Shown piece by piece: positions 1 through 64,000 of a stretch of DNA of 64,000 nucleotides. The notes beneath the pieces were generated by a model. It did no database searches. It worked only from the letters and a program-made list of their open reading frames with translations, and was not told where the DNA came from. Position numbers and translations under genes: made by a program. The DNA lies in the NCBI GenBank assembly GCA_024123955.1, contig CP099652.1, positions 4,588,001 to 4,652,000 on the forward strand, read 5' to 3'. Within the stretch, counting starts at the first letter, position 1, and each line of letters starts with the position of its first letter. This DNA comes from Oxalobacteraceae bacterium OTU3CINTB1. Lineage in GTDB: Bacteria; Pseudomonadota; Gammaproteobacteria; Burkholderiales; Burkholderiaceae_D.

Positions 1-1059
1 TATGGCCAGAACGGCGCCGACGACGTGGCGGCCGATGCCGCGCTGATCGCCCGCGCCATGCCCGGGCGGCCGGTGCGGGTGCAGTTGATGCGCGACCAGG
101 AAAACCAGTGGGAGCCGTACGCGCCGGCCATGAGCACGGAGCTGAGCGCATCGCTCGACGCCGGCGGCAAGGTCTGCGACTGGCACTACGAACTGTGGAG
201 CGGCTCGCACAACGAACGCCCCGGCAACGCCGGCAAGCTGATACCGGCGCAACTGCTGGCCAAGCCGTTCACGCCCAGCCCCTCGCTGCCGATGCCGATG
301 CCCGAGGGCGGTGGCGACCGCAACGCCGCACCGCTGTACGCGTTCGCCAATTCGAAGGTGATCAACCATTTTCTGCCGGTGACGCCGCTGCGCACGTCGG
401 CAATGCGCTCGCTGGGCGCCCACATCAACCTGTTCGCCATCGAGGGCATGATGGACGAACTGGCGGCGGCGGCCCGCACCGATCCGGTCGAATTCCGCCT
501 GCGCCATATGGACGACGCGCGCGCGCGCGACGTGATTCGCGCCGCCGCGTCGAAATTCGGTTGGCGATGGGATAAGCAGCATCGCGAGCGCGGACGACGC
601 CGCGACCACGGCTTCGGCTTCGCCTTCGGCCAGTACAAGAATCTGATGGCGTATGTCGCGCTGGCGGTCGAAATCCGGGTCGAGCGCAGCACCGGCGACG
701 TCCAGATTGTGCGGGTGGCGGCGGCCGTCGATTGCGGCCAGGGTGTGAACCCGGACGGCATCCGCAACCAGATCGAGGGAGGCATCCTGCAGTCGGCCAG
801 CTGGACGTTGTACGAGCGCCTGCAATTCGGGCCGGACGGCATCGCCAGCGTCGACTGGGCCAGCTATCCGATCATGCGCTATTCGAATGTACCGGCCAAG
901 GTCGACGTGGTGCTGATCGACCGGCCGGGCATGCCCTTCCTCGGCGTGGCCGAAGCGGCGCAAGGACCGATGGCGGGAGCGCTGGGCAATGCGCTGGCCG
1001 ACGCCACCGGCAAGCGCTGGCGCGACCTGCCGCTGGCCGGCCCCCAACTGATGTCGTGA
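1..1059 (+). CDS. Molybdopterin-binding subunit of xanthine dehydrogenase/aldehyde oxidase family (3' part)
   Basis: The reading frame is open from base 1, so the N-terminal part lies outside the window; about 352 residues are visible. The family oxidises aldehydes or N-heterocycles at a molybdenum cofactor, usually with a separate [2Fe-2S] subunit. The piece shows the late part of the large subunit: an RTSAMRSLGAH stretch like the cofactor-binding loop, a VDCGQGVNPDG segment and a C-terminal FLGVAEAAQGP motif, in which the Glu matches the family's catalytic base. The pattern resembles isoquinoline 1-oxidoreductase beta-type proteins. The substrate cannot be told from this fragment. The partner [2Fe-2S] subunit would be expected upstream, beyond the window edge. 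Confidence 0.85.
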   Translation, partial: YGQNGADDVAADAALIARAMPGRPVRVQLMRDQENQWEPYAPAMSTELSASLDAGGKVCDWHYELWSGSHNERPGNAGKLIPAQLLAKPFTPSPSLPMPMPEGGGDRNAAPLYAFANSKVINHFLPVTPLRTSAMRSLGAHINLFAIEGMMDELAAAARTDPVEFRLRHMDDARARDVIRAAASKFGWRWDKQHRERGRRRDHGFGFAFGQYKNLMAYVALAVEIRVERSTGDVQIVRVAAAVDCGQGVNPDGIRNQIEGGILQSASWTLYERLQFGPDGIASVDWASYPIMRYSNVPAKVDVVLIDRPGMPFLGVAEAAQGPMAGALGNALADATGKRWRDLPLAGPQLMS

Positions 1060-1181
1060 ATTAGGGAGCGCACGGCCGGATTCGGTCCAGGATTGGCAGG
1101 ATACGCTCCATTTGATCGGTTCATGCATGGCGCAAGACGGCCTACAATCGCTGCATCGCTCAACAACCGAATCCGCCCATC

Positions 1182-2168
1182 ATGAATACCAAACTGCTGC
1201 CGGCGTCGTTCTTCGCGCTGACCCTGGGACTGGCCGAAACCGGCAACGCCTGGCGCCTGGCCCACCATCTGTGGTCGCTGCCCCTGCTCGCCGGCGAAGT
1301 GCTGCAGGCGCTGGCCGCGCTGTCCTTCATCGTGTTTATCGCGCTGTACGCGCACAAATGGCTGGCGCATCGCGCCGCCGCGCTGGCCGAGACGCGCGAC
1401 CCGGTGCAATCGGCCTTCCTCGCGCTGATCCCGGAATCGGTGATCCTGATCTCGCTGGCCCTGGAACCGTACTGGCTGGCCGCCGCCAAGCCGCTGTTCT
1501 GGACCGGTTCCGCCGTCAACCTGCTGTACGGCGCCTGGCGCCTGGGCGCGCATTGGAGCGTCAAGCGCGATGCGTCGCAGATCGTCCCGCCGCTGTTCCT
1601 GCCCTACACCGCCAGTGTGCTGGTGAACGCCCTGGCCGCAGGCATGTTCGGTTACAGCGATTACGGCTGGATGCTGTTCGGGATCGGCGCCATATCCTGG
1701 CTGGTGCTCGACTCCAGCATCACGCACCAGCTGATGACGGGCGGCCTGGCGGAAAAGACCCGCAATTTCATGGGTATTTACAGCGCACCGCCGGTCGTGG
1801 CGCTGGTCGCCTACCAGGTGCTCGCCGGCGCCGACGCCAATGCCGCCATCACCTGCGCCTTGGCCGGATACGCGCTGTTCGTCTTCGCCGGCCTGGCGCT
1901 CGCCTCGCGCTGGTTGGCGCAACAGGACTTCGCTCCCGGCTATTGGGCCTATACCTTCGGCCTCGCCACCCTCGGCCAGGGCTTGATGCTGATGGCGCAG
2001 CGCGGTCATGGCGGCGTACTGGAGGTGATAGCCGGGGCGGTGTTCGCCGCCACCCTGCTGCTGGTCGCCTGCGTGACGGCGGGTTCGCTGCGCCTGCTGG
2101 CGAAGGGGAGCTACTTCCCGGCAGCGCCTGTGGCCGCGTCGGTAACCCCGTCAAGGGCGGCATCGTGA
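1182..2168 (+). CDS. SLAC1/TehA-like (TDT family) anion channel or transporter
   Basis: A 328-residue integral membrane protein with about ten hydrophobic segments, typical in length for the tellurite-resistance/dicarboxylate transporter (TDT) family, which includes TehA and plant SLAC1. The N-terminus FFALTLGLAETGNAWR matches the first helix of these proteins. They act as anion channels or exporters in the inner membrane; the transported ion here is unknown. The ATG at 1182 starts just before the first helix, but no clear Shine-Dalgarno sequence precedes it. Its TGA overlaps the GTG start of the next gene, so the two are probably translated together. Confidence 0.85.
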   Translation: MNTKLLPASFFALTLGLAETGNAWRLAHHLWSLPLLAGEVLQALAALSFIVFIALYAHKWLAHRAAALAETRDPVQSAFLALIPESVILISLALEPYWLAAAKPLFWTGSAVNLLYGAWRLGAHWSVKRDASQIVPPLFLPYTASVLVNALAAGMFGYSDYGWMLFGIGAISWLVLDSSITHQLMTGGLAEKTRNFMGIYSAPPVVALVAYQVLAGADANAAITCALAGYALFVFAGLALASRWLAQQDFAPGYWAYTFGLATLGQGLMLMAQRGHGGVLEVIAGAVFAATLLLVACVTAGSLRLLAKGSYFPAAPVAASVTPSRAAS

Positions 2169-3157
2169 GAACGCTCGCGCTGATCATCTTCCCCGGCGTG
2201 CAGTCGCTCGACGTATCGGGGCCGATGGACGTCTTCGCCGAGGCCAACGCCTTCGTCGCGCCGGAAGACGGCTACCGCCTGGTCACCGTCGGCACCGCCC
2301 CGGAGCCGATCCGCGCCTCAAACGGCCAGAAACTCGGCGCCGATTACACGCTGGGCGACGCCGGCCTCGATATCTCCGACTGGGACACGGTGCTGGTGGC
2401 AGGCGGCCCGCAGCTGGCGCATGCGCCGGATCACGCGCCGGATCACGCGCCGCTGTCGGAGTGGCTGCGCGCGGCGGCGGAAACGGTGCCGCGCTATGGG
2501 TCTATTTGCACCGGCGCCTTTCTGTTGGGCCGCGCCGGCCTGCTGGACGGGAAACACGCCACCACGCACTGGAGCGACGCCGCGCGATTGGCCGCGTTGT
2601 TCCCATTGGCCCGGATCGAGCATGATCGCATCCACGTGCGCGATGGCCGGCTGGTCACCTCGGCCGGCGTCACCGCCGGCATCGACTTGGCGCTGGCACT
2701 GGTGGCCGAGGACCATGGCCAGGCGGTGGCCCTGGCGGTCGCCAAGCGCCTGCTGGTGCTGGCGCAACGCCAGGGAGGACAGTCGCAATTCAGCCCTTAT
2801 CTATCCGCCGCCACCGCGCCGGATACATTGGCGACGGTAATCCAGCACTACGTGATGAACCATCTGGCCGAGTCGCTATCGGTCGAACAACTGGCCGACA
2901 TCGCCGGCATGAGCGCCCGCAATTTCGCCCGCCAGTTCGTCAAGGAGATGGGTGTCACGCCGGCCGAATTCGTCCAGCGCGCCCGGGTGGACGCGGCCCG
3001 CAACCTGCTGGAGGGCAGCGCGCTGGCGCCCAAGGCGATCGCCTACCGCTGCGGTTTCGGCAGCGCGGCGCGCATGCGGTTGGTGTTCACCCAGCGCTTC
3101 GGCGTCACGCCCAACCAATACCGCGACAGCTTCCGTGTCGTGGCATCCCCTGCTTAA
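2165..3157 (+). CDS. GlxA-family transcriptional regulator (DJ-1/PfpI domain plus AraC-type HTH)
   Basis: The GTG at 2165 overlaps the upstream TGA (GTGA), giving 330 residues. Residues ~1-180 form a DJ-1/PfpI-like domain (LIIFPGVQSLDVSGPMDVF) with the ICTGAFLLGRAGLLDG nucleophile-elbow region. Residues ~220-325 are a double helix-turn-helix AraC domain (LADIAGMSARNFARQFVKE, then AIAYRCGFGS). Family members act as DNA-binding regulators, often of a neighbouring transporter or catabolic gene; the translational coupling suggests it controls the adjacent channel, which is an inference. An imperfect PDHAPDHAP stretch comes from a 12-bp tandem duplication. Its stop codon interleaves with that of the convergent kinase gene. 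Confidence 0.9.
   Translation: MRTLALIIFPGVQSLDVSGPMDVFAEANAFVAPEDGYRLVTVGTAPEPIRASNGQKLGADYTLGDAGLDISDWDTVLVAGGPQLAHAPDHAPDHAPLSEWLRAAAETVPRYGSICTGAFLLGRAGLLDGKHATTHWSDAARLAALFPLARIEHDRIHVRDGRLVTSAGVTAGIDLALALVAEDHGQAVALAVAKRLLVLAQRQGGQSQFSPYLSAATAPDTLATVIQHYVMNHLAESLSVEQLADIAGMSARNFARQFVKEMGVTPAEFVQRARVDAARNLLEGSALAPKAIAYRCGFGSAARMRLVFTQRFGVTPNQYRDSFRVVASPA
2423..2452 (+). repeat. 12-bp tandem repeat inside the GlxA-type regulator
   Basis: GCGCCGGATCAC occurs twice in tandem and then half a copy. The period is a multiple of three, so it only adds PDHA repeats to a surface loop of the DJ-1-like domain. Confidence 0.8.
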
Positions 3158-6100
3158 TCCGCGCCCCGAAGCAGGCCGTCAAGCGTCATCAGATCGACCG
3201 GCTTCGTTAAGTGATTGTCGAAACCCGCTTCGGCCGCGCGCCGGCGGTCGCCGTCCTGGCCGTATCCGGTGACAGCGATCAGCCGCAAACGACGCTGGCC
3301 GGCCTGCTGGCGCAAGCGCTGTGCAAGCTCATAGCCGTCCATCCCGGGCAAGCCGATATCGAGCAGGCAAACGTCGGGACGCAAGTTTCCTTCACTGGCC
3401 AGCGCCTCCGGCGCGCCAAACATCACGTGCACCTCGTGACCCATCAGCTCCAGTGCCTCGCCGACCGCCTGCGCGGCGTCCTCGTTGTCATCGACGACCA
3501 TCACCCTTAGTCCGGAGCTGGGCTGTCGCGAAGACGCTTGGTGCGCAACCGGCGGCGCCGCTTGTGGCGCCTCGAAGACCTGCTCCAGCGCCGGCATGCG
3601 GATGGTAAAAGTGCTGCCGAGTCCCACGCCATCGCTGCGCGCGCTAATGCTGCCGCCGTGTAGCGCCATCATGCTTTTAGCGATCGTCAGGCCCAGGCCA
3701 AGACCGCCGCGCGAGCGGCTCAAAGCCTGCCGCTCCTGCACGAACAGGTCGAACACGGAGGCCAGCATGTCGGGCGCGATGCCGATGCCGTTGTCGCGCA
3801 CCTCCACCACCGCGTAGCCGCCGTCGCGCCAGGCGTGCACGCTCAGGCGGCCCTGCGGTTCGGTGTACTTGGCTGCGTTGGTCAGCAGGTTGGCCAGCAC
3901 CTGCGCGCAACGTCCGGGATCGGCCATCACCGCCAGTCCGGAAGCCGGCACTTGTACCTCCAGCACATGGCGCTTTTCCTCGATCAGCGGGCTGGCCGTT
4001 TCGATCGCGCGCGCCACCACTTCGGTCATTTCCACCGACTGCCGCCGCAACTGGATCTTGCCCTCGGCGACGCGCGAGACATCGAGCAAATCGTCGACCA
4101 GCGCGACCAGGTGCCTGGTCTGGCGTTCGATGACGGTGCGTTCCTTGAGGGCGTAGTCGCCGCCGCGCAAGCGCATCAGCTGCAGCGCGGTGACGATGGG
4201 CGCCAGCGGATTGCGCAATTCGTGGCCCAGCATCGCCAGGAATTCGTCCTTGGCGCGGTTGGCCGCGTCGGCGGCGCGCTTGGCGTTGGCCAGCTCCGTC
4301 ACTTCAAAGGCCACCATGGCCACGCCCTCGGTGCGGCCGTCATCGTCGATCAGCGGCTGATAGACGAAATCGAAGCAGCAGTCGGTCAATTCCTCGCCAT
4401 GGCCGCGCCGGAACCGCACCGCCACCGAGCGCCCCACGTAAGGCTCGCCGCCGGCCAGAACGCCGTCCAGCAATTCGAAGATGCCCTGCCCCTCCAGCTC
4501 CGGGAAGGCGTTTCGAATGGACAGACCGACCAGCGCGCGCGGCCCGACCATCTCCTGGTAGCAGGCATTGGCCTGTTCGAACACGTGTTCCGGCCCGCGC
4601 AGGATGGCGATCGCCACCGGTGCCTGGCTGAAGATGCTCTGCGTGCGGCGCGCCACGGCCACGTCCACCATGCGCGCTTGCCGGCGCAGGCGCAGCACCT
4701 CGATGCGCGCGACGAGATCGTGGCTGGAGAAGGGTTTGATCAGATAGTCGTCGGCGCCCGCCTGCAGTCCTTCCAGCCGCGCCTCCTCGCCGGCGCGCGC
4801 CGACAGCAGCATGATCGGAATCTCGCGCGTGGCCGGATCGCCGCGCAGCGCCGCCAGCAAACCGAAACCGTCGAGCTCCGGCATCATGACATCGGAGAGG
4901 ACGATGTCGGGCATCCGGCGCCGCACCGCGTCCAGCGCTTCCCGGCCGTTGTTGCACACCTCGACATCCCAAACACCGCGCAGCAAGCGCCGCAGGTAGT
5001 CGCGCATGTCGGCGTTGTCGTCGACGATCAGCAAACGCCCATGGCGCGCACCCGGCACGTGATCGGCGTCCGGGAGCGGAGCAGACGGCTGTACCCACCC
5101 CTCCGCCTCGGCCACATAGGATTGCACCGCCGTGGGCCGCCATTCCTCCAGGCGCTGCTCGCGCACGTGCGCCGGGTCCAGATGGGCGCTGCCCAGCGGG
5201 ATCTCGACGGCGAACACCGTCCCCCGTCCCGGTTCGCTGTCGACGCCGATCGCGCCGCCGTGCAGCGCCACCAGGTCGCGCACCAGCGCCAGGCCGATGC
5301 CCGAGCCTTCGTAAGTGCGCGAACGCGCGCCTTCCACGCGGTGGAAACGCTCGAACAGGTGCGGCAACTGGTCCGCCGGAATGCCGGTGCCGCTGTCGCC
5401 CACCGTCAGTCGCGCGTTGGTTCCCGCTTGGTGAAGGGAGATAGCGATCTGCCCTTCGAACGTGAACTTGAAGGCGTTCGAGAGCAGGTTCAGAACGATC
5501 TTTTCCCACAGGCCCGGATCGACATACACCGGCGCCGCCAGCGGCGGACAGTCGACCACCAGCCGCATGCCGGCGCCCTCGATCGCCGAGCGGAAGCTGC
5601 TGGCCAGATCGGCGGTCAGGGCCGGCAGATCGGTGGGCGCGAAGCTGGCCTGCGCGCGGCCGGCCTGCACGCGCGAGAATTCGAGCAGCGTGTTGACCAG
5701 CTTTTGCAGCCGCAGGCCGTTGCGCCGCATCAGCTCCATGCGTGCGCGCTGCGCCGGCGGCAAAGGCGCGGCGGCGTCGCGCAACGCGTCTTCCATGGGT
5801 CCGAGCAGCAGCGTGAGCGGCGTGCGGAACTCGTGGCTGACATTGCTGAAGAACTGGGTCTTGGCGCGATCGAGCTCCGTCAGCATCTCGGCGTGCAGGC
5901 GTTCCTCCTCGGCGGCGCGCGCCTGCTGGATCGCGTTGCCGGTCTGGATCGCGATCAACTCCAGAAAGCGGCGGTAGTCGGCGTCTAGCCGGCGCGCGGC
6001 GCTCACGCCCAGCACCAGCGCGCCGATGGTTTGCTGCGTGCCGGCGCCCATCAGCGGAAGCACCAGCGCCTCGCGTATCGGCTGGTTTGCTAGGCCGGAC

Positions 6101-6906
6101 GGGAATGCGGATTCCGCCTCGCGCTCCGCCGATCGCCGCAGCGCCACCACACGGGTGGCGGCATCGGCGATGACTTCGTCGATCGGAAACAGCTGGCGCG
6201 GAAGGTCGGGATGCGTGGCCTGCGCCAGCGCGGCGGCGCCGACGGCCGCCCCTTCCGGGTTGTCGTCCGCCAGGTACAGCATCGCGAACGGCAGGTCGTC
6301 CGGATTCGCGGCGATACTGGCCATCGCCGCCGCGCAGGCTCCATCCACGGTTTTTTCCTGCAGCATGCGGGTGCTCATGTCCGACAGCGTGCGCAGGCGG
6401 CGGGCGTTCAAATGCTTGGTCGTGACGTCGAGGTTGGGGCAGAACAGTCCCGCCACGTTGCCCGATTCATCGCGCACCGGGCTATAGGAGAACGAAAAGA
6501 ACGTCTCCTCCAAAAAATCGCCACGGCTCATGAACAGGCGCACGTCGTCGGCCAGGGTGGCCTCGCCGTGCTCGAACACGCGGTCGGCCAGCGGGCCGCA
6601 GATATCCCAGATCTCCGCCCACACTTCCGCCGCCGGACGCCCTAGCGCCCAGGGATGCTTGGCCATGCTGAGCACACCGATATAAGCGTCGTTGTACAGG
6701 AAGGTGGCCTGTTCGCCCCACCCTATCCACATCGGCTGGCGGGAGCTGAGCATCAGGCTGACGACCGTCTTGAGGCTGTGCGGCCAATCCTCGATCGCCC
6801 CCAACGGCGTGCGCGCCCAATCGTACGCCAAAATCTGCGCACCCAATTCTCCCGGCGCGGTCAGGAAGCGCGCGGCCGGCAGCTGGGACAATGCCGGTAG
6901 ATTCAT
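3154..6906 (-). CDS. Hybrid sensor histidine kinase, PAS-GAF-HK-REC-PAS-HK-REC
   Basis: A 1250-residue soluble multidomain kinase without membrane segments. In order: a PAS-like sensor (~20-165, with the TPLGAIEDWPHSLKT start typical of these proteins), a GAF-like region (~175-335), HisKA with SHEFRTPL (~357), HATPase, a receiver (~625-740, VLSDVMMPELDG), a second PAS (~755-870), a second HisKA with GHELRNPL (~895), HATPase, and a C-terminal receiver (~1135-1248, LLDIGLPGMDG). Two phosphorelay sets in one chain suggest several inputs. No response regulator with an output domain is adjacent, so its target is unknown. The kinase at 56449-60714 has the same plan and a similar N-terminus and is probably a paralogue. 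Confidence 0.93.
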   Translation of the reverse strand: MNLPALSQLPAARFLTAPGELGAQILAYDWARTPLGAIEDWPHSLKTVVSLMLSSRQPMWIGWGEQATFLYNDAYIGVLSMAKHPWALGRPAAEVWAEIWDICGPLADRVFEHGEATLADDVRLFMSRGDFLEETFFSFSYSPVRDESGNVAGLFCPNLDVTTKHLNARRLRTLSDMSTRMLQEKTVDGACAAAMASIAANPDDLPFAMLYLADDNPEGAAVGAAALAQATHPDLPRQLFPIDEVIADAATRVVALRRSAEREAESAFPSGLANQPIREALVLPLMGAGTQQTIGALVLGVSAARRLDADYRRFLELIAIQTGNAIQQARAAEEERLHAEMLTELDRAKTQFFSNVSHEFRTPLTLLLGPMEDALRDAAAPLPPAQRARMELMRRNGLRLQKLVNTLLEFSRVQAGRAQASFAPTDLPALTADLASSFRSAIEGAGMRLVVDCPPLAAPVYVDPGLWEKIVLNLLSNAFKFTFEGQIAISLHQAGTNARLTVGDSGTGIPADQLPHLFERFHRVEGARSRTYEGSGIGLALVRDLVALHGGAIGVDSEPGRGTVFAVEIPLGSAHLDPAHVREQRLEEWRPTAVQSYVAEAEGWVQPSAPLPDADHVPGARHGRLLIVDDNADMRDYLRRLLRGVWDVEVCNNGREALDAVRRRMPDIVLSDVMMPELDGFGLLAALRGDPATREIPIMLLSARAGEEARLEGLQAGADDYLIKPFSSHDLVARIEVLRLRRQARMVDVAVARRTQSIFSQAPVAIAILRGPEHVFEQANACYQEMVGPRALVGLSIRNAFPELEGQGIFELLDGVLAGGEPYVGRSVAVRFRRGHGEELTDCCFDFVYQPLIDDDGRTEGVAMVAFEVTELANAKRAADAANRAKDEFLAMLGHELRNPLAPIVTALQLMRLRGGDYALKERTVIERQTRHLVALVDDLLDVSRVAEGKIQLRRQSVEMTEVVARAIETASPLIEEKRHVLEVQVPASGLAVMADPGRCAQVLANLLTNAAKYTEPQGRLSVHAWRDGGYAVVEVRDNGIGIAPDMLASVFDLFVQERQALSRSRGGLGLGLTIAKSMMALHGGSISARSDGVGLGSTFTIRMPALEQVFEAPQAAPPVAHQASSRQPSSGLRVMVVDDNEDAAQAVGEALELMGHEVHVMFGAPEALASEGNLRPDVCLLDIGLPGMDGYELAQRLRQQAGQRRLRLIAVTGYGQDGDRRRAAEAGFDNHLTKPVDLMTLDGLLRGAD

Positions 6907-7010
6907 AAAAGCCTCGTGCGATTACAGAATAACAATACTTATGAGCGTATCATTAATCTTGCAACAGCGGAGTCTGATTGAAACCGCGCCAGTCCCGGCC
7001 TGCCTGGCCG

Positions 7011-9425
7011 TCAGCGCTGCACGTACAAGCGCGCGCCGAACACCGGCCCCGCCGTGTGGCCGGGCTCCGGATCGAATCGGACCACGATGCTGTTCTTTCC
7101 GCTGGTCAATTTCTCCGGCAGCACATAATCGCGGTCGATGAACTCACCCGGATGGCTGCCATCGAGCTTGACGCGGGCCACCCGCTCGCCGTCGATACTG
7201 ATGTGGAAATCGCGGTTGCGCTCCTCGCCCCAATAACTGGCCTGCAGCACCAGCTGTCCCGGTCCGCATTTCATGCGGAAGCTGAAATAGCCGCCGGTGC
7301 GGGCATCGCGGCCCATGCGGCCGCGGTACGACACCGGATACGAGATGTCCGATTGCAGGTCGTGGTCGCGCTCCGGCTGCATCTCCCCCAGGTGCATGAC
7401 GTCGATCGAGCGGTCGGCCAGGTCCTTGAGGCGCGCCTCCTCCTTGCGGAACGCCACTTCGGAGGCAGCCCATTCCTGCTCGTTGTAGGCGTTGAAGTAC
7501 ACCGCCGCGCGCCGGTCGTACTGGGCGAAGAACGGCGTGAACTTCATGTCGCCGGGCCGGCCGCTGCCCACCGTCCGGTACACGGCCTTCACCTTGTCGG
7601 CCTCCTTGAACGAGGCCAGGATGTTGGCGCCGACCAGCGCCGGCGCCAGGCCGTCGAACGGTTTGTCGGCCGCGCCCAGGTCGGCGGCCAGCACCATCGG
7701 CCCGCGCAACAACGCGACCACCTTGTCGTTGCCGGCGGCCGCTTCCAGCCGCAGCTCCAGCGGCAGCGAGAGACGCACGGTGTCGCCGGCGCGCCAGCGG
7801 CGCCGCACGAACAGGTAACCCTTGTCCTTGCTGGCCGCGTGCGGCTTGCCGTTGACTAGCAAGGTATGGCCCGAAGCCCACGCCGGAATGCGCAGGGCCA
7901 GCGTGTAATAGCGCTGGCCGGCCAGGCGCTTGACCTTGATGTCGATATCGCTCTCGAACGGATAACGCGTCGTCATCTCCAGGGTGGCCGCCGCGTGCCG
8001 CCACTTCACCAGCGACGGAATGTACAGGTTGACGAACAGCGTGTCGCGGTTCTCCCAATAGATCGAGTCGCCGTGCTTGGAGTGGCTCTCGATGCCGGAC
8101 AACACGCAGCACCAGAAATCGTTCTCCTCGCTGGAGTACTCGCGCGCCACGCCCGACATCAGCGGCGTCATATAGGTGAACATGCCGGTGCGCGGATTCT
8201 GGTGCGCCATGATGTGGTTCAGGTGCGTGCGCTCGTAGTAGTCGAAATAGGCGGCGTCCGGCGACCAGCTGTACAAGTGGCGCGTCATCTTCAGCATGTT
8301 GTAGCTGCAGCAGGCTTCGCAGGTCTGTTCGGTGATGTGGGCGGCGATGGTGTCCGGGCCCGAAAAATATTCGCGGTCGCCGTTGCCGCCGATGACGTAG
8401 CTGTGGTGATCCGTGACCGTCTTCCAGAAAAACTTGACGGTGTCGGCGTCGCTTTGTTGGCCTTTGAGCTCATACAGGCGCGCCAGGCCGATCAACTTGG
8501 GAATCTGCGTGTTCGAGTGCAGGTTGGCCAGTTCGTCGCGGCCTTCGGCCAGCGGCGCCAGCGCCTTGTGGTGGTACAGCCGCCGCGCCACCTTCAGCCA
8601 GCGTTCGTCGTTGGTGCGCGCATAAAGTTCGGCGAAGCTTTCGTTGATGCCGCCATGTTCGCACGCCAGCACCTGCTGCAACTGTTCGTCGTTCAAGGCG
8701 TCGAAGACCTTGGCCATGTAGCCGGCCAGTCCCGTCGCCACTTGCAGCGCCCGCGCGTTGCCGGCGTAGGTCTGGGCGTCGAACAGGCCGGCGAACACCT
8801 TGTGCCAGTTATACAGCGGCACCCAGCAGCCATTCAGGTCGAATCCGGCCGAGCGGATCTCGCCGCGCATGATCTCGGGGAAGATCTCCTTGCCGTCGAC
8901 GACCTTGCCGTCTTTGCGCTTGCGCATGAAGCCACCGATGTAGCCGTCGCCCTGCGCCCGCTGCACGCGCGCCAGCTCGGCGACGATGTAATCGATGCGC
9001 GGCTTGAGCGCCGGCAGACCGCTCTGCGCGTGCATCAGCGACAGCGCGGACAGGTAGTGGCCAAGCCCCTCGCCGGCGATGGTGTCCGACTCCCAGCCGC
9101 CATAGATCTTGCCCTTGACCGGCAAGCCGGCGAACAGGTGGTAGTTGTGCAGGAAGCGGTCGGCGTTCAGGCGTAGCAGGTAGGACTGGTTGGCCTGCAG
9201 CGCCTCGGCGTAAAAGGAAGGCAGCAGACGCACGTCGGACATGGGCACCGCCGTGGCGGAGGATGGCGTGGCCGGCGCATCGGCTGCGCCGGCTGCGGTG
9301 GCTGTGGCGCCGGTCGCCGCCGCGCCGACGGCGTTCGCCTTGGCGCTCCATCCGGATATCAGCCCCAGACTGGCGGCGCCTTGCAGGATCAATCGACGGT
9401 GACGGAACGGTGACGAGGCGCGCAT
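7011..9425 (-). CDS. Secreted GH127-family glycosidase (beta-L-arabinofuranosidase-like)
   Basis: 804 residues with an N-terminal export signal containing a twin-arginine-like RHRRLILQG, then a spacer and an all-helical catalytic domain. GH127 enzymes remove beta-L-arabinofuranose from plant glycans using a zinc-bound Cys nucleophile. The Cys-Cys pair (NDFWCCVLSGIES) and the upstream TEQTCEACCSYN segment match the zinc/nucleophile residues of that family; a C-terminal beta domain follows. AGGA five bases before the ATG supports this start. It lies downstream of dctD on the same strand with a 119-nt gap, so it may have its own promoter. The exact sugar specificity cannot be read from the sequence. 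Confidence 0.85.
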   Translation of the reverse strand: MRASSPFRHRRLILQGAASLGLISGWSAKANAVGAAATGATATAAGAADAPATPSSATAVPMSDVRLLPSFYAEALQANQSYLLRLNADRFLHNYHLFAGLPVKGKIYGGWESDTIAGEGLGHYLSALSLMHAQSGLPALKPRIDYIVAELARVQRAQGDGYIGGFMRKRKDGKVVDGKEIFPEIMRGEIRSAGFDLNGCWVPLYNWHKVFAGLFDAQTYAGNARALQVATGLAGYMAKVFDALNDEQLQQVLACEHGGINESFAELYARTNDERWLKVARRLYHHKALAPLAEGRDELANLHSNTQIPKLIGLARLYELKGQQSDADTVKFFWKTVTDHHSYVIGGNGDREYFSGPDTIAAHITEQTCEACCSYNMLKMTRHLYSWSPDAAYFDYYERTHLNHIMAHQNPRTGMFTYMTPLMSGVAREYSSEENDFWCCVLSGIESHSKHGDSIYWENRDTLFVNLYIPSLVKWRHAAATLEMTTRYPFESDIDIKVKRLAGQRYYTLALRIPAWASGHTLLVNGKPHAASKDKGYLFVRRRWRAGDTVRLSLPLELRLEAAAGNDKVVALLRGPMVLAADLGAADKPFDGLAPALVGANILASFKEADKVKAVYRTVGSGRPGDMKFTPFFAQYDRRAAVYFNAYNEQEWAASEVAFRKEEARLKDLADRSIDVMHLGEMQPERDHDLQSDISYPVSYRGRMGRDARTGGYFSFRMKCGPGQLVLQASYWGEERNRDFHISIDGERVARVKLDGSHPGEFIDRDYVLPEKLTSGKNSIVVRFDPEPGHTAGPVFGARLYVQR

Positions 9426-9544
9426 GGTTATCCTGAATAGACGATGTTATCCAATAATATACGCCGCCCGGCCTTTTGCGTCTTGCGCCGGCAAATCACA
9501 AAGAACGACGAAATCCGCACAACCGTTCGGAGCTCGCGCGCCGA

Positions 9545-10888
9545 TTACTTGTACACGTCCGACGTTAACCCGTACTTTTGCATCTTGTAATACAGCGTCT
9601 GCTTGGGCACCGCCAGCGCCACACTGACCTCGCTGACGCTGCCGCCGGCCTTGCGCAGCTCCTGCTCGATGACGGCGCGCTCGAAGCACCCCACCTGCTC
9701 GGCCAGCGGCGACGGCGCCAGGCTGCGCGCCGACAGCAGGCCGTCGGCGCCGCTCGACAATCCCAGCACAAAGCGCTCGGCGATGTTGCGCAGCTCCCGC
9801 ACATTGCCCGGCCAGTCGTGCGCCATCAGCGACTGCATCAGCGGCCCGGGCACGGGCGGCGCGGCGCGTTTGTAGCGGGCCGCCGCGCCGAGCAGGAAGT
9901 GCTCGAACAGCAGCGGAATATCTTCGCGACGCTCGCGCAGCGGCGGCAGGTTGAGCACAATCAGGTTCAGGCGATAGTATAAATCGCTGCGGAATTTCTG
10001 CTGGTCCGACAGCTCCTTCAAATCATCCTTGGCGGCGGCGATCACGCGCACGTCCACCGGCACCTGGCTGTTGGAACCGAGCCGCTCGACGTACCGTTCC
10101 TGAAGCACGCGCAGCATCTTTACCTGAAGCGACATCGGCAGGCTCTCGATCTCGTCGAGGAACAGCGAGCCGCCGTCCGCGTATTCGATCTTGCCGACCT
10201 GGCGCTTGCCGGCGCCGGTGAAGGCGCCCGGCTCGTGGCCGAACACCTCGCTCTCGAAGATATTCTCCGGGATGGCGCCGCAATTGAGCGCGACGAAATT
10301 GCGCTTGTGGCGGCGGCTGTACTGGTGCAGGCAGCGCGCCACCATCTCCTTGCCGGTCCCGGTCTCGCCGTAGATCAGCACATCGGCCGGTTCGTCGGCC
10401 AGGTCCAGGATCAGGCGGCGCAGGTCGCGCATCGGCGCCGAATCGCCCAGCAAGGTGGCCTCGATGCCGACGCCGTGCTCGATGCGGTGGCGCAGCGCCG
10501 CCACCTCCAGGGTCAGGCGGCGCGTCTCCAGCGCGCGCTGCACCACCTCGGACAGCTGCTCCGACGAATACGGCTTGGCGATGAAGTCGTAGGCGCCGTC
10601 GCGCATGGCGTTCACCGCCATCGTGATATCGCCATGCCCGGTCACCAGCACCACCGGCAATTGGGGGTCGATGGCCTTTGCCGCCGCCATCAGATCGAGC
10701 CCGCTCATGCCGGGCAGCCGTACATCGCTGACGATCACGCCGGCGAATCCCGGGGTGACCTTCGCCAGCGCCTGTTCAGCCGCGTGGAAGGCCTCGACCT
10801 GGAATCCGGCCAGGTCGAGCGCCTGCGCGCTGCCTGCGCGCACGGTGGCGTCGTCCTCGACCAACAATACTTTCATCGCTTCATACAT
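9545..10888 (-). CDS. dctD: C4-dicarboxylate response regulator DctD (sigma-54 activator)
   Basis: 447 residues: receiver domain (~1-120, [10 protein letters not shown] with the phospho-acceptor Asp), AAA+ domain with GETGTGKE Walker A and the GAFTGA loop (~220) that contacts sigma-54, and a Fis-type HTH at the C-terminus ([14 protein letters not shown]). The chosen ATG at 10888 is preceded by AGGAGA and overlaps the dctB stop (ATGTATGA); a start 12 nt further in is also possible. The family partner DctB phosphorylates it, and it then opens sigma-54 promoters of dicarboxylate transport genes. The dctA gene just upstream carries such a promoter, which strongly supports the name. Confidence 0.9.
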
Positions 10889-12788
10889 CCGTAGTCTCCT
10901 GCTCCGCAAGCGGCAATTCAATAATAAACCGCGCTCCACCCGAGGCGCTGGCCTCGACCCGCAGCAGCCCGCCGAATTCGCGCACGATCTGCTCGGAGAT
11001 GGCCAGCCCCAGTCCGAGGCCCTGCCCTTGCGGCTTGGTGGTGAAAAATGGTTCGAATAAATGGGCGCGGATGTTTTCCGGGATGCCCGGGCCGGTGTCG
11101 GCCACGCCGATCATCACGCGTTCGTCGGTGCGCTCGACACCGACGGTCAGCTCGCGCGTCTCGCTGTCGGTCATCGCATCGAGCGCGTTGTTGAACAAAT
11201 TGACCAGCACCTGCTCCAGGCGGTTGCTGTCGCACAGCGCGTGCACGTCATGGCTGCGCATCGACATGCGGAAGTTCACGCGCTCGCGCTCCACCCGCCG
11301 CTCCACCAGGAACAGCGCGGCGGTGATCGCCGCCGCCACCGGCACCGGCCGCAGGCTGGCGTCGGCCTTGCGCGCGAACTGGCGCAGTTGGCCGGTGATC
11401 AGTCCCATGCGCCCGACCAGTTGCGAAATGGTCGCCAGGTTGGTCTTGGCCTCGTCCAGGCGATCGCGCTCGATCAGCACCTTGGCGTTGTCGGCCATCG
11501 TGCGCAGGGCCGTCAGCGGCTGGTTCAGTTCATGCGTGATCCCGGCCGACATCTGCCCCAGCACCGCCATCTTCGCCGCCTGAACCAGTTCGCTCTGGGC
11601 CTGGCGCAGCTTTTGTTCGGCCTTGCGGCGCACGATATTCTCCTCGCTCAGGTTGTGCGTCATCTGCTGAAGGCTGGAGGTGCGCTCGGCCACCATCGTC
11701 TCCAGATTGTCGTAGGCGCGCTGCAGGTCCTCGCGCGCGCGCAGCCGCTGCCGGCCAAGGCGGCGGCGCTGGCGCGCGTACAGCACCAGCATCACCAGCA
11801 AGGCCTGCACCAGCAAGGCGAACAAGAACACGTTGCGCGCGCTGGCCCTGGCCGGCGCCAGATCGGACAGGTACACAAACTGCCATTTGCGCGGCGCCAG
11901 CGAGCGGGCCTGGCTCACCATGCGCGAACCTGGTCCGGGATCGGGCTCCCCTCCCTGCGCCGCCGCGGGCACATCGACGATGCTGGCGCCGCCGTCGATG
12001 CGGCGCTCCTCGCGCAAACCCAGTGGCGTCAGCGCGTGCGAAAAATACTGGCGCGACGCCTCCAGTTCCTGCCGCACCTCCGGCGCCAGCGGCGCCAGCG
12101 TGCGGTATTTCCATTCCGGCGCGGAGGTCAGGAAAACCACGCCGTGGGCGTCTGCCAGCAGTACCTTGTCGGCGCCCTGCACCCAGCCCTTCTCCAGCTT
12201 CTCGATATTGACCTTGACCGTGGCGACGCCCAGCATGCGGCCGTTGTGATAAATCCCGTGGGCGAAAAAGTAGCCAGGCTCGCCGCGCGTGGTGCCGACG
12301 CCGTAAAAACCACCGGGCTCGCGGCGCAGCGCGTCGCGCACGTACGGCCGGAACGAGACGTCGTCGCCGACAAAGCTGTCGCGCTCGCGCCAGTTGCTCG
12401 CCGCCTGGGTCACGCCCTGCAGATTGACGATATAGATGGTGGTGGATTTGGAGAGGCGGTTGACCTTCTCCAGGTATTGGTTGACCTCCCCGCGCAGCGC
12501 GTCGTCGCCGGGATGCTGCAACAGGGCGATGACGTCCTTGTTCAACTCCAGGGTGCCGGGCAGGAAATCGTACTTGGCCAGCAGGTTCTCGAGACTGAGG
12601 GCATAGCCGTCGAGCCGCTGCGCCCCGGACAGGCGCAGCCGCTCGATCGCCACGTTCTCCGCCCAGCGCCAGCAAAAAATCGCCAGCGCCAGACAGGCGG
12701 CCAGCAGCAACACCCACAGCGTGAGTCGCCCCCAAAGCCGCCGGCCAGGCCGCGATGGTGGAACCGTCTGCGATGATGCTGCCGCCAT
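10881..12788 (-). CDS. dctB: C4-dicarboxylate sensor histidine kinase DctB
   Basis: 635 residues from the ATG at 12788, which follows GAGGGG; an in-frame start 39 nt upstream is less likely. One membrane helix (~20-42), a periplasmic PDC/dCACHE-like sensor (~45-305), a second helix (~318-340), a coiled coil, HisKA with THELNQPLTALR (~417) and a HATPase with the N, G1 and G2 boxes (FNNALDAM, DTGPGIP, GLGLGLA). This is the classic DctB layout. It senses external C4-dicarboxylates and acts on DctD, whose gene overlaps its stop codon. It lies 53 nt after the porin gene in the same direction. Confidence 0.9.
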   Translation of the reverse strand: MAAASSQTVPPSRPGRRLWGRLTLWVLLLAACLALAIFCWRWAENVAIERLRLSGAQRLDGYALSLENLLAKYDFLPGTLELNKDVIALLQHPGDDALRGEVNQYLEKVNRLSKSTTIYIVNLQGVTQAASNWRERDSFVGDDVSFRPYVRDALRREPGGFYGVGTTRGEPGYFFAHGIYHNGRMLGVATVKVNIEKLEKGWVQGADKVLLADAHGVVFLTSAPEWKYRTLAPLAPEVRQELEASRQYFSHALTPLGLREERRIDGGASIVDVPAAAQGGEPDPGPGSRMVSQARSLAPRKWQFVYLSDLAPARASARNVFLFALLVQALLVMLVLYARQRRRLGRQRLRAREDLQRAYDNLETMVAERTSSLQQMTHNLSEENIVRRKAEQKLRQAQSELVQAAKMAVLGQMSAGITHELNQPLTALRTMADNAKVLIERDRLDEAKTNLATISQLVGRMGLITGQLRQFARKADASLRPVPVAAAITAALFLVERRVERERVNFRMSMRSHDVHALCDSNRLEQVLVNLFNNALDAMTDSETRELTVGVERTDERVMIGVADTGPGIPENIRAHLFEPFFTTKPQGQGLGLGLAISEQIVREFGGLLRVEASASGGARFIIELPLAEQETTDV

Positions 12789-12841
12789 AATCCCCTCGTA
12801 TTTACTCAACCAGCGATCACGCCGCATTCAAACCACGGCTA

Positions 12842-13834
12842 TTAAAACACATGCCGCACGCCGAGGTTGAATCCAGTGGTGCCGGCGCCGGTGTCGGTGG
12901 CCGTGCCGACCTTGAAACTGGCGCCGTTGCGGTTGTTGATATGACCATAGGCGGTGTACAGGTCCGTGCGGCGCGACAGCGGATACAGATAACCGATCGC
13001 CCCCTGCTTGGCATCTTGCCGCAGCGCCGAATCGTCGTGATGGTCGATGTAGGACATCAGCAGCGTACCAACCGGCAGCGCTACCGTGAAGCCGAGCAGC
13101 GTATCCTTGCTTTCGTTTTCGAGCAAATCCTTGTTGCGCGCGTGCGCCGCGTGGACCGTGACCCTGGAGAACTGGTAGCGCGCCGTCAGCATGGTATTGC
13201 GGCCGCGGGCGGTGGACAGCGCGTTGTCGCGCTGCTGGTGCGCCAGCACCAGCGTCAGCGGACCGTTTTCGTAGGTGCCGCTGCCGGCGATGCTGCGGTT
13301 TTTGCTGGTGTCGCCGGCCACTTCGCCGAAGCCGTACAGGACATCCGCCGAGAAGCCGGCCACCTTCGGCGTGATGTACTCCACCGAGTTGTCCACCCGC
13401 GAGTTATTGGCGAAGATGTTTTGCGAGTTACCCGCGAAGCCGGTCTGGAACGGGTCGGCGATGTTGTTCAGCGTTTTGTAGAACGGCGAGTACTGGCGGC
13501 CGACGCTGAACGCGCCCACCGGGGTGGTCAGGCACAGGTAGGCCTGGCGGCCGAACAGCAGCCCGCCCTGGGCGGGTATGCCGGTATCGAGGTTGTTGCC
13601 GTTTTCCAGACCGAAGGCCAGCGACATGCCGCCGCCCAGGTCTTCCTTGCCCTTGATGCCCAGGCGCGAGCCCGAGCCGATGCCGCTACCGATCTTGCTG
13701 GTATTGCCGGCGGCGGCGCCCCGCTCGACCAGCAGGCCGGCGTCGGCGACGCCGTAGACGGTGACCGACGATTGCGCCAGCGCGGCGGACGACAACAAAC
13801 CCAGCGCCAGGGCGCCCATGATATTTTTCTGCAT
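12842..13834 (-). CDS. Outer-membrane general porin (Burkholderiales type)
   Basis: 330 residues with a signal peptide cut after ...SSAALA; the mature protein starts QSSVTVYGVADAGL, the hallmark of trimeric porins in Burkholderiales. It ends in Phe (GVRHVF), as expected of BAM substrates. GGGAG lies eight bases before the ATG. Its place between dctA and dctB suggests that it helps organic acids cross the outer membrane and that it may share the dctA transcript; both are inferences. Confidence 0.92.
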   Translation of the reverse strand: MQKNIMGALALGLLSSAALAQSSVTVYGVADAGLLVERGAAAGNTSKIGSGIGSGSRLGIKGKEDLGGGMSLAFGLENGNNLDTGIPAQGGLLFGRQAYLCLTTPVGAFSVGRQYSPFYKTLNNIADPFQTGFAGNSQNIFANNSRVDNSVEYITPKVAGFSADVLYGFGEVAGDTSKNRSIAGSGTYENGPLTLVLAHQQRDNALSTARGRNTMLTARYQFSRVTVHAAHARNKDLLENESKDTLLGFTVALPVGTLLMSYIDHHDDSALRQDAKQGAIGYLYPLSRRTDLYTAYGHINNRNGASFKVGTATDTGAGTTGFNLGVRHVF

Positions 13835-13893
13835 CGTTACATCTCCCGAGATTACTTTTGTAGTGCTACTTTTTTGGGTACTAAACTGGTGCG

Positions 13894-13914
13894 ACTCAGG
13901 ACTCAGGACTCAGG
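13894..13914 (+). repeat. Three tandem copies of ACTCAGG at the dctA stop
   Basis: Three exact copies of a 7-mer overlap the dctA TGA. On the minus strand this places TGA repeatedly after the coding end. No function is evident. Confidence 0.8.
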
Positions 13915-15202
13915 CGGCGCGAATGTTAGCGACGCTGTCCTTCTCCGTGACCGGCGCTTGCTCTTCATCGAGCGCGCCTTCCCACTTGGCGACGACGGCG
14001 GTGGCGACGGCGTTGCCGACCGCGTTGGTGGCGGAGCGGCCCATGTCCAGGAACTGGTCGATGCCCATCAACAGCAGCAGGCCCGCTTCCGGGATGTTGA
14101 ATTGATTGAGCGTGGCGGCGATGACCACCAGCGAGGCGCGCGGCACGCCGGCGATGCCCTTGGACGTCACCATCAACAGCAGCAGCATGGTGATCTGGGT
14201 ACCGAGCGACAGTTCGATGCCGTAGGCCTGCGTGATGAACAGCACGGCGAAGGTGCAGTACATCATCGAGCCATCGAGGTTGAACGAATACCCCATCGGC
14301 ATGACGAAGCTGGAGATCTTGCGCTGCACGCCGAATTGATCCAGCGCCACCAGCAGTTTTGGATAGGCCGCCTCCGAGCTGGCGGTCGAAAACGCCAGCA
14401 GGAACGGTTCGCGGATCAGCACCATCAGGCGGAACACGCGCTTGCCGATGAAGGCGAAGCCGCCCAGGATCAGCAGCGCCCACAGGCACACCAGGCCCAG
14501 ATAGAAGCCGCCCATGAACTTGGCGAAGGTCGCCAGGATGCCCAGGCCGTTGGTGGTGACCACCGACGCCATCGCGGCGAAGACGGCCAGCGGCGCCATC
14601 TTCATGATGCTGCCGGTGATGCGCAGCATGACCTGCGCCAGCTGGTCGACGCCGGCGGTCAGCTTGGCCGCCGATTGTCCCAGCGCGCCCAGGGCGCTGC
14701 CGAAGAAGATCGCAAACACCAGCACTTGCAGGATCTCGTTGTTGGCCATCGCCTCGATCGGCGACTTCGGCACCATGTGGCTGACGAATTCCTTGAGCGT
14801 GAAGGCCGAGGTTTTCAGGCCGGTGGTGGCGTCGATCGGTGGCAGCGGCAGGCCCAGATGGGTCCCGAGCTGCATCAGGTTGGACAGCACCATGCCCAGG
14901 GTCAGCGACACCAGCGAGGCGATCACGAACCAGCCCATGGCCTTCATGCCGATACGGCCGGCGGCCTTGCCGTCGCCCAGGTGCGCGATGCCGACCGCCA
15001 GGGTCGAGAACACCAGCAGCGAAATGATCATTTTGATCAGACGCAGGAACACGTCCGTCACGATCGAGATATGGCCGGCGATGTCGGCGGCGGCCTTTTT
15101 ATCGGGGAAAGCCTGGTGGCACGCGTAGCCGACGGCTACGCCCAACACCATGGCGATCAGGATGTACAGCGTTAGTGGGCGCTTTTTTTTCACTTTTATC
15201 AT
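13910..15202 (-). CDS. dctA: C4-dicarboxylate:cation symporter DctA
   Basis: 430 residues from the ATG at 15202 (MIKVKKKRPLTLYIL). GGAG abuts this ATG, so a GTG nine bases further in, with better spacing, is an alternative start. The protein has the eight-helix SDF fold of dicarboxylate/amino-acid symporters, with the Ser-rich hairpin (AFSTASSEAAYPKL), SFNLDGSMMY and the GVPRAS and DRSATNAVGNA-like substrate/cation motifs. It imports succinate, fumarate and malate with protons or Na+. A sigma-54 promoter sits ~46 nt upstream, and dctBD lie downstream beyond the porin gene, so regulation by DctBD is very likely. Confidence 0.93.
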   Translation of the reverse strand: MIKVKKKRPLTLYILIAMVLGVAVGYACHQAFPDKKAAADIAGHISIVTDVFLRLIKMIISLLVFSTLAVGIAHLGDGKAAGRIGMKAMGWFVIASLVSLTLGMVLSNLMQLGTHLGLPLPPIDATTGLKTSAFTLKEFVSHMVPKSPIEAMANNEILQVLVFAIFFGSALGALGQSAAKLTAGVDQLAQVMLRITGSIMKMAPLAVFAAMASVVTTNGLGILATFAKFMGGFYLGLVCLWALLILGGFAFIGKRVFRLMVLIREPFLLAFSTASSEAAYPKLLVALDQFGVQRKISSFVMPMGYSFNLDGSMMYCTFAVLFITQAYGIELSLGTQITMLLLLMVTSKGIAGVPRASLVVIAATLNQFNIPEAGLLLLMGIDQFLDMGRSATNAVGNAVATAVVAKWEGALDEEQAPVTEKDSVANIRAA

Positions 15203-15247
15203 CTCCGTATTTTTTTCCCCCGGCGGCGCCGCGGGGTACGGGTAGAT

Positions 15248-15263
15248 AGCAATGGGTATGCCA
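15248..15263 (-). promoter_or_regulatory. Sigma-54 promoter of dctA
   Basis: On the minus strand the bases read TGGCATACCCATTGCT, with GG and GC exactly ten bases apart, matching the -24/-12 consensus TGGCACG-N4-TTGCW at TGGCA and TTGCT. Transcription would start ~12 nt downstream, leaving a leader of ~35 nt before dctA. Confidence 0.82.
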
Positions 15264-15294
15264 GCGCCGAAAAGCCAAAAATGGCCTTTCAAGC

Positions 15295-15308
15295 CATTGA
15301 TTTCAATG
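15295..15308. promoter_or_regulatory. Palindrome upstream of the dctA sigma-54 promoter, possible activator site
   Basis: CATTGA-TT-TCAATG is a perfect inverted repeat about 32 bp upstream of the -24 element, where an enhancer-binding protein could sit. Assignment to DctD is inferred from position only. Confidence 0.35.
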
Positions 15309-15408
15309 ACAATTCTTTACGGAAATGATGATTGCAACGTCATACCGGCATGAAAAGCTGGAGCGGTCCAGGGCTGCCTGTATGGAAAGTTGGACGACCC
15401 TGCCGGCA

Positions 15409-18339
15409 TCAGGGTTCGCGCTCGGCGTACTCGATGCGGTTCCTGCCGTTTTCCTTGGCGCGGTACAGCGCCTTGTCGGCCAGTTTGATCAGCGATTCGG
15501 GCGTGCAGCCGGGCAGCGGTCCGGCCACCACGCCGAAGCTGCAGGCAATGTCGATGGAAACGCCGTCCTCCACCACCGGATCGGCGCAGACTTCCTGGTG
15601 CAGCTCGCGGATGCGCTGCTCGCCGCCGCCGGCGTACAGCCCTGGCAGCAGCAGGATGAACTCCTCGCCGCCATAGCGGCCGACGGTGTCGGAACCGCGC
15701 AGGCGGTCCGACAGGCGCCGCACGAACTCCTTGAGCACCGCGTCGCCGGCCAGATGGCCGTAGGTGTCGTTGATGCGCTTGAAGTGGTCCAGGTCCAGCA
15801 TCACCACCATGAAGCTGCCGCCGCTGCGCGCGGTGGCGGCGATTTGCTGGCCGATCATCTCCATGATCGCGACACGGTTCCAGGCCTTGGTCAGCCCGTC
15901 CTTGAGGGAGCGCATGCGGTGCTCCTCGCGCGAGGCCTCCAGCTCCATGGTCCGTTCGCGCACCAGCTGCTCCATCGCCGCGCTGCGGCGCAGGACGCCG
16001 CGCAGGCGCCAGCGGTACAGCAGCCACGCCAGCACCACCGCGAGCAGCGCGCAGCCGGCGTAGAACCAGCCGCTTTGCCACCACGGCGGCATGATCGTCA
16101 CCGGCAGCTCGACCGGCCCGGCCGCCGCCTGCAGCATCGGGTTCTCCGCGCTCACCTGCAGCACGTAGCTGCCCGGCGCCAGCGCCGGATAGCGCAAGGC
16201 CGAGGAGTCGGTGACGGTCCAGCCGTTTTCCAGTCCCTTGAGGCGGTAGCGGTAGCGCAGCGCCTCGTGGTTGCGGAACGACAGCACCGCCAGCCTGACC
16301 TCGAGCGCGCCGCCGCTCCAGGCGATCATCTGCGCGTTGCTGACGCCCAGCGGATTGCCGTCGTAGTCGACCGACTCGATCCGCAGCGCCAGCTCCTTGG
16401 GTGCGAACAGCTCCTGAGGGTGCACGATATGCGAGGCGCCGCCGCTGGTGCCGATCCACATCGAACCGTCGGTGTCCTCGAAGATCGCGTACTGATTGCT
16501 GTCGTTCCAAACCAGCCCGCTCTGCTGATCGAGCACGCGCCAGGCCTTGCCGTTCCAGACGGCCACGCCGTCATCGCTGCCGATCCACAGCCAGTGGCGG
16601 CGGTCGACATGCATCGACATCACCGCGCGCGCCGCCATCGGCGTGTCGGCCAGCGGCAGGCGCTGCAGCGCCAGGGTCCCAGCCTCGTCGTCGGCGGGTC
16701 CGTACCAGACCATGGGCGCGTGGTCTTCCGCCAGCCACAGGTTGCCGGCGTCGCAGTTCAACATGCTGAAGGTCGACGGCATTCCGGGCATGCTCCAGCG
16801 TCCGCCGGCCAGCCGCAGCAGCGTGCCGTTGGCGAGGAACCACAAGGTGCCGTCGGCGGTCTGGCAGGCGGCGGTCATATTGATATCCTCCTTCGGCACG
16901 CCCAGCAAAGAGCGCGGCTCCGCGACCAGCTGCGGGGCCGGTGAACGTTCCGGATCCCGGATCACATACAAGCCGTTGTTGGTGGCGATCCACAACTGGC
17001 CGGCGGCATCCAGGAACAGGCGCAAAATCAGCGGCAGCTTCGCCACGTGGACGCTGCGGCCGGTGTCATGATCTCGACGCACCAGCGCACCGGAGAAGGC
17101 GCCGCTCCACACGTTGCCGGCGCGGTCCGACGTCACCGCGCCGATTTGATGATCGGCGCCCTCGTAGCCGCCGGTGGGCTGGGCGAAACGCGGCTCGCCC
17201 GGGCGCTGGAACGCCAGGCCGCGCCCCGTGCCGAGAAAAAGCACACCGTCGGCGCTCCGGTGGAACGACCACATATCGTCACTGGGCAAACCCTGCCCGG
17301 TGGTCCAGTTGACGATGGAGCGGTAGCCCTGCCAGTGTGCCAGGCCGCGGCCCGCGAGGCCGAGCCACAACTCGCCATCGCGATCGGTGAAGATGGCGGA
17401 GATGCCGCCGTCGGCCTTGAGCCCCTCCCTGGCGCCGTATTCGCGCCATTGCCCGTCCAGGCCCCGCAGCAGGCCGTTGTCGTTGTTCGACACCAGCGTG
17501 CCGTCGCTGTCCTGCGTCATCGGAAAATACTGCCTCACGGTCGTCTGCGCCACGCCCGGCGGGGTGTGGGACTGCGCCCGCGCGGCGCCCGGCGCGATCG
17601 ACACCAGGTAGTCCTGGCTGCGCACCCACACCACGCCGTCCTTGCCGACCAGGATGCCGCGCCAAAAGGCCCCCGGCACGCCTTCCCGCAGCCCATAGAC
17701 GGTCAGTCCGCCGGCGCCATAGCGGCACACCTGCTCGCCGCATCCGGTCCAGACGGCGCCGTCGGCACCGACGGCGACGCCGCCGATGCGTGCCAGCTCG
17801 GGATGCGCGGCGCGCTGCGCCGCGCTGAAATAATATCGGGATTGCCACGCGCCGGCGGCGGCGCCGGGCCGTAACTCGAGAAGATCGCGCTGGCCCACGA
17901 CCAGCACCACGTCTTCGCCATTGCGCGCAAAGCCGCGCCCTGCCCAGACAACGATAGGCGCGCCAGCTGGATCCTTGACGGCGACGCAGCGGGAACCCCG
18001 CCACTCGCACAAGCCCGCGTCGGTGCCGACCCACACGCGGCCGGCGCTATCGGTGCCCAGCGCGGTGATGAACGCCGCCGGCAAGCCATCGGGCTTGCCG
18101 TAGCGTCGAAAACGGGCGCCGTCGAAACGGAACAAACCGTTCTCGGTGCCGACCCACAGATAGCCGGCGGCGTCCTGCGTGATGCTGGTGACGGCCTGGT
18201 TGGCCAGCCCGTCGGCCTGGCCGAACTGGCGCAGCGGCACTTGCTCGGCGGCGGCGCACGCGCACAGCGCCCAGCAGGCCAGCCACGCGAGCGCCTTCGA
18301 CAAGCTTGAAAAAACCGCCGCGCTGCCCGAATACCGCAT
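15409..18339 (-). CDS. Diguanylate cyclase with periplasmic two-component-type beta-propeller sensor
   Basis: The start is placed at the ATG at 18339, just before a signal peptide (~1-30), giving 976 residues; the frame stays open upstream, but that part has no protein-like features. Many Reg_prop repeats (GYLWVGTENGLFRFDG type) build two propellers to ~680, then a Y_Y_Y domain (~700-765), one membrane helix (~775-797) and a cytoplasmic GGDEF domain. The catalytic motif is GGEEF, with an inhibitory I-site (RGSD) five residues before it, so it should make c-di-GMP and be product-inhibited. The propeller type is often linked to sensing of glycans or other periplasmic ligands; the ligand here is unknown. 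Confidence 0.92.
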   Translation of the reverse strand: MRYSGSAAVFSSLSKALAWLACWALCACAAAEQVPLRQFGQADGLANQAVTSITQDAAGYLWVGTENGLFRFDGARFRRYGKPDGLPAAFITALGTDSAGRVWVGTDAGLCEWRGSRCVAVKDPAGAPIVVWAGRGFARNGEDVVLVVGQRDLLELRPGAAAGAWQSRYYFSAAQRAAHPELARIGGVAVGADGAVWTGCGEQVCRYGAGGLTVYGLREGVPGAFWRGILVGKDGVVWVRSQDYLVSIAPGAARAQSHTPPGVAQTTVRQYFPMTQDSDGTLVSNNDNGLLRGLDGQWREYGAREGLKADGGISAIFTDRDGELWLGLAGRGLAHWQGYRSIVNWTTGQGLPSDDMWSFHRSADGVLFLGTGRGLAFQRPGEPRFAQPTGGYEGADHQIGAVTSDRAGNVWSGAFSGALVRRDHDTGRSVHVAKLPLILRLFLDAAGQLWIATNNGLYVIRDPERSPAPQLVAEPRSLLGVPKEDINMTAACQTADGTLWFLANGTLLRLAGGRWSMPGMPSTFSMLNCDAGNLWLAEDHAPMVWYGPADDEAGTLALQRLPLADTPMAARAVMSMHVDRRHWLWIGSDDGVAVWNGKAWRVLDQQSGLVWNDSNQYAIFEDTDGSMWIGTSGGASHIVHPQELFAPKELALRIESVDYDGNPLGVSNAQMIAWSGGALEVRLAVLSFRNHEALRYRYRLKGLENGWTVTDSSALRYPALAPGSYVLQVSAENPMLQAAAGPVELPVTIMPPWWQSGWFYAGCALLAVVLAWLLYRWRLRGVLRRSAAMEQLVRERTMELEASREEHRMRSLKDGLTKAWNRVAIMEMIGQQIAATARSGGSFMVVMLDLDHFKRINDTYGHLAGDAVLKEFVRRLSDRLRGSDTVGRYGGEEFILLLPGLYAGGGEQRIRELHQEVCADPVVEDGVSIDIACSFGVVAGPLPGCTPESLIKLADKALYRAKENGRNRIEYAEREP

Positions 18340-18430
18340 CACCACCCCGACCAAGTCTGGAAGACACCCCAAGCATGCCACCCCCGAGCTCATCCGTCCA
18401 GCACGGGGATCGGCCACGCCCGGCGTCACG

Positions 18431-18436
18431 TATAAT
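18431..18436 (+). promoter_or_regulatory. TATAAT -10-like box upstream of ktrB
   Basis: A perfect TATAAT lies in the divergent spacer between the diguanylate cyclase and ktrB. No good -35 box is at the proper distance, so it is only a candidate. Confidence 0.35.
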
Positions 18437-18513
18437 CGAGCCGCGCCGACGCCGATGTGACTTGCATCGTCTTCTCCACCCCTGAACAACCTGACCCTGC
18501 GACCTACACCCTG

Positions 18514-19842
18514 ATGCGATCCGTGCTTCATCCCGCGCGCGCCGTGGCGCTGGCCTTCCTGATGGCGATCGCCTTCGGCACGGCGCTCCTGATGCTGCCT
18601 TTCTCCCACGCGGGGGGCCAGGGCGCGCCATGGATGGCGGCGTTGTTCACCTCAGTATCCGCCGTCTGCGTGACCGGCCTGACGGTGGTCGACACGGGCA
18701 CCTACTGGTCCGGCTTCGGCCAGGGCGTCATCATGGCGCTGTTCCAGTTCGGCGGCTTCGGCATGATGACCGCCGCCACCCTGCTTGGACTGTTGGTCAA
18801 CAACTCGCCCCGTCTGCGCACCAAGTTAATGAGCCAGATGGAGACCCGCACCCTCGGCCTGGGCGACGTCACCAGCGTGGCGCGCCTGGTGTTGGTCGTC
18901 ACGTTTGCGTCGGAGCTGCTGATCGCCACCCTGCTCACCCTGCGCATGCATTTCGCCCACGACCTGCCGTGGGCGCAGGCCGCATGGAGCGGCACCTTCC
19001 ACGCCGTCGCGGCGTTCAGCAACGCCGGCTTCTCGATTCACGCCGACAGCGTCACGCGCTACGCCGGCGACGCGCTGATCCTGGCGCCGCTGATGATCGC
19101 CATCGTCGCCGGCGGCATCGGCTTCCCGGTGCTGCACGACCTGCGCCTCAAACTGCGCGACCCGCGCCACTGGTCGATGCACACCAAGCTCACACTGCTC
19201 GGCACCGGCGCGCTGCTGGCCCTGGGCTTTCTGGGCGTGCTGCTGTTCGAATGGCACAACCAGCGCACGCTGGGCGCCATGGACCTGGGCGGCAAGCTGC
19301 TGTCGGCGTCGTTCATGTCGGTGGCCGCGCGCACGGCCGGTTTCAACACCGTCGACATCGGCGCGCTGACGCCGGAATCGTGGGCGCTGCACTACTTCCT
19401 GATGTTCGTCGGCGGCGGCAGCGCCAGCACCGCCGGCGGCGTCAAGGTCGGCACCATCGTCATCCTGGCGCTGCTGGTGATCGCCGAGGTGCGCGGCTTT
19501 CGCGACACCGAGGCCTTCGGCCGCCGCCTCGGCGCGTCGGCGCAGCGCCAGGCCATCACGGTCGTGGTCCTGGGCTGCGGCATGGTTGCCCTGGGCACGC
19601 TGGTGCTGCTGCACGTCTCCGACTTCCCGACCGACCAGATTATTTTCGAGGTGGTCTCGGCCTTCGGCACGGCCGGACTGTCGACCGGCATCACCCCCGG
19701 CCTGCCGCCGAGCGGCCAACTGACCGTGGCCCTGCTGATGTTCCTGGGCCGGGTCGGCACCGTCACCCTGGCGGCGTCGCTGGTACTGGGCGAACGGCGC
19801 CTGCCCTATCGTTATCCCGAGGAGCATCCAATTGTTGGGTAA
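18514..19842 (+). CDS. ktrB: Potassium uptake channel subunit KtrB/TrkH family
   Basis: 442 residues from the ATG at 18514, where the family's usual N-terminus begins (MRSVLHPARAVALAF); a GTG at 18457 in frame would add 19 non-typical residues. Four pore loops with the single conserved glycines are visible: SAVCVTGLT, AAFSNAGFS, ARTAGFNTVD and SAFGTAGLSTG. Length fits KtrB better than TrkH. It forms the membrane pore for Na+- or proton-linked K+ uptake, gated by the cytoplasmic RCK protein encoded next, with which it overlaps by 11 nt. Confidence 0.9.
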   Translation: MRSVLHPARAVALAFLMAIAFGTALLMLPFSHAGGQGAPWMAALFTSVSAVCVTGLTVVDTGTYWSGFGQGVIMALFQFGGFGMMTAATLLGLLVNNSPRLRTKLMSQMETRTLGLGDVTSVARLVLVVTFASELLIATLLTLRMHFAHDLPWAQAAWSGTFHAVAAFSNAGFSIHADSVTRYAGDALILAPLMIAIVAGGIGFPVLHDLRLKLRDPRHWSMHTKLTLLGTGALLALGFLGVLLFEWHNQRTLGAMDLGGKLLSASFMSVAARTAGFNTVDIGALTPESWALHYFLMFVGGGSASTAGGVKVGTIVILALLVIAEVRGFRDTEAFGRRLGASAQRQAITVVVLGCGMVALGTLVLLHVSDFPTDQIIFEVVSAFGTAGLSTGITPGLPPSGQLTVALLMFLGRVGTVTLAASLVLGERRLPYRYPEEHPIVG

Positions 19843-20530
19843 AATTTTCACAGAACAGATTTCATTCCCGAACAGCGACAACATCGTCGTCGTCGGCCTT
19901 GGCCGCTTCGGCGGCGCCGTCGCCGAAGCGCTCATGCGCATGGGCCACGACGTCATGGGCATCGACCGCGACACGGAACTGGTGCAGCTGTGGGCCGATA
20001 AACTGACCCACGCGGTGCAGGCCGATTCCACCAACGAGGACGTGATGCGCCAGCTGGGCGTGGCCGAGTTCTCGCACGCGATCGTCGGCATCGGCACCGA
20101 CCTCGCGGCCAGCCTGATGTCGCTGATGGTACTGACGGAGTTGGGCATCAAGGACATCTGGGTCAAGGCGCTGACGCCGGAGCACGGCCAGATCGCCAGG
20201 CGCGTGGGCGCCCACCACATCGTCTATCCGGAGGCCGACATGGGCGCCCGCGTGGCGCACCTGATCACCGGCCGCATGATGGACTACATCGAGTTCGACG
20301 ACGGCTTCGCCATCGCCAAGATACGCGCGCCGGACATGACGCACAACATGACGTTGGCGCAGTCGCACGTTCGGGAGAAATTCGGCGTCACCGTGGTCGG
20401 CGTCAAGCGCCCCGGCGAGGACTTCCAGCACGCCCTGCCGGAGACCCGCGTGCTGCCCGCAGACATCCTGATCGTCTCCGGCGCCACCCGTAAGATCGAG
20501 CAGTTCGCCAGTAGCGGCCGCAAGCGCTAA
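19832..20530 (+). CDS. ktrA: KtrA/TrkA-type RCK regulatory subunit of potassium uptake
   Basis: 232 residues: an RCK_N Rossmann domain (NIVVVGLGRFGGAVAEAL, binds nucleotides) to ~140, then an RCK_C domain. It gates KtrB. Translation appears to begin at a TTG: GAGGAG lies seven bases before 19832, inside the end of ktrB, and a second TTG follows directly. The overlap and shared direction indicate coupled translation. Confidence 0.9.
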   Translation: MLGKIFTEQISFPNSDNIVVVGLGRFGGAVAEALMRMGHDVMGIDRDTELVQLWADKLTHAVQADSTNEDVMRQLGVAEFSHAIVGIGTDLAASLMSLMVLTELGIKDIWVKALTPEHGQIARRVGAHHIVYPEADMGARVAHLITGRMMDYIEFDDGFAIAKIRAPDMTHNMTLAQSHVREKFGVTVVGVKRPGEDFQHALPETRVLPADILIVSGATRKIEQFASSGRKR

Positions 20531-20666
20531 AGTGGACAGACAGGCATTTCTTGTAACTGAAAGGTTTAAATAACGAAAAAGCTATCGATTTCATACAAAT
20601 AATTGATTTTGATAATAGTGACACAGCCGTTAAGGTTTGCTTTCACACATCAAAAGGGAGATACCC

Positions 20667-22223
20667 ATGAAATCGACTCAGCTCGCCTGCCGCCTGGCCG
20701 CGATGGCACTGACGGCAGCGGCCGGCATCGGCAGCGCCGCCGCCCAAACCGCCCCTGCCCCCGCCACCGTCATGACCCGCGACAACGGCGCACCCATCGG
20801 CGACAACCAGAATTCCCAGACGGCCGGCCCCAACGGACCGGTCCTGCTGCAGGACGTCCAGCTGATCCAGAAACTGCAGCGCTTCGACCGCGAGCGCCAG
20901 CCGGAACGCGTGGTGCACGCGCGCGGCACCGGCGCCCACGGCGTCTTCGTCGCCAGCAAGGACATCTCCAACCTGACGCGCGCGGCCGTCTTCACGCCGG
21001 GCATGGAAACGCCGGTGTTCGTGCGCTTCTCCAGCGTCATCCACGGCAACCACTCGCCGGAAACCCTGCGCGACCCGCGCGGCTTCGCCACCAAGTTCTA
21101 CAGCAAGGAAGGCAACTGGGACCTGGTCGGCAACAACCTGCCGGTATTCTTCATCCGCGACGCCATCAAGTTCCCGGACATGGTGCACTCGCTCAAACCG
21201 TCGCCGGACACCAACGTGCAGGACCCGAACCGCTTCTTCGACTTTTTCTCGCACCAGCCGGAATCGACCCACATGCTGACCCGCGTGTACTCCGACCAGG
21301 GCACGCCGGCCAGCTACCGCGAAATGGACGGCAACAGCGTGCACGCCTATAAATTCGTCAACGCCAAGGGTCAGGTCAACTACGTCAAGTTCCACTGGAA
21401 GTCGCTGCAGGGCGAGAAAACGCTGACCGCCAAGGAGGCGTCGGAAATCCAGGGCCGCGATTTCAACCACATGACGGGCGACCTGATCGCCGCCATCAAG
21501 GAAGGCCGCTTCCCGAAATGGGATCTGTACGTGCAGGTCATGACCCCGGAGCAGTTGGCCAAGCTGGACTTTAACGGACTTGACGCCACCAAGATCTGGC
21601 CGACCAGCGTGCCGGAGACCAAAGTCGGCACCATGACCCTGAACCGCAATCCGGACAATGTCTTCCTGGAGACCGAGCAATCGGCGATGGCGCCGTCGAA
21701 CCTGGTGCCGGGCATTGAAGCGTCGGAAGACCGTATGCTGCAGGGCCGTTTGTTCTCGTATGCCGACACGCAGCTGCACCGCCTCGGCGCCAACGGCCTG
21801 CAACTGCCGATCAACCGTCCGGTGGCGGCCGCCGCCAACTACAACCAGGACGGCGCGGCCAACAGCGGCGCGCGTAAAGGAGAAGTCAACTACCAGCCTA
21901 GCGCGCACGCGCCGCTGGCCGACAACGCCGAATACAAGTCCAGCCAACTGCCGTTGAGCGGCACGACGCAGCAGGCGCGCATCGCCAAGACGCGCAACTT
22001 CGCGCAGGCGGGCGATTTCTACCGCTCGCTGAACGCGCAGCAGCAGGCCAATCTGGTCAGCAATCTGGCCGGGGACCTGGGTCAGGTCAAGGATGACAAC
22101 GTGAAGTACACGATGCTGTCGCACTTCCAGAAGGCCGACGCCAACTACGGCCGCGCGCTGGCCATGGCGGTAAAAGCAGATCCGGCCAAGGTGCAGCAAT
22201 TGGCCGCGAAGCTGGTGGATTAA
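20667..22223 (+). CDS. Exported heme catalase
   Basis: 518 residues from the ATG at 20667, preceded by AGGGAG; the upstream TTG in frame lacks support. A Sec signal peptide (~1-26, ending GSAAA-Q) precedes a clade-3-size monofunctional catalase domain. Visible active-site features are the distal His in RVVHARG (H84), the IRDAIKFPDMVHSLKPSP region and the proximal heme-Tyr motif RLFSYADTQLHR. It should degrade hydrogen peroxide in the periplasm. It stands alone, and no clear OxyR site was found in its 136-nt upstream spacer. Confidence 0.93.
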   Translation: MKSTQLACRLAAMALTAAAGIGSAAAQTAPAPATVMTRDNGAPIGDNQNSQTAGPNGPVLLQDVQLIQKLQRFDRERQPERVVHARGTGAHGVFVASKDISNLTRAAVFTPGMETPVFVRFSSVIHGNHSPETLRDPRGFATKFYSKEGNWDLVGNNLPVFFIRDAIKFPDMVHSLKPSPDTNVQDPNRFFDFFSHQPESTHMLTRVYSDQGTPASYREMDGNSVHAYKFVNAKGQVNYVKFHWKSLQGEKTLTAKEASEIQGRDFNHMTGDLIAAIKEGRFPKWDLYVQVMTPEQLAKLDFNGLDATKIWPTSVPETKVGTMTLNRNPDNVFLETEQSAMAPSNLVPGIEASEDRMLQGRLFSYADTQLHRLGANGLQLPINRPVAAAANYNQDGAANSGARKGEVNYQPSAHAPLADNAEYKSSQLPLSGTTQQARIAKTRNFAQAGDFYRSLNAQQQANLVSNLAGDLGQVKDDNVKYTMLSHFQKADANYGRALAMAVKADPAKVQQLAAKLVD

Positions 22224-22230
22224 TCAAAGC

Positions 22231-22256
22231 GGGCCGCCAAGTGGTATTGGCGGCCC
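22231..22256. terminator. Hairpin between convergent catalase and beta-helix genes
   Basis: GGGCCGCCAA and TTGGCGGCCC pair perfectly (10 bp) around a GTGGTA loop, seven bases after the catalase stop. There is no long T-run on either side, so it may act as a weak bidirectional terminator or an mRNA end stabiliser. Confidence 0.6.
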
Positions 22257-22262
22257 ATCACA

Positions 22263-23570
22263 TCACTGCGCCGCTTCGAACGCGCCCAAATCGGGCGCCG
22301 AACCCTTGAACGGCAACCCCACATCAACACCCTTGCCGATCAAATCGCTGGTCGCGCGCAAATGATAGCTGCGCAGCACCGGCAAACTGCCGTCGGCCTG
22401 GCGCGGCGCGTCCCAGCCGCTGGCCGAGACATCCTCGAAATCTCCGTCGCCGACCTGCACCGACGTCGTCCACGAATTATTCGCCATATCCAAGCCGGCC
22501 GTATTCGACGTCGCCGTCCCCTTGTACGCCAGGTTATTGCGCAAATTCCCGACATTCACCGCCGAACCATCCGGCGCGATCCCCAGCATGTTGTAATTCA
22601 CGCCGTTGCTGAACGCCGTGTTATTAAAGAAATCGATCGCAAGCGGATGGTGGTTGGCATAGAAACCCGCGGCCTTGTTGGCGAACGCCACCGAGAACCG
22701 CACCGTGTGCTTGACCCCGTTGGCCACATACGCGCCGCCATAACCACCCGCCTTGATGCCATTGCCGTTGCCCGCCGCCAGCGGGGTCGTGGTCCCCGGC
22801 AGGTAACCATGCTGCCAGGCCCACGAATTTTCAATCGTCACCGGCGAAAATGCATTGATCAGATCGAAGCCGTCATCCGTGTTCATCCACGCGCGGCAAC
22901 CCCGGAACACATTGCCCGGCTGATTGGCCTTGATGTGCGCGCCAAAGCCGTCGGCGCTCTGCCCCGCCCCGTTTGAGGTGTACGGATCGTAGTTGTGGTG
23001 CGAGTCGCTGTTCAGCACCAGATTGTTCGAACCATTCTGGATAAACAACCCCGGCCCCATGTTGTGGTGCAAATTGAGCAGTTCGAAGACGTTGTGGCTG
23101 CCGCTATTCCACACGCCCCACGACTCGTGGTTCAAGCGGTTGCCCGGTTGCTGCGGCGCGCCGGTCACCTCCAAGCCCTTGAGGTGGACCCAGCTGGCCG
23201 TCACATTGAAACCTTTGACGCGGCAATCGTCCTTCATCGCCGAAAAATCGAACACCGGCGTCTCGCCCGGATACGCCCAGTAGCGAATCGGCTGGCTGGC
23301 GGTGCCGCTCTTGTTGAGCGTGATGGCGTTGACGATGGCCGTGCGGCTGGCGCAGGCCTCGACACCGGCCGTGTAGGCATACTTGCCTCCACGGAAGTAG
23401 ACGGTGTCGCCGGCCTGGGCCTGGGTTTGCGCATGCGCGATCGAGGCCCACGGCGCCGCTTGCGTGCCGGCGGCGTTGTCGCTGCCACCGGGGGCGACGT
23501 AATAGTTGGTAGCGAACGCCGGCGCGGCGGCGAACGAGAGTAGCAGGAGCGCGCTGAGTGAGGTTTTCAT
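22263..23570 (-). CDS. Secreted right-handed beta-helix protein, pectate-lyase L-like (PL9)
   Basis: 435 residues from the ATG at 23570. The signal peptide ends APAFA-TNYYVAPGGSDNAAGT, a start shared with many secreted parallel beta-helix proteins. Repeated N/G/H-rich turns (ELLNLHHNMGPGLFIQNGSNNL) fit the helix coils, and GNGNGIKAGGYG resembles the region around the catalytic Lys of family PL9 lyases. Family members cleave polygalacturonate by beta-elimination. Together with the GH127 and GH2 genes it points to plant-polysaccharide use. The assignment to PL9 is by eye; another beta-helix activity is possible. Confidence 0.75.
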   Translation of the reverse strand: MKTSLSALLLLSFAAAPAFATNYYVAPGGSDNAAGTQAAPWASIAHAQTQAQAGDTVYFRGGKYAYTAGVEACASRTAIVNAITLNKSGTASQPIRYWAYPGETPVFDFSAMKDDCRVKGFNVTASWVHLKGLEVTGAPQQPGNRLNHESWGVWNSGSHNVFELLNLHHNMGPGLFIQNGSNNLVLNSDSHHNYDPYTSNGAGQSADGFGAHIKANQPGNVFRGCRAWMNTDDGFDLINAFSPVTIENSWAWQHGYLPGTTTPLAAGNGNGIKAGGYGGAYVANGVKHTVRFSVAFANKAAGFYANHHPLAIDFFNNTAFSNGVNYNMLGIAPDGSAVNVGNLRNNLAYKGTATSNTAGLDMANNSWTTSVQVGDGDFEDVSASGWDAPRQADGSLPVLRSYHLRATSDLIGKGVDVGLPFKGSAPDLGAFEAAQ

Positions 23571-23625
23571 CGCTCCTATTGTAGTGAGCACCGGAGTACT
23601 ATTGCCACACCGAACGGAAAAATCA

Positions 23626-24375
23626 TCAAAGTGATCGGCTCTGGCGCGCGAACGCGGCCTTCGTCATCGGTACGCGCGACTCGAGCAACGCGCCCAGCAA
23701 ATGCTGGGCATGACGCAGCAGCGCCGGATGGGCGGCGTCGGCCGGATGCAGGCCCAGTCGCACCAGCCCGGCCGCCCCCATGCAGGCAGCCTGCGCCACC
23801 GCCAAACGCGGCGACAGCTGGCGTCCGCTGCGGTTGCGCGCCGCGTACACCAGGCTGGGCGACCAGATGCGGCGCCGCGGCGACAGCAGGTGGAAATGGG
23901 TCCAGGTGGTGGTGTAGGAAAAAGGCGCGTCGCGCAGCGCCAGCCATGCCCCGCTGCCCAGCAGCCAGGCCGGCGGCACGAAACCGTCAACCGGCCAACC
24001 CCGGCGATCGAACCACTCCAGACCCAGCGCCAGCAACAGCCGGCTCTGCGCGGCGCTCAATGCCGAAAATTCGCCTTCGTTGCGGGTGTAAACGCCGCGC
24101 AGCCAGCGCTTGCGCCAGCCCGACGCCGGCGGCCCGCTGTCCAGATGCCGATAGCCATGCAGCGCCAGTTCATGGCCGCGCGCGAGCAACGCCGTCAACA
24201 TCGCGTCATAACCGGGGTCGGGACGATCGTGGCCGTGGTAGCACGGCACCACAAGCAAGGTCAGCGGAATATCGGCGACCTCGTGTATAGCAGCCAGCAA
24301 GCGCTGGCAGGCCGGCCAGGTGGCGGGCGCCACGTCGTGGATCGAGACGCACAGCGCCTTGCGCTCAGTCGGCAA
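23626..24375 (-). CDS. DUF2334-type polysaccharide deacetylase-like protein
   Basis: 249 residues. SIHDVAPATW and the HELALHGYRH segment match the metal-binding motifs of DUF2334, a branch of the polysaccharide deacetylase (CE4-like) fold. Translation starts at TTG at 24375, inside the glycosyltransferase gene, with GAGGG five bases upstream; the genes overlap by 11 nt. Its partner is thus probably the glycosyltransferase, and a joint role in modifying a surface glycan or glycolipid is likely but not proven. No signal peptide is visible, so it should act in the cytoplasm. Confidence 0.8.
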   Translation of the reverse strand: MPTERKALCVSIHDVAPATWPACQRLLAAIHEVADIPLTLLVVPCYHGHDRPDPGYDAMLTALLARGHELALHGYRHLDSGPPASGWRKRWLRGVYTRNEGEFSALSAAQSRLLLALGLEWFDRRGWPVDGFVPPAWLLGSGAWLALRDAPFSYTTTWTHFHLLSPRRRIWSPSLVYAARNRSGRQLSPRLAVAQAACMGAAGLVRLGLHPADAAHPALLRHAQHLLGALLESRVPMTKAAFARQSRSL

Positions 24376-25495
24376 GGCAGCCCTCGGGGTCGGGTTCGGT
24401 CCGCCGCCGCGACGCCAGCAAGCCGGTGTAGCGCTCCATCAGCTGCGGCATGATGCGGTTCCAGTCGAAATGCGCGCACGCCTTGTGACGGGCGTTGGCG
24501 CCCAGCCGCGCCAGATCGGTGCCGAACAGCGCCTCGATGCCCTCGCCCATGCTGGCCGCGCTGTCGGGCCGCACCACCAGGCCCGTGCCGGGATCGATCA
24601 GCTCCGCCACGCCGCCGCCCGTGCCCAGCACCGGCAGGCCGCAGGCCATCGCCTCCAGCGCGATCAGGCCGAAGGTTTCGCCGTCGCCCGGATGGGTCAG
24701 CAGGTCGCAGCCGCCCAAGAGCCGCGCCAGCCGGCCAGGGTCGCGCTCGAACGGCAGTATCGTGCTGTTGGGTGACGCCGGCAACGCGCTGCCGCCGCCG
24801 ATCAGCAGCAAATGGTAGGGACGGCCCAGCCGCCGCACCGCCTCGATCAGGATGCCCAGCTTTTTCTGCGGCGTGAAGCGGCCGGCGTAGACCAGCAACC
24901 GGGTCGCGTCGGGCAACCCAAGACGCTGGCGCAGGCCGGCATCGCGCCGCGCGGGACTGAATATGTCGGTATCCACGCCCAGCGGCTGGTGCACGGCATC
25001 CGTCACACCCAGCTGGTTCAGCCGCTGCACCATCAGCTTGCTGGGCGCGAGCACGAGGTCGAACTGGTTATAGACGTGCCGCAAATACTTGCCGGCGATA
25101 GTGGCGGCACGCGGGCCGAACCGCTGCCCGACCAGCGCGTGCAAATCCGAGTGGTAGAAGCCGATCAGCGGAACTTGTAAACGTCGGCGCACATGCAGCG
25201 CGGCCAGCGCGCACGGTCCGGCGTCGCCGACCTCCAGCAGATCTGGCCGGCAGCGCTGGACGATGCGCGCCGGCGCGCGCAGCGAACGCGGCAGACGGTA
25301 GCCGTTAATTCCTGGAAGCGCGATACCCGGCAAGGCGATGACCGACGGTGCGAGGCTGCAATCCTTCACGCTTGAACTCAGTATCGTATGGCGCACGTGG
25401 CTGTTCCGCGCCAGCCAGTTGGATTTGGCATTGAGATAGCTGCTGATGCCGCCGCCCTCGGCGGCGTAGTACATGGTGATGTCCAGAACATGCAT
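24365..25495 (-). CDS. GT4-family glycosyltransferase
   Basis: 376 residues with the two-domain GT-B fold: an N-terminal acceptor domain (EGGGISSYLNAKSNWL, YHSDLHALVGQ) and a C-terminal donor domain with LLVYAGRFTPQKK and the nucleotide-sugar motif HPGDGETFGLIALEAMACGLPV, including the E-x7-E pattern. It should transfer a sugar from an NDP- or GDP-donor; substrate unknown. A small in-frame repeat (ALPGIALPGI) lies near residue 55. The 3' end overlaps the DUF2334 gene, and the sulfurtransferase stop lies 30 nt upstream, so a multi-gene transcript is likely. Confidence 0.88.
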   Translation of the reverse strand: MHVLDITMYYAAEGGGISSYLNAKSNWLARNSHVRHTILSSSVKDCSLAPSVIALPGIALPGINGYRLPRSLRAPARIVQRCRPDLLEVGDAGPCALAALHVRRRLQVPLIGFYHSDLHALVGQRFGPRAATIAGKYLRHVYNQFDLVLAPSKLMVQRLNQLGVTDAVHQPLGVDTDIFSPARRDAGLRQRLGLPDATRLLVYAGRFTPQKKLGILIEAVRRLGRPYHLLLIGGGSALPASPNSTILPFERDPGRLARLLGGCDLLTHPGDGETFGLIALEAMACGLPVLGTGGGVAELIDPGTGLVVRPDSAASMGEGIEALFGTDLARLGANARHKACAHFDWNRIMPQLMERYTGLLASRRRTEPDPEGCLAD

Positions 25496-25525
25496 AATGT
25501 GGCTTCGGGTGAGTACGCCCCCACG

Positions 25526-26470
25526 TTAGCATTGCAACCTGCTCAGAGTTTGATCTAGATCAATCGGACAACCACCCACCCCGCTCCACTCCAGCCAGCC
25601 GCCGTCATACACGCTGATACGTGGCCAGCCCATCAACCATGCATAGAAAAACGCCATCGACGCGCGCCAACCCGTGCCGCAATAAAACCCCAGCTGCAAA
25701 TCCTCGACAATGCCCTGCTCCCGCCATTGCAGCGCGATCTCGGCGGCCGGCTTCATGCGGCCGTCGTCAAGATGATAAGCGCTCATGCTGTTGACGTCGC
25801 CATCGGCCCCGGCCCGGCCCCATCGCGCACCGGGAATGTCGCCACGCGCCGCGATGTAGCTGTAGCCCGACACCTTGCCAAGAAACTCCGCCTCGCTGCG
25901 GATGCTGACCAGCGCGCCATCGTGCGTGGACAGCAACGCGCGGGCCTCGCTGGTACCGATCAGATATTCAGGATGCGCTGGGAACGCCACGCCGAAATCC
26001 GCGACCGAACGATCCGCCGCCTTCGCCACCGCTCCTTGCGCGCAGGCGTAACCTCCCGCCTGCCAAAAAGCGAAGCCGCCATCGAGCAGGCGCACATCCT
26101 CGACCCCCGCATACAGCAGCAAATGCGCCAGCCGGGCGGCGGCGAGATTGTTGCGGCCGTAGAGGATGACGGTGGTATCGTGGCGCACGCCGTGCGATAG
26201 CAGCACGCTGAGCAGCGCCGCGTCGTCGACCTTGTTCCACAGCGGTTCGCATTCGAACTCGCCGGTGTCGAGGTACGAGGCGCCGGGGATGTGGGCGTGT
26301 TCGAACATCGCGGCGCCGCCGCAGCCAACCTCCAGCAGACGCCAATTGAGCGATGGCCGGGCTTCGACGCGCGCGCCGTCGATCAGCATCGCCAGCCAGG
26401 CGGGCGCTACCAGCTGACGCCACCGCGCCAGGTCCGGACGAAACTGCGCGGCGACCTTGTTTTCCTGCAT
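25526..26470 (-). CDS. Two-domain rhodanese-like sulfurtransferase
   Basis: 314 residues from the ATG at 26470; the frame can be extended five codons to a TTG, but neither start has a strong ribosome site. Two rhodanese domains: the N-terminal one (LLEVGCGGAAMFEHAHIPGA, ILYGRNN) lacks the catalytic Cys, and the C-terminal one carries YCGTGWRAS, the persulfide-forming Cys loop. Family members move sulfane sulfur from thiosulfate or mercaptopyruvate to thiols or cyanide. The unusual CGTGWR loop resembles thiosulfate sulfurtransferases. It heads a same-strand run with the glycosyltransferase, but no functional link is evident. Confidence 0.85.
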   Translation of the reverse strand: MQENKVAAQFRPDLARWRQLVAPAWLAMLIDGARVEARPSLNWRLLEVGCGGAAMFEHAHIPGASYLDTGEFECEPLWNKVDDAALLSVLLSHGVRHDTTVILYGRNNLAAARLAHLLLYAGVEDVRLLDGGFAFWQAGGYACAQGAVAKAADRSVADFGVAFPAHPEYLIGTSEARALLSTHDGALVSIRSEAEFLGKVSGYSYIAARGDIPGARWGRAGADGDVNSMSAYHLDDGRMKPAAEIALQWREQGIVEDLQLGFYCGTGWRASMAFFYAWLMGWPRISVYDGGWLEWSGVGGCPIDLDQTLSRLQC

Positions 26471-26520
26471 ATCCTGGCGTTCCAATACATACCGTTGTGG
26501 GGATCAGGGCGGTATTTTAC

Positions 26521-26570
26521 GCTGTCGGTGACGCATGCATGGCGGATTACGCTTCGCTAATCCGCCCTAC
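26521..26570. repeat. REP-like palindromic element, copy 1
   Basis: The core 26541-26566 folds with GGCGGATTA pairing TAATCCGCC around a short CG-rich loop. The 46-nt stretch 26521-26566 is the same as 32105-32150 except for one base, and the core recurs twice at 52610-52693. All copies are intergenic, as usual for REP elements. Confidence 0.85.
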
Positions 26571-26621
26571 GTGTCTCGACGGGGGATTTGAGGGCGTATG
26601 TACTTTTCTCGCGCCCAAACG

Positions 26622-26648
26622 AAAACACCGCCTTGTCGGCGGTGTTTT
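26622..26648 (-). terminator. Intrinsic terminator after the GlsB-like gene
   Basis: AAAACACCGCC pairs with GGCGGTGTTTT (11 bp) around a five-base loop, 23 bases beyond the stop codon at 26672. The T-rich arms make it usable on either strand. Confidence 0.8.
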
Positions 26649-26671
26649 TCATCCTGCGCGTGACTACGGTG

Positions 26672-26941
26672 TTAGCGCGCGCGTCCACGGAAGACGAGGT
26701 TGGCGATCGCCAGCAGCACCACCGCGCCGAGGAACGAGACGCCGAGCGAACCGAGGCTGAAGTCGCCATCGTTGATCGTGCCCGTGCCCAGCAACGGCGC
26801 GATCACCAGGCCGCCGAGGAAGGCGCCGACGATACCGACGATCACGTTCAGGAAAATGCCCTGCTGCGCGTCCGTGTTCATGACCTTGCTAGCGATCCAG
26901 CCCAGCAAACCACCAATAACAATCCATCCGATAAAGTTCAT
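26672..26941 (-). CDS. GlsB/YeaQ/YmgE family stress-response membrane protein
   Basis: 89 residues with three hydrophobic, glycine-rich helices: IGWIVIGGLLGWIASKVM, the FLNVIVGIVGAFLGGLV segment and SLGVSFLGAVVLLAIANLV. This is the transglycosylase-associated (YeaQ) family of small inner-membrane proteins induced by envelope or osmotic stress; the molecular role is not known. GGGAGAA lies just upstream of the ATG. A strong hairpin terminator follows. The neighbour upstream is a small basic protein, possibly part of the same stress response. Confidence 0.9.
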   Translation of the reverse strand: MNFIGWIVIGGLLGWIASKVMNTDAQQGIFLNVIVGIVGAFLGGLVIAPLLGTGTINDGDFSLGSLGVSFLGAVVLLAIANLVFRGRAR

Positions 26942-26980
26942 TTTTCTTCTCCCTGACTATTTTAAATGAGCGTTTCACAC

Positions 26981-27151
26981 TTAGTGCTTGCGCGCTTGTT
27001 TTTTACCGCCGCCCGCACCTTTGCCGGTATCGGCTTTGGTGTGGCTTGCGGCATCCTTGCCGGCTTTGGCTTTTGCCGGACTGCCAGAACTGTTACCAGA
27101 CTGTTCGGCGGATTGTTTGTTGCCACCGCCCGACTGCTTTTCCTTGGTCAT
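26981..27151 (-). CDS. Small basic low-complexity protein, function unknown
   Basis: 56 residues from the ATG at 27151, supported by GGGAG six bases upstream. The composition is Lys, Gly, Ser, Ala and Gln rich (MTKEKQSGGG ... GGGKKQARKH), with no hydrophobic part, so it is probably disordered and may bind nucleic acid or be a stress hydrophilin. It lies 39 nt before the GlsB gene on the same strand. I do not recognise a family. Confidence 0.55.
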   Translation of the reverse strand: MTKEKQSGGGNKQSAEQSGNSSGSPAKAKAGKDAASHTKADTGKGAGGGKKQARKH

Positions 27152-27287
27152 TTTCATCTCCCAAATCAACGGTTGTGACGTCTTCCATCGGCATCGCCAC
27201 TTGCCGCGTCGACAAACGATCCGACCAGTGCATTCTACGACCGGCTCAGCCGGACCTTGTCAGCACACCGCTGCTGTTGACGTAGGA

Positions 27288-29075
27288 CTACGGCGCATCG
27301 TGGCTGCGGTCCGGCTCGGGGGCGCTGTTGCGCGTGGCCGCGCTGATCTGCGCCAGCGGCACCTTGGGGCTGCGGTCGGCGTTCAGCAAGCCGTTGGTCT
27401 CCTGGAAGGTGTCGGCGAACTGGGTGTAGCAAAAACCGGAGAACATCACCGTCTCGTTGACCACCTTGAGCAAGGTGCGATACCGGTTCAGATACGTCTC
27501 GGCGTCGCCGACGCGCGAATAGCCCCAGGTGTGGTGCGCCGGCGCGTTCGGATCGAAGGCGATGCCGCCGAACTCGGTCAGCACGATCGGCTGGCCCCGG
27601 TGCGGGAAACCGTCCAGGGTCAGGATGCGCCCGCCCGGGCGGCGCTGGTCGAACAAGGTGCGCACCGGATCGGTGACGGCGTAGCGCTGCTGCAGCTTTT
27701 CCGGATCGGCGTCGTAGTCGTGAATGCCGAGGATGTCGGTGGCCGACGCCTCCCAGCCGTCGTTGCCGATCACCGGCCGCGTGGCGTCGAGCATGCGCGT
27801 CATGTGGTACAGCGCCTCGACCGCGTTGCGGTGCGCCTGGGTCGACGTCAGGTTCGGCACACCCCACGATTCGTTGAACGGCACCCACACGATCACGCAC
27901 GGATGGCTGTAATCGCGTTCGATCGCCTCGGTCCATTCCTTGATCAGCCGCGTCATCGCGCGCGGGCTGAAGGCGTAGGCCGACGGCATCTCCTCCCACA
28001 CCAGCAGCCCGAGCTTGTCGGCCCAGTATAGGTAGCGCGGGTCCTCGATCTTCTGGTGCTTGCGCACGCCGTTGAAGCCCATCTCCTTGGCCAGCTCGAC
28101 GTCGCGGCGCAGCGCGTCGTCGGACGGCGCCGTCATCAGGGTGTCGGGCCAGTAGCCCTGGTCGAGCACCAGCCGCAGCGGATACGGCCGGCCGTTGAGC
28201 ATGAAGCGGTCGCGGTTGATCGCCACCGAGCGCAGCGCCGTGTACGAGCACACCGTGTCGAGCACCTCGTCGCCGCAATACAGGGTCAGCTCCGCGTCCA
28301 GCAGGGTCGGCCGCTCGGGGCTCCACAGCAGGTCGTTGCGCGAATCGTCGATGCCCGGGTCCGACAGCACGATCTTGCGGTTGGCCGCCCGTCCCACCAG
28401 CAGGTAGCGGTCGGCAGCCAGCAGCACGCCGTTGTGCAGCAGCCGCACCGACACCGCCAGGTTGGTGCGGATGTCGCCGCCGGCCACCACCTCGCAGCCC
28501 ATCTCGAAGCCGTCGAACACCGGCGTCCAGCGCAGCGAGCCGATGTAGGTCGCCGGCAGCGCCTCGATCCACACCGTCTGCCAGATGCCGGTGGTGCGCG
28601 GATACCAGATCGAGTGCGGCTCGGGCTGCCAGTCCTGCTTGCCGCGCGGCTTGGCCAGGTCGCCCGGATCGTCCTCGACATGCACGACGATAGTTTGTGT
28701 GGGCCCCTCCGCCAGCGCGTCGGTGATGTCGGCGTGGAACGGCGTATGCCCGCCCTCGTGCTCGGCCACCAGCACGCCGTTGACCCAGACGCGCGCGTGA
28801 TAATCGACCGCGCCGAAATGCAGGATCGTGTGGGCCCCGCGCTGCTCGAGATCGAAGGTGCGCCGGTACCAGCACGCCATGTGGAACGATTCGTCGCCGA
28901 TGCCGCTGGCCTTGGACTCCGGCGCGAACGGCACATTGATGCGCGCGCTCCAGTCGATCGGATCCCCCACGTGGCTGAAGCGCTGCTCGTGGTCGAAGGC
29001 GAACTCCCATTCGCCGTTCAGTGACTGCCACGCGTCGCGGACCAGTTGCGGTCGCGGATATTCAAACTGGCTCAT
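27288..29075 (-). CDS. GH2-family glycoside hydrolase (beta-galactosidase/glucuronidase type)
   Basis: 595 residues from the ATG at 29075, chosen because AGGA lies five bases before it; two more ATGs just upstream are poorer. Domain order: sugar-binding jelly roll (~15-180), immunoglobulin-like domain (~185-285) and a TIM barrel. The acid/base Glu is in VPFNESWG (~400) and the nucleophile Glu in LTEFGG (~500). There is no signal peptide, so it should act on imported oligosaccharides in the cytoplasm. The exact sugar is uncertain; its short length and GIWQTVWIE segment fit unassigned GH2 members rather than LacZ. Confidence 0.88.
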
Positions 29076-29466
29076 GCGCATCCTTTTCATCGGTGCCGCG
29101 CCGGTTGCGCGGCCAAAAAATAATGCTAGCAATGTTCGCTCCGCAATGCATTTCAATTCCAATTGAAAACGAAAAACAGGCGTAAAAAAAACCAAAAAGT
29201 GCGGCTGATTTACAACTGCTTTTCCCAGCGGAATTGAAATGAAAAAACATCCAATCATTGCTACGATTGGTGACAGATTATTTCTGCCGCAACCGCAGCT
29301 CAACTGCACAGAAATCATCGCGTCACGAATCGATAATACCAGCCTCGACTTTGCATAAAGCCTTTACGTTCAACCTCCCCCGCGATCCGTGGAAGCGAAC
29401 GCTAGCGCTGTTTGCCGGCCAGGCTAGCCAACTATTCACGACCCGCAAGGGCACAGGGAGAACTTC
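29076..29466. other. AT-rich divergent spacer with several inverted repeats
   Basis: This 391-nt gap between the GH2 gene and the glycosyltransferase-FAD fusion holds no convincing gene. It contains CATTTCAATTCC (29149-29160) and its exact reverse complement (29230-29241), an adjoining AATTGAAA that makes a palindrome with the first copy (29151-29168), and a second dyad CCAATC-N8-GATTGG (29251-29270). These look like operator sites for the divergent promoters, probably on the GH2 side. The ribosome site of the fusion gene (GGGAG) is at its end. Confidence 0.6.
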
Positions 29467-32100
29467 ATGAAAACTATCATTGTCTTTTGTCATCTGCGCT
29501 GGGACTTCGTCTATCAGCGCCCACAACAACTCCTGTCGCGCCTGGCACAACATTACAAAATCGCCTTCGTCGAAGAGCCGGTTTTCCATGATGGCGAGAG
29601 CTTCCTGCAGAGCTCGTCACCCGCACCCAACGTCACCGTCTACCGCCCGCACACACCGGTGCAGGCGCCCGGCTTCCACGACGACCAGATTCCGTTGCTG
29701 CAACCGCTGCTGGCCGAACTCATCCGTGGCGACGACGCCCCCATCGTCTGGTTCTACACGCCGATGGCGCTGCCGCTGCTGCCGCCGCTGCACGCCGGCC
29801 TGGTGGTCTACGATTGCATGGATGAACTCTCCGCGTTCAAGAATCCGCCCAAGCAGCTGCTGCAGCGCGAGACGGCGCTGCTCAAGATCGCCGACCTGGT
29901 CTTCACGGGCGGCCCCAGCCTGTACGAAGCCAAGCGCGGGCGCCACGACAACGCCCACTGCTTCCCCAGCAGCGTCGACGCCGCGCACTTCCAGCAGGCG
30001 CTCGACCGGGGCAACGCCCATCCGCTGCACGCCGGCATCCCGGGTCCGCGCCTGGGCTACTACGGCGTCATCGACGAGCGCTTCGACGCCCCGCTGCTTG
30101 CCGCGCTGGCCGACGCCCATCCGGAATGGCAACTGGTGATGGTCGGACCGGTCGTCAAGATCGATCCGGCCTCGCTGCCGCAACGCCCGAACATCCACTA
30201 CCTGGGCCAGCAGTCGTACGACGCGCTGCCGCAGTTCCTGGCCGGCTGGGACGTGTGCCTGCTGCCGTTCGCGCTCAACGAATCGACCCGCTACATCAGC
30301 CCGACCAAGGTGCTGGAATACATGGCGGCCGAACTGCCGGCCGTCAGCACCGCCATCAAGGATGTGGAAGACCCGTATAGCGACATCGTCTGGGTGGCGC
30401 ACAGCCACGCGGAATTCATCGAGTCCTGCGAGGCGGCGCTGGCGATGACGCCGGTGTTGCGCGCGGCGCTGAACGAGAAGATGCGCGCCGTGGTCGACAA
30501 GACCTCGTGGGAAGCGACCGCCGACGCCATGCGCGCGCTGCTGGCCAACACGCCGCCCTCCAGCAAAGGCGTCAAGCTGAGCCAGCAGGACGGCACCCGC
30601 GTCGCCGCTTCCGCCGACGTGACCTCCGGCAGCGCCGTCGTCAATCCGATGCGCCAGACGTCCGTTGCGCAGCGCACCGGCTGCCTGATCGTCGGCGCCG
30701 GACCGACCGGCCTGTCGGCCGCCTACCACCTGGGCGCCGACACCGTGCTGCTGGAGCGTAACGCCACCGTCGGCGGCTGGTGCCGCTCGATCCAGGACCA
30801 GGGCTTCACCTTCGATTACGCCGGCCACATCATGTTCTCCAACGACCCGTACGTGCTCAAGCTGTACGACATCTTGCTTGGCGACAACCAGCACTGGCAG
30901 ATGCGCGAAGCCTGGGTCTACAGCAAGCAGGTGTTCACCCGCTATCCGTTCCAGGGCGCGCTGTACGGACTGCCGCCGGCCGTCATCAAGGAATGCATCG
31001 TCGGCGCCATCGAATCGCGCTACGGCCTGGCCGACAAGGCGGAGAGCTGCCCCACCGCCGGGACGGATGTCGAAGATTGCTGCGCCGACGGCACCGCCGA
31101 TGTCGCCAACAGCAGCGCCAGCGCCATGTCGACCGCCGCCAAGGGGGAGGACTTCGAGCACTTCATCTACCGCGTGTGGGGCGCCGGCATTGCGCGCCAC
31201 TTCGCCATCCCGTACAACAAGAAATTGTGGACGGTGCCGCTGAAGGAAATGGAAACCTCGTGGCTGGGCGGACGGGTGCCGCTGCCGGATCTGAACCAGA
31301 TCATCGAAGGCGCGCTGGAGCCGGTCGCCAAGCCGATGGGGCCGAACGCCCGCTTCGGCTATCCGAAGCGCGGCGGCTTCCAGGCGCTGGTGTCGGGCTT
31401 CCTGCCGCACATTCGCGGCAAGATCGAGCTCAACGCGGACGCGGTCTGCATCCTGCCGGACGAGCACACGGTGGTGCTGGCCGACGGCCGCCGCCTGCAG
31501 TACGAGCAGTTGATCAGCACCATGCCGCTGCCGGAACTGGTGCGGCTGATCGGCAACGCGGCGCCGCCGGAAGTGCGGCGCGCGGCGGAGGGATTGAAAC
31601 ATATCTCGATCCGCTGCGTGAACATCGGCATCGCGCGCACCGACGTCACCGACAAGCACTGGATCTATTACCCGGAGGACAGCATCTTCCACCGCATCTT
31701 CGTGCAGGGTAACGCCAGCCCGGAATGCAATGCGCCCGGCGGTTTTGGTTTCACTTGCGAGATTTCGTATTCGCCGTGGAAGCCGTTGCCATTGGATGGC
31801 GAAGCGTTGATCGAGCGCTGCATCCAGGACTGCATCAAAGTCGGCATGATGCGCGAGGATGACCGCGTGATCACGGCCAACCAGGTCGACATGCCGTATG
31901 CGTATGTGGTGTACGACCACGCGCGGGCGGAGAACGTGGCGACGGTGCGCGCGTGGATGGAGCAGCACGATATCGTGCTGGCGGGGCGCTACAGCGAGTG
32001 GGAATATTACAACTCGGATCACGCCTTCCTGGCCGGCAAAAAGGCGGCGGAGCGCGTGCAGGCGAACCGTAGCGGTAACGCCAAGACAGCCGAGTCGTAA
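29467..32100 (+). CDS. Fusion protein: glycosyltransferase plus FAD-dependent oxidoreductase
   Basis: 877 residues in one uninterrupted frame; GGGAG lies six bases before the ATG. Residues ~1-375 are a GT-B-like glycosyltransferase (FVYQRPQQLLSRLA; DVCLLPFALNESTRYISPTK donor loop). After a ~30-residue linker, residues ~402-870 form an FAD enzyme beginning with the dinucleotide motif LIVGAGPTGLSAAYHL and continuing with GGWCRS and FDYAGHIMF; this resembles UDP-galactopyranose mutase and protoporphyrinogen-oxidase-like proteins. A Ser/Ala/Cys-rich insert (~525-555) interrupts the FAD domain. The two activities are usually on separate proteins. The substrate is unknown; a sugar-modifying and sugar-transferring enzyme is the simplest guess. 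The HDO-type gene follows in the same direction. Confidence 0.85.
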   Translation: MKTIIVFCHLRWDFVYQRPQQLLSRLAQHYKIAFVEEPVFHDGESFLQSSSPAPNVTVYRPHTPVQAPGFHDDQIPLLQPLLAELIRGDDAPIVWFYTPMALPLLPPLHAGLVVYDCMDELSAFKNPPKQLLQRETALLKIADLVFTGGPSLYEAKRGRHDNAHCFPSSVDAAHFQQALDRGNAHPLHAGIPGPRLGYYGVIDERFDAPLLAALADAHPEWQLVMVGPVVKIDPASLPQRPNIHYLGQQSYDALPQFLAGWDVCLLPFALNESTRYISPTKVLEYMAAELPAVSTAIKDVEDPYSDIVWVAHSHAEFIESCEAALAMTPVLRAALNEKMRAVVDKTSWEATADAMRALLANTPPSSKGVKLSQQDGTRVAASADVTSGSAVVNPMRQTSVAQRTGCLIVGAGPTGLSAAYHLGADTVLLERNATVGGWCRSIQDQGFTFDYAGHIMFSNDPYVLKLYDILLGDNQHWQMREAWVYSKQVFTRYPFQGALYGLPPAVIKECIVGAIESRYGLADKAESCPTAGTDVEDCCADGTADVANSSASAMSTAAKGEDFEHFIYRVWGAGIARHFAIPYNKKLWTVPLKEMETSWLGGRVPLPDLNQIIEGALEPVAKPMGPNARFGYPKRGGFQALVSGFLPHIRGKIELNADAVCILPDEHTVVLADGRRLQYEQLISTMPLPELVRLIGNAAPPEVRRAAEGLKHISIRCVNIGIARTDVTDKHWIYYPEDSIFHRIFVQGNASPECNAPGGFGFTCEISYSPWKPLPLDGEALIERCIQDCIKVGMMREDDRVITANQVDMPYAYVVYDHARAENVATVRAWMEQHDIVLAGRYSEWEYYNSDHAFLAGKKAAERVQANRSGNAKTAES

Positions 32101-32104
32101 CAAG

Positions 32105-32150
32105 GCTGTCGGTGACGCATGCATGGCGGATTACGCTACGCTAATCCGCC
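32105..32150. repeat. REP-like palindromic element, copy 2
   Basis: One base differs from 26521-26566. The stem is GGCGGATTA/TAATCCGCC. It begins five bases after the stop of the glycosyltransferase-FAD fusion, so it may also end or protect that transcript. Confidence 0.85.
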
Positions 32151-32190
32151 ATGTCAAAGCCGGCAGCGTCGCCCCATGCAAACCAGCAAT

Positions 32191-32206
32191 GTAAGCTCTG
32201 TCTTAC
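32191..32206 (+). promoter_or_regulatory. GTAAG-N6-CTTAC dyad upstream of the HDO-type gene
   Basis: GTAAGCTCTGTCTTAC is an inverted repeat about 105 nt before the ATG at 32311. A very similar dyad with a shared CACAGG a few bases downstream lies before cphB. Possibly a regulator site. Confidence 0.45.
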
Positions 32207-32215
32207 ACAAACACA

Positions 32216-32251
32216 GGGGCAACGCCCCTTGGGCGAGCGCCCTGCGGCAGG
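32216..32251 (+). other. Cluster of three short hairpins in the leader of the HDO-type gene
   Basis: GGGGC-AAC-GCCCC, GGGCGAGCGCCC and CCTGC-G-GCAGG follow each other within 36 bases, 60-95 nt before the ATG. They could form a structured RNA leader; no known riboswitch is recognised. Confidence 0.4.
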
Positions 32252-32310
32252 GATAATCTACCGACTATATAGACGAGCTTGACGCCGTCTCACTTTTTCG
32301 GAAGAACACC

Positions 32311-33792
32311 ATGTCCCTACTCGCTCAAACATTGCCAGACACCATCGCCAGCGCCCGCGACAATAGCGCCGAATACGACTCCAGCGCAGCCCCGAGCGCC
32401 GTCTACCGCGCCCTGTCGCCAGGCGTTCCTGTCGGCAACGACCGAGCGATGGCCCGCACGTTCCTGGAGCAACAGCTGCAACAGGCCCGCCTGCTGAGCT
32501 CAGACCTGCCCGACAACACCGCCGGCATGGAAACCTGGATCACCGAACGCTCCGAAGCCATCGGCGCAGAATACAACGCCTACCTCAAGCAGCGCCGCGA
32601 CGGCGCCCCGCGCCGCTACTTCACCACCAAGGCCCACGCGCTGTATTTCCTCAAGCACGTCGCCCCGACCAAGCTGGTCGACGGCGCCTGGCTGTACGGC
32701 GTGCTGGAGCGCTGGGACGATCCCGATTTCCGCCCCCTGATCCAGACCTACCTGGAAGAACTGGGCGACGGCGTGCCGGACAAAAACCACGTGGTTCTCT
32801 ACAAAAAACTGCTGGCCAGCCACGGCTGCGACCAATGGCAGGATGTCGACGAAACCCACTTCGTCCAGGGTGCGATCCAGCTCGCGCTGGCCTACGACGC
32901 CGAACATTTCCTGCCGGAGATCATCGGCTACAACCTCGGCTACGAGCAACTGCCGCTGCACCTGCTGATCACCGCCTACGAGCTGAACGAGCTCGGCATC
33001 GATCCGTATTACTTCACCTTGCACATCACCGTCGACAACGGCGGTACGGGTCACGCCTTCAAGGCGGTGCAGGCGCTGCAACAATTGCTGCCGCGTTGCG
33101 GCGACGCCGCCGCCTTCCTGCGCCGCGTGCAAGACGGCTACCGCCTCAACGATCTGGGCGCCAGCACCAACTCGGTCATCGCCGAGTTCGATCTGGAGGC
33201 TGAACTGGTACACATCATGGCGACCAAAAGCGTGGTCGGCAAGAACATGCACTCCGACTACTGCCGCGTCGGCGGCCGTGGCATCAACGATTGGCTGTCA
33301 GATCCGCAACAGATTCCAGCCATGCTGGGCGAACTGGAAAAAGCCGGCTGGATACAGCGCGGCCAACCCGCGGACAACAGCCGCTTCTGGCGCCTGATCC
33401 AGAGCGAGCGCGCCGAGATGTTCGGCGTGTTCAGCGCCTACGAGCAACAGATCCTGAGCGACTGGATCGCCACCGTGCCTGGCGAGCCGACCGCGCCTGC
33501 CGCCCGCACGCCGAGCTTCCGCGCCCGCCAGCGCGCGCTCGATACGCTGGGCCTGCATCACAGCCCGCGCAGCGGCCCGATGCGTGGCGTCATTCGCCAT
33601 CACGCTACCGACGCCAGCGCCAACGACGACGACGAGGCTATCGGCGAACTGCGTCAACTGGAATTGCAAGTAGCGTCGATGGGCAACAAGCAGGCGGCGA
33701 TGCGATTGCTGCAGTCGCTGATGACGCCGGCGCGCCACCACAGCGCCGTCGGCCTGATGGCCACGCGCCTGTTCCGCCAGTTGATCGACTGA
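32311..33792 (+). CDS. Heme-oxygenase-like putative non-heme iron oxidase (HDO/Haem_oxygenas_2 type)
   Basis: 493 residues; GGAAG lies six bases before the ATG. Residues ~75-265 carry the helical bundle seen in iron-containing redox enzymes of the heme-oxygenase-like diiron oxidase superfamily (UndA, BesC, SznF, CADD relatives). Candidate metal ligands are E149/E150 and H160 (EELGDGVPDKNH), E203 in HFLPEIIGYNLGYE, and the H238-x3-D242-x5-H248 set (HITVDNGGTGH). Known members oxidise or cleave small metabolites such as fatty acids, amino acids and N-hydroxyguanidines. The ~220-residue C-terminal half is of unknown fold. It follows the glycosyltransferase-FAD fusion, which hints at a shared pathway. 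The reaction is unknown. Confidence 0.75.
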   Translation: MSLLAQTLPDTIASARDNSAEYDSSAAPSAVYRALSPGVPVGNDRAMARTFLEQQLQQARLLSSDLPDNTAGMETWITERSEAIGAEYNAYLKQRRDGAPRRYFTTKAHALYFLKHVAPTKLVDGAWLYGVLERWDDPDFRPLIQTYLEELGDGVPDKNHVVLYKKLLASHGCDQWQDVDETHFVQGAIQLALAYDAEHFLPEIIGYNLGYEQLPLHLLITAYELNELGIDPYYFTLHITVDNGGTGHAFKAVQALQQLLPRCGDAAAFLRRVQDGYRLNDLGASTNSVIAEFDLEAELVHIMATKSVVGKNMHSDYCRVGGRGINDWLSDPQQIPAMLGELEKAGWIQRGQPADNSRFWRLIQSERAEMFGVFSAYEQQILSDWIATVPGEPTAPAARTPSFRARQRALDTLGLHHSPRSGPMRGVIRHHATDASANDDDEAIGELRQLELQVASMGNKQAAMRLLQSLMTPARHHSAVGLMATRLFRQLID

Positions 33793-33796
33793 TCCG

Positions 33797-34786
33797 CTAT
33801 TTCCCGCCGGTCAGCAGGGCGCGCAAGGCTTCGGCCTCGGCGCGCGCCTGTTGCGCCAGCGCAGCATAACCGGGCTCGGGAGCGACGCTGCGCGCGGAGA
33901 ACTCGGCGGCCAACTGCTCGGCCAGACTCTCCTTCTCCTGCACCGCCCGCAAGGCTTTCGACAAGGCCGCCTCGATGGCCTCCTCCTGTTCCCGAAGCAA
34001 GCTCAGCAAAGTGTAACTGTGACCGGTATGACAGCGGAAACGGCACGACTTCGCGTTATTCAGCGAAAACAGGCTGCCGCCGCATTCCGGACAGGTATAG
34101 GGCGACGGCGTGGCGATGCGCTTGAGCTGCTTCATCTCGCCGCCGCCGGACGCGAAGCGATTTTCCACCGTCAGCCATTCGGGCGCTTGAGCCGGGCCGT
34201 CCGCCACGCGCTCCGGCAGCCCCGCGGCCCACTCGACCAGCGCGCCGGCGATCCCGGCCAGCGGCAGGCACCGGTCCACTTCAACCTGCTCGAGGGCGTT
34301 GCGCGGCATGTCCGACGCGCTGGCATCGGCGGGGTCCTGCACAATGGCGGTCCCGCCGCAGGTCTTGATTGCCGCCAGGCCGGCCACGCCATCATCCAGG
34401 AAACCGGTCAGTATCACGCCGGCGGCGCCCCCGGCGTAAGCGATGGCGGCAGACCGGAACAGCGGGTCGATCGCCGGCCGCGAATGGTTTTCCCGGGGGC
34501 CGTGCACCAGCACGGCGCGCAGCGCATCGCCGTCGCGCTCGACCATCAAATGCCGGCCGGGCGGCGCCACCAGCACCATGCCCGGCGCCAGCGTCTCGCC
34601 GTGCGCGGCGTGCCGCACCGGCAAGGCGCAACTGCGCGAGAGAATGGCCGGCAGCACGCTGGGATGGTCGCCGATATGCATCACAATCAATACAGGCGCG
34701 GGAAAGTCTCCCGGCAGTCCGGCCAGAACTTCCGTCAATGCCGCCACGCCCCCGGCGGAGGCGCCTATCACAACCACTCCGTTCAT
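33797..34786 (-). CDS. Stand-alone CheB-type methylesterase with C-terminal zinc-ribbon-like tail
   Basis: 329 residues from the ATG at 34786 with GGAAGGGA upstream; the open frame extends further but is not protein-like there. Residues ~1-185 are a CheB catalytic domain without a receiver: Ser in GASAGG, His in VMHIGDH and Asp in LTGFLDDGVAG. The tail holds CPECGG...CRFRCHTGH, a likely zinc ribbon, and then a coiled coil. It lies 37 nt downstream of the CheB-CheR-kinase gene on the same strand, so they likely work together. It converges on the HDO-type gene with only four bases between the stops. Confidence 0.85.
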   Translation of the reverse strand: MNGVVVIGASAGGVAALTEVLAGLPGDFPAPVLIVMHIGDHPSVLPAILSRSCALPVRHAAHGETLAPGMVLVAPPGRHLMVERDGDALRAVLVHGPRENHSRPAIDPLFRSAAIAYAGGAAGVILTGFLDDGVAGLAAIKTCGGTAIVQDPADASASDMPRNALEQVEVDRCLPLAGIAGALVEWAAGLPERVADGPAQAPEWLTVENRFASGGGEMKQLKRIATPSPYTCPECGGSLFSLNNAKSCRFRCHTGHSYTLLSLLREQEEAIEAALSKALRAVQEKESLAEQLAAEFSARSVAPEPGYAALAQQARAEAEALRALLTGGK

Positions 34787-34823
34787 CGTTTCCCTTCCGA
34801 CGCGCCACGCGTCGTCGATTTTA

Positions 34824-37800
34824 TCAAGTACCCGTGTTTTTCTCCAACAGCTGCGCGACCTTGCGCGACAGCTCCGCCATGTCCACCGGCTTGCCCACAT
34901 GGGCAGAGAAGCCGGCGTCTAACGCGCGCTCGACATCCTGCCGGCGCGCCATGCCGGTGATGGCCAGCGCCGGCACGTCCTGGTAGTCCGGATGGGAGCG
35001 CAAGGCCCGGATGAAGGCCGTACCGTCCATCTCCGGCATGTCGAGATCGGACATGACCAGATCGAAACGCTGCGCCGGCAGCAGCTTGAGCGCCGCCACC
35101 GGCGAAGCGCAAGCCGTCACCACCGCACCCTCGAGCTCGAGCAGCATGGTGAACACCTCCAGGCCGTCGGCGCTGTCGTCGACCACCAACAGGCGCGCAC
35201 CCTCGAGCACGCGTGTCGGCGGCGCCGCGTCGGCCGCGCGCGGTCCGGCGCCCAGCGCGCGCGGCAAGACCACCGTGAACGTGGCCCCCTGCCCCACGCC
35301 GGCCGACTCGGCCGTGACCCGGCCGCCGTGCAGTTTGACGATCTCGTGCACCAGCGCCAGGCCGATGCCCAGGCCGACGCCGCCGCGCATGGGGTTGGCG
35401 CTGCCCTGCTTGAAGATGTCGAAAATGGTCGGCAGTACGTCGGCGCGAATGCCCTGGCCGGTGTCGCGCACGCACAGGCGCACCTCGCGCTCGTCATGGT
35501 CGAGCGTGACGGTCACGGTGCCGCCGGGCGGGGTGAACTTGATGGCGTTGCTGATCAGGTTCCACACCACCTGTTCCAGCCGCACCTCGTCGGCGTGCAC
35601 CGGCAACACCTGCTCCGGCATCCGCACCACGACCTGGGGCGCGTTGGGCGTGCCGCCCGTCACCTCGACGATGTTGCCCACCAGCGCGCGGAAATCGAGC
35701 TCGCGCCGGTCCAGCTCCATCTTGCCGGTCGACACGCGCGACAGGTCGAGCAGATCGTTGATGATCTTGGCCTGGCTGATGGTCGACGAGCGGATCGCGC
35801 TGACGGCCTTGTGCGCGGCCGGCTCGGCGCGCACCACGGGCAGGCGCAGCAGCACATCGGCGTGCATGTGGATCAGGTTGAGCGGATGCTTGAGCTCATG
35901 CGACATGATGGCCAGGAACTGGTCCTTTTGTTCATTGTCACGCTGCGCCTGGGTGCTGCGGCTGCGTTCGCGTGTAAGCTGCTCGGCGCGGCTCTTCTCG
36001 GCCTCCTGGCGTCCCGTCAGGTCGCGGCCGATCTTGGCGTAGCCGGTCAGCTCGCCGCCGCTCCCGCGCAGCGGCGTCAGCACGCCACTGCAGTAGAAGC
36101 GGCTGCCATCCTTGCGCAGGTGCCAGCGCTCGTCCTCGGCGCGGCCGTCGTCGCGCGCGCGGCGCTGCTCGTCGGCCGGCGCCCCCGCCGCACGGTCCTC
36201 GGGCACGAAGATGAGTTCGTAAGGCCGGCCGATGATCTCGGCCTCGGCATAGCCGAAGATGCGCTCGGCGCCGCTGTTGAAGCTGGTGATTGTGCTGTCG
36301 AGGTCGACGGTAAGAATGATGTAATCCTGGGTGCTGGCCGCGACCAGGCGCATGCGTTCCTCGCTGGCGCGGACGCGCTCCTCGGCTCTGCGGCGCTTGG
36401 TGATGTCGATGAACGTCAGCACCGCGCCGTCGATCTGGTCGAGGCCGGTACGGTACGGCAGCAGGCGGGCGATGAACCAGCGCCCGTCGTCGCTGGCGAC
36501 CTCGCGCTCGACCGGCCGCAGCGACTCGAATGTGGCCGCCGCGTCCTGCGACAGCTCCGGATAGGTCAGCTTGTGTGTGATGTCGTGCAAAGGCCGGCCG
36601 ACGTCGCTGGCGATCAGGTTGAACAACTCGCAGGCATGCGGCGTGTAGCGCTTGATGCGCATGCCGCGGTCGACAAAGATGGTGGCCAGGTCGGTCGAGG
36701 CGATCAGGTTCTGCAAGTCGTCGTTGACCTTGCCCGTCTCCTCGACTTTGCTCTTGAGCTCGAAATTGACGGTGATCAGTTCCTCGTTGACCGATTGCAA
36801 TTCCTCCTTGCTGGTCTCGAGCTCCTCGGTGGCCGAGCGCAATTCCTCGTTAATCGCCTGCAGTTCCTCATTGGCCGCCTTCAACTCCTCGTTCGACGTC
36901 TCCGAGTTTTCGATGGTGTCCTGCAATTGCTGCCGGGTGCGCTGCAACTCCTGTTCCAGGCTCGACAACACGGTGTCTTGCGCCGGCTCGTGCGGGAGGC
37001 CGGCGGCCTGCTCGTCGGTGGTCTGCTCGACCTTGTGGAACAACACCAGGATGAAATCGGTGGCGGTGTTGGCGTCGTAGAACGGCCGCGCCACGATGTT
37101 CACATAAAACACCCGCTCGCCACGCTCGAAGCGCACGCTGCGCGTCTCGACGCTCTTGCCGCTTTGCGCCGCCTGGAACAGCGCGGCGCGCAGCTCCAGC
37201 CGCAGCTCCGGCTCGGCCAGCGCCACCAGGTTGCGCGACGGCTCGCCGGCGACATGGCGCAGGAATTGCGCCGTGCCCTCCGACATGTGGACAATGTTGG
37301 ACTGCTGGTCGACCAGCACGCTCGGCGGCGCGTACTCGGCCAGCACGCGCTGGTGCACGCTGGCGAACGACGGCTTGTCGCCGTGCTGGCGCTCCGGGTA
37401 CGGCACCGCCATCGCGGTCGCCATCGGCGCCATCATCGGGATGGCCGAGCGCGGCAGGCGCGACGTCGGCCGGGCGCGGTAGATGCGGTTTTTCTTATCG
37501 ACCGGCACGAAGAAATCGGCCACCATGTCGGCCGACTCGGAGCCGCCGAGGAACAGGTAGCCGCCCGGGTTGAGCGCGAAATGGAACATCTCGAGCACCT
37601 GGGCGTGGGTGTCGCGGTTCAGGTAGATCAGCAGGTTGCGGCAGCTGATCAGGTCGATCTTGGAGAACGGCGGATCGCGCAGCAGGTTCTGGCTGGCGAA
37701 CAGGATCTTGTCGCGCACCGACTGCTTGATGCGGTAGCGGCCGTCCTCCTTGTTGAAATGCTCGGCCAGCCGCGCGGCCGACACGTCGCGTGCGATGGCC

Positions 37801-38924
37801 GCGTTGTACAGGCCGGCGCGGGCGAAGGCGATCGCGCGCTCGTCGATGTCCGAGCCGAACAGCTGGAACTCCGCGCCGGTGGCGGTCCGGGCCGCGTGTT
37901 CGGTCAGCAGCATGCCCAGCGAATAGGTCTCCTCGCCGGTCGAGCAGCCCACGCTCCAGACGCGCAGCGCCTGGCCGTCCGGGACGTCGGCGAACAGCTT
38001 GGGCACGATGTCGCGCTCGATGCTCTCGAACGCCTCGGTGTCGCGGAAGAACTGGGTCACGCCGATGAGCATGTCGCGCAGCAGCGCCTCGCTTTCGGCG
38101 CGGTCCTCGCGCAGCAGGTCGCGGTACTGCGCCAGCGACGGCTTTTCGCGCACCTGCAGGCGCCGCTCGATGCGGCGCAGCACGGTGGCGCGCTTGTACT
38201 TGGAGAAGTCGTGTCCGGTGCGCGCGCGCAGGATGGTGGTGATGTCGCGCAGCACCTCCTCATCCTCGGCCGGCAGCGCGCTGTCGTTCGACTCGACGAA
38301 CGGCTTGCCCTTGGGCAGCGGCAAGCTGATGCGGCGCGCATTGTCCCACACGGACGCCAGCTTGCCGGGCATCTCGGCCACCGGCAACACGAAATCGACC
38401 ACGCCCGAATCGATCGCCGCGCGCGGCATGCCGGCGAATTCGGCCTCGTCGGGATTTTGCACCACCACCACGCCGCCATGGTCCTTGAGCGCCACCAGGC
38501 CGGCCGCGCCGTCGCTGCCGGTGCCCGACAGCACCACGCCGAACGCGCGCGACTCGTGCGCCGCCGCCAGCGTGCGGAAGAAGGTGTCGACCGCAATCGG
38601 CCAGCCGGCGCCGGCGGCGCGCTCGCGCACTCGCAGGTAGCCGTCGACCATCTCCAGCTGCCGGTTCGGCGGAATCACATAGACGGTGTTCGCTTCAATA
38701 TGGGTCGGCCCGGTGACCTCGACCACCGGCAGCGGCGCCCACTTTTGCAACAGCGCGGCGGCGTCGCTCTCGTGGGTGGGCGACAGATGCATGACCACGA
38801 CATACGACATCGCCACGTCGGGCGTTACGTGCTGAAAGAATTCTTGCAAGGCCGACAGCCCCCCCGCCGACGCGCCGATGCCGACGATAGGAAAATCCTG
38901 GATGCTGGGGAGGGCTTGATTCAT
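34824..38924 (-). CDS. CheB-CheR-PAS-histidine kinase-receiver multidomain protein
   Basis: 1366 residues. CheB-like methylesterase (~1-190; GIGASAGG, VVMHLSPTH, SGTGSDGAAG), CheR-like methyltransferase (~210-480; WSVGCSTGEETYSLG SAM motif), a long coiled coil built of NEEL repeats (~650-740), two PAS domains (~745-990), HisKA with SHELKHPLN (~1004), HATPase and a C-terminal receiver (~1245-1360, MSDLDMPEMDG). Such proteins occur away from chemotaxis operons and are thought to adapt signalling by methylation coupled to a phosphorelay; targets are unknown. No MCP or CheA gene is in the window. A second CheB follows in the same transcript. Confidence 0.92.
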   Translation of the reverse strand: MNQALPSIQDFPIVGIGASAGGLSALQEFFQHVTPDVAMSYVVVMHLSPTHESDAAALLQKWAPLPVVEVTGPTHIEANTVYVIPPNRQLEMVDGYLRVRERAAGAGWPIAVDTFFRTLAAAHESRAFGVVLSGTGSDGAAGLVALKDHGGVVVVQNPDEAEFAGMPRAAIDSGVVDFVLPVAEMPGKLASVWDNARRISLPLPKGKPFVESNDSALPAEDEEVLRDITTILRARTGHDFSKYKRATVLRRIERRLQVREKPSLAQYRDLLREDRAESEALLRDMLIGVTQFFRDTEAFESIERDIVPKLFADVPDGQALRVWSVGCSTGEETYSLGMLLTEHAARTATGAEFQLFGSDIDERAIAFARAGLYNAAIARDVSAARLAEHFNKEDGRYRIKQSVRDKILFASQNLLRDPPFSKIDLISCRNLLIYLNRDTHAQVLEMFHFALNPGGYLFLGGSESADMVADFFVPVDKKNRIYRARPTSRLPRSAIPMMAPMATAMAVPYPERQHGDKPSFASVHQRVLAEYAPPSVLVDQQSNIVHMSEGTAQFLRHVAGEPSRNLVALAEPELRLELRAALFQAAQSGKSVETRSVRFERGERVFYVNIVARPFYDANTATDFILVLFHKVEQTTDEQAAGLPHEPAQDTVLSSLEQELQRTRQQLQDTIENSETSNEELKAANEELQAINEELRSATEELETSKEELQSVNEELITVNFELKSKVEETGKVNDDLQNLIASTDLATIFVDRGMRIKRYTPHACELFNLIASDVGRPLHDITHKLTYPELSQDAAATFESLRPVEREVASDDGRWFIARLLPYRTGLDQIDGAVLTFIDITKRRRAEERVRASEERMRLVAASTQDYIILTVDLDSTITSFNSGAERIFGYAEAEIIGRPYELIFVPEDRAAGAPADEQRRARDDGRAEDERWHLRKDGSRFYCSGVLTPLRGSGGELTGYAKIGRDLTGRQEAEKSRAEQLTRERSRSTQAQRDNEQKDQFLAIMSHELKHPLNLIHMHADVLLRLPVVRAEPAAHKAVSAIRSSTISQAKIINDLLDLSRVSTGKMELDRRELDFRALVGNIVEVTGGTPNAPQVVVRMPEQVLPVHADEVRLEQVVWNLISNAIKFTPPGGTVTVTLDHDEREVRLCVRDTGQGIRADVLPTIFDIFKQGSANPMRGGVGLGIGLALVHEIVKLHGGRVTAESAGVGQGATFTVVLPRALGAGPRAADAAPPTRVLEGARLLVVDDSADGLEVFTMLLELEGAVVTACASPVAALKLLPAQRFDLVMSDLDMPEMDGTAFIRALRSHPDYQDVPALAITGMARRQDVERALDAGFSAHVGKPVDMAELSRKVAQLLEKNTGT

Positions 38925-39000
38925 TGGGGCCTGACGGAGGTGTGGAACGGAGTGGGGGCGCGGCCGCGTCGCGGCGATTTTTTTGTCCAGGACAAGCTAC

Positions 39001-39201
39001 TCAGGACCCGCGCTCGCGCGCGCCACGGCGGCGCTCGGGCGTGGCCAGCACCCGTTTGATGATCGCCTGGTCGACCGCCTGTTCCATCAGGTAGATCTTG
39101 GCGCTGGGATAGCCGAGCGCGTCCTTATAGGACAAGCCCAGCTCGATAATACTGGCCAGCGCCTCGTTCTTGCGGCGGCACTCGGTGGAATGATCACTCA
39201 T
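39001..39201 (-). CDS. Small conserved-looking protein, function unknown
   Basis: 66 residues from the ATG at 39201 (MSDHSTECRRKNEALASIIELGLSY), with GGA five bases upstream; the frame can start eight codons earlier. It is predicted helical, soluble and charged, ending in an Arg-rich tail (TPERRRGARERGS). It lies 76 nt upstream of the CheB-CheR kinase gene in the same direction and might be its small partner. No family recognised. Confidence 0.55.
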   Translation of the reverse strand: MSDHSTECRRKNEALASIIELGLSYKDALGYPSAKIYLMEQAVDQAIIKRVLATPERRRGARERGS

Positions 39202-39337
39202 ACGTATCCGAAGGGATTGAATCAACGAAAGGCCATGGTAAACCAGTTTTTACAATGATGCCAACTAAGAAACGAAACGGACTCGGATCGAACTCATCAA
39301 TACGGCGCCGGCGCGGCGGCGTTTCGAGCGGACCGAA

Positions 39338-39353
39338 GTAAGCATTGGCTTAC
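39338..39353 (+). promoter_or_regulatory. GTAAG-N6-CTTAC dyad upstream of cphB
   Basis: GTAAGCATTGGCTTAC is an inverted repeat about 100 nt before cphB. It matches the site before the HDO-type gene at GTAAGC, TG, CTTACA and the following CACAGG. Confidence 0.45.
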
Positions 39354-39450
39354 ATCGGCACAGGACGAACCGCCCTACCGGCGCGCCGCGCTCCCTGCGA
39401 CACTGCCTTACGCACTTTTCATGACAACGAACATCGACCGCGAGACACTC

Positions 39451-40371
39451 ATGCAACACACACCAAAAACCCCACCCGCCCCCGGCGCCCTGATGATCAT
39501 CGGCGGAGGCGAGGACCGCACCGACAACAAGGACGTGCTGGCCCGCTTCGTCGAGCTGTCCGGCGGTGCCGAGCGCCCGCTGGTGGTGCTCACCGCCGCC
39601 AGCAAAATCCCCGAGAACGTCTGGGAAATGTACCGCGGCGCATTACACGACCTGGGCGCGCGCAACGTGCGCCACGTGCCCATCGGCGACCGCGTCGACG
39701 CCGACGCCGCCGCCAACGCCGACATCGTCGCCGGCGCCGGCGGCATCTTCATGACCGGCGGCGATCAAAAACGGCTGGTCGCCCACATCGGCGGCACCGC
39801 CGTCGAGCAGGCCATGCGCGACGCCCACGCGCTGCGCGGCGCCTGCATCGCCGGCACCAGCGCCGGCGCCTCGGCCATGTGCACCCACATGCTGGCCGAG
39901 GGCAAGGCCGAGCTGGCGCCGGAAAAAGGCGCGGTGCGCCTTGGCGCCGGCCTCGGCTTCGTCCATCGCGTCGTGATCGACCAGCATTTCTCGCAGCGCC
40001 AGCGCATCCACCGGCTGCTCAGCGTGGTCGCGCAAACCCCGTTCCTGCTCGGCGCCGGCATCGACGAGGACACCGCGCTGATCGTGCACGGCCGCGCCGG
40101 CTTTGAAATCATGGGCGAAGGCACGGTCACCGTGCTCGACTGCCGCACCGCCAAGACCAACATCGCCGACCTGCGCGCCGGCGCCGTGCCGACCCTGGTG
40201 GGCGTGGGCCTGCACCTGCTGCCGTCCGGGACGGCCTTCGCGGCCCCGCCCGACCCGGCGGCCCCGCACACCGCCGCCCCGCGCGGCAAATTGCCCGACG
40301 GCGCCGTGCCGGCTCCGCGCGCGCTGGCCGACTTCCTCGACTTCCTCACCGACCGGAACGACGAATCATGA
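39451..40371 (+). CDS. cphB: Cyanophycinase
   Basis: 306 residues from the ATG at 39451; an ATG ten codons upstream (39421) is possible, and neither has a strong ribosome site. It is a serine peptidase of family S51: LMIIGGGEDRTDN at the start, GIFMTGGDQKRL, and the nucleophile Ser in AGTSAGASAM, with VIDQHFSQRQR near the active site. It cuts the storage polymer cyanophycin to beta-Asp-Arg dipeptides. It overlaps the next gene cphA by four bases (ATGA), the usual cphB-cphA arrangement. Confidence 0.93.
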   Translation: MQHTPKTPPAPGALMIIGGGEDRTDNKDVLARFVELSGGAERPLVVLTAASKIPENVWEMYRGALHDLGARNVRHVPIGDRVDADAAANADIVAGAGGIFMTGGDQKRLVAHIGGTAVEQAMRDAHALRGACIAGTSAGASAMCTHMLAEGKAELAPEKGAVRLGAGLGFVHRVVIDQHFSQRQRIHRLLSVVAQTPFLLGAGIDEDTALIVHGRAGFEIMGEGTVTVLDCRTAKTNIADLRAGAVPTLVGVGLHLLPSGTAFAAPPDPAAPHTAAPRGKLPDGAVPAPRALADFLDFLTDRNDES

Positions 40372-43052
40372 ACATCCTCGAACAACGCGTGCTGCGCGGC
40401 CCCAACCTGTATTCGACGCCCCCCTGCATCCTGACCGTGCTGGATTTACAACACCTGCGCGGCCTTCAAACCAACGAGATCCCCGGCTTCAACCAGCGCC
40501 TGCTCGAGATCCTGCCGTCGCTGCAAGAAGACCGCTGCTCTGCCGGACAATACGGCGGCTTCGCCCGGGCGCTCCACGAAGGCACCAATCTGGCCCACGT
40601 GGTCGAACACGTCGCGCTCGCGCTGCAATGCCTGGCCGGCACGCCGGTCAGCACCGGCCGTACCCACCAGGCCGGCCAGGCCGACGGACACTACCGTGTG
40701 GTGTGCGAATACGAACTCGAGCAGATCGGCATCAACGCGGTCGAGTTGGCCATCACGCTGGTGCGCGCCCTGGCAGAGGCGGACCGGCAGCACGCCGGCG
40801 GCGCGCCAGCGGCGGCGATGCTCGAACCGGGCGGTCCGCTGGAAGACGGCCTGGCCGCGCTGCGCGAGACCGCGCGGCGCCAGGCCAACGGCACCAGCAC
40901 CGGCGCCATCCTCAAGGCCGCCGCACGGCAGGGCATTCCGTTCCGCCGGCTCACGCCGGAGGCCAATCTGTTCGTGCTCGGCTGGGGTGCCCAGCAAAAG
41001 CGCTTGCAGGCCAGCATCACCGGCGATACCGGGCACATCGCCGTCGGCCTTGCCTCGGACAAGGCGCTGACCAAGGCGCTGCTGCGCGAGACCGGCGTGC
41101 CGGTGCCCGAAGGCACGACGGTGCGCTCGCTTGAGCAGGCACAGCGCGCGGCCCTGGCGCTCGGCGGCCCGGTCACCATCAAGCCGCTCGACGGCAACCA
41201 CGGGCGCGGCGTCACCACCCGTTGCGGCACGCCCGACGAGGTGGCGCTGGCGTTCGAACGCGCGCGCGAGCACGGCCGCACCATCATCGTCGAACGCTAT
41301 ATCCAGGGTGACGATTACCGCGTGCTGGTGGCCGGCGAGCGCGTGGTGGCGGCCGCGCTGCGGCGCCCGGCCGCCGTCACCGGCGACGGCGTATCGACCG
41401 TGCGCGAACTGGTGGAACGGGAAAACACCAATCCGGCGCGCGGCGACGGCCACAGCAACATCCTGACCCGCATCCCGCTCGACGGCCACGCCGAGACCAC
41501 CCTGGCCGAACAAGGTTTGCGGCTCGACAGCGTGGCGGCGGTCGGACGCCGCGTGCTGTTGCGCGGCAACGCCAACCTGTCGAGCGGCGGCACCGCCGAG
41601 GACGTGACGGACCGGCTGCCGCCGCAAACGCTGGCCATGTGCGTGCGGGCGGTGCGCAAGATCGGCCTTGACGTCGCCGGCATCGACCTGGTGTGCGAGG
41701 ACATCGGCGTGCCGCTTGACGGCAGGAACGGCGCGGTGATCGAAATCAACGCCGCGCCCGGCCTGCGCATGCATGAATACCCAAGCGCCGGCACGCCGCG
41801 CGACGCCGGCGCGGCCATCGTCGAATCGATGTTCGGCGCCGGCGACGGCCGCATTCCGGTCATCGCCGTCACCGGCACCAACGGCAAGACCACCACCACG
41901 TTGATGATCGAGCACACCTTGCGCCAGGCCGGCATCGGCACCGGCTGCACCACCAGCGAAGGCGTGTTCATCAACGGCGAAGCGATCACCCGGGGCGACT
42001 GCAGCGGCTACTGGTCGGCGCGCTCGGTGCTGGCCGCGCCCGAGGTCGAATTCGCGGTGCTGGAGACGGCGCGCGGCGGCATTCTCAAGCGCGGCCTGGC
42101 GTTCGACCGCTGCGACGTCGCGGTGCTGCTCAACATCAGCGACGACCACCTGGGCCTGGACGGCGTCGAGACGGTCGACGAGCTGGCGCGGGTCAAGGCG
42201 GTGGTGGCGCGCGCAGCCTCGTGCGCGGTGGTGCTCAACGCCGAGGACGAACGCTGCGTGGCCGTCGGCGCCGGCCTCGATCCCGACGTCGAGGTGATCT
42301 ATTTCAGCTGCCAGGCCGAGCACCCGGTGCTGGTCGCGCACCTCGCGCGCGGCGGGCGCGCCGCCTGGCTCGAGCGCGGCGCCGTCATGCTGGCCGACGG
42401 CAAGGCGCGCCAACGGCTGCTCGATGCCAAGGCCATCCCGGCCGCGCTGGACGGGCGCGCGCGCCACAACCTCGCCAACGCGCTGGCGGCCGCCGCCGCG
42501 CTGATGGCCAGCGACCTGGTGCCGGCCATGATCTGCGCCGGCCTGCGCTCGTTCGTCTCGGACGCGCGGCGCAATCCGATGCGCGCCAACGTCTACGAGG
42601 TTGGCGGCGTGCAGGTGATCGTCGACTACGCGCACAACCCGGCCGCCTTCGCCGCGCTGGCCGCCACCGCCCGGGCCATGACGTCGGACCGCACGGTGGC
42701 GGTGGTGACCGCGCCGGGCGACCGCCGCGACGAGGATTTCCGGCGCATCGGCGAGACCTGCCAGGCCGGCTTCGACCAGGCCATCTTCTACGAATGGGAA
42801 AGCGAACACCGCGGGCGCGAGGCCGGCCAGAGGGCCGCGCTGATGCACGCGGCCGCCAGCGCCGCCCGGGGTGGACCGCACGGCTTGCTGGTCGAGCTGG
42901 CGCCGGCCGCCGCGTTGCGCGCCGGACTGGCGCGCTGCCGGCCGGGCGACGTCTTGCTCTACGCCTGCGGCGCCTCGGTGGCGGAGCTGGTCGACGCGCT
43001 GCGCCCGGTCGCCCCCGTCAGCGCCGAGCGCATCGGCGAAATGCTGGCGTAA
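40368..43052 (+). CDS. cphA: Cyanophycin synthetase CphA
   Basis: 894 residues, the usual length of two-site CphA. N-terminal domain (1-160), ATP-grasp domain (~215-485; KPLDGNHGRGV, IVERYIQGDDYRVLV, EINAAPGLRMHEYP) and a Mur-ligase-like domain (~495-880; P-loop GTNGKTTTTLM at ~500). It adds Asp and Arg in turn to make the nitrogen-storage polymer cyanophycin, one ATP per residue. All major motifs appear intact. Translation is coupled to cphB. A second, shorter CphA-like gene lies at 52703-54997. Confidence 0.95.
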   Translation: MNILEQRVLRGPNLYSTPPCILTVLDLQHLRGLQTNEIPGFNQRLLEILPSLQEDRCSAGQYGGFARALHEGTNLAHVVEHVALALQCLAGTPVSTGRTHQAGQADGHYRVVCEYELEQIGINAVELAITLVRALAEADRQHAGGAPAAAMLEPGGPLEDGLAALRETARRQANGTSTGAILKAAARQGIPFRRLTPEANLFVLGWGAQQKRLQASITGDTGHIAVGLASDKALTKALLRETGVPVPEGTTVRSLEQAQRAALALGGPVTIKPLDGNHGRGVTTRCGTPDEVALAFERAREHGRTIIVERYIQGDDYRVLVAGERVVAAALRRPAAVTGDGVSTVRELVERENTNPARGDGHSNILTRIPLDGHAETTLAEQGLRLDSVAAVGRRVLLRGNANLSSGGTAEDVTDRLPPQTLAMCVRAVRKIGLDVAGIDLVCEDIGVPLDGRNGAVIEINAAPGLRMHEYPSAGTPRDAGAAIVESMFGAGDGRIPVIAVTGTNGKTTTTLMIEHTLRQAGIGTGCTTSEGVFINGEAITRGDCSGYWSARSVLAAPEVEFAVLETARGGILKRGLAFDRCDVAVLLNISDDHLGLDGVETVDELARVKAVVARAASCAVVLNAEDERCVAVGAGLDPDVEVIYFSCQAEHPVLVAHLARGGRAAWLERGAVMLADGKARQRLLDAKAIPAALDGRARHNLANALAAAAALMASDLVPAMICAGLRSFVSDARRNPMRANVYEVGGVQVIVDYAHNPAAFAALAATARAMTSDRTVAVVTAPGDRRDEDFRRIGETCQAGFDQAIFYEWESEHRGREAGQRAALMHAAASAARGGPHGLLVELAPAAALRAGLARCRPGDVLLYACGASVAELVDALRPVAPVSAERIGEMLA

Positions 43053-43067
43053 GACGGCTGGATCAAT

Positions 43068-43081
43068 CCGGGGTCAGGTCC
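43068..43081. repeat. Short copy of the GGGGTCAGGTCC repeat
   Basis: The 14 bases CCGGGGTCAGGTCC are the exact reverse complement of part of the long inverted repeat at 47967-47980. It lies in the 36-nt gap between cphA and the convergent kinase gene. Confidence 0.6.
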
Positions 43082-43088
43082 ACCATTT

Positions 43089-45038
43089 CTACACGAGCCG
43101 ATCAGTACCGCCCGCCCGGTCGGCGTGGGCGGTCTGCAAAATCTTGATCAGGTCGCTGAGCCGGTAAGGCTTGGGGATCAGGTCGAAGGCATCGAGTTCG
43201 GGACTCTGGTCCTGCAGGCTGGACCGTGTGTAACCGGACGCCAGTATCACCTTCACATTTGGAAATTCGCGGCGCGCGATTTTCGCCAGCTCGATGCCGC
43301 CCATGCCCGGCATCACGACGTCGGTGAACAGGATAGCGATGTCGCCGCTGGCGCGCAAGGTCGCCAGCGCCTCGACGCCGTTGTTGGCCGACAGTACGTC
43401 GTAGCCGAGATGGCTGAACAGCGCCACCGCCGTTTCCAGCACGTCGGGCTGGTCGTCGACCAGCAGCACCTTTTCCGATTTGCTGTGTCCGTTATCGGCG
43501 TGGGCGCCATCGGCGTCGACGATGGCCGGGAAATACAGCGCCACCGTCGTGCCCTCGCCCACCACCGACGTGATTGCCAGGTCGCCCTGGCATTGCTGCG
43601 CCAGTCCGTACACCTGGCTCAACCCCAGCCCCGTGCCCTTGCCGACGGGCTTGGTCGTGAAGAACGGCTCGATGGCGCGCGCCACCGTCTCCGGCGGCAT
43701 GCCGGTGCCCGAGTCCGTCACGGCCACCCTGACGTAGCTGCCCGCCGGCAACTGTCCAACATCGCCGTCGGCCAGTCGCACCGTGTCAACGGCAACCGTC
43801 ACGTCGCCGTGGTCCGGCATGGCGTCGCGCGCATTGACCACCAGATTGAGCAATGCCGCCTCGAACTGGGTCGGATCGATCAGCACGCCGGGCAGGTCTG
43901 GCGCCAACTGCATGCGCAGCCGCATGCGGCTGGGCACCGCGCGGTGCAGCACCGCGTCGAACGAGCGGATCACGCGGCCGATATCGTGCGCCTCGCGCCG
44001 CAGCGGCTGCTGCCGCGCGAACGCCAGCAACTGCTGGGTCAGCGCCGCCCCCCGCTGGGCCGCCCGCTCCATCGCGTCCATCGCGCGGCGCTGCGCGGTG
44101 CGGTCGACCACCGTGCGCAGGATGTCGAGCCCGTTCATGACGACGTTGAGCAAATTGTTGAAGTCGTGGGCGATACCGCCGGTGAGCTTGCCGATCGCCT
44201 CCAGTTTCTGCGATTGCAACAGCGATTCGCGCGTGCGTTCGAGTTGCTCGGCGGCCTGCCGGCGCTCGGTGATGTCGCGCGTCACCTTGGCAAAGCCGAG
44301 CAGCTTGCCGCCGGCATCGTGGATGGGATCGATCACCACGTTGGCCCAGAAGCGGGTACCGTCCTTGCGCACGCGCCAGCCTTCGCGCTCGAACCGGCCC
44401 TCCTTGAGCGCCGTGCTCAGCGCCACCGCCGGCGCCCTGGCGGCCTGGTCCTCGGGCGTATAGAACATCGCGAAACTCTCGCCGACCACTTCGTCCGCCT
44501 CATAGCCCTTGATGCGCCGCGCGCCTTCGTTCCAGTTGGTCACCACGCCCTCGGGCGACAACATATAGATCGCGTAATCGGTCACGCCCTGCACCAGCAG
44601 CCGGAAGCGCTCCTCGCTGGCATGCAGTTCGTCCTGGGCGGCGCGCTGGGCCGTGATGTCGCGCGTGATCTTGGTAAAGCCGAGCAATTCGCCGGCATCG
44701 TCCCAGATCGGATCGAGCACCACGCTGGCCAGGAAGCGGGTGCCGTCCTTGCGAACGCGCCAGCCCTCGTCCTCGAACTTGCCGGTGGTCCTGGCCTGTT
44801 CCAGCGCCAGCGCCGGCCGCCCGCGCGCCTGTTCCTCGGCGGTGTAAAAGACCGAAAAATGGCGGCCGACGATCTCGTCCTCGCGATAGCCCTTGAAGCG
44901 CTGGGCGCCGGCGTTCCAGGTGATCACCACGCCCTCGGGCGACAGCGTGTAGATCGCGTAATCGGTGACGCTGACGATGAAATGGCGAAAGCGCTCGGCT
45001 TCGAGCGCCTGGGTGGTCGACGGCTTTTCTTGCTGCAT
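43089..45038 (-). CDS. Hybrid histidine kinase, PAS-PAS-HK-REC
   Basis: 649 residues from the ATG at 45038, with AGGA six bases upstream. Two adjacent PAS domains (~15-125 and ~135-250) share long identical stretches (VTDYAIY-LSPEGVV, EGWRVRKDGTRF) and look like an internal duplication. Next come HisKA with the GGIAHDFNNLL motif (~288), HATPase (~395-515) and a C-terminal receiver (~530-645, LFTDVVMPGMGG). No membrane helix is present, so the signal is cytoplasmic, perhaps redox or a small ligand. No partner regulator with DNA-binding domain is next to it. Confidence 0.93.
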   Translation of the reverse strand: MQQEKPSTTQALEAERFRHFIVSVTDYAIYTLSPEGVVITWNAGAQRFKGYREDEIVGRHFSVFYTAEEQARGRPALALEQARTTGKFEDEGWRVRKDGTRFLASVVLDPIWDDAGELLGFTKITRDITAQRAAQDELHASEERFRLLVQGVTDYAIYMLSPEGVVTNWNEGARRIKGYEADEVVGESFAMFYTPEDQAARAPAVALSTALKEGRFEREGWRVRKDGTRFWANVVIDPIHDAGGKLLGFAKVTRDITERRQAAEQLERTRESLLQSQKLEAIGKLTGGIAHDFNNLLNVVMNGLDILRTVVDRTAQRRAMDAMERAAQRGAALTQQLLAFARQQPLRREAHDIGRVIRSFDAVLHRAVPSRMRLRMQLAPDLPGVLIDPTQFEAALLNLVVNARDAMPDHGDVTVAVDTVRLADGDVGQLPAGSYVRVAVTDSGTGMPPETVARAIEPFFTTKPVGKGTGLGLSQVYGLAQQCQGDLAITSVVGEGTTVALYFPAIVDADGAHADNGHSKSEKVLLVDDQPDVLETAVALFSHLGYDVLSANNGVEALATLRASGDIAILFTDVVMPGMGGIELAKIARREFPNVKVILASGYTRSSLQDQSPELDAFDLIPKPYRLSDLIKILQTAHADRAGGTDRLV

Positions 45039-45285
45039 GAGGATTCCTCGTGACACGAAACAGTCGTGTACTCTCACCCGAATTCTAAAGGAGCTGTCGG
45101 GAAACGTTGCTGAGCAAGCTGTCAATCGTCCGTCCAGGACAAGGAGTCACTTGCAAACATAAATTTACCGCATCTGTCCCCGCAGCGTGGCTGCATGCGG
45201 GTTCGACGTTGTTATTCGACACAAGCACCCATGGCACCACCTTGCACCAGTATAATTTTCAAAGGTGATCTAAAAGGAAACAACA

Positions 45286-45960
45286 ATGCTTGGCAAAATG
45301 AGAGCCGCGAAGTGGATGCGCGCAGCCGCCGCCCTTACGCTGGCCATGGCGATGGCAAAGTCCGCCGCCGCGCAGGCCCGCATCGACGACGGCGCCGAGA
45401 AGACCGACATCGCGGAGATGTTCACGCTGACCGCGCTGGCCGCCTTCTCCGATTCCGCAGCCAGCGCCACCCTGCAGGACCAGTTGTACGCCGCCTCGCC
45501 GACCAGCGTGAAAGCCGGGTTCCTGTACAAATTCCTCGGCTACGTCGACTTTCCCGCCGGCCCGCTCGATCCCGGCACGCCGTACGTGGTGGGCGTGGTC
45601 GGCGCCGACGGCATCGCCGCCGAACTGACGCGGCTGACCGCCGGGCGCCTGGTCAACAACCACGCCGTCGTGGTGCGCAAAATGCAGGGCCACGACCCGT
45701 CGGGTGGCCTGCACCTGCTGTTCATCGGCGCGGACGAAGGCGCCGACGAGGCGGCGCTGGTCAAGGCCGCGCAGCCGGCCGGCGTGCTGACGGTCACCGA
45801 ATCGGCCACCGGCATCGAATCGGGCAGCGTCATCAATTTCAAGCTGGTCGACGAGCGCGTGCGCTTCGAGGTCTCGCTGGCGGCGGCCGACAAGGGCCGG
45901 CTCAAGCTGAGCTCGCGCCTGTTGTCGGTGGCGTACGCGGTGCAGAAAGGCGGCGGCTGA
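45286..45960 (+). CDS. YfiR-family periplasmic protein (DUF4154)
   Basis: 224 residues with a signal peptide (~1-29, ending SAAAQ) and a YfiR domain from ~68 (SVKAGFLYKFLGYVDFP...VINFKLVDERVRFEV). In Pseudomonas YfiR restrains the CHASE8 diguanylate cyclase YfiN from the periplasm and uses cysteines for redox control. This protein has no cysteine at all, so it cannot sense redox that way. AAGGAAA precedes the ATG, and TATAAT lies at 45251. The stop overlaps the start of a CHASE8 hybrid kinase (TGATG), which is thus the likely partner. Confidence 0.85.
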   Translation: MLGKMRAAKWMRAAAALTLAMAMAKSAAAQARIDDGAEKTDIAEMFTLTALAAFSDSAASATLQDQLYAASPTSVKAGFLYKFLGYVDFPAGPLDPGTPYVVGVVGADGIAAELTRLTAGRLVNNHAVVVRKMQGHDPSGGLHLLFIGADEGADEAALVKAAQPAGVLTVTESATGIESGSVINFKLVDERVRFEVSLAAADKGRLKLSSRLLSVAYAVQKGGG

Positions 45961-47915
45961 TGGCGTGGTTGGGCGTGAGCTTGTCCACCGTGCGCGCTAG
46001 GCTGATCGCCATGGCCCTGGCCACCACCGCCGCCGCCCTGCTGCTGTGCACCTGCGCCATGCTGTTTTACGACCTGGGCACGTTCCAGCGCTCCTGGATC
46101 GACGACATGCGCACCCAGGCCGAAATGATCGCGCTGGCCAGCGCCCCGGCGATCAACTTCAACGATGCCCCTGCCGCGCGCAAGAACCTCGACATGTTGC
46201 GGATGCGGCCGGAGATCCTGGCCGGCGCCATCTACAACAGCGGCGGCGCGATGTTCGCCTCCTACACCCAGGCCGCGCTGAAGACGCCGGTATTCCTGGA
46301 AAAACCGGGACCGCTGGGCCACCAGATCGTCAACGGCAGCCTGACCTTGAACCACCCGATTGTCGAACATGGCGAGCGCATCGGCACGGTGTACCTGGAA
46401 GCGCGTTACCGCATCGGCGAGCGCATCGCCTCGTATGGCTCGATCCTGGTGGCCGTCATGCTGTGCAGCCTGTTGCTGGCGGCGCTGGTCGCCTCGCGCC
46501 TGCAGCGCAGCATCACCGCGCCGCTGGAAGGGGTCACGTCGGCCGCGCGCGCTGTCATCCAGCGGCGCGACTTCAGCCTGCGCGTGCCGGGCTCGGCGCC
46601 GGGCGAGATCGGCACCCTGGTCGATGCCTTCAACGCCATGCTGGCCGAGGTGGAAAAAAGCGCCAGCGGCCTGATCGCCACCAACCGCACCCTGGAGCGG
46701 GAGATGGCGGTGCGCCAGGAGGCCGAGCGCGCGCTGCGCATCGCCGACCGCCGCAAGGACGAGTTCCTCGCCACCTTGGCGCACGAGCTGCGCAACCCGC
46801 TGGCGCCGATCAGGACCGGGCTCGACATCATGCGCATCAACCCGGCCGACCTCGGCGCCGGCCAGCGCGCGCGCGACATCATGGAGCGCCAGCTGCGCCA
46901 GATGGTGCGGCTGGTCGACGACCTGCTGGACGTGTCGCGCATCAACACCGGCAAACTCACCATCAAACGCGACCTGCTCGACCTGCAGCAAATCATCCAC
47001 GACGCCTTCGAAATCGTGCGCCCGCTGGTCGAGCAGCAGGGGCACGTGCTGACGGCCGCGCCGCTGGCGCATCCGCTGCTGATCGAGGGCGACGCCACGC
47101 GGTTGACGCAGATCCTGTCGAACCTGCTCAACAACGCCGCCAAGTACACCGCGCGCGGCGGGCGCATCGCGGTCGATGTGGAGCTGGAGCAGCGGCGCGT
47201 GCGGGTCCACGTGCGCGACAACGGCATCGGCATCGCGCCGGAGATGCGCGAAGCCGTGTTCCAGATGTTCGTGCAGGCCGACGCCTCGCTCGAGCGCACC
47301 ACGGCGGGCCTCGGCGTGGGCCTGTCGCTGGCGCGGCGGCTCGCCGAGCTGCACGGCGGCGAGCTGAGCCTGCACAGCCTGGGCCTGGGCTACGGCAGCG
47401 AATTCGTGCTGACCCTGCCGTTGCCCAAGGACGCCGAAGTGCCCGCAAGTTCGGCCGCCAACCCGGCCGCTACCGGCGCGAAGGCCGGCACGGCGACCGC
47501 TCGCGGCGATAGCCGGCGCATCCTGCTGGCCGACGACAACATCGACTTCGTCAACAGCATGGGCGCGTTGCTGGAGTCGCGCGGGCACGTGGTGTCGGTC
47601 GCCTACGACGGCCAGAGCGCGCTTGCCAATGCCGCCGCGTTCATGCCGGAATTCGCCTTCCTCGACATCGGCCTGCCGTCGCTCAACGGCTACGACCTGG
47701 CGCGCGCGCTGCGCGCCCTGCCTGCCTTGCGGCACACCACGCTGGTGGCGGTCACCGGCTGGGGCCAGCAAAAGGACAGGGATTTGGCGACGGAAGCGGG
47801 CTTCGACGCCCACTTGGTCAAGCCGGTGAGCTTCGAACAGATCGAAGCGATGCTCGCCGCCACACCGGGGAGCAGCAAAACACCGGGGGTCAGTGCCGAC
47901 ATTCGGACAAACTGA
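45960..47915 (+). CDS. CHASE8-HAMP hybrid histidine kinase with receiver, partner of YfiR-like protein
   Basis: 651 residues; the ATG shares one base with the upstream stop. TM helix (~14-36), periplasmic CHASE8 domain (~37-145, FQRSWIDDMRTQAEMIALA), TM helix (~161-183), HAMP (~184-236), HisKA with AHELRNPLAPI (~275), HATPase (FNLLNNAAKY-type N box; DNGIGIAP) and a receiver (~518-640, FLDIGLPSLNG). YfiN, the known partner of YfiR, has the same CHASE8-HAMP front but a GGDEF output. Here a phosphorelay replaces it. The last residues are encoded by an arm of a long inverted repeat, so the C-terminus may have been altered by insertion. Confidence 0.92.
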   Translation: MAWLGVSLSTVRARLIAMALATTAAALLLCTCAMLFYDLGTFQRSWIDDMRTQAEMIALASAPAINFNDAPAARKNLDMLRMRPEILAGAIYNSGGAMFASYTQAALKTPVFLEKPGPLGHQIVNGSLTLNHPIVEHGERIGTVYLEARYRIGERIASYGSILVAVMLCSLLLAALVASRLQRSITAPLEGVTSAARAVIQRRDFSLRVPGSAPGEIGTLVDAFNAMLAEVEKSASGLIATNRTLEREMAVRQEAERALRIADRRKDEFLATLAHELRNPLAPIRTGLDIMRINPADLGAGQRARDIMERQLRQMVRLVDDLLDVSRINTGKLTIKRDLLDLQQIIHDAFEIVRPLVEQQGHVLTAAPLAHPLLIEGDATRLTQILSNLLNNAAKYTARGGRIAVDVELEQRRVRVHVRDNGIGIAPEMREAVFQMFVQADASLERTTAGLGVGLSLARRLAELHGGELSLHSLGLGYGSEFVLTLPLPKDAEVPASSAANPAATGAKAGTATARGDSRRILLADDNIDFVNSMGALLESRGHVVSVAYDGQSALANAAAFMPEFAFLDIGLPSLNGYDLARALRALPALRHTTLVAVTGWGQQKDRDLATEAGFDAHLVKPVSFEQIEAMLAATPGSSKTPGVSADIRTN

Positions 47916-47982
47916 AATAACAGGGAACTTTTCAGCGTACAAAACGTTCCCAAATGTCCGAATGTCGGACCTGACCCCGGGG
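47883..47982. repeat. Long nested inverted repeat overlapping the end of the CHASE8 kinase gene
   Basis: The left arm (47883-47909) and right arm (47955-47982) pair over about 25 bases (CCGACATTCGGACA with TGTCCGAATGTCGG, CCGGGG-TCAG with CTGACCCCGG). Inside, GGGAAC (47923-47928) pairs with GTTCCC (47946-47951). It may be a REP-type mobile palindrome and could act as a transcription terminator after the kinase gene. Confidence 0.8.
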
Positions 47983-48017
47983 TTATTCACAGCCGGCGCC
48001 GAAGCTGAGAGCGTTCG

Positions 48018-48212
48018 CTACTCGCTGCCGGAATCGTCGGCTTTGCCGTTGTCCTCTTTGATCTTCACGCCGCGCCGGGCCAGGCCCTCGCGCAGCAGGA
48101 ACTCGATTTCCGCGTTCACGCTGCGCAGGTCGCGCGCGGCCAGGCGTTGCAACTCCTCCCACAACGCGGGATCGATACGCAGCGGATAAGCTTTTTTACC
48201 GGGACTCGCCAT
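48018..48212 (-). CDS. Arc-like ribbon-helix-helix DNA-binding protein
   Basis: 64 residues: KAYPLRIDPALWEELQRLAARDLRSVNAEIEFLLREGL has the beta-strand, helix, turn, helix pattern of Arc/CopG repressors, with an acidic tail. Nine bases separate its start from the stop of the SPFH gene, so the two form an operon. Such small RHH proteins bind DNA as dimers and often repress their own promoter; a perfect palindrome lies on the -10 box upstream of the SPFH gene. Confidence 0.8.
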   Translation of the reverse strand: MASPGKKAYPLRIDPALWEELQRLAARDLRSVNAEIEFLLREGLARRGVKIKEDNGKADDSGSE

Positions 48213-48221
48213 GCTGGGCCG

Positions 48222-49118
48222 CTAGTTATAGAGGGTGCCGGTGTTGATGATCGGCTGGGTTTCCTTGTCGGAGCACAGCACCACGAGCAGATTGCTGACC
48301 ATCGCCGCCTTGCGCTCGTCGTCCAGCTCGACGATGCCGCGCTCCGACAAGCCCTTCAGCGCGGATTCGACCATGCTGACGGCGCCGTGCACGATCTTGG
48401 AGCGGGCACTGATGATCGCCTCGGCCTGCTGGCGGCGCAGCATCACCTGGGCGATCTCGGGGGCATAGGCCAGATGGGTGAGCTTGGCGTCTACCACCTG
48501 CACGCCGGCCTCTTCGAAGCGCGCTTGCAGCTCGCACTTGAGGGCGTCGACGACCACGTCCATGCCGCCGCGCAGCGTGGTTTCGCCTGCGGACAAATCC
48601 TCGGCCTCGTCATACGCATACTGGGAGGCGAGATGGCGCAGCGCCGCCTCGGCCTGGATCGAGACGTAGCGCTCGAAATCGTCCACTTCAAACACGGCCT
48701 GGGCGGTGTCGCGCACGCGCCAGACGATGGCCGCGCTGATCTCCACCGGGTTGCCGCGCTTGTCGTTGACCTTGAGCGTGGGCGCGTTGAAATTGCGCGC
48801 GCGCAGCGACAGGCGGCGCTTGACGTACAAGGGGAACGCCCAGCGCAAGCCTTCGCTGCGGTCGGTGCCGATGTACTTGCCGAACAGGGTCAGGATGGCG
48901 CTCTCGTTGGGCTGCAGCATGTACAGGCCCAGCATGAAGAACAGTCCCGCCAGCACAAGCGCGATCGCGCCGAAAAGCGCGGAGATACCGGCGCCGTCCC
49001 CGATCGCCGTCTTGAACAGGAACGCGCCGCCCAACAGTAAAACGATGCCGGCGCAAGCGGCCAGGTAACCATTCGTCGATGAGAACGACGTTTCGCGGCG
49101 AGTGTTTGCACCATTCAT
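48222..49118 (-). CDS. SPFH/band-7 domain membrane protein
   Basis: 298 residues: two N-terminal membrane helices (~18-38 and ~44-66), then an SPFH/PHB domain (~70-260; [31 protein letters not shown]) and a helical tail. Stomatin-like proteins assemble into membrane scaffolds and may control proteases or channels. GAGGAG lies nine bases before the ATG. The promoter at 49159-49187 is strong and overlaps a palindrome. The RHH protein downstream is the likely regulator. Confidence 0.88.
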
Positions 49119-49147
49119 GCTCGATTGCTCCTCAGGTAGATGACATC

Positions 49148-49163
49148 AAAGTGATATCACTTT
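49148..49163. promoter_or_regulatory. Perfect 16-bp palindrome, likely operator of the SPFH operon
   Basis: AAAGTGATATCACTTT overlaps the -10 box and start region of the SPFH promoter. A bound protein would block RNA polymerase. The co-transcribed Arc-like protein is the best candidate ligand, by inference. Confidence 0.6.
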
Positions 49164-49187
49164 AGGATCACCTTGCCTTATTGTCAA
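49159..49187 (-). promoter_or_regulatory. Sigma-70 promoter of the SPFH-RHH operon
   Basis: On the minus strand a perfect TTGACA (49182-49187) is followed by 17 bases and TAAAGT (49159-49164, 4 of 6 to TATAAT). The start point would be near 49152, about 33 bases before the ATG. Confidence 0.75.
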
Positions 49188-49225
49188 GCCATTTCGGCAA
49201 GGACGATGCGGCAAAGGTACAAACG

Positions 49226-49255
49226 AAAAAAAGCTCCGGCAAGCATGCCGGAGCT
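49226..49255 (-). terminator. Intrinsic terminator of the KGG-protein gene
   Basis: AGCTCCGGCA and TGCCGGAGCT form a perfect 10-bp stem with a four-base loop, followed on the minus strand by a run of seven T. Confidence 0.9.
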
Positions 49256-49277
49256 CTTGGCAAACTAGAAGACCAGC

Positions 49278-49655
49278 TTACTTGCGATCGTTCTTGTGGC
49301 TTTGACGGCCGGCCTCGGCATGCTGCTCCGGCGTGCCGCCGCGCGTGCCGCCCGAACCACCCGAGCCGCCCTTGCCGCCGCCTTCGTTGCCGCCACCGGA
49401 ACCCGACCCCGAGCTCGAAGCGCTTTGCTTGTTGCCGTCGTTTTTGTGGCTCATGCTGCCGGCGCGACGCGCCTCTTCCGACGTGAATTCGTGCGCCGTG
49501 CCGGCGGCGTGTGCCGCGCGGCCGCCTTCGGACGCGATCTCGCGTTGCTGCTCAGGATCCATCGACGCGAAACCACGTGCGCTGGTGCCGTCGGACTGCT
49601 TGTTGCCCTTGTTGCCGCCTTGGTTGCCGCCATTACCTTGGTTCGAATTAGCCAT
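49278..49655 (-). CDS. KGG-domain stress protein (YciG-like, hydrophilin)
   Basis: 125 residues, Gly/Asn/Ser rich and hydrophilic, with two or three KGG-type repeats (RGFASMDPEQQREIASEGGRA; EEARRAGSMSHKN; EQHAEAGRQSHKN). Members of this family build up in desiccation or stationary phase and are probably disordered. AGGAGAA lies before the ATG and a strong terminator follows. The neighbours (Mn catalase, DUF892 protein) belong to the same kind of stress set. Confidence 0.88.
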   Translation of the reverse strand: MANSNQGNGGNQGGNKGNKQSDGTSARGFASMDPEQQREIASEGGRAAHAAGTAHEFTSEEARRAGSMSHKNDGNKQSASSSGSGSGGGNEGGGKGGSGGSGGTRGGTPEQHAEAGRQSHKNDRK

Positions 49656-50034
49656 GATTATTCTCCTGATTGATGGTTGATGAAACTAAGGAATCGGTCT
49701 GCCGTTTTGCAGAAGCAAACTCGAGAAAGGTCATCTTAAGCGTGACGAACAACCGCACCTATCGGCGCATGCGACATCATCAAGTAGGAATGCGCTGGCG
49801 TTTTTTGACCGACGGTTTTTGATTGCATTCGACCTGAATTACTCAACAATTTCGTGCGCTGCCGCTGCATATTTGTGGTGGGAAAATTTTGCCAGCGCAG
49901 TCTTACATCAGCGGGGGCGGCGCGCCGATGTCACGCCTCGCGCCGACGACATAGCATGACTGTTCGATGCATGAGTTCGGTATCGGGCTCGGCATCGCGC
50001 TCAACACCCGTTCGCCAACCAACAGGAGAAAAGT
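49656..50034. other. Divergent spacer between KGG gene and Mn catalase
   Basis: No gene is supported in these 379 bases. It holds GTCTTACATC (49900-49909), which is repeated before the ZIP gene, an AAAATTTT stretch just upstream of it, and ribosome sites at both ends. Confidence 0.5.
49900..49909 (+). promoter_or_regulatory. GTCTTACATC motif upstream of Mn catalase
   Basis: This 10-mer recurs exactly at 51077-51086 before the ZIP gene, with similar flanks (AGCGC before, GC after). It resembles the right halves of the dyads at 32191 and 39338. Confidence 0.4.
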
Positions 50035-51027
50035 ATGTTTGCTCACAATAAGCGGTTGCAGTACACGGTGCGCGTCAGCGAAACCAATCCCGGCCTGGCC
50101 AATCTGATGCTCGAACAATTCGGCGGACCCCAAGGCGAGCTGGCCGCCGCCATGCGCTACTTCACGCAGGCGGTCGCCGAGGACGATCCAGGCCGCAAGG
50201 ACATGCTGTTCGATATCGCCACCGAGGAACTGAGCCACCTCGAAGTCATCGGCAACATCGTCTGCATGCTCAACAAGGGCGCCAAAGGCCGCCTGGCCGA
50301 GGGCGTCGAGGAGGAAGGCGAACTGTATCGCTCGATCACCGGTGCCGGCAACGACAGCCACCTCACGCAGGTGCTGTACGGCGCCGGCGCGCCGCTGGTC
50401 AATTCGGGTGGCGTGCCGTGGACGGCCGCCTACATCGACACCATCGGCGAGCCGACGGCCGACCTGCGCTCGAACATCGCGGCCGAGGCGCGCGCCAAGA
50501 TCGTCTACGAACGCCTGATCAACCTGACCACCGATCCCGGCGTCAAGGAGGCGCTCGGTTTCCTGATGACGCGCGAGATCGCCCATCAGAAGTCATTCGA
50601 GAAGGCGCTGTACGCGATCGAGCCGAACTTCCCGCCGGGTAAACGTCCGGGCCGTGCCGAGTTCACCAGCGTCTACTTCAATATGTCGCAGGGCGGGCCG
50701 GAAATGCAGGGCCCCTGGAACAGCGGACCGAAATGGCGCGTCGTCAGCGATCCCGCGCAGCAGATGGCGGTCGACGGCGGCGATGGCGGCGCGCGCGTCG
50801 GCCTGACGTCGATGGAGGAAACGGTGCTGAGCCAGATGGCCGCGCGCACCATGTCCAATCCGGCCGTCGAACCGGTGACCGGGGCCGAGCTGGGTGCCGG
50901 CATGGCGCCGGGGATGGCGGCCGGGGCGCCGGACGACGATGACGGGCTCGACGCGGCCATCGACCCGGCCGGCCTTCCGCCCGGCGCCGATGGCCGCGGC
51001 GGCGACGGCCAGCGTCCGTTGAGCTGA
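50035..51027 (+). CDS. Manganese catalase
   Basis: 330 residues; AGGAGAAAAGT precedes the ATG. The dimanganese ligands are visible at the expected spacing of the family: E35 (GPQGELAAAMRYF), E65 and H68 (IATEELSHLE), E151 (AAEARAKIVYER) and H184 (TREIAHQKSF). The enzyme degrades hydrogen peroxide in the cytoplasm without heme. The C-terminal ~70 residues are a Gly/Pro/Asp-rich extension, probably disordered. It is followed by a ZIP transporter and a DUF892 ferritin-like protein, which suggests a common response linked to Mn or other metals. Confidence 0.93.
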   Translation: MFAHNKRLQYTVRVSETNPGLANLMLEQFGGPQGELAAAMRYFTQAVAEDDPGRKDMLFDIATEELSHLEVIGNIVCMLNKGAKGRLAEGVEEEGELYRSITGAGNDSHLTQVLYGAGAPLVNSGGVPWTAAYIDTIGEPTADLRSNIAAEARAKIVYERLINLTTDPGVKEALGFLMTREIAHQKSFEKALYAIEPNFPPGKRPGRAEFTSVYFNMSQGGPEMQGPWNSGPKWRVVSDPAQQMAVDGGDGGARVGLTSMEETVLSQMAARTMSNPAVEPVTGAELGAGMAPGMAAGAPDDDDGLDAAIDPAGLPPGADGRGGDGQRPLS

Positions 51028-51076
51028 GCCGGAGTGGCCGGATGCCCGGGGGGCTAAACAAAATCGTGCGAGCGCC

Positions 51077-51086
51077 GTCTTACATC
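51077..51086 (+). promoter_or_regulatory. GTCTTACATC motif upstream of the ZIP transporter gene
   Basis: Exact copy of the 10-mer at 49900-49909, about 80 bases before the start codon. Confidence 0.4.
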
Positions 51087-51163
51087 TGCACGCGTTGCGC
51101 ACCGACAGACGCGGCTTTGCAGCCGCCATAAGATGGCCGCACCATCAGGAGAAAACCAGAGAA

Positions 51164-52060
51164 ATGAACCCCATGCTCAGATCCGGCCACCGCCCCACCT
51201 GGCGCCTCGCCATGGGCGCCTTCATCGGCGTCCTCGGCACACTGCTGCTCACGCGCGACCTGGCGCTGGCGATCGCGTCGCTGCCAGCTCCCGCGCAACT
51301 GGCGCTGACAGCCGGCCTGTGGGCCGCCGCCGCCACGGCTGTGGGCACGCTGCCCGTGCTGCTGGCGCAGAAATTTTCGCAGCGCACCTATGACGCCGCG
51401 CTCGGCCTCGGCGGCGGCATCATGCTGGCGGCGACATCTTTCTCGCTGGTGCTGCCGGCGATTAACGCCAGCAAGAGCGCCGGGGCCAGCTCGGCCGTCG
51501 CCAGCATGACGGTCGGCGGCGGCATCCTGCTCGGCATGCTGTTGGTGATGCTGCTCGGTTACCTGGTGCGTTCGGAGCACGTGCTGGACGACGGCGCGGC
51601 CCGCACCGACACCACCGCCATGACGCGCGCCTGGCTGTTCGTCGGCGCGGTGGCGATCCACAACTTGCCCGAAGGCCTGGCAATCGGCGTCGGCTACGGC
51701 GGCGTCGACGCGGCCAAGGCCCACACCCTGGCGATGGGCATCGCCATCCAGGACATCCCGGAAGGGCTGGTGGTGGCCATCGCCCTGCGATCGGTCGGCT
51801 ACGGCCGCGTATTTTCCGCCGTGCTGGGCGCCGTGTCGGGGCTGGTCGAACCGCTGGCCGCGGTCAGCGGCGCGCTGCTGATCGAGGCCAGCGCCCGCTT
51901 CCTGCCGTGGGGCCTGGCCAGCGCGGCCGGCGCCATGCTGTATGTAATCTGCCACGACGTCGTGCCCGAGGCGCACCGCCATGGCCATTGCAAGACCGCC
52001 TCTTGCGCGCTGGTGATCGGCTTCATCGTGATGATGGTGCTCGACACCGCGCTTTCCTGA
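51164..52060 (+). CDS. ZIP-family divalent metal transporter
   Basis: 298 residues from the ATG at 51164 (the open frame extends 23 codons upstream without support). About eight membrane helices, with the family signatures HNLPEGLAIGV and QDIPEGLVVAI in helices IV and V, which bind the metal. It should move Zn2+, Fe2+ or Mn2+ into the cytoplasm. Following directly after a Mn catalase gene, manganese import is an attractive role, but the sequence does not prove it. Confidence 0.9.
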   Translation: MNPMLRSGHRPTWRLAMGAFIGVLGTLLLTRDLALAIASLPAPAQLALTAGLWAAAATAVGTLPVLLAQKFSQRTYDAALGLGGGIMLAATSFSLVLPAINASKSAGASSAVASMTVGGGILLGMLLVMLLGYLVRSEHVLDDGAARTDTTAMTRAWLFVGAVAIHNLPEGLAIGVGYGGVDAAKAHTLAMGIAIQDIPEGLVVAIALRSVGYGRVFSAVLGAVSGLVEPLAAVSGALLIEASARFLPWGLASAAGAMLYVICHDVVPEAHRHGHCKTASCALVIGFIVMMVLDTALS

Positions 52061-52081
52061 AACCCCACACTATGGAGTGAC

Positions 52082-52597
52082 ATGATGACGAATTCCGCAA
52101 ACGAAAATCTGGTCGACTGGCTGCGCGACGCGCACGGGATGGAACAGCAGGCCGAGTCCATGCTCGAGGCCCAGGCCTCGCGGCTGGAACATTATCCCGC
52201 GCTGCGCGAGCGCATCGTCCAGCACATCGAGGAAACCCGCTGGCAGCGCGAGCAGCTTGAGGCCTGCCTGTCCCGGCTGGGCAGCAGCCCCTCGATCATC
52301 AAGGACATGGGCGGCAAGATGATGGCGTTCGGCCAGGCCGTCGGCGGCATGTTCGCCAGCGACGAAGTGGTCAAGGGCGCCATGGCCGGCTACATCTTCG
52401 AGAACCTGGAGATCGCCAGCTACACGGCGCTGATCGCCGCCGCCGGCGTGGCCGGCGACACCCAGACGCAGGCCGTGTGCGAAGCGATCCTCAAGCAGGA
52501 GCAGGCAATGGCCGCCTGGCTGCTGCAAAACCTGCCCTCGACCACCACCGCTTTCCTGGTGCGCGACGCCACGCCGGGTGTCGAAGCCAAGGTCTGA
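52082..52597 (+). CDS. DUF892 (YciE/YciF) ferritin-like protein
   Basis: 171 residues; GGAG lies four bases before the ATG, 21 bases after the ZIP stop. Four-helix ferritin-like fold with Glu/His ligands (WLRDAHGMEQQAESML, HIEETRWQREQLE, ENLEIASYTAL). The family is induced in osmotic and stationary stress in enterobacteria and can bind iron, but its reaction is unknown. Probably co-transcribed with the ZIP gene. Confidence 0.9.
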   Translation: MMTNSANENLVDWLRDAHGMEQQAESMLEAQASRLEHYPALRERIVQHIEETRWQREQLEACLSRLGSSPSIIKDMGGKMMAFGQAVGGMFASDEVVKGAMAGYIFENLEIASYTALIAAAGVAGDTQTQAVCEAILKQEQAMAAWLLQNLPSTTTAFLVRDATPGVEAKV

Positions 52598-52609
52598 ACC
52601 AAAAACCGC

Positions 52610-52693
52610 GTAGGGCGGATTAGCGGAGCGTAATCCGCCATGAGCCGTCGACGGCTCATGGCGGATTACGGCGTTCCGCCTAATCCGCCCTAC
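52610..52693. repeat. Double REP palindrome (BIME-like), copy 3
   Basis: Two REP-type units face each other around a CATGAGCCGT/ACGGCTCATG centre, so the whole 84 bases read nearly the same on both strands (outer arms GTAGGGCGGATTA and TAATCCGCCCTAC). It lies between the convergent DUF892 and CphA-like genes and may end both transcripts. Confidence 0.9.
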
Positions 52694-52702
52694 AAAATCG
52701 GG

Positions 52703-54997
52703 TCAGGCCGCGCCGCCCAGTTGCGACTCGATCGCGGCGGCGCCCTCAGGGTCGATGGCGCGCACGCCCTCGATCAAGGTCGAGACAGCGGTTCCGCAGG
52801 CGAACACCAGCACATCACCTGCGCCGCATTGGCGGTAAGCGGCGCGCAACGCCTCGGCCGCCCCTCCAAAGGTTTGCATAGTTACCGGCCGGGCGGCCGC
52901 CGAGCGCACGCCTTCGCCGATGACGGCGGCCGCCTCGCCCGCTGGCCGGCCACGCGCCAGCGACTCGTAGACGAATAGCACGTCGAACGCTTCGGCGCAG
53001 GTCTCGCCGATGCGGCGCAGGTCGGCGTCGCGCCGGTCGCCCGGCGACGTCACCACGCCGAACACGCGCGCGCCCGGCGTGCGTGCCGCCATGCCGCGCG
53101 CCATCGCGCCCAGCGCCGCGTAGGCGGCCGGGTTATGCGCGTAATCGAGCACGATGTGGAAGTCGCGCACCGCGAAGATATTCGAGCGCAAGGGATTGGT
53201 CGCGGCGTCGGAAACGAAACTGGCCAGCGCCGCGGCGATATGCGCGGCGCTGAAACCGGCCGCGTATAACGCCGCGGTCGCCGCCAGGCTGTTGGCGATG
53301 TTATAGCGGGCCATGCCGCCGACGGTGGCCGGAATCGCGGCCGCGCCGATGACCGGCTGAACCGCGCCGCCGGCGCCCTCGGCCAGCACGATCGTCTCGT
53401 CCTGCAGCCACACGCCGCAGCCGCCGTCGGCCAGATGCGCGAGCAAGGTGGCGTTGGCCGGGTCCATCGAAAAGAAAATGGTGGCGGCGTCCGGCGCCAG
53501 GCGCGCGCGCGCGGCCACGCAATGCGGATCGTCGGCGTTGAGCACAGCCGTTCGCGCGCCCGCGATCACCGTCGACTTGACGCGCGCGAGATCCTCGATG
53601 GTCTCCACGCCATCGAGGCCGAGGTGGTCGTCCGAGACGTTGAGCATGACGCCCACCGAGCAGGCGTCGAACGCCAGGCCGCGCTTGAGCAGGCCGCCGC
53701 GCGCGGTCTCGAGCACGGCGAAATCGACGTCGGGGGAACCAAGCACGGTGCGGTGCGACCAGTAACCGGTGCAGTCGCCGTGGCCGACCATCCGCTCGCC
53801 GATGAAGATACCTTGCGTGGTGGTGTGGCCGGTGCGCAGCCCCGCCAGCCGGACCGCGTGCGCGATCATCAACGTGGTGGTGGTCTTGCCGTTGGTGCCG
53901 GTGACCGCGATCAGCGGGATGCGGCCCTGGTCCGGCTGCGCCAGCATCCGGCGCGCTCGCGTGGCGGCGTCGGCGACGTCGGCCGACGCGTGGCCGCCGC
54001 TGATCGCGGTCACCAGCGGCCCCACCCCGCTCTCGACGACGCTGACGCGCGCCTCGGCCAGTCCCAGCTTGGCGGCCGCGCCGGCGCACAGATGGCGCAC
54101 CTCGGCCGACGCGTGCAGGGCGCCGTCCGGGCCCACCGACACGATGGCGAGCGGGCCGTCTTCAAAGCTGTCGATGACGACATCGCCACCGGCCGCGTGC
54201 ACCAGCGCGAACGCCGCCGTCAGCTCGGCCTCGCTGGTGCAGCGCCATTGGCGGTCGTCGCCGGTGACCTGGCGGCTCTTGACCACCGCCTGCCAGTCGT
54301 AACGGCGGCCGACGCGCAGCGCGTCCTCGAGCCGGTTGACGGTGGTGCCGGCCGGCACATCGATATTAGCCTCGACCATCAACGCCCGCGTCAGCAGGCG
54401 GTCGCGCACGACGGTATTGGTCAGCAGCGGCGTGTCGGCCACCGGCGCGTCGACGAAGCGCCACTGCCGGCTGCCCTGGCCGAATTGGACGAGGTCGGCG
54501 TGCTCGCTGGCGCGCAGCACGGGAATCCCAAGCGCGCGCGCCTGGCGCGCCAGTTCGCCGACGCGCGGCGGCAGCGCCAGACCGGCCGCCAGCGCGCGCA
54601 GCGCGGCCAGCGCCCCGGCGACATCGCAGGTCTCGCCGCGCATGGCGGCGCCGACGATATCGAGCGAAATCGCCAGCGCCCGCTGCGCCACGTGCTCGAG
54701 CGCGTACTGGATCACCACGCGGCGCCGCGCCGAACCGGGCGACAGCGCTTCCGCGTGGGCGAAATCGAGCGCGTGGCCGCACGAGCGCTGCAACTGCAAC
54801 GTGACCTGCGCCACCAGCTGGCCGAAATCGGCGCTCGCCGACGTGGGCGCAGGCGACGCCAATTGCCGCGCCACGGCAGCGGCGACGTCCGCCGGCGGCA
54901 CATCGGTGGCATCGAACGCGATGGTCGCGGCGATGCACGGAAAGCGGCTATACAGGTTGGCGCCCCGCAGCAAGCGCTGCCGTAAAACCTTCATCAT
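52703..54997 (-). CDS. CphA-like Mur-ligase protein with degenerate ATP-grasp region
   Basis: 764 residues, 130 shorter than CphA at 40368. The N-terminus (MKVLRQRLLRGANLYSRFP) and the Mur-ligase half (P-loop GTNGKTTTTLM at ~365, DYAHNPAAY, GVVTSPGDRRD) align closely with CphA. The ATP-grasp section between them is cut by about 130 residues and lacks the KPLDGNHGRG and EINAAPGL motifs, so the Asp-adding site should be dead. It may add only one residue type, use dipeptides, or serve another polymer. It sits last in an operon with an HTH protein and a methyltransferase. A 14-bp tandem repeat spans its start. Confidence 0.85.
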   Translation of the reverse strand: MMKVLRQRLLRGANLYSRFPCIAATIAFDATDVPPADVAAAVARQLASPAPTSASADFGQLVAQVTLQLQRSCGHALDFAHAEALSPGSARRRVVIQYALEHVAQRALAISLDIVGAAMRGETCDVAGALAALRALAAGLALPPRVGELARQARALGIPVLRASEHADLVQFGQGSRQWRFVDAPVADTPLLTNTVVRDRLLTRALMVEANIDVPAGTTVNRLEDALRVGRRYDWQAVVKSRQVTGDDRQWRCTSEAELTAAFALVHAAGGDVVIDSFEDGPLAIVSVGPDGALHASAEVRHLCAGAAAKLGLAEARVSVVESGVGPLVTAISGGHASADVADAATRARRMLAQPDQGRIPLIAVTGTNGKTTTTLMIAHAVRLAGLRTGHTTTQGIFIGERMVGHGDCTGYWSHRTVLGSPDVDFAVLETARGGLLKRGLAFDACSVGVMLNVSDDHLGLDGVETIEDLARVKSTVIAGARTAVLNADDPHCVAARARLAPDAATIFFSMDPANATLLAHLADGGCGVWLQDETIVLAEGAGGAVQPVIGAAAIPATVGGMARYNIANSLAATAALYAAGFSAAHIAAALASFVSDAATNPLRSNIFAVRDFHIVLDYAHNPAAYAALGAMARGMAARTPGARVFGVVTSPGDRRDADLRRIGETCAEAFDVLFVYESLARGRPAGEAAAVIGEGVRSAAARPVTMQTFGGAAEALRAAYRQCGAGDVLVFACGTAVSTLIEGVRAIDPEGAAAIESQLGGAA

Positions 54998-55039
54998 AAA
55001 ACCTTCATCACAATATCTTCATCACCATATCTTCACTAA
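54984..55039. repeat. Four tandem copies of a 14-bp unit at the start of the CphA-like gene
   Basis: The units are AAAACCTTCATCAT, AAAACCTTCATCAC, AATATCTTCATCAC and CATATCTTCACTAA on the plus strand. On the coding strand each holds an ATGAAG start-like piece, and GAAGG plus TTTT before the next ATG. They run from the methyltransferase stop to the CphA-like start codon. Confidence 0.85.
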
Positions 55040-55998
55040 GCAGCACCCTTTCGGGCCAGCAGCATGACGGCGGCGATGCGGTCGACGCCGGCATAGGCCG
55101 GGGTATCGAGTTCCTCGCCAAACACGTCGGGATCGATTTCCTCGTACTTCCACGACAGCCGCGCCGCTTCGAGCATGAGGCCGGCCTGCCGCAGGAACGG
55201 GTCCTCGCCGTTGTCGATCGCCACGCCGGTGTACAGCAGCAGGGTGCCGCCCGGCGCCAGCCGCGCGATCGCCGCTTCGACGATGCGCAGCGACAAACCG
55301 GCGCCCAGTTCGCCGCCACCGTGGCGGTAGGCGCGCTGTTCGGCGTCGAGCAGGTACGGCGGATTGGAGATGATCAGGTCGAACTCGCCGTCCAGGGCCG
55401 ACAGCATGTCGCTGTGCACGCAGGCGACGTTGGCGGCGCCGGCCAGCCGGCTGTTGACCTCGGCCAGCGCCAGCGCGCGCGGATTGATGTCGACGGCATA
55501 GATCTGCGCCTCCGGAAAGCGCTTGGCCAGCATGATGGCGCCCGGCCCGGCGCCGCAGCCGATGTCGGCCGCGCGCCGCACGCCGGCGCCGGAACCGTCG
55601 CCGAGTTGGTCGAGCACCTGGCCGGCCGCGCGCACGAAGCGGTAGGTGTCCGGTCCCAGGAACACCGACTCGGCGTCGCCGGTCGGATAGGCGGAGTGAA
55701 AGTAGAGATGCTCGCCGATGGTCGAGGCGCGCACGGTACTGCGGAGCGTGCCGGCATCGTCGCGCAGCACGCCCGCTTTTTGCATCTGCGACAGGACCAT
55801 CGGTTCGATCTGATCCGCGGTGAAGGGCTTGCTCCAGCCGAAGATATCGCGCAGGCACGGCGCAGTCTGCCCGACCGGGCGATTCAATACGCGGCCGTGA
55901 GTGGCCGGCGTGACGGTGGTGAAGCGGTAACCACGTTTGCGCAGCAGCGCGGCCAGCGCCAACATCTCGTCACCGGCTAGCGTCGCAGACAACGTCAT
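55036..55998 (-). CDS. Class I SAM methyltransferase with NPPY motif
   Basis: 320 residues. An N-terminal helical domain precedes a Rossmann methyltransferase core: AADIGCGAGPGAIML (SAM motif I), IYAVDINPRAL (motif II) and the catalytic loop LIISNPPYLLD. NPPY enzymes methylate amide or amino nitrogens (for example release-factor Gln or adenine). It overlaps the HTH gene by four bases and lies 38 bases before the CphA-like gene, so all three are likely on one mRNA. Methylation of a peptide or polymer linked to the CphA paralogue is possible; unproven. Confidence 0.85.
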   Translation of the reverse strand: MTLSATLAGDEMLALAALLRKRGYRFTTVTPATHGRVLNRPVGQTAPCLRDIFGWSKPFTADQIEPMVLSQMQKAGVLRDDAGTLRSTVRASTIGEHLYFHSAYPTGDAESVFLGPDTYRFVRAAGQVLDQLGDGSGAGVRRAADIGCGAGPGAIMLAKRFPEAQIYAVDINPRALALAEVNSRLAGAANVACVHSDMLSALDGEFDLIISNPPYLLDAEQRAYRHGGGELGAGLSLRIVEAAIARLAPGGTLLLYTGVAIDNGEDPFLRQAGLMLEAARLSWKYEEIDPDVFGEELDTPAYAGVDRIAAVMLLARKGAA

Positions 55999-56294
55999 TC
56001 GGCACCGGCGGCGGTGTCGGTCTGGGCACCGGCGCGGCCTTGGGCCGAGGACAGGCGGAATTTGCTGCGGCGGTCGCCCATCAGGTCCTGCAAAGTGCGC
56101 ACGCTAAGGCCGGTGGCCTCGTGGATGCGCACCAGCAGCGCGCCGCTGACCGGCATGCGGTGGTGACGGATTTTACTGATCACGGGGGCCTGAATTTCCA
56201 GCAAGCGTGACAGCGCTGCGTCATTGCGCAGCTGCATTTTCGCCAGGATGGTGTCGAGCATTGCGTTCGGATCGTAGGGTTTGGGCTGAGACAT
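55995..56294 (-). CDS. Small helix-turn-helix (XRE-like) protein
   Basis: 99 residues. Residues ~15-68 (NDAALSRLLEIQAPVISKIR ... GLSVRTLQDLMGD) have the helix pattern of Cro/C1-type DNA-binding domains; the tail is Gln/Ala rich and disordered. Start codon at 56294. The last four bases overlap the methyltransferase start (ATGA). It heads the operon and may be its autoregulator: CTAG repeats lie directly upstream. Confidence 0.75.
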   Translation of the reverse strand: MSQPKPYDPNAMLDTILAKMQLRNDAALSRLLEIQAPVISKIRHHRMPVSGALLVRIHEATGLSVRTLQDLMGDRRSKFRLSSAQGRAGAQTDTAAGAE

Positions 56295-56330
56295 GAAAAC
56301 TCCTTGCTAGAAATGCTTTATTATTAACAT

Positions 56331-56350
56331 TTTACTAGGCAAAACTAGAA
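56331..56350. promoter_or_regulatory. ACTAG direct repeats upstream of the HTH gene, possible operator
   Basis: The AT-rich stretch reads ACTAGgcaaaACTAG, flanked by ATTTT and GAATTTT, with a third GCTAG nearer the start codon. The spacing of ten bases puts both on one face of the helix. Binding by the HTH protein is inferred. Confidence 0.35.
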
Positions 56351-56448
56351 TTTTTCAATCGCGCGCGGCGGTAATTCGTCGCGCATGTGTGAGGCACCAC
56401 ACGATAGACGCATTTCCGTTACCGCTTTTGTCCGCGCCCGTGCCCGCG

Positions 56449-59400
56449 TCAGCTATTTCGCTTGCGCTCGAGTTCCGTGAGCATGCGCAATATCTCGTCG
56501 AAACTGACCGGTTTGGTCAAATGGTGGTCGAACCCGGCCGCGTCCGTTTTGAGGCGGTCGGCGTCCGTGCCCCAGCCCGTCAGTGCGATCAAGGTGACCC
56601 CGTCCAAGGCCGGCGTCGCCCGCAACTCGCGCGCGACATCGTAGCCGCTCATACCCGGCAGGCCGATGTCGAGGAACACCACCTGCGGCAACAGCGACAG
56701 CGCGGCGGCCAGCGCCTGCGGGCCGTCGTGCGCCACCCCCACCGTATGGCCCTTGAACTCCAGCAACGCGGTCAGGGTCTCGGCGGCATCGACGTTGTCG
56801 TCGACCACCAGCACCCGCAGGCTGCTGGCCGACGCCTCGTCGATGCGCCGCACAGCCGGCGCCGGCTGTGCCTCCGGCGCCGTTAAGGCCATCGTCTCGG
56901 CCGCCAGCGACGGCGTCACCGGCAGGCGCAAGGTAAACGCGCTGCCCTGTCCGGCCCCGCCGCTGTGCGCGAAGACCTCGCCGCCGTGCAGCTCGACCAG
57001 CCGGCGCACCAGGTTCAGGCCGATGCCGAGCCCGCCTTGCGCCTGGCCCTCGCTGCCGGGCACCTGGGTGAACATGTCGAACACGGTCGGCAAGGCCTCG
57101 GCCGGGATGCCGACGCCGTTGTCGCGCACCGTCACCGTCAACTCCCCGGCCTCGACCACCGCCATCAACTCGATGGTGCCGCCGTCGGGCGTGTACTTGG
57201 CGGCGTTGTTGAGCAGGTTGCCGATCACCTGCGCCACGCGGTGCGCGTCCAGCCACACCGGCGGCGCGTTCGACGGCGCCGACACCAGCAGGCGGTGGGC
57301 CTTGGCGTCCATCAGCGGCATGCTGATCTCGACCGCGCCGCGCACCACCTGGTCCAGGTCCACCAGGCTGTGCACCAGCACCTCCTTGCCGCGCGCGATG
57401 CGCGCCAGGTCCAGCAAGTCGTCCACCAGATGCACCAGGTGGCCGACCTGGCGCTCCATCATCGCCCGCACGCGTTCGAACTCGTCGCGCGCCAGGTCGT
57501 GCGCGCGCATCATTTCCAGGCCGCTGCGGATCGGCGCCAGCGGGTTGCGCAGCTCGTGCGCCAGGGTCACCAGGAATTCGCGCTGCGCCTGGTTGGCTTG
57601 CGACAGCTCGGCCGTCATCGCGCGCAGTTCGTGCTCGCCGCTTTTCTGGTCCGAGACATCGAGCGTGACGCCGTCGAAATGGGCCACGCCGCCCTCCTTC
57701 CCCTCCGTGCGCTGGCACCAGGCGATCATGCGTATCCAGCGCGCCGTCGCCTGTGCCGCCGTGGAGGAGACGGTCAGCGCGACGCGGAACTCGTCGTCGT
57801 AGGCCACGCCCTCGATCATCGCGCTGTGGAAGTCGCCTTCGACGCGGGCCCGGTCCTCGTGGTGCACGCGCAGGTAGAACTGCGCCATCGTCACCGGCCC
57901 CTCGGTCGGCAGGCCGAATTGCTTGCGCAGCTGGGCGTTGGGCTGCATCAGCGACAGCGGCGCGTCCGCGTACCAGACGCCGATGCCGCTGGCGCGCGTG
58001 ACGTTGGCGAAACGATCCTGCAGCAGGCGCCGCTCGTGGACGTCGACCAGCGTGCCGATGTGGCCGAGCAGTTTGCCGTCCTGGTCGAAACGCGGCGCGC
58101 CGGCGTCGATCATCCAGCGGAAGGCGCCGTGGCGATTGCGCAGGCGGTAATCGACGGAAAACGGCGCGGCCTTGCCGAAGGCGGCGCTGTAGGCTTCCTC
58201 CACCCGGGCGGCGTCATCGGCGTGGATCAGTTCCAGCCAGCCGCGCCCCAGGTCCTCTTGCAGCGAGCGCCCGGTGTAGTCGGACCAGCGCTGGCTCAGG
58301 AAATCGCGATGCCCATGCGCGTCGGTGGTCCAGATCATCGCCGGCGAGGCGTTCACCAGCGAACGGAAATACTCCTCGCGCTGGCGCAGCGCGATGGTGG
58401 CCTGGCGCCGCTCGCGCGCCAGCTCGATGTGGTTGCGGATGCGCGCCAGCAGCTCGTTGGCCGCGAACGGCTTGACCAGGTAATCGTCGGCGCCCGCCTC
58501 CAGCCCCTCGATCTTGGCCTCCTGGCCGGCGCGCGCGGACAGCAGGATGATCGGCAGGCCGGCCACCGCCGGGTGCTCGCGGATGCGCCGCATCAGGCCG
58601 AAGCCGTCGAGGCGCGGCATCATCACATCGCTCAGCAGCAGGTCGGGCGGATCGCGCAGGATGGCCTCCATCGCCGCCTCGCCGTCGGCGCAGGTCTGGA
58701 CGATGTACTCGCGCTCGAGCAGCGTGCGCACGTAGCCGCGCATGTCCTGGTTGTCGTCGGCGACCAGGATGCGCGCACGCGCCGCCGCGATGGGCGCCGG
58801 CGCCAACGCCAACGCGGGCGTGGCATCGCCGGCCGGGGGGGCGGCCGGTTCGTCGGGCAGCCAGCGCAGCGCCTCCTCGACGAAGGCGGCGCCCATGCGG
58901 GCGTCGTCGTCGCGGTCCGGCAGCGCCACCACGTACTGCGGCGGCAGGTGCGCGGCGCCGAACGGAATGTCGACGTGGAAGGCGGTGCCGACGCCGACTT
59001 CGCTCTCGACGCCGATGTCGCCGCCGTGCAGGCGCACCAGCTCCTGGATCAGCGCCAGGCCGATGCCGGTGCCCTCGTAGCTGCGGCCCTGCACCCCCTC
59101 GACGCGGTGGAAGCGCTCGAACACCCTGGGCAGCTCGGCCGCCGGAATGCCGCTGCCGGTGTCGCGCACCGTCAGGCGCGCGGCGCGGCCATCGGCGGCG
59201 GGCGCCAGGGTCACCGTCACCGCGCCCGACAGCGTGAACTTGAAGGCGTTCGACAGCAGGTTGAAGACGATCTTTTCCCACATGTCCAGATCGACGTAGA
59301 CCGGCGCGGCCAGCGCCGGCGTGTCGACGTGGTAGGCCAGGCCGGCCTTGTCCATCGCGGCGGTGAACACGCTGGCCAGGTTGGCCGTCAGCCGCGCCAG

Positions 59401-60714
59401 GTCGGCCGGGGCGTAGCGGGCCTGCACCCGGCCGGCCTCGATGCGCGAAAAGTCCAGCAGCGAGTTGACCAGCTTGAGCAGGCGCAGCGCGTTGCGGTTG
59501 GTGAGGTCGATGCGCTCGCGCTGGCGCGGCGCCAGCGGTTCGCCGGCGTCGGCCAGCGCGTCCTCCAGCGGTCCCAGGATCAAGGTCAGCGGGGTGCGGA
59601 ATTCGTGCGAGACGTTGGAAAAGAACGCCGTCTTGGCCTTGTCGATTTCGGCCAGCGCGGCGGCGCGGCGCTGCTCCTGCTCGTATGCCAGCACATTGCC
59701 GATGGCGGTGTTGAAGGCGGCGCGCAGCAGTTCATAAAAATTGCGGTAGTCGTCGTCGAGCGCGCGCCGGGCGCTCACGCCGGCCACCAGCATGCCGTAA
59801 GGCTGGTCGCTGCCGGCCACGAACAGCGGTAGCAGCATGGCGCCGGCCGGCGCTTCCGGATACGGCGCGCACTCGAAGGCGCCGAAGCGGCGCGCCAGGT
59901 CGTCGACGTGGCGGCCGTCGGCCAGCGCCAGCGCGGCGGCGAAATCCCAGCCATCGCCCGAGTCCGCGGCCACCACGGCCGGCGCCAGCGCGCTGCCGGC
60001 GGGCAGGCCGGTGCGCCCGCGCAGGCGCAGGCTGGCGGCGCCCTCCTCCGGCCGGGCTTCCACCAGTTCATACAGCAGCATGAACGGCACGTCCAGCGCC
60101 AGCGTGTCGCTGTCTGGTTCCATCAGCCCCGCCAGCTCGGCGATGGTGCGCGAGCGGGCGATGCGGCCGGTCAGGTCGCGCAGGTTCTGCGTGCGGCGGG
60201 CGTTGAGCACCTGCGCCGTCGATTCGGTGATCGGATGGAAAATGCCGCCGACATTGCCCGATTCGACCCGGATCGGCGAGAACGAGAACGTCATGAACGC
60301 TTCTTCAAGGTAGCCGTAGCGGTCCAGGAACATGCGCTGGTCGCGGATGTAGACGCCCTCGCCGGCGTGGGCGCGGTCGAAGGCGTCGCCGACCACCGGC
60401 AGCGCCGTGGCCCAGCAGATCTTGAACGGCGCGCCCATCGCCTCCGGATGCTTGGCGCCGCAGATCGGACGGTAGGCGTCATTGTAGATCTGGATATCGT
60501 CCGGGCCCCAGGCCACCAGGATCGGGAAGGTCGACGACAGGCACAGGCTGACCGAGGTGCGCAGGCTTTGCGGCCAGCCCGAGAGCGGCCCGAGCGCGGT
60601 CGCGGACCAGTCCATCGAGCGGATCAGTTGCCCCATTTCGCCGCCGCCGGACAGCCAGCTCAAATCGTCCGCCGACTCCGTCGCACCGGTCCCCGCCGTC
60701 ACCTGCTGCACCAT
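56449..60714 (-). CDS. Hybrid sensor histidine kinase, PAS-GAF-HK-REC-PAS-PAS-HK-REC
   Basis: 1421 residues, soluble. In order: PAS-like sensor (~35-190, SATALGPLSGWPQSLRT), GAF-like region (~195-350), HisKA with SHEFRTPLTLI (~368), HATPase, receiver (~646-765, LLSDVMMPRLDG), two PAS domains (~790-1040), second HisKA with AHELRNPLAPI (~1053), HATPase and C-terminal receiver (~1301-1420, FLDIGLPGMSG). The front part matches that of the kinase at 3154-6906. It could pass two independent signals into one chain. The output partner is unknown; a PAS-GGDEF-EAL gene diverges from it 213 bases away, which could be a target. Confidence 0.93.
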   Translation of the reverse strand: MVQQVTAGTGATESADDLSWLSGGGEMGQLIRSMDWSATALGPLSGWPQSLRTSVSLCLSSTFPILVAWGPDDIQIYNDAYRPICGAKHPEAMGAPFKICWATALPVVGDAFDRAHAGEGVYIRDQRMFLDRYGYLEEAFMTFSFSPIRVESGNVGGIFHPITESTAQVLNARRTQNLRDLTGRIARSRTIAELAGLMEPDSDTLALDVPFMLLYELVEARPEEGAASLRLRGRTGLPAGSALAPAVVAADSGDGWDFAAALALADGRHVDDLARRFGAFECAPYPEAPAGAMLLPLFVAGSDQPYGMLVAGVSARRALDDDYRNFYELLRAAFNTAIGNVLAYEQEQRRAAALAEIDKAKTAFFSNVSHEFRTPLTLILGPLEDALADAGEPLAPRQRERIDLTNRNALRLLKLVNSLLDFSRIEAGRVQARYAPADLARLTANLASVFTAAMDKAGLAYHVDTPALAAPVYVDLDMWEKIVFNLLSNAFKFTLSGAVTVTLAPAADGRAARLTVRDTGSGIPAAELPRVFERFHRVEGVQGRSYEGTGIGLALIQELVRLHGGDIGVESEVGVGTAFHVDIPFGAAHLPPQYVVALPDRDDDARMGAAFVEEALRWLPDEPAAPPAGDATPALALAPAPIAAARARILVADDNQDMRGYVRTLLEREYIVQTCADGEAAMEAILRDPPDLLLSDVMMPRLDGFGLMRRIREHPAVAGLPIILLSARAGQEAKIEGLEAGADDYLVKPFAANELLARIRNHIELARERRQATIALRQREEYFRSLVNASPAMIWTTDAHGHRDFLSQRWSDYTGRSLQEDLGRGWLELIHADDAARVEEAYSAAFGKAAPFSVDYRLRNRHGAFRWMIDAGAPRFDQDGKLLGHIGTLVDVHERRLLQDRFANVTRASGIGVWYADAPLSLMQPNAQLRKQFGLPTEGPVTMAQFYLRVHHEDRARVEGDFHSAMIEGVAYDDEFRVALTVSSTAAQATARWIRMIAWCQRTEGKEGGVAHFDGVTLDVSDQKSGEHELRAMTAELSQANQAQREFLVTLAHELRNPLAPIRSGLEMMRAHDLARDEFERVRAMMERQVGHLVHLVDDLLDLARIARGKEVLVHSLVDLDQVVRGAVEISMPLMDAKAHRLLVSAPSNAPPVWLDAHRVAQVIGNLLNNAAKYTPDGGTIELMAVVEAGELTVTVRDNGVGIPAEALPTVFDMFTQVPGSEGQAQGGLGIGLNLVRRLVELHGGEVFAHSGGAGQGSAFTLRLPVTPSLAAETMALTAPEAQPAPAVRRIDEASASSLRVLVVDDNVDAAETLTALLEFKGHTVGVAHDGPQALAAALSLLPQVVFLDIGLPGMSGYDVARELRATPALDGVTLIALTGWGTDADRLKTDAAGFDHHLTKPVSFDEILRMLTELERKRNS

Positions 60715-60927
60715 CTATCCCCCGAATGACTTGCCGCTGGCGGGCCACTGCCGCCGCACACCCGGCAGTATAACCGGACGGCGGCGCCCAGGCCTTTCGC
60801 CATTCGTTTCCGCCAACTTTCCGCCGATTCGCCCCCGTTTTACGTGTTCGTTTGCGTTTTATCAATTGCTTCTTCGGAAAAAGCACCAGTATTGAGTTGT
60901 ATCAACGCGCTACGTGACAGGATGAGC

Positions 60928-63006
60928 ATGGATGAGCATGAATTGCGGTCGCGCATGGCGATCGACGCGGCCGGCATGGCCATTTGGGACGCCACCGTCG
61001 TCAATGGACGGGCGGTCGAAGGCACGATTCTGTGGTCGGCGCGCGGCGCCGCCATGATCGGCCTGCCCGCGCAGGAGACCGAGCAGCCGTTCCCGCGCTT
61101 CCTGGCGATGGTGCACGAGGACGACCGCGAGGCGCTGCTCGATACCATGCAAAGCACGATCGACGCGCGCGGCGACTACCAGGTCGGCTACCGGCTGCAT
61201 TCGGCCGATGGCGCGCTGCGCTGGCTGCGCGCCCAGGCAAAGATATTATGCGACGACCAGGGCGCGCCGGTGCGCACGCTTGGGCTGATCTGGGACGTGA
61301 GCGCCGCGGTCGAGCAGGAACGCGTCGCCCGGGACCGCGAACGCATGGCCGAGGTGACCCTCGATTGCATCGGCGATGGCGTCATCACCACCGATCAATA
61401 CGGCACCACCCGCTATCTCAATGGCGCGGCCGAGCGGCTGACCGGCTGGACGCGCGCGCGCGCCGCCGGCCGCGACGTCAGCGAGGTGCTGCCGCTCGTC
61501 GACGAGGCCGGCGGCCTGCCCATCGAGCACGCCGTCTACAAATGCCTGCTCAAACGCGAGGCGGTCGGCCTGTCCGCGCACGCGATGATGGTCACGCGCG
61601 ATGGCCGCCGCATCGCCGTCGAGGACACCGCCGCGCCGATCCGCCAGACCAACGGCGACATGCTGGGGGCGGTGCTGGTGTTCCGCGACGTCACCCACCA
61701 GCGCGCCCTGTCGAGCCAGCTGTCCTGGCACGCCAGCCACGACGTGCTGACCGGCCTGTGCAACCGGCGCGAGTTCGAGCGGCACGTCGCCCACGCGCTG
61801 CACGTGTCCAAACACGACGACCACACGCACGCGCTGCTGTACATCGACCTGGACCGGTTCAAGCTGGTCAACGACACGGCCGGCCACGCCGCCGGCGATG
61901 CGCTGCTGCAGATCCTGGCCAACCTGCTGCAGGAGAAGATGCGCGACAGCGACGTGCTGGCGCGCCTTGGCGGCGACGAGCTCGCCGTGCTGCTCGGCTA
62001 TTGCAAGTTCGACCAGGCGCGCCTGATCGCCGAGGAGATCCGCCAGCTGGTCAAGGATTTCCGCTTCGTCTGGGACGAGCACAGCTTCGAGATCGGCGCC
62101 AGCATCGGCATGGTCGAGATCAGCGCCGACAGCAAGTCCGTCAGCGATTTGCTGGTCGCGGCCGACGAGGCCTGCTACATGGCCAAGGACCAGGGCCGCA
62201 ACCGCATCCACGTCTATTCCGAGAGCGACGCGGCGCTGGCGCGGCGGCACACCGAGATGATGTGGGTGCCGCGCCTGAACGACGCCTTGCAGCACGACCG
62301 CTTCACGCTGTACTCGATGCCGATCGCCGGCCTGCAGAGCAACCACCAACCCCACGAGGAAATCCTGTTGCGGCTCAAGGATGACGCCGGCGAGGTGATC
62401 CGGCCCGACCGCTTCATCCCGGCCGCCGAGCGCTACCATATGATGCCGATGCTGGACCGCTGGGTCATCCGCGCGGTGTGCCGGCATATCGCCGCAGCGC
62501 AGGCGGCCGGGACGCCGGGCAACGGCACGCGGCCGCTGTACGCGGTCAACCTGTCCGGGCCGTCGATGAACGACGACAAGCTGCACCAATTCATCATCGA
62601 CCAGTTCGTCGACCACGGCGTCGACCCGGCGCAGCTCTGCTTCGAGATCACCGAGACGGCGGCGATCCGCAACCTGCCCAAGGCGCAGGAGCTGATGGCG
62701 CGGCTCAAGCTGCTCGGGTGCCGGTTTTCGCTCGACGATTTCGGCAGCGGCGTGTCGTCGTTCGGCTATCTGAAATCGCTGCCGGTCGACTTTCTCAAGA
62801 TCGACGGCTCCTTCATCCGCGGCATCGCCGACAACCCGGTGCACCGGGCGATGGTCGAGGCGATCCACAAGGTCGGCCAGGTGATCGGCATCCAGACGAT
62901 CGCCGAGTACGTCGAGGACACGGTCACCCTGGATGTGATCGGCAGCATCGGCATCGACTTCGCGCAGGGCTACGCGGTCGGCCGCGAAAGCGCCCTGCAC
63001 GGCTAG
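60928..63006 (+). CDS. PAS-PAS-GGDEF-EAL cyclic-di-GMP enzyme
   Basis: 692 residues from the ATG at 60928, with AGGA five bases before it; another ATG six bases upstream and longer extensions have no ribosome site. Two PAS domains (~8-125, ~135-250), GGDEF domain (~265-425) with motif GGDEL instead of GGDEF but an intact I-site (RDSD), and EAL domain (~435-690) with the ExLxR motif present as EILLR plus FEITET, DDFGSG and LKIDGSF. The phosphodiesterase part looks active; the cyclase may be weak or regulatory. Cytoplasmic, no membrane helix. Confidence 0.92.
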   Translation: MDEHELRSRMAIDAAGMAIWDATVVNGRAVEGTILWSARGAAMIGLPAQETEQPFPRFLAMVHEDDREALLDTMQSTIDARGDYQVGYRLHSADGALRWLRAQAKILCDDQGAPVRTLGLIWDVSAAVEQERVARDRERMAEVTLDCIGDGVITTDQYGTTRYLNGAAERLTGWTRARAAGRDVSEVLPLVDEAGGLPIEHAVYKCLLKREAVGLSAHAMMVTRDGRRIAVEDTAAPIRQTNGDMLGAVLVFRDVTHQRALSSQLSWHASHDVLTGLCNRREFERHVAHALHVSKHDDHTHALLYIDLDRFKLVNDTAGHAAGDALLQILANLLQEKMRDSDVLARLGGDELAVLLGYCKFDQARLIAEEIRQLVKDFRFVWDEHSFEIGASIGMVEISADSKSVSDLLVAADEACYMAKDQGRNRIHVYSESDAALARRHTEMMWVPRLNDALQHDRFTLYSMPIAGLQSNHQPHEEILLRLKDDAGEVIRPDRFIPAAERYHMMPMLDRWVIRAVCRHIAAAQAAGTPGNGTRPLYAVNLSGPSMNDDKLHQFIIDQFVDHGVDPAQLCFEITETAAIRNLPKAQELMARLKLLGCRFSLDDFGSGVSSFGYLKSLPVDFLKIDGSFIRGIADNPVHRAMVEAIHKVGQVIGIQTIAEYVEDTVTLDVIGSIGIDFAQGYAVGRESALHG

Positions 63007-63018
63007 ACGGGCGGCCCG

Positions 63019-64000
<982 letters not shown>

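Follow-up and report, generated by a model that had tools for sequence, protein, structure and literature searches.

A DtpC-family heme-oxygenase-like dimetal protein encoded beside a distinct type of cyanophycin synthetase in Oxalobacteraceae

Introduction

The 3H/3C ligand set of the heme-oxygenase-like dimetal proteins (HDOs) is described in PMC13108848, which gives mainly fatty or amino acids as substrates of the characterised members. DtpC is an HDO required by Acinetobacter baumannii for desiccation tolerance (PMC13232832, 2026). That report places dtpC and katE in one operon, gives E143, H153 and H232 as residues needed for protection, and describes changes in the metal ligands that abolish it; its authors state that neither oxidative stress defence nor desiccation tolerance had been tied to any other member of the HDO family. 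Here we describe a DtpC-family gene of Oxalobacteraceae bacterium OTU3CINTB1, found in a 64,000-nucleotide stretch of DNA that we call the window, and the genes that accompany its relatives in other genomes.

Results

The window carries genes for the HDO, a cyanophycinase, two divergent proteins of the cyanophycin synthetase type (CphA-A and CphA-B) and a methyltransferase, with signalling and stress genes inserted between them (Table 1). Neither an RNA family at gathering score nor a tRNA was found in it.

Table 1. Features of the HDO region, in window positions
Feature	Position	Strand	Remarks
GT-UGM fusion, 877 aa	29467..32100	+	Neighbour, outside the conserved unit
DtpC-family HDO, 493 aa	32311..33792	+	PF14518 core 112-278; predicted ligands E150, H160, E212, H238, D242, H248
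CheB methylesterase (PF01339) and large hybrid sensor	33797..38924	-	Separate HDO from cyanophycinase
Cyanophycinase of the HDO cluster	39421..40371 (start possibly 39493)	+	TIGR02069, 239.8 bits (cut-off 126.6)
CphA-A, divergent 'GY-type' cyanophycin synthetase, 894 aa	40368..43052	+	Intact residues at the N, G and M sites
Second separating stretch	43089..52597		Sensor kinases, SPFH-like protein, stress genes
KGG stress protein	49278-49655		
Mn catalase	50035-51027		
ZIP transporter	51095-52060		
DUF892 protein	52082-52597		
CphA-B, second GY-type CphA-like protein, 764 aa	52703..54997	-	Mur-ligase (M) half retained; degenerate ATP-grasp (G) half
PrmC/AerE-like N-methyltransferase, 320 aa	55036..55998	-	NPPYLL motif; upstream of CphA-B

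The HDO and the protein encoded upstream of it occupy the two open reading frames that the initial annotation had assigned to them. In the HDO, Pfam detects Haem_oxygenas_2 at 106.7 bits against a cut-off of 28.9 (E 1.6e-30), and the ligand pattern E...H, E, H-x3-D...H, already pointed out in that annotation, is present with the spacing E150-x9-H160, E212, H238-x3-D242-x5-H248. The predicted full 3H/3C set recurs in 71 of 75 DtpC-family sequences (the window, 71 fetched loci and three records from a plasmid collection); the remaining four are three degenerate paralogues (L106, L116, L125) and L051, a 337-residue piece of a gene with a match split over two frames. Ligands were read in all 71 fetched rows, 42 of which joined the window in the structure alignment. 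An AF2 model of the HDO is heme-oxygenase-like (pLDDT 88.3), and its nine best Foldseek matches in the PDB are all HDOs (prob 0.98-1.00, E 1.6e-3 to 0.26), the nearest being the N-oxygenases HrmI, RohS and SznF, although these scores are weak (best E 1.6e-3, TM 0.39 by query). A sequence search of the PDB with the HDO gave no match. Together these data support the assignment of the 493-residue protein as HDO-type with a complete predicted ligand set. An anti-phage defence role was considered and set aside, as no PADLOC model matched the HDO.

Comparison with A. baumannii places the window HDO in the DtpC family. In the open reading frame that we took from A. baumannii (L128), E143, H153 and H232 fall at precisely the positions given in PMC13232832, and a catalase gene follows the frame after 54 bp, the spacing given there for katE. 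The two proteins (469 and 493 residues) share 36.6% identity over 93% and the same full-length architecture; the three DtpC residues correspond to E150, H160 and H238 of the window HDO, and all six ligands are kept in DtpC. The second half of the window protein, which had been left unassigned, is shared with DtpC; H314, P473, H476 and G481 are conserved in this part, and its profile match to a MarR protein is not significant (E 0.25). The window HDO is not in an operon with katE, since CheB on the opposite strand and then the cyanophycinase lie downstream; the katE operon is a matter of context and does not define the family. The family occurs in Oxalobacteraceae, on a Comamonadaceae plasmid, in Acinetobacter and, within the class, in genomes from further families and orders. 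Relatives with 58-95% identity (best segment) are encoded at 51 loci, in named genomes that include Duganella and Massilia, and this conservation is far beyond chance.

HDO genes are linked to, and co-occur with, a distinct type of CphA. Neighbouring genes were called by tblastn with named queries, clustering of open reading frames having been dropped because of antisense frames in GC-rich DNA. A cyanophycin synthetase, a cyanophycinase or both lie within about 3 kb of the HDO gene in the same cluster at 45 of the 51 loci, and at 41 a cyanophycinase or CphA match in the same orientation begins no more than 150 bp past the HDO stop codon. This linkage is kept across at least four gene orders. 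We then counted genomes: 38 of 100 matched the HDO at E 1e-3, and 29 with long, strong matches were retained (28 of the same genus plus G083), leaving out nine short or weak ones (G002, G006, G009, G017, G034, G048, G052, G053, G073). Among the matches listed for 60 same-genus genomes, GY-type CphA (CphA-A) is present in 27 of the 28 with HDO and in none of the other 32 (p 3e-16, relatedness ignored), while the canonical type is found in all 60; those matches do not show the second, CphA'-type copy for every genome. The four further CphA-A genomes of the order sample all have an adjoining HDO, so that wherever we searched (27/27 and 4/4 genomes) GY-type CphA was never without it. The single HDO genome lacking CphA-A is G041, whose contig (that of L035) shows 10 kb downstream of the HDO without this gene, and the absence there is therefore not just an assembly gap. 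At least six genomes (G003, G020, G028, G032, G038, G044) have a further gene of the CphA-A type that is not near the HDO; all six carry the HDO too, and two of these further genes were inspected.

Within the window, the cyanophycinase and CphA-A genes share a 4-bp overlap. CphA-A scores 995.2 bits with TIGR02068, above the cut-off of 850, and CphA-B falls short of it (482.4 bits). CphA-A keeps R309, R323, N394, S396 and R458 in the G site, and its Cx19HxxEH primer site and the P-loop of its M domain are likewise retained. The Asp-site residues of the CphA1 G domain, taken from PMC9427784, are intact in 56 of 61 cluster CphAs, being kept in CphA-A and lost in CphA-B. In the M half, GY replaces GP in 64/64 of the divergent CphAs but in 0/12 canonical ones; most cluster CphAs carry the motif GDC[ST]GY[WHRK]SA, and the Tyr is present in 61/61. 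The 64 sequences read are these 61 plus L141-L143, other GY-type calls being made by score (E <= 1e-230), and one canonical CphA' (L126_p6087) was excluded from the twelve since its M-site P-loop is lost. For the CphA tree, 63 of 86 CphA-like frames passed the length and start-motif filter. Loss of the contact made by Glu215 of TeCphA1 was rejected as an indication that a different side chain is used, because those canonical-type CphAs that were read also have A, S or N in place of the Glu.

The methyltransferase also co-occurs with the HDO. With relatedness again ignored, it is found in 23 of the 28 same-genus HDO genomes and in 1 of the other 32, where NPPY is lost (L124); it is missing from 5/28 same-genus and 4/13 other order-level HDO genomes. 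In four CphA-A genomes it is present but unlinked. The two genes adjoin in L119 and L120, from two genomes that belong to other orders of the class, and in Komagataeibacter and Variovorax the methyltransferase is paired with a short HDO of another kind. Its nearest folds are gentamicin, AerE and PrmC methyltransferases; its best PADLOC model, mad2 (E 9.4e-24), matches over the methyltransferase part, the others being methyltransferase models. The A. baumannii DtpC record contained no full methyltransferase match, only partial ones (best E 2.8e-9). The conserved pairing of the HDO with a methyltransferase and with polymer synthetases is a pointer to chemistry on small molecules. It speaks against the HDO being an iron-binding or peroxide-consuming protective protein and not a working enzyme, as does the preference of characterised HDOs for fatty or amino acids (PMC13108848). 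The DtpC authors raised such possibilities: PMC13232832 leaves room for iron sequestration and ROS scavenging, and the effect of ligand changes on protection would fit them, but we regard a purely protective function as improbable.

The 877-residue neighbour is, as first annotated, a fusion of a GT-B glycosyltransferase with an FAD enzyme like UDP-galactopyranose mutase (GT-UGM): Pfam finds GT-B domains at about 210-355 and NAD_binding_8 (the FAD domain) from residue 408, and its sequence is related to those of solved UGMs, the closest in the PDB being of eukaryotic type (4dsg, E 6.9e-46). The initial annotation had also proposed that this protein and the HDO jointly make or modify a glycosylated metabolite. 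The two genes are neighbours in the window, L002, L043 and G023. However, the fusion lies directly upstream of the HDO at only 2 of the 51 loci, and over 37 genomes we found no association, the full fusion being present in 7 of the 15 genomes with HDO and in 8 of the 22 from the same genus that lack HDO (Fisher p 0.73), which largely refutes the proposal and leaves it very little probability. The conserved neighbourhood looked for around the HDO does exist; its members are cyanophycin synthetase, cyanophycinase and methyltransferase, not GT-UGM.

Two inserted stretches remain to be considered. The first includes a large hybrid sensor, which we take to be a CheB/CheR-PAS-histidine kinase, and the second encodes what are presumably, as named from sequence, sensor kinases and an SPFH-like protein. 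A CheB gene beside the HDO occurs also in G023 (L054) and was found at none of the 51 named loci. The stress genes suggest another explanation for the whole region, namely that HDO, methyltransferase, catalases and the cyanophycin genes have separate roles in stress or starvation and are clustered for common regulation, the HDO product being unrelated to the polymer. Company of this kind is seen on Acinetobacter plasmids (catalase, the trehalose genes otsA/otsB, DUF421/DUF2171 genes) and on a Comamonadaceae plasmid (CheB, YsnF/AvaK and ferritin-like genes). In the window it consists of Mn catalase, DUF892, KGG and CheB, and the dtpC-katE operon reported in PMC13232832 fits as well. In addition, ten stretches from other families have an HDO with neither CphA-A nor other cyanophycin genes nearby. 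This explanation does not account for GY-type CphA keeping, in the genomes searched, to those with HDO when every same-genus genome has the canonical type, nor for the pairing of the methyltransferase with two unlike HDO families; moreover, stress genes are rare at the 51 named loci (Mn catalase at one, DUF892 at none, catalase at two, at the far edge). We consider it a real possibility, though one that is probably wrong.

Discussion

The reading that we tentatively favour, while giving it somewhat less than an even chance, is that the HDO and the N-methyltransferase work as a module for stress survival, altering an amino acid or peptide that is connected with a second cyanophycin-like polymer. 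The 493-residue protein, as a DtpC-family HDO, would oxidise an amino acid or short peptide, most likely at a nitrogen, and the PrmC/AerE-like enzyme, encoded by the other gene of this two-gene module, would N-methylate it. In bacteria of the Duganella/Massilia type, the module may have been built into a second, dedicated cyanophycin-like system of CphA-A, CphA-B, cyanophycinase and sometimes an isoaspartyl peptidase. The product of the module would be a building block of the polymer, or come from the arginine/lysine-rich products of its breakdown, and the whole system would serve survival under drying or oxidative stress. Computation establishes DtpC membership, the predicted ligands, the linkage with its co-occurrence and the distinct CphA type; we infer which metal is bound, what reaction is run on which substrate, how module and polymer are connected and, for the window organism, the role in stress. 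The 13 kb around the A. baumannii DtpC gene contain no cyanophycin genes, so the HDO's own reaction cannot need the polymer.

A bolder version, which we hold to be unlikely, is a new cyanophycin with an Asp backbone: the HDO and methyltransferase would N-oxygenate and/or N-methylate its side-chain amino acid, and the GY-type Mur-ligase sites of CphA-A and CphA-B would load this residue. The polymer could serve drying cells as a redox-active or metal-binding reserve, and the DtpC reaction would then belong to the same amino-acid N-oxidation chemistry.

The clusters define a distinct cyanophycin synthetase type, with a changed Mur-ligase site and one of two active sites repeatedly lost, and polymers other than Asp-Arg may therefore exist. 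The two strongly co-occurring partners, N-methyltransferase and second cyanophycin system, give a first clue to the substrate of the HDO family, and soil bacteria with HDO clusters are organisms in which DtpC-type function can be tested.

Compared with known systems, the window HDO has the six ligands and the architecture of DtpC, but where PMC13232832 gives katE as partner, window-type clusters have cyanophycin genes and the methyltransferase. The HDO N-oxygenases HrmI (PDB 9n1x), RohS (9pfw) and SznF (6vzy) are its top, if weak, fold matches; EFGSGNLKRSH of RohS aligns with ELGDGVPEKNH of the window HDO (E 0.41, by itself not significant), and the DtpC-type family differs from these enzymes in its long C-terminal part and in D-x5-H in the last ligand helix. 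The methyltransferase shares the NPPY motif, fold and sequence profile of PrmC, AerE and gentamicin N-methyltransferases and differs from them in an N-terminal domain of its own. Finally, canonical CphA1 (TIGR02068; PDB 7wac, 7lg5) has GD(C/N/T)(S/T)GP(R/K/Q)SA in its M domain in place of the GY motif and, unlike it, the CphA-A type is accompanied by a partner, CphA-B, with a dead G site.

Assignment of the HDO protein

Both open reading frames described in the initial annotation, of 877 and 493 residues, are present in the window. In the 493-residue protein, PF14518 (Haem_oxygenas_2, Pfam) spans residues 112-278 (E 1.6e-30), while a second Pfam model, DUF4936, stays under its cut-off. No NCBIfam model matches it, a sequence search found no PDB relative, and no other PF14518 match was found in the source genome. 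An AlphaFold2 model built on 43 aligned sequences (mean pLDDT 88.3, pTM 0.88) predicts the heme-oxygenase-like dimetal (HDO) fold that had been suggested. Its top nine Foldseek places in the PDB are the HDO enzymes HrmI, RohS and SznF (E 1.6e-3 to 0.26, probabilities 0.98-1.00); the E-values are weak, but the matches are uniform in kind, N-oxygenases by PDB titles; SznF is likewise an N-oxygenase. The expected ligand pattern is in place as E150, H160, E212, H238, D242 and H248, predicted ligands that correspond to the 3H/3C set in an HDO review (PMC13108848).

The HDO DtpC of Acinetobacter baumannii is described in PMC13232832 as important with KatE for desiccation tolerance, as requiring E143, H153 and H232, and as having BLAST relatives in Acinetobacter, Stutzerimonas and Pseudomonas. 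Among the best 20 of 30 records in a tblastn search of the plasmid collection, three chromosome-sized A. baumannii records match the window HDO with 36.4-36.6% identity across 93% of its length. Read from its third start codon, the ORF of locus L128 has 469 residues and carries E143, H153 and H232; residues 8-463 make up 97% of it, in agreement with the published deletion, and a 714-residue catalase gene begins 54 bp past its stop, the same spacing as given for katE (PMC13232832). Since residue numbering, deletion span and catalase spacing all agree, we identify this ORF as dtpC, and the window HDO is classed with it as a DtpC-family member. The second half of the protein, initially left unassigned, can thus be placed as a stretch common to DtpC.

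Of 75 family sequences, one from the window, 71 from fetched loci and three from the plasmid collection, 71 have all six predicted ligands. Three proteins (L106, L116 and L125) look like metal-free paralogues because several ligands are gone together; all three retain a C-terminal P-x2-HH-x3-G stretch and are possibly non-catalytic relatives of DtpC. L051 is only a 337-residue piece whose match falls in two frames.

Gene neighbourhood

The 877-residue frame does join a GT-B glycosyltransferase to a UDP-galactopyranose-mutase-like FAD domain, as annotated (Pfam; NCBIfam NF005548, E 1.9e-49, score under the model cut-off; PDB 4dsg, E 6.9e-46). Its proposed partnership with the HDO was not borne out. 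Of 37 same-genus genomes searched, 15 have HDO and 22 lack it; 7 and 8 of these, respectively, carry the full fusion (GT-UGM; Fisher p 0.73). In 51 named loci, some with upstream flanks under 5 kb, GT-UGM immediately precedes HDO in 2 (L002 and L043) and is about 2 kb from HDO in L050. GT-UGM is a bystander to HDO. This single-chain protein, which may both make Galf and transfer it, is common in the genus: 15 of the 37 genomes have the fusion in full, and six more match one half. Elsewhere in the window, two genes match N-acetylglucosaminyl phosphatidylglycerol synthase and deacetylase models (NF053787, 380.6 bits of 480; NF053788, 224.1 of 280), under cut-off yet far above the other models listed.

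The neighbours of HDO are conserved, but they are cyanophycin genes and not GT-UGM. Of 51 loci, 41 have a same-strand match to cyanophycinase or cyanophycin synthetase (CphA) that begins within 150 bp of the end of HDO, and four more (L004, L034, L042, L049) have such genes in the same cluster; none was found in the DNA examined around HDO in the other six (L035, L044, L045, L046, L047, L051). CheB and hybrid kinase genes on the opposite strand part HDO from cyanophycinase and CphA-A in the window, and CheB also adjoins HDO in genome G023 (L054); in L043, a close relative, a cyanophycinase match begins 72 bp after HDO. At least four gene orders preserve the link. In Duganella, compactly in D. 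radicis L050, HDO, cyanophycinase and CphA-A are followed by CphA-B and a methyltransferase in reverse orientation. Pseudoduganella L034, like L121 and L122, has HDO, methyltransferase, isoaspartyl peptidase (IaaA), cyanophycinase and CphA in one direction; Massilia has HDO and CphA, then CphA, cyanophycinase and IaaA reversed; and L111 has HDO and CphA-B with cyanophycinase alongside.

The CheB methylesterase-like genes adjoining HDO in two distant lineages (window and L129) are 47% identical. Of the 51 loci, 14 encode a thiamine-pyrophosphate enzyme (NF006129) upstream of HDO, and 19 have a gene there that is nicotinamidase-like by sequence.

A serious rival is that stress genes, HDO and its partners merely share regulation. 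Catalase and trehalose genes lie near HDO on Acinetobacter plasmids, and YsnF/AvaK, ferritin-like and CheB genes on a Comamonadaceae plasmid; the window itself encodes an Mn catalase, a DUF892 protein and a KGG protein. Across the 51 named loci, however, stress genes are rare: Mn catalase in 1, DUF892 in 0, and catalase in 2, where it lies at the outermost end.

Coordinates of features in the window and in fetched loci (L numbers)
Feature	Sequence	Position	Strand
NF053787/NF053788 genes	window	23626-25495	-
GT-UGM	window	29467-32100	+
HDO	window	32311-33792	+
CheB-like	window	33797-34900	
Cyanophycinase	window	39421-40371	
CphA-A	window	40368-43052	
CphA-B	window	52703-54997	-
Methyltransferase	window	55036-55998	-
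DtpC-like, ligand loss	L106	8177-9598	+
DtpC-like, ligand loss	L116	7398-8495	-
DtpC-like, ligand loss	L125	7735-8871	-
CheB-like	L129	6535-7518	
Thiamine-pyrophosphate enzyme	L008	846-2606	
Nicotinamidase-like	L013	9095-9745	
Canonical CphA'/CphA pair	L126	3925-10258	
Extra GY-type CphA with cyanophycinase	L149	7375-10883	
Extra GY-type CphA with cyanophycinase	L150	8001-11470	
Methyltransferase and short HDO, plasmid	L146	5001-6813	
Methyltransferase and short HDO, plasmid	L147	~4165-5957	

A second type of cyanophycin synthetase

The two divergent GY-type CphA-like proteins of the window differ in their match to TIGR02068 (cut-off 850 bits): CphA-A scores 995 bits, above the cut-off, and CphA-B 482, below it. 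Residues that bind Asp and the primer end in the ATP-grasp half (G site; PMC9427784) are kept by 56 of the 61 cluster CphAs; the five that have lost them include window CphA-B. The P-loop Lys of the Mur-ligase half (M site) is kept in 59 of 61; it is lost in L002 and L043, whose CphA-A retains the G site, and sequencing or frame errors are possible there. Because G-site losses sit in two separate parts of the CphA tree, loss of this active site has occurred repeatedly, with the site retained in the partner gene. Window CphA-A has the primer-making Cx19HxxEH motif (PMC9262961).

In this quick tree, the split between the 61 cluster CphAs and the canonical pair of the source genome is fully supported, with an outgroup of only two long-branch rows. 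All 64 GY-type sequences have Tyr where all 12 canonical-type CphAs, and two solved CphAs aligned, have Pro; the Tyr may mark a changed side-chain or chain-end pocket. The canonical CphA'/CphA pair lies far from the window, its CphA' is without the Mur-ligase P-loop Lys, and the gene following the pair is catalase-like by sequence.

A canonical-type CphA (43-45% identity) is present in each of 60 same-genus genomes. CphA-A, by comparison, occurs in 27 of 28 with HDO vs 0 of 32 without (Fisher 3e-16), and the methyltransferase in 23 of 28 vs 1 of 32 (Fisher 9e-11), both values being overstated since relatedness is ignored. The CphA-A exception, G041, is a 330-contig draft whose HDO contig (that of L035) shows no CphA for 10 kb downstream. 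Among 398 other genomes of the order, CphA-A occurs in four (G115, G328, G357, G439), always with HDO within 150 bp and with the methyltransferase far away or on another contig; HDO occurs in 13. The methyltransferase accompanies it in nine of these and in both of the further genomes with HDO that a search of 368 more in the class gave. Six same-genus genomes encode one more GY-type CphA at a distance from HDO; in the two examined it has its own cyanophycinase.

The methyltransferase

An NPPYLL motif is present in the methyltransferase, whose profile matches are PrmC (E 2.2e-18), gentamicin methyltransferase and AerE; enzymes of these three kinds take the first 13 places of a fold search. Of 69 mapped HDO stretches (some from one genome), 14 have the methyltransferase next to HDO, whichever the strand. 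They include L119 and L120, whose two genomes belong to other orders of the class, and stretches from four f25 genomes that lack nearby cyanophycin genes. In G019 (L124), the sole HDO-less same-genus genome with a homologue, NAAW replaces NPPY. In Komagataeibacter L146 and Variovorax L147 a homologue adjoins a different, 294-residue HDO with hardly any alignment to DtpC-family sequences; in Sphingobium L148 no HDO was found within 5 kb. These pairs make the association wider than the cyanophycin link, and the two plasmid pairs suggest a possible wider HDO-methyltransferase pathway. The A. baumannii record gave partial matches only, so DtpC itself can act without the methyltransferase.

Proposed role

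Open-licence PMC literature yielded no article joining cyanophycin with heme oxygenase-like enzymes or N-oxygenase, or cyanophycin synthetase with Massilia; that on 'iron-containing redox enzyme' with methyltransferase was off topic as judged by titles and abstract openings. The main text of PMC10206079, on cyanophycin gene clusters, has no word beginning with oxygenase or redox.

Building on the observed family, ligands, linkage and co-occurrence of the window HDO, we propose that DtpC-family HDOs would use the predicted dimetal site to activate O2 and would oxidise a nitrogen of an amino acid, like their nearest folds, with the methyltransferase, from an N-methylating family, probably acting before or after. 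In Duganella and Massilia both would be tied to a second cyanophycin polymer, arginine- or lysine-rich if like the first. In the searched set CphA-A was not found without HDO, and HDO often occurs without CphA-A, which fits the polymer system needing the HDO product more than the reverse. A stress role of HDO would rest on DtpC and on neighbouring genes, and the rarity of such neighbours in the 51 named loci speaks against it. In streptozotocin biosynthesis, a methyltransferase works on arginine ahead of SznF. The HDO class itself is known; what is new is the placing of a DtpC-family member within a second gene cluster of the cyanophycin type.
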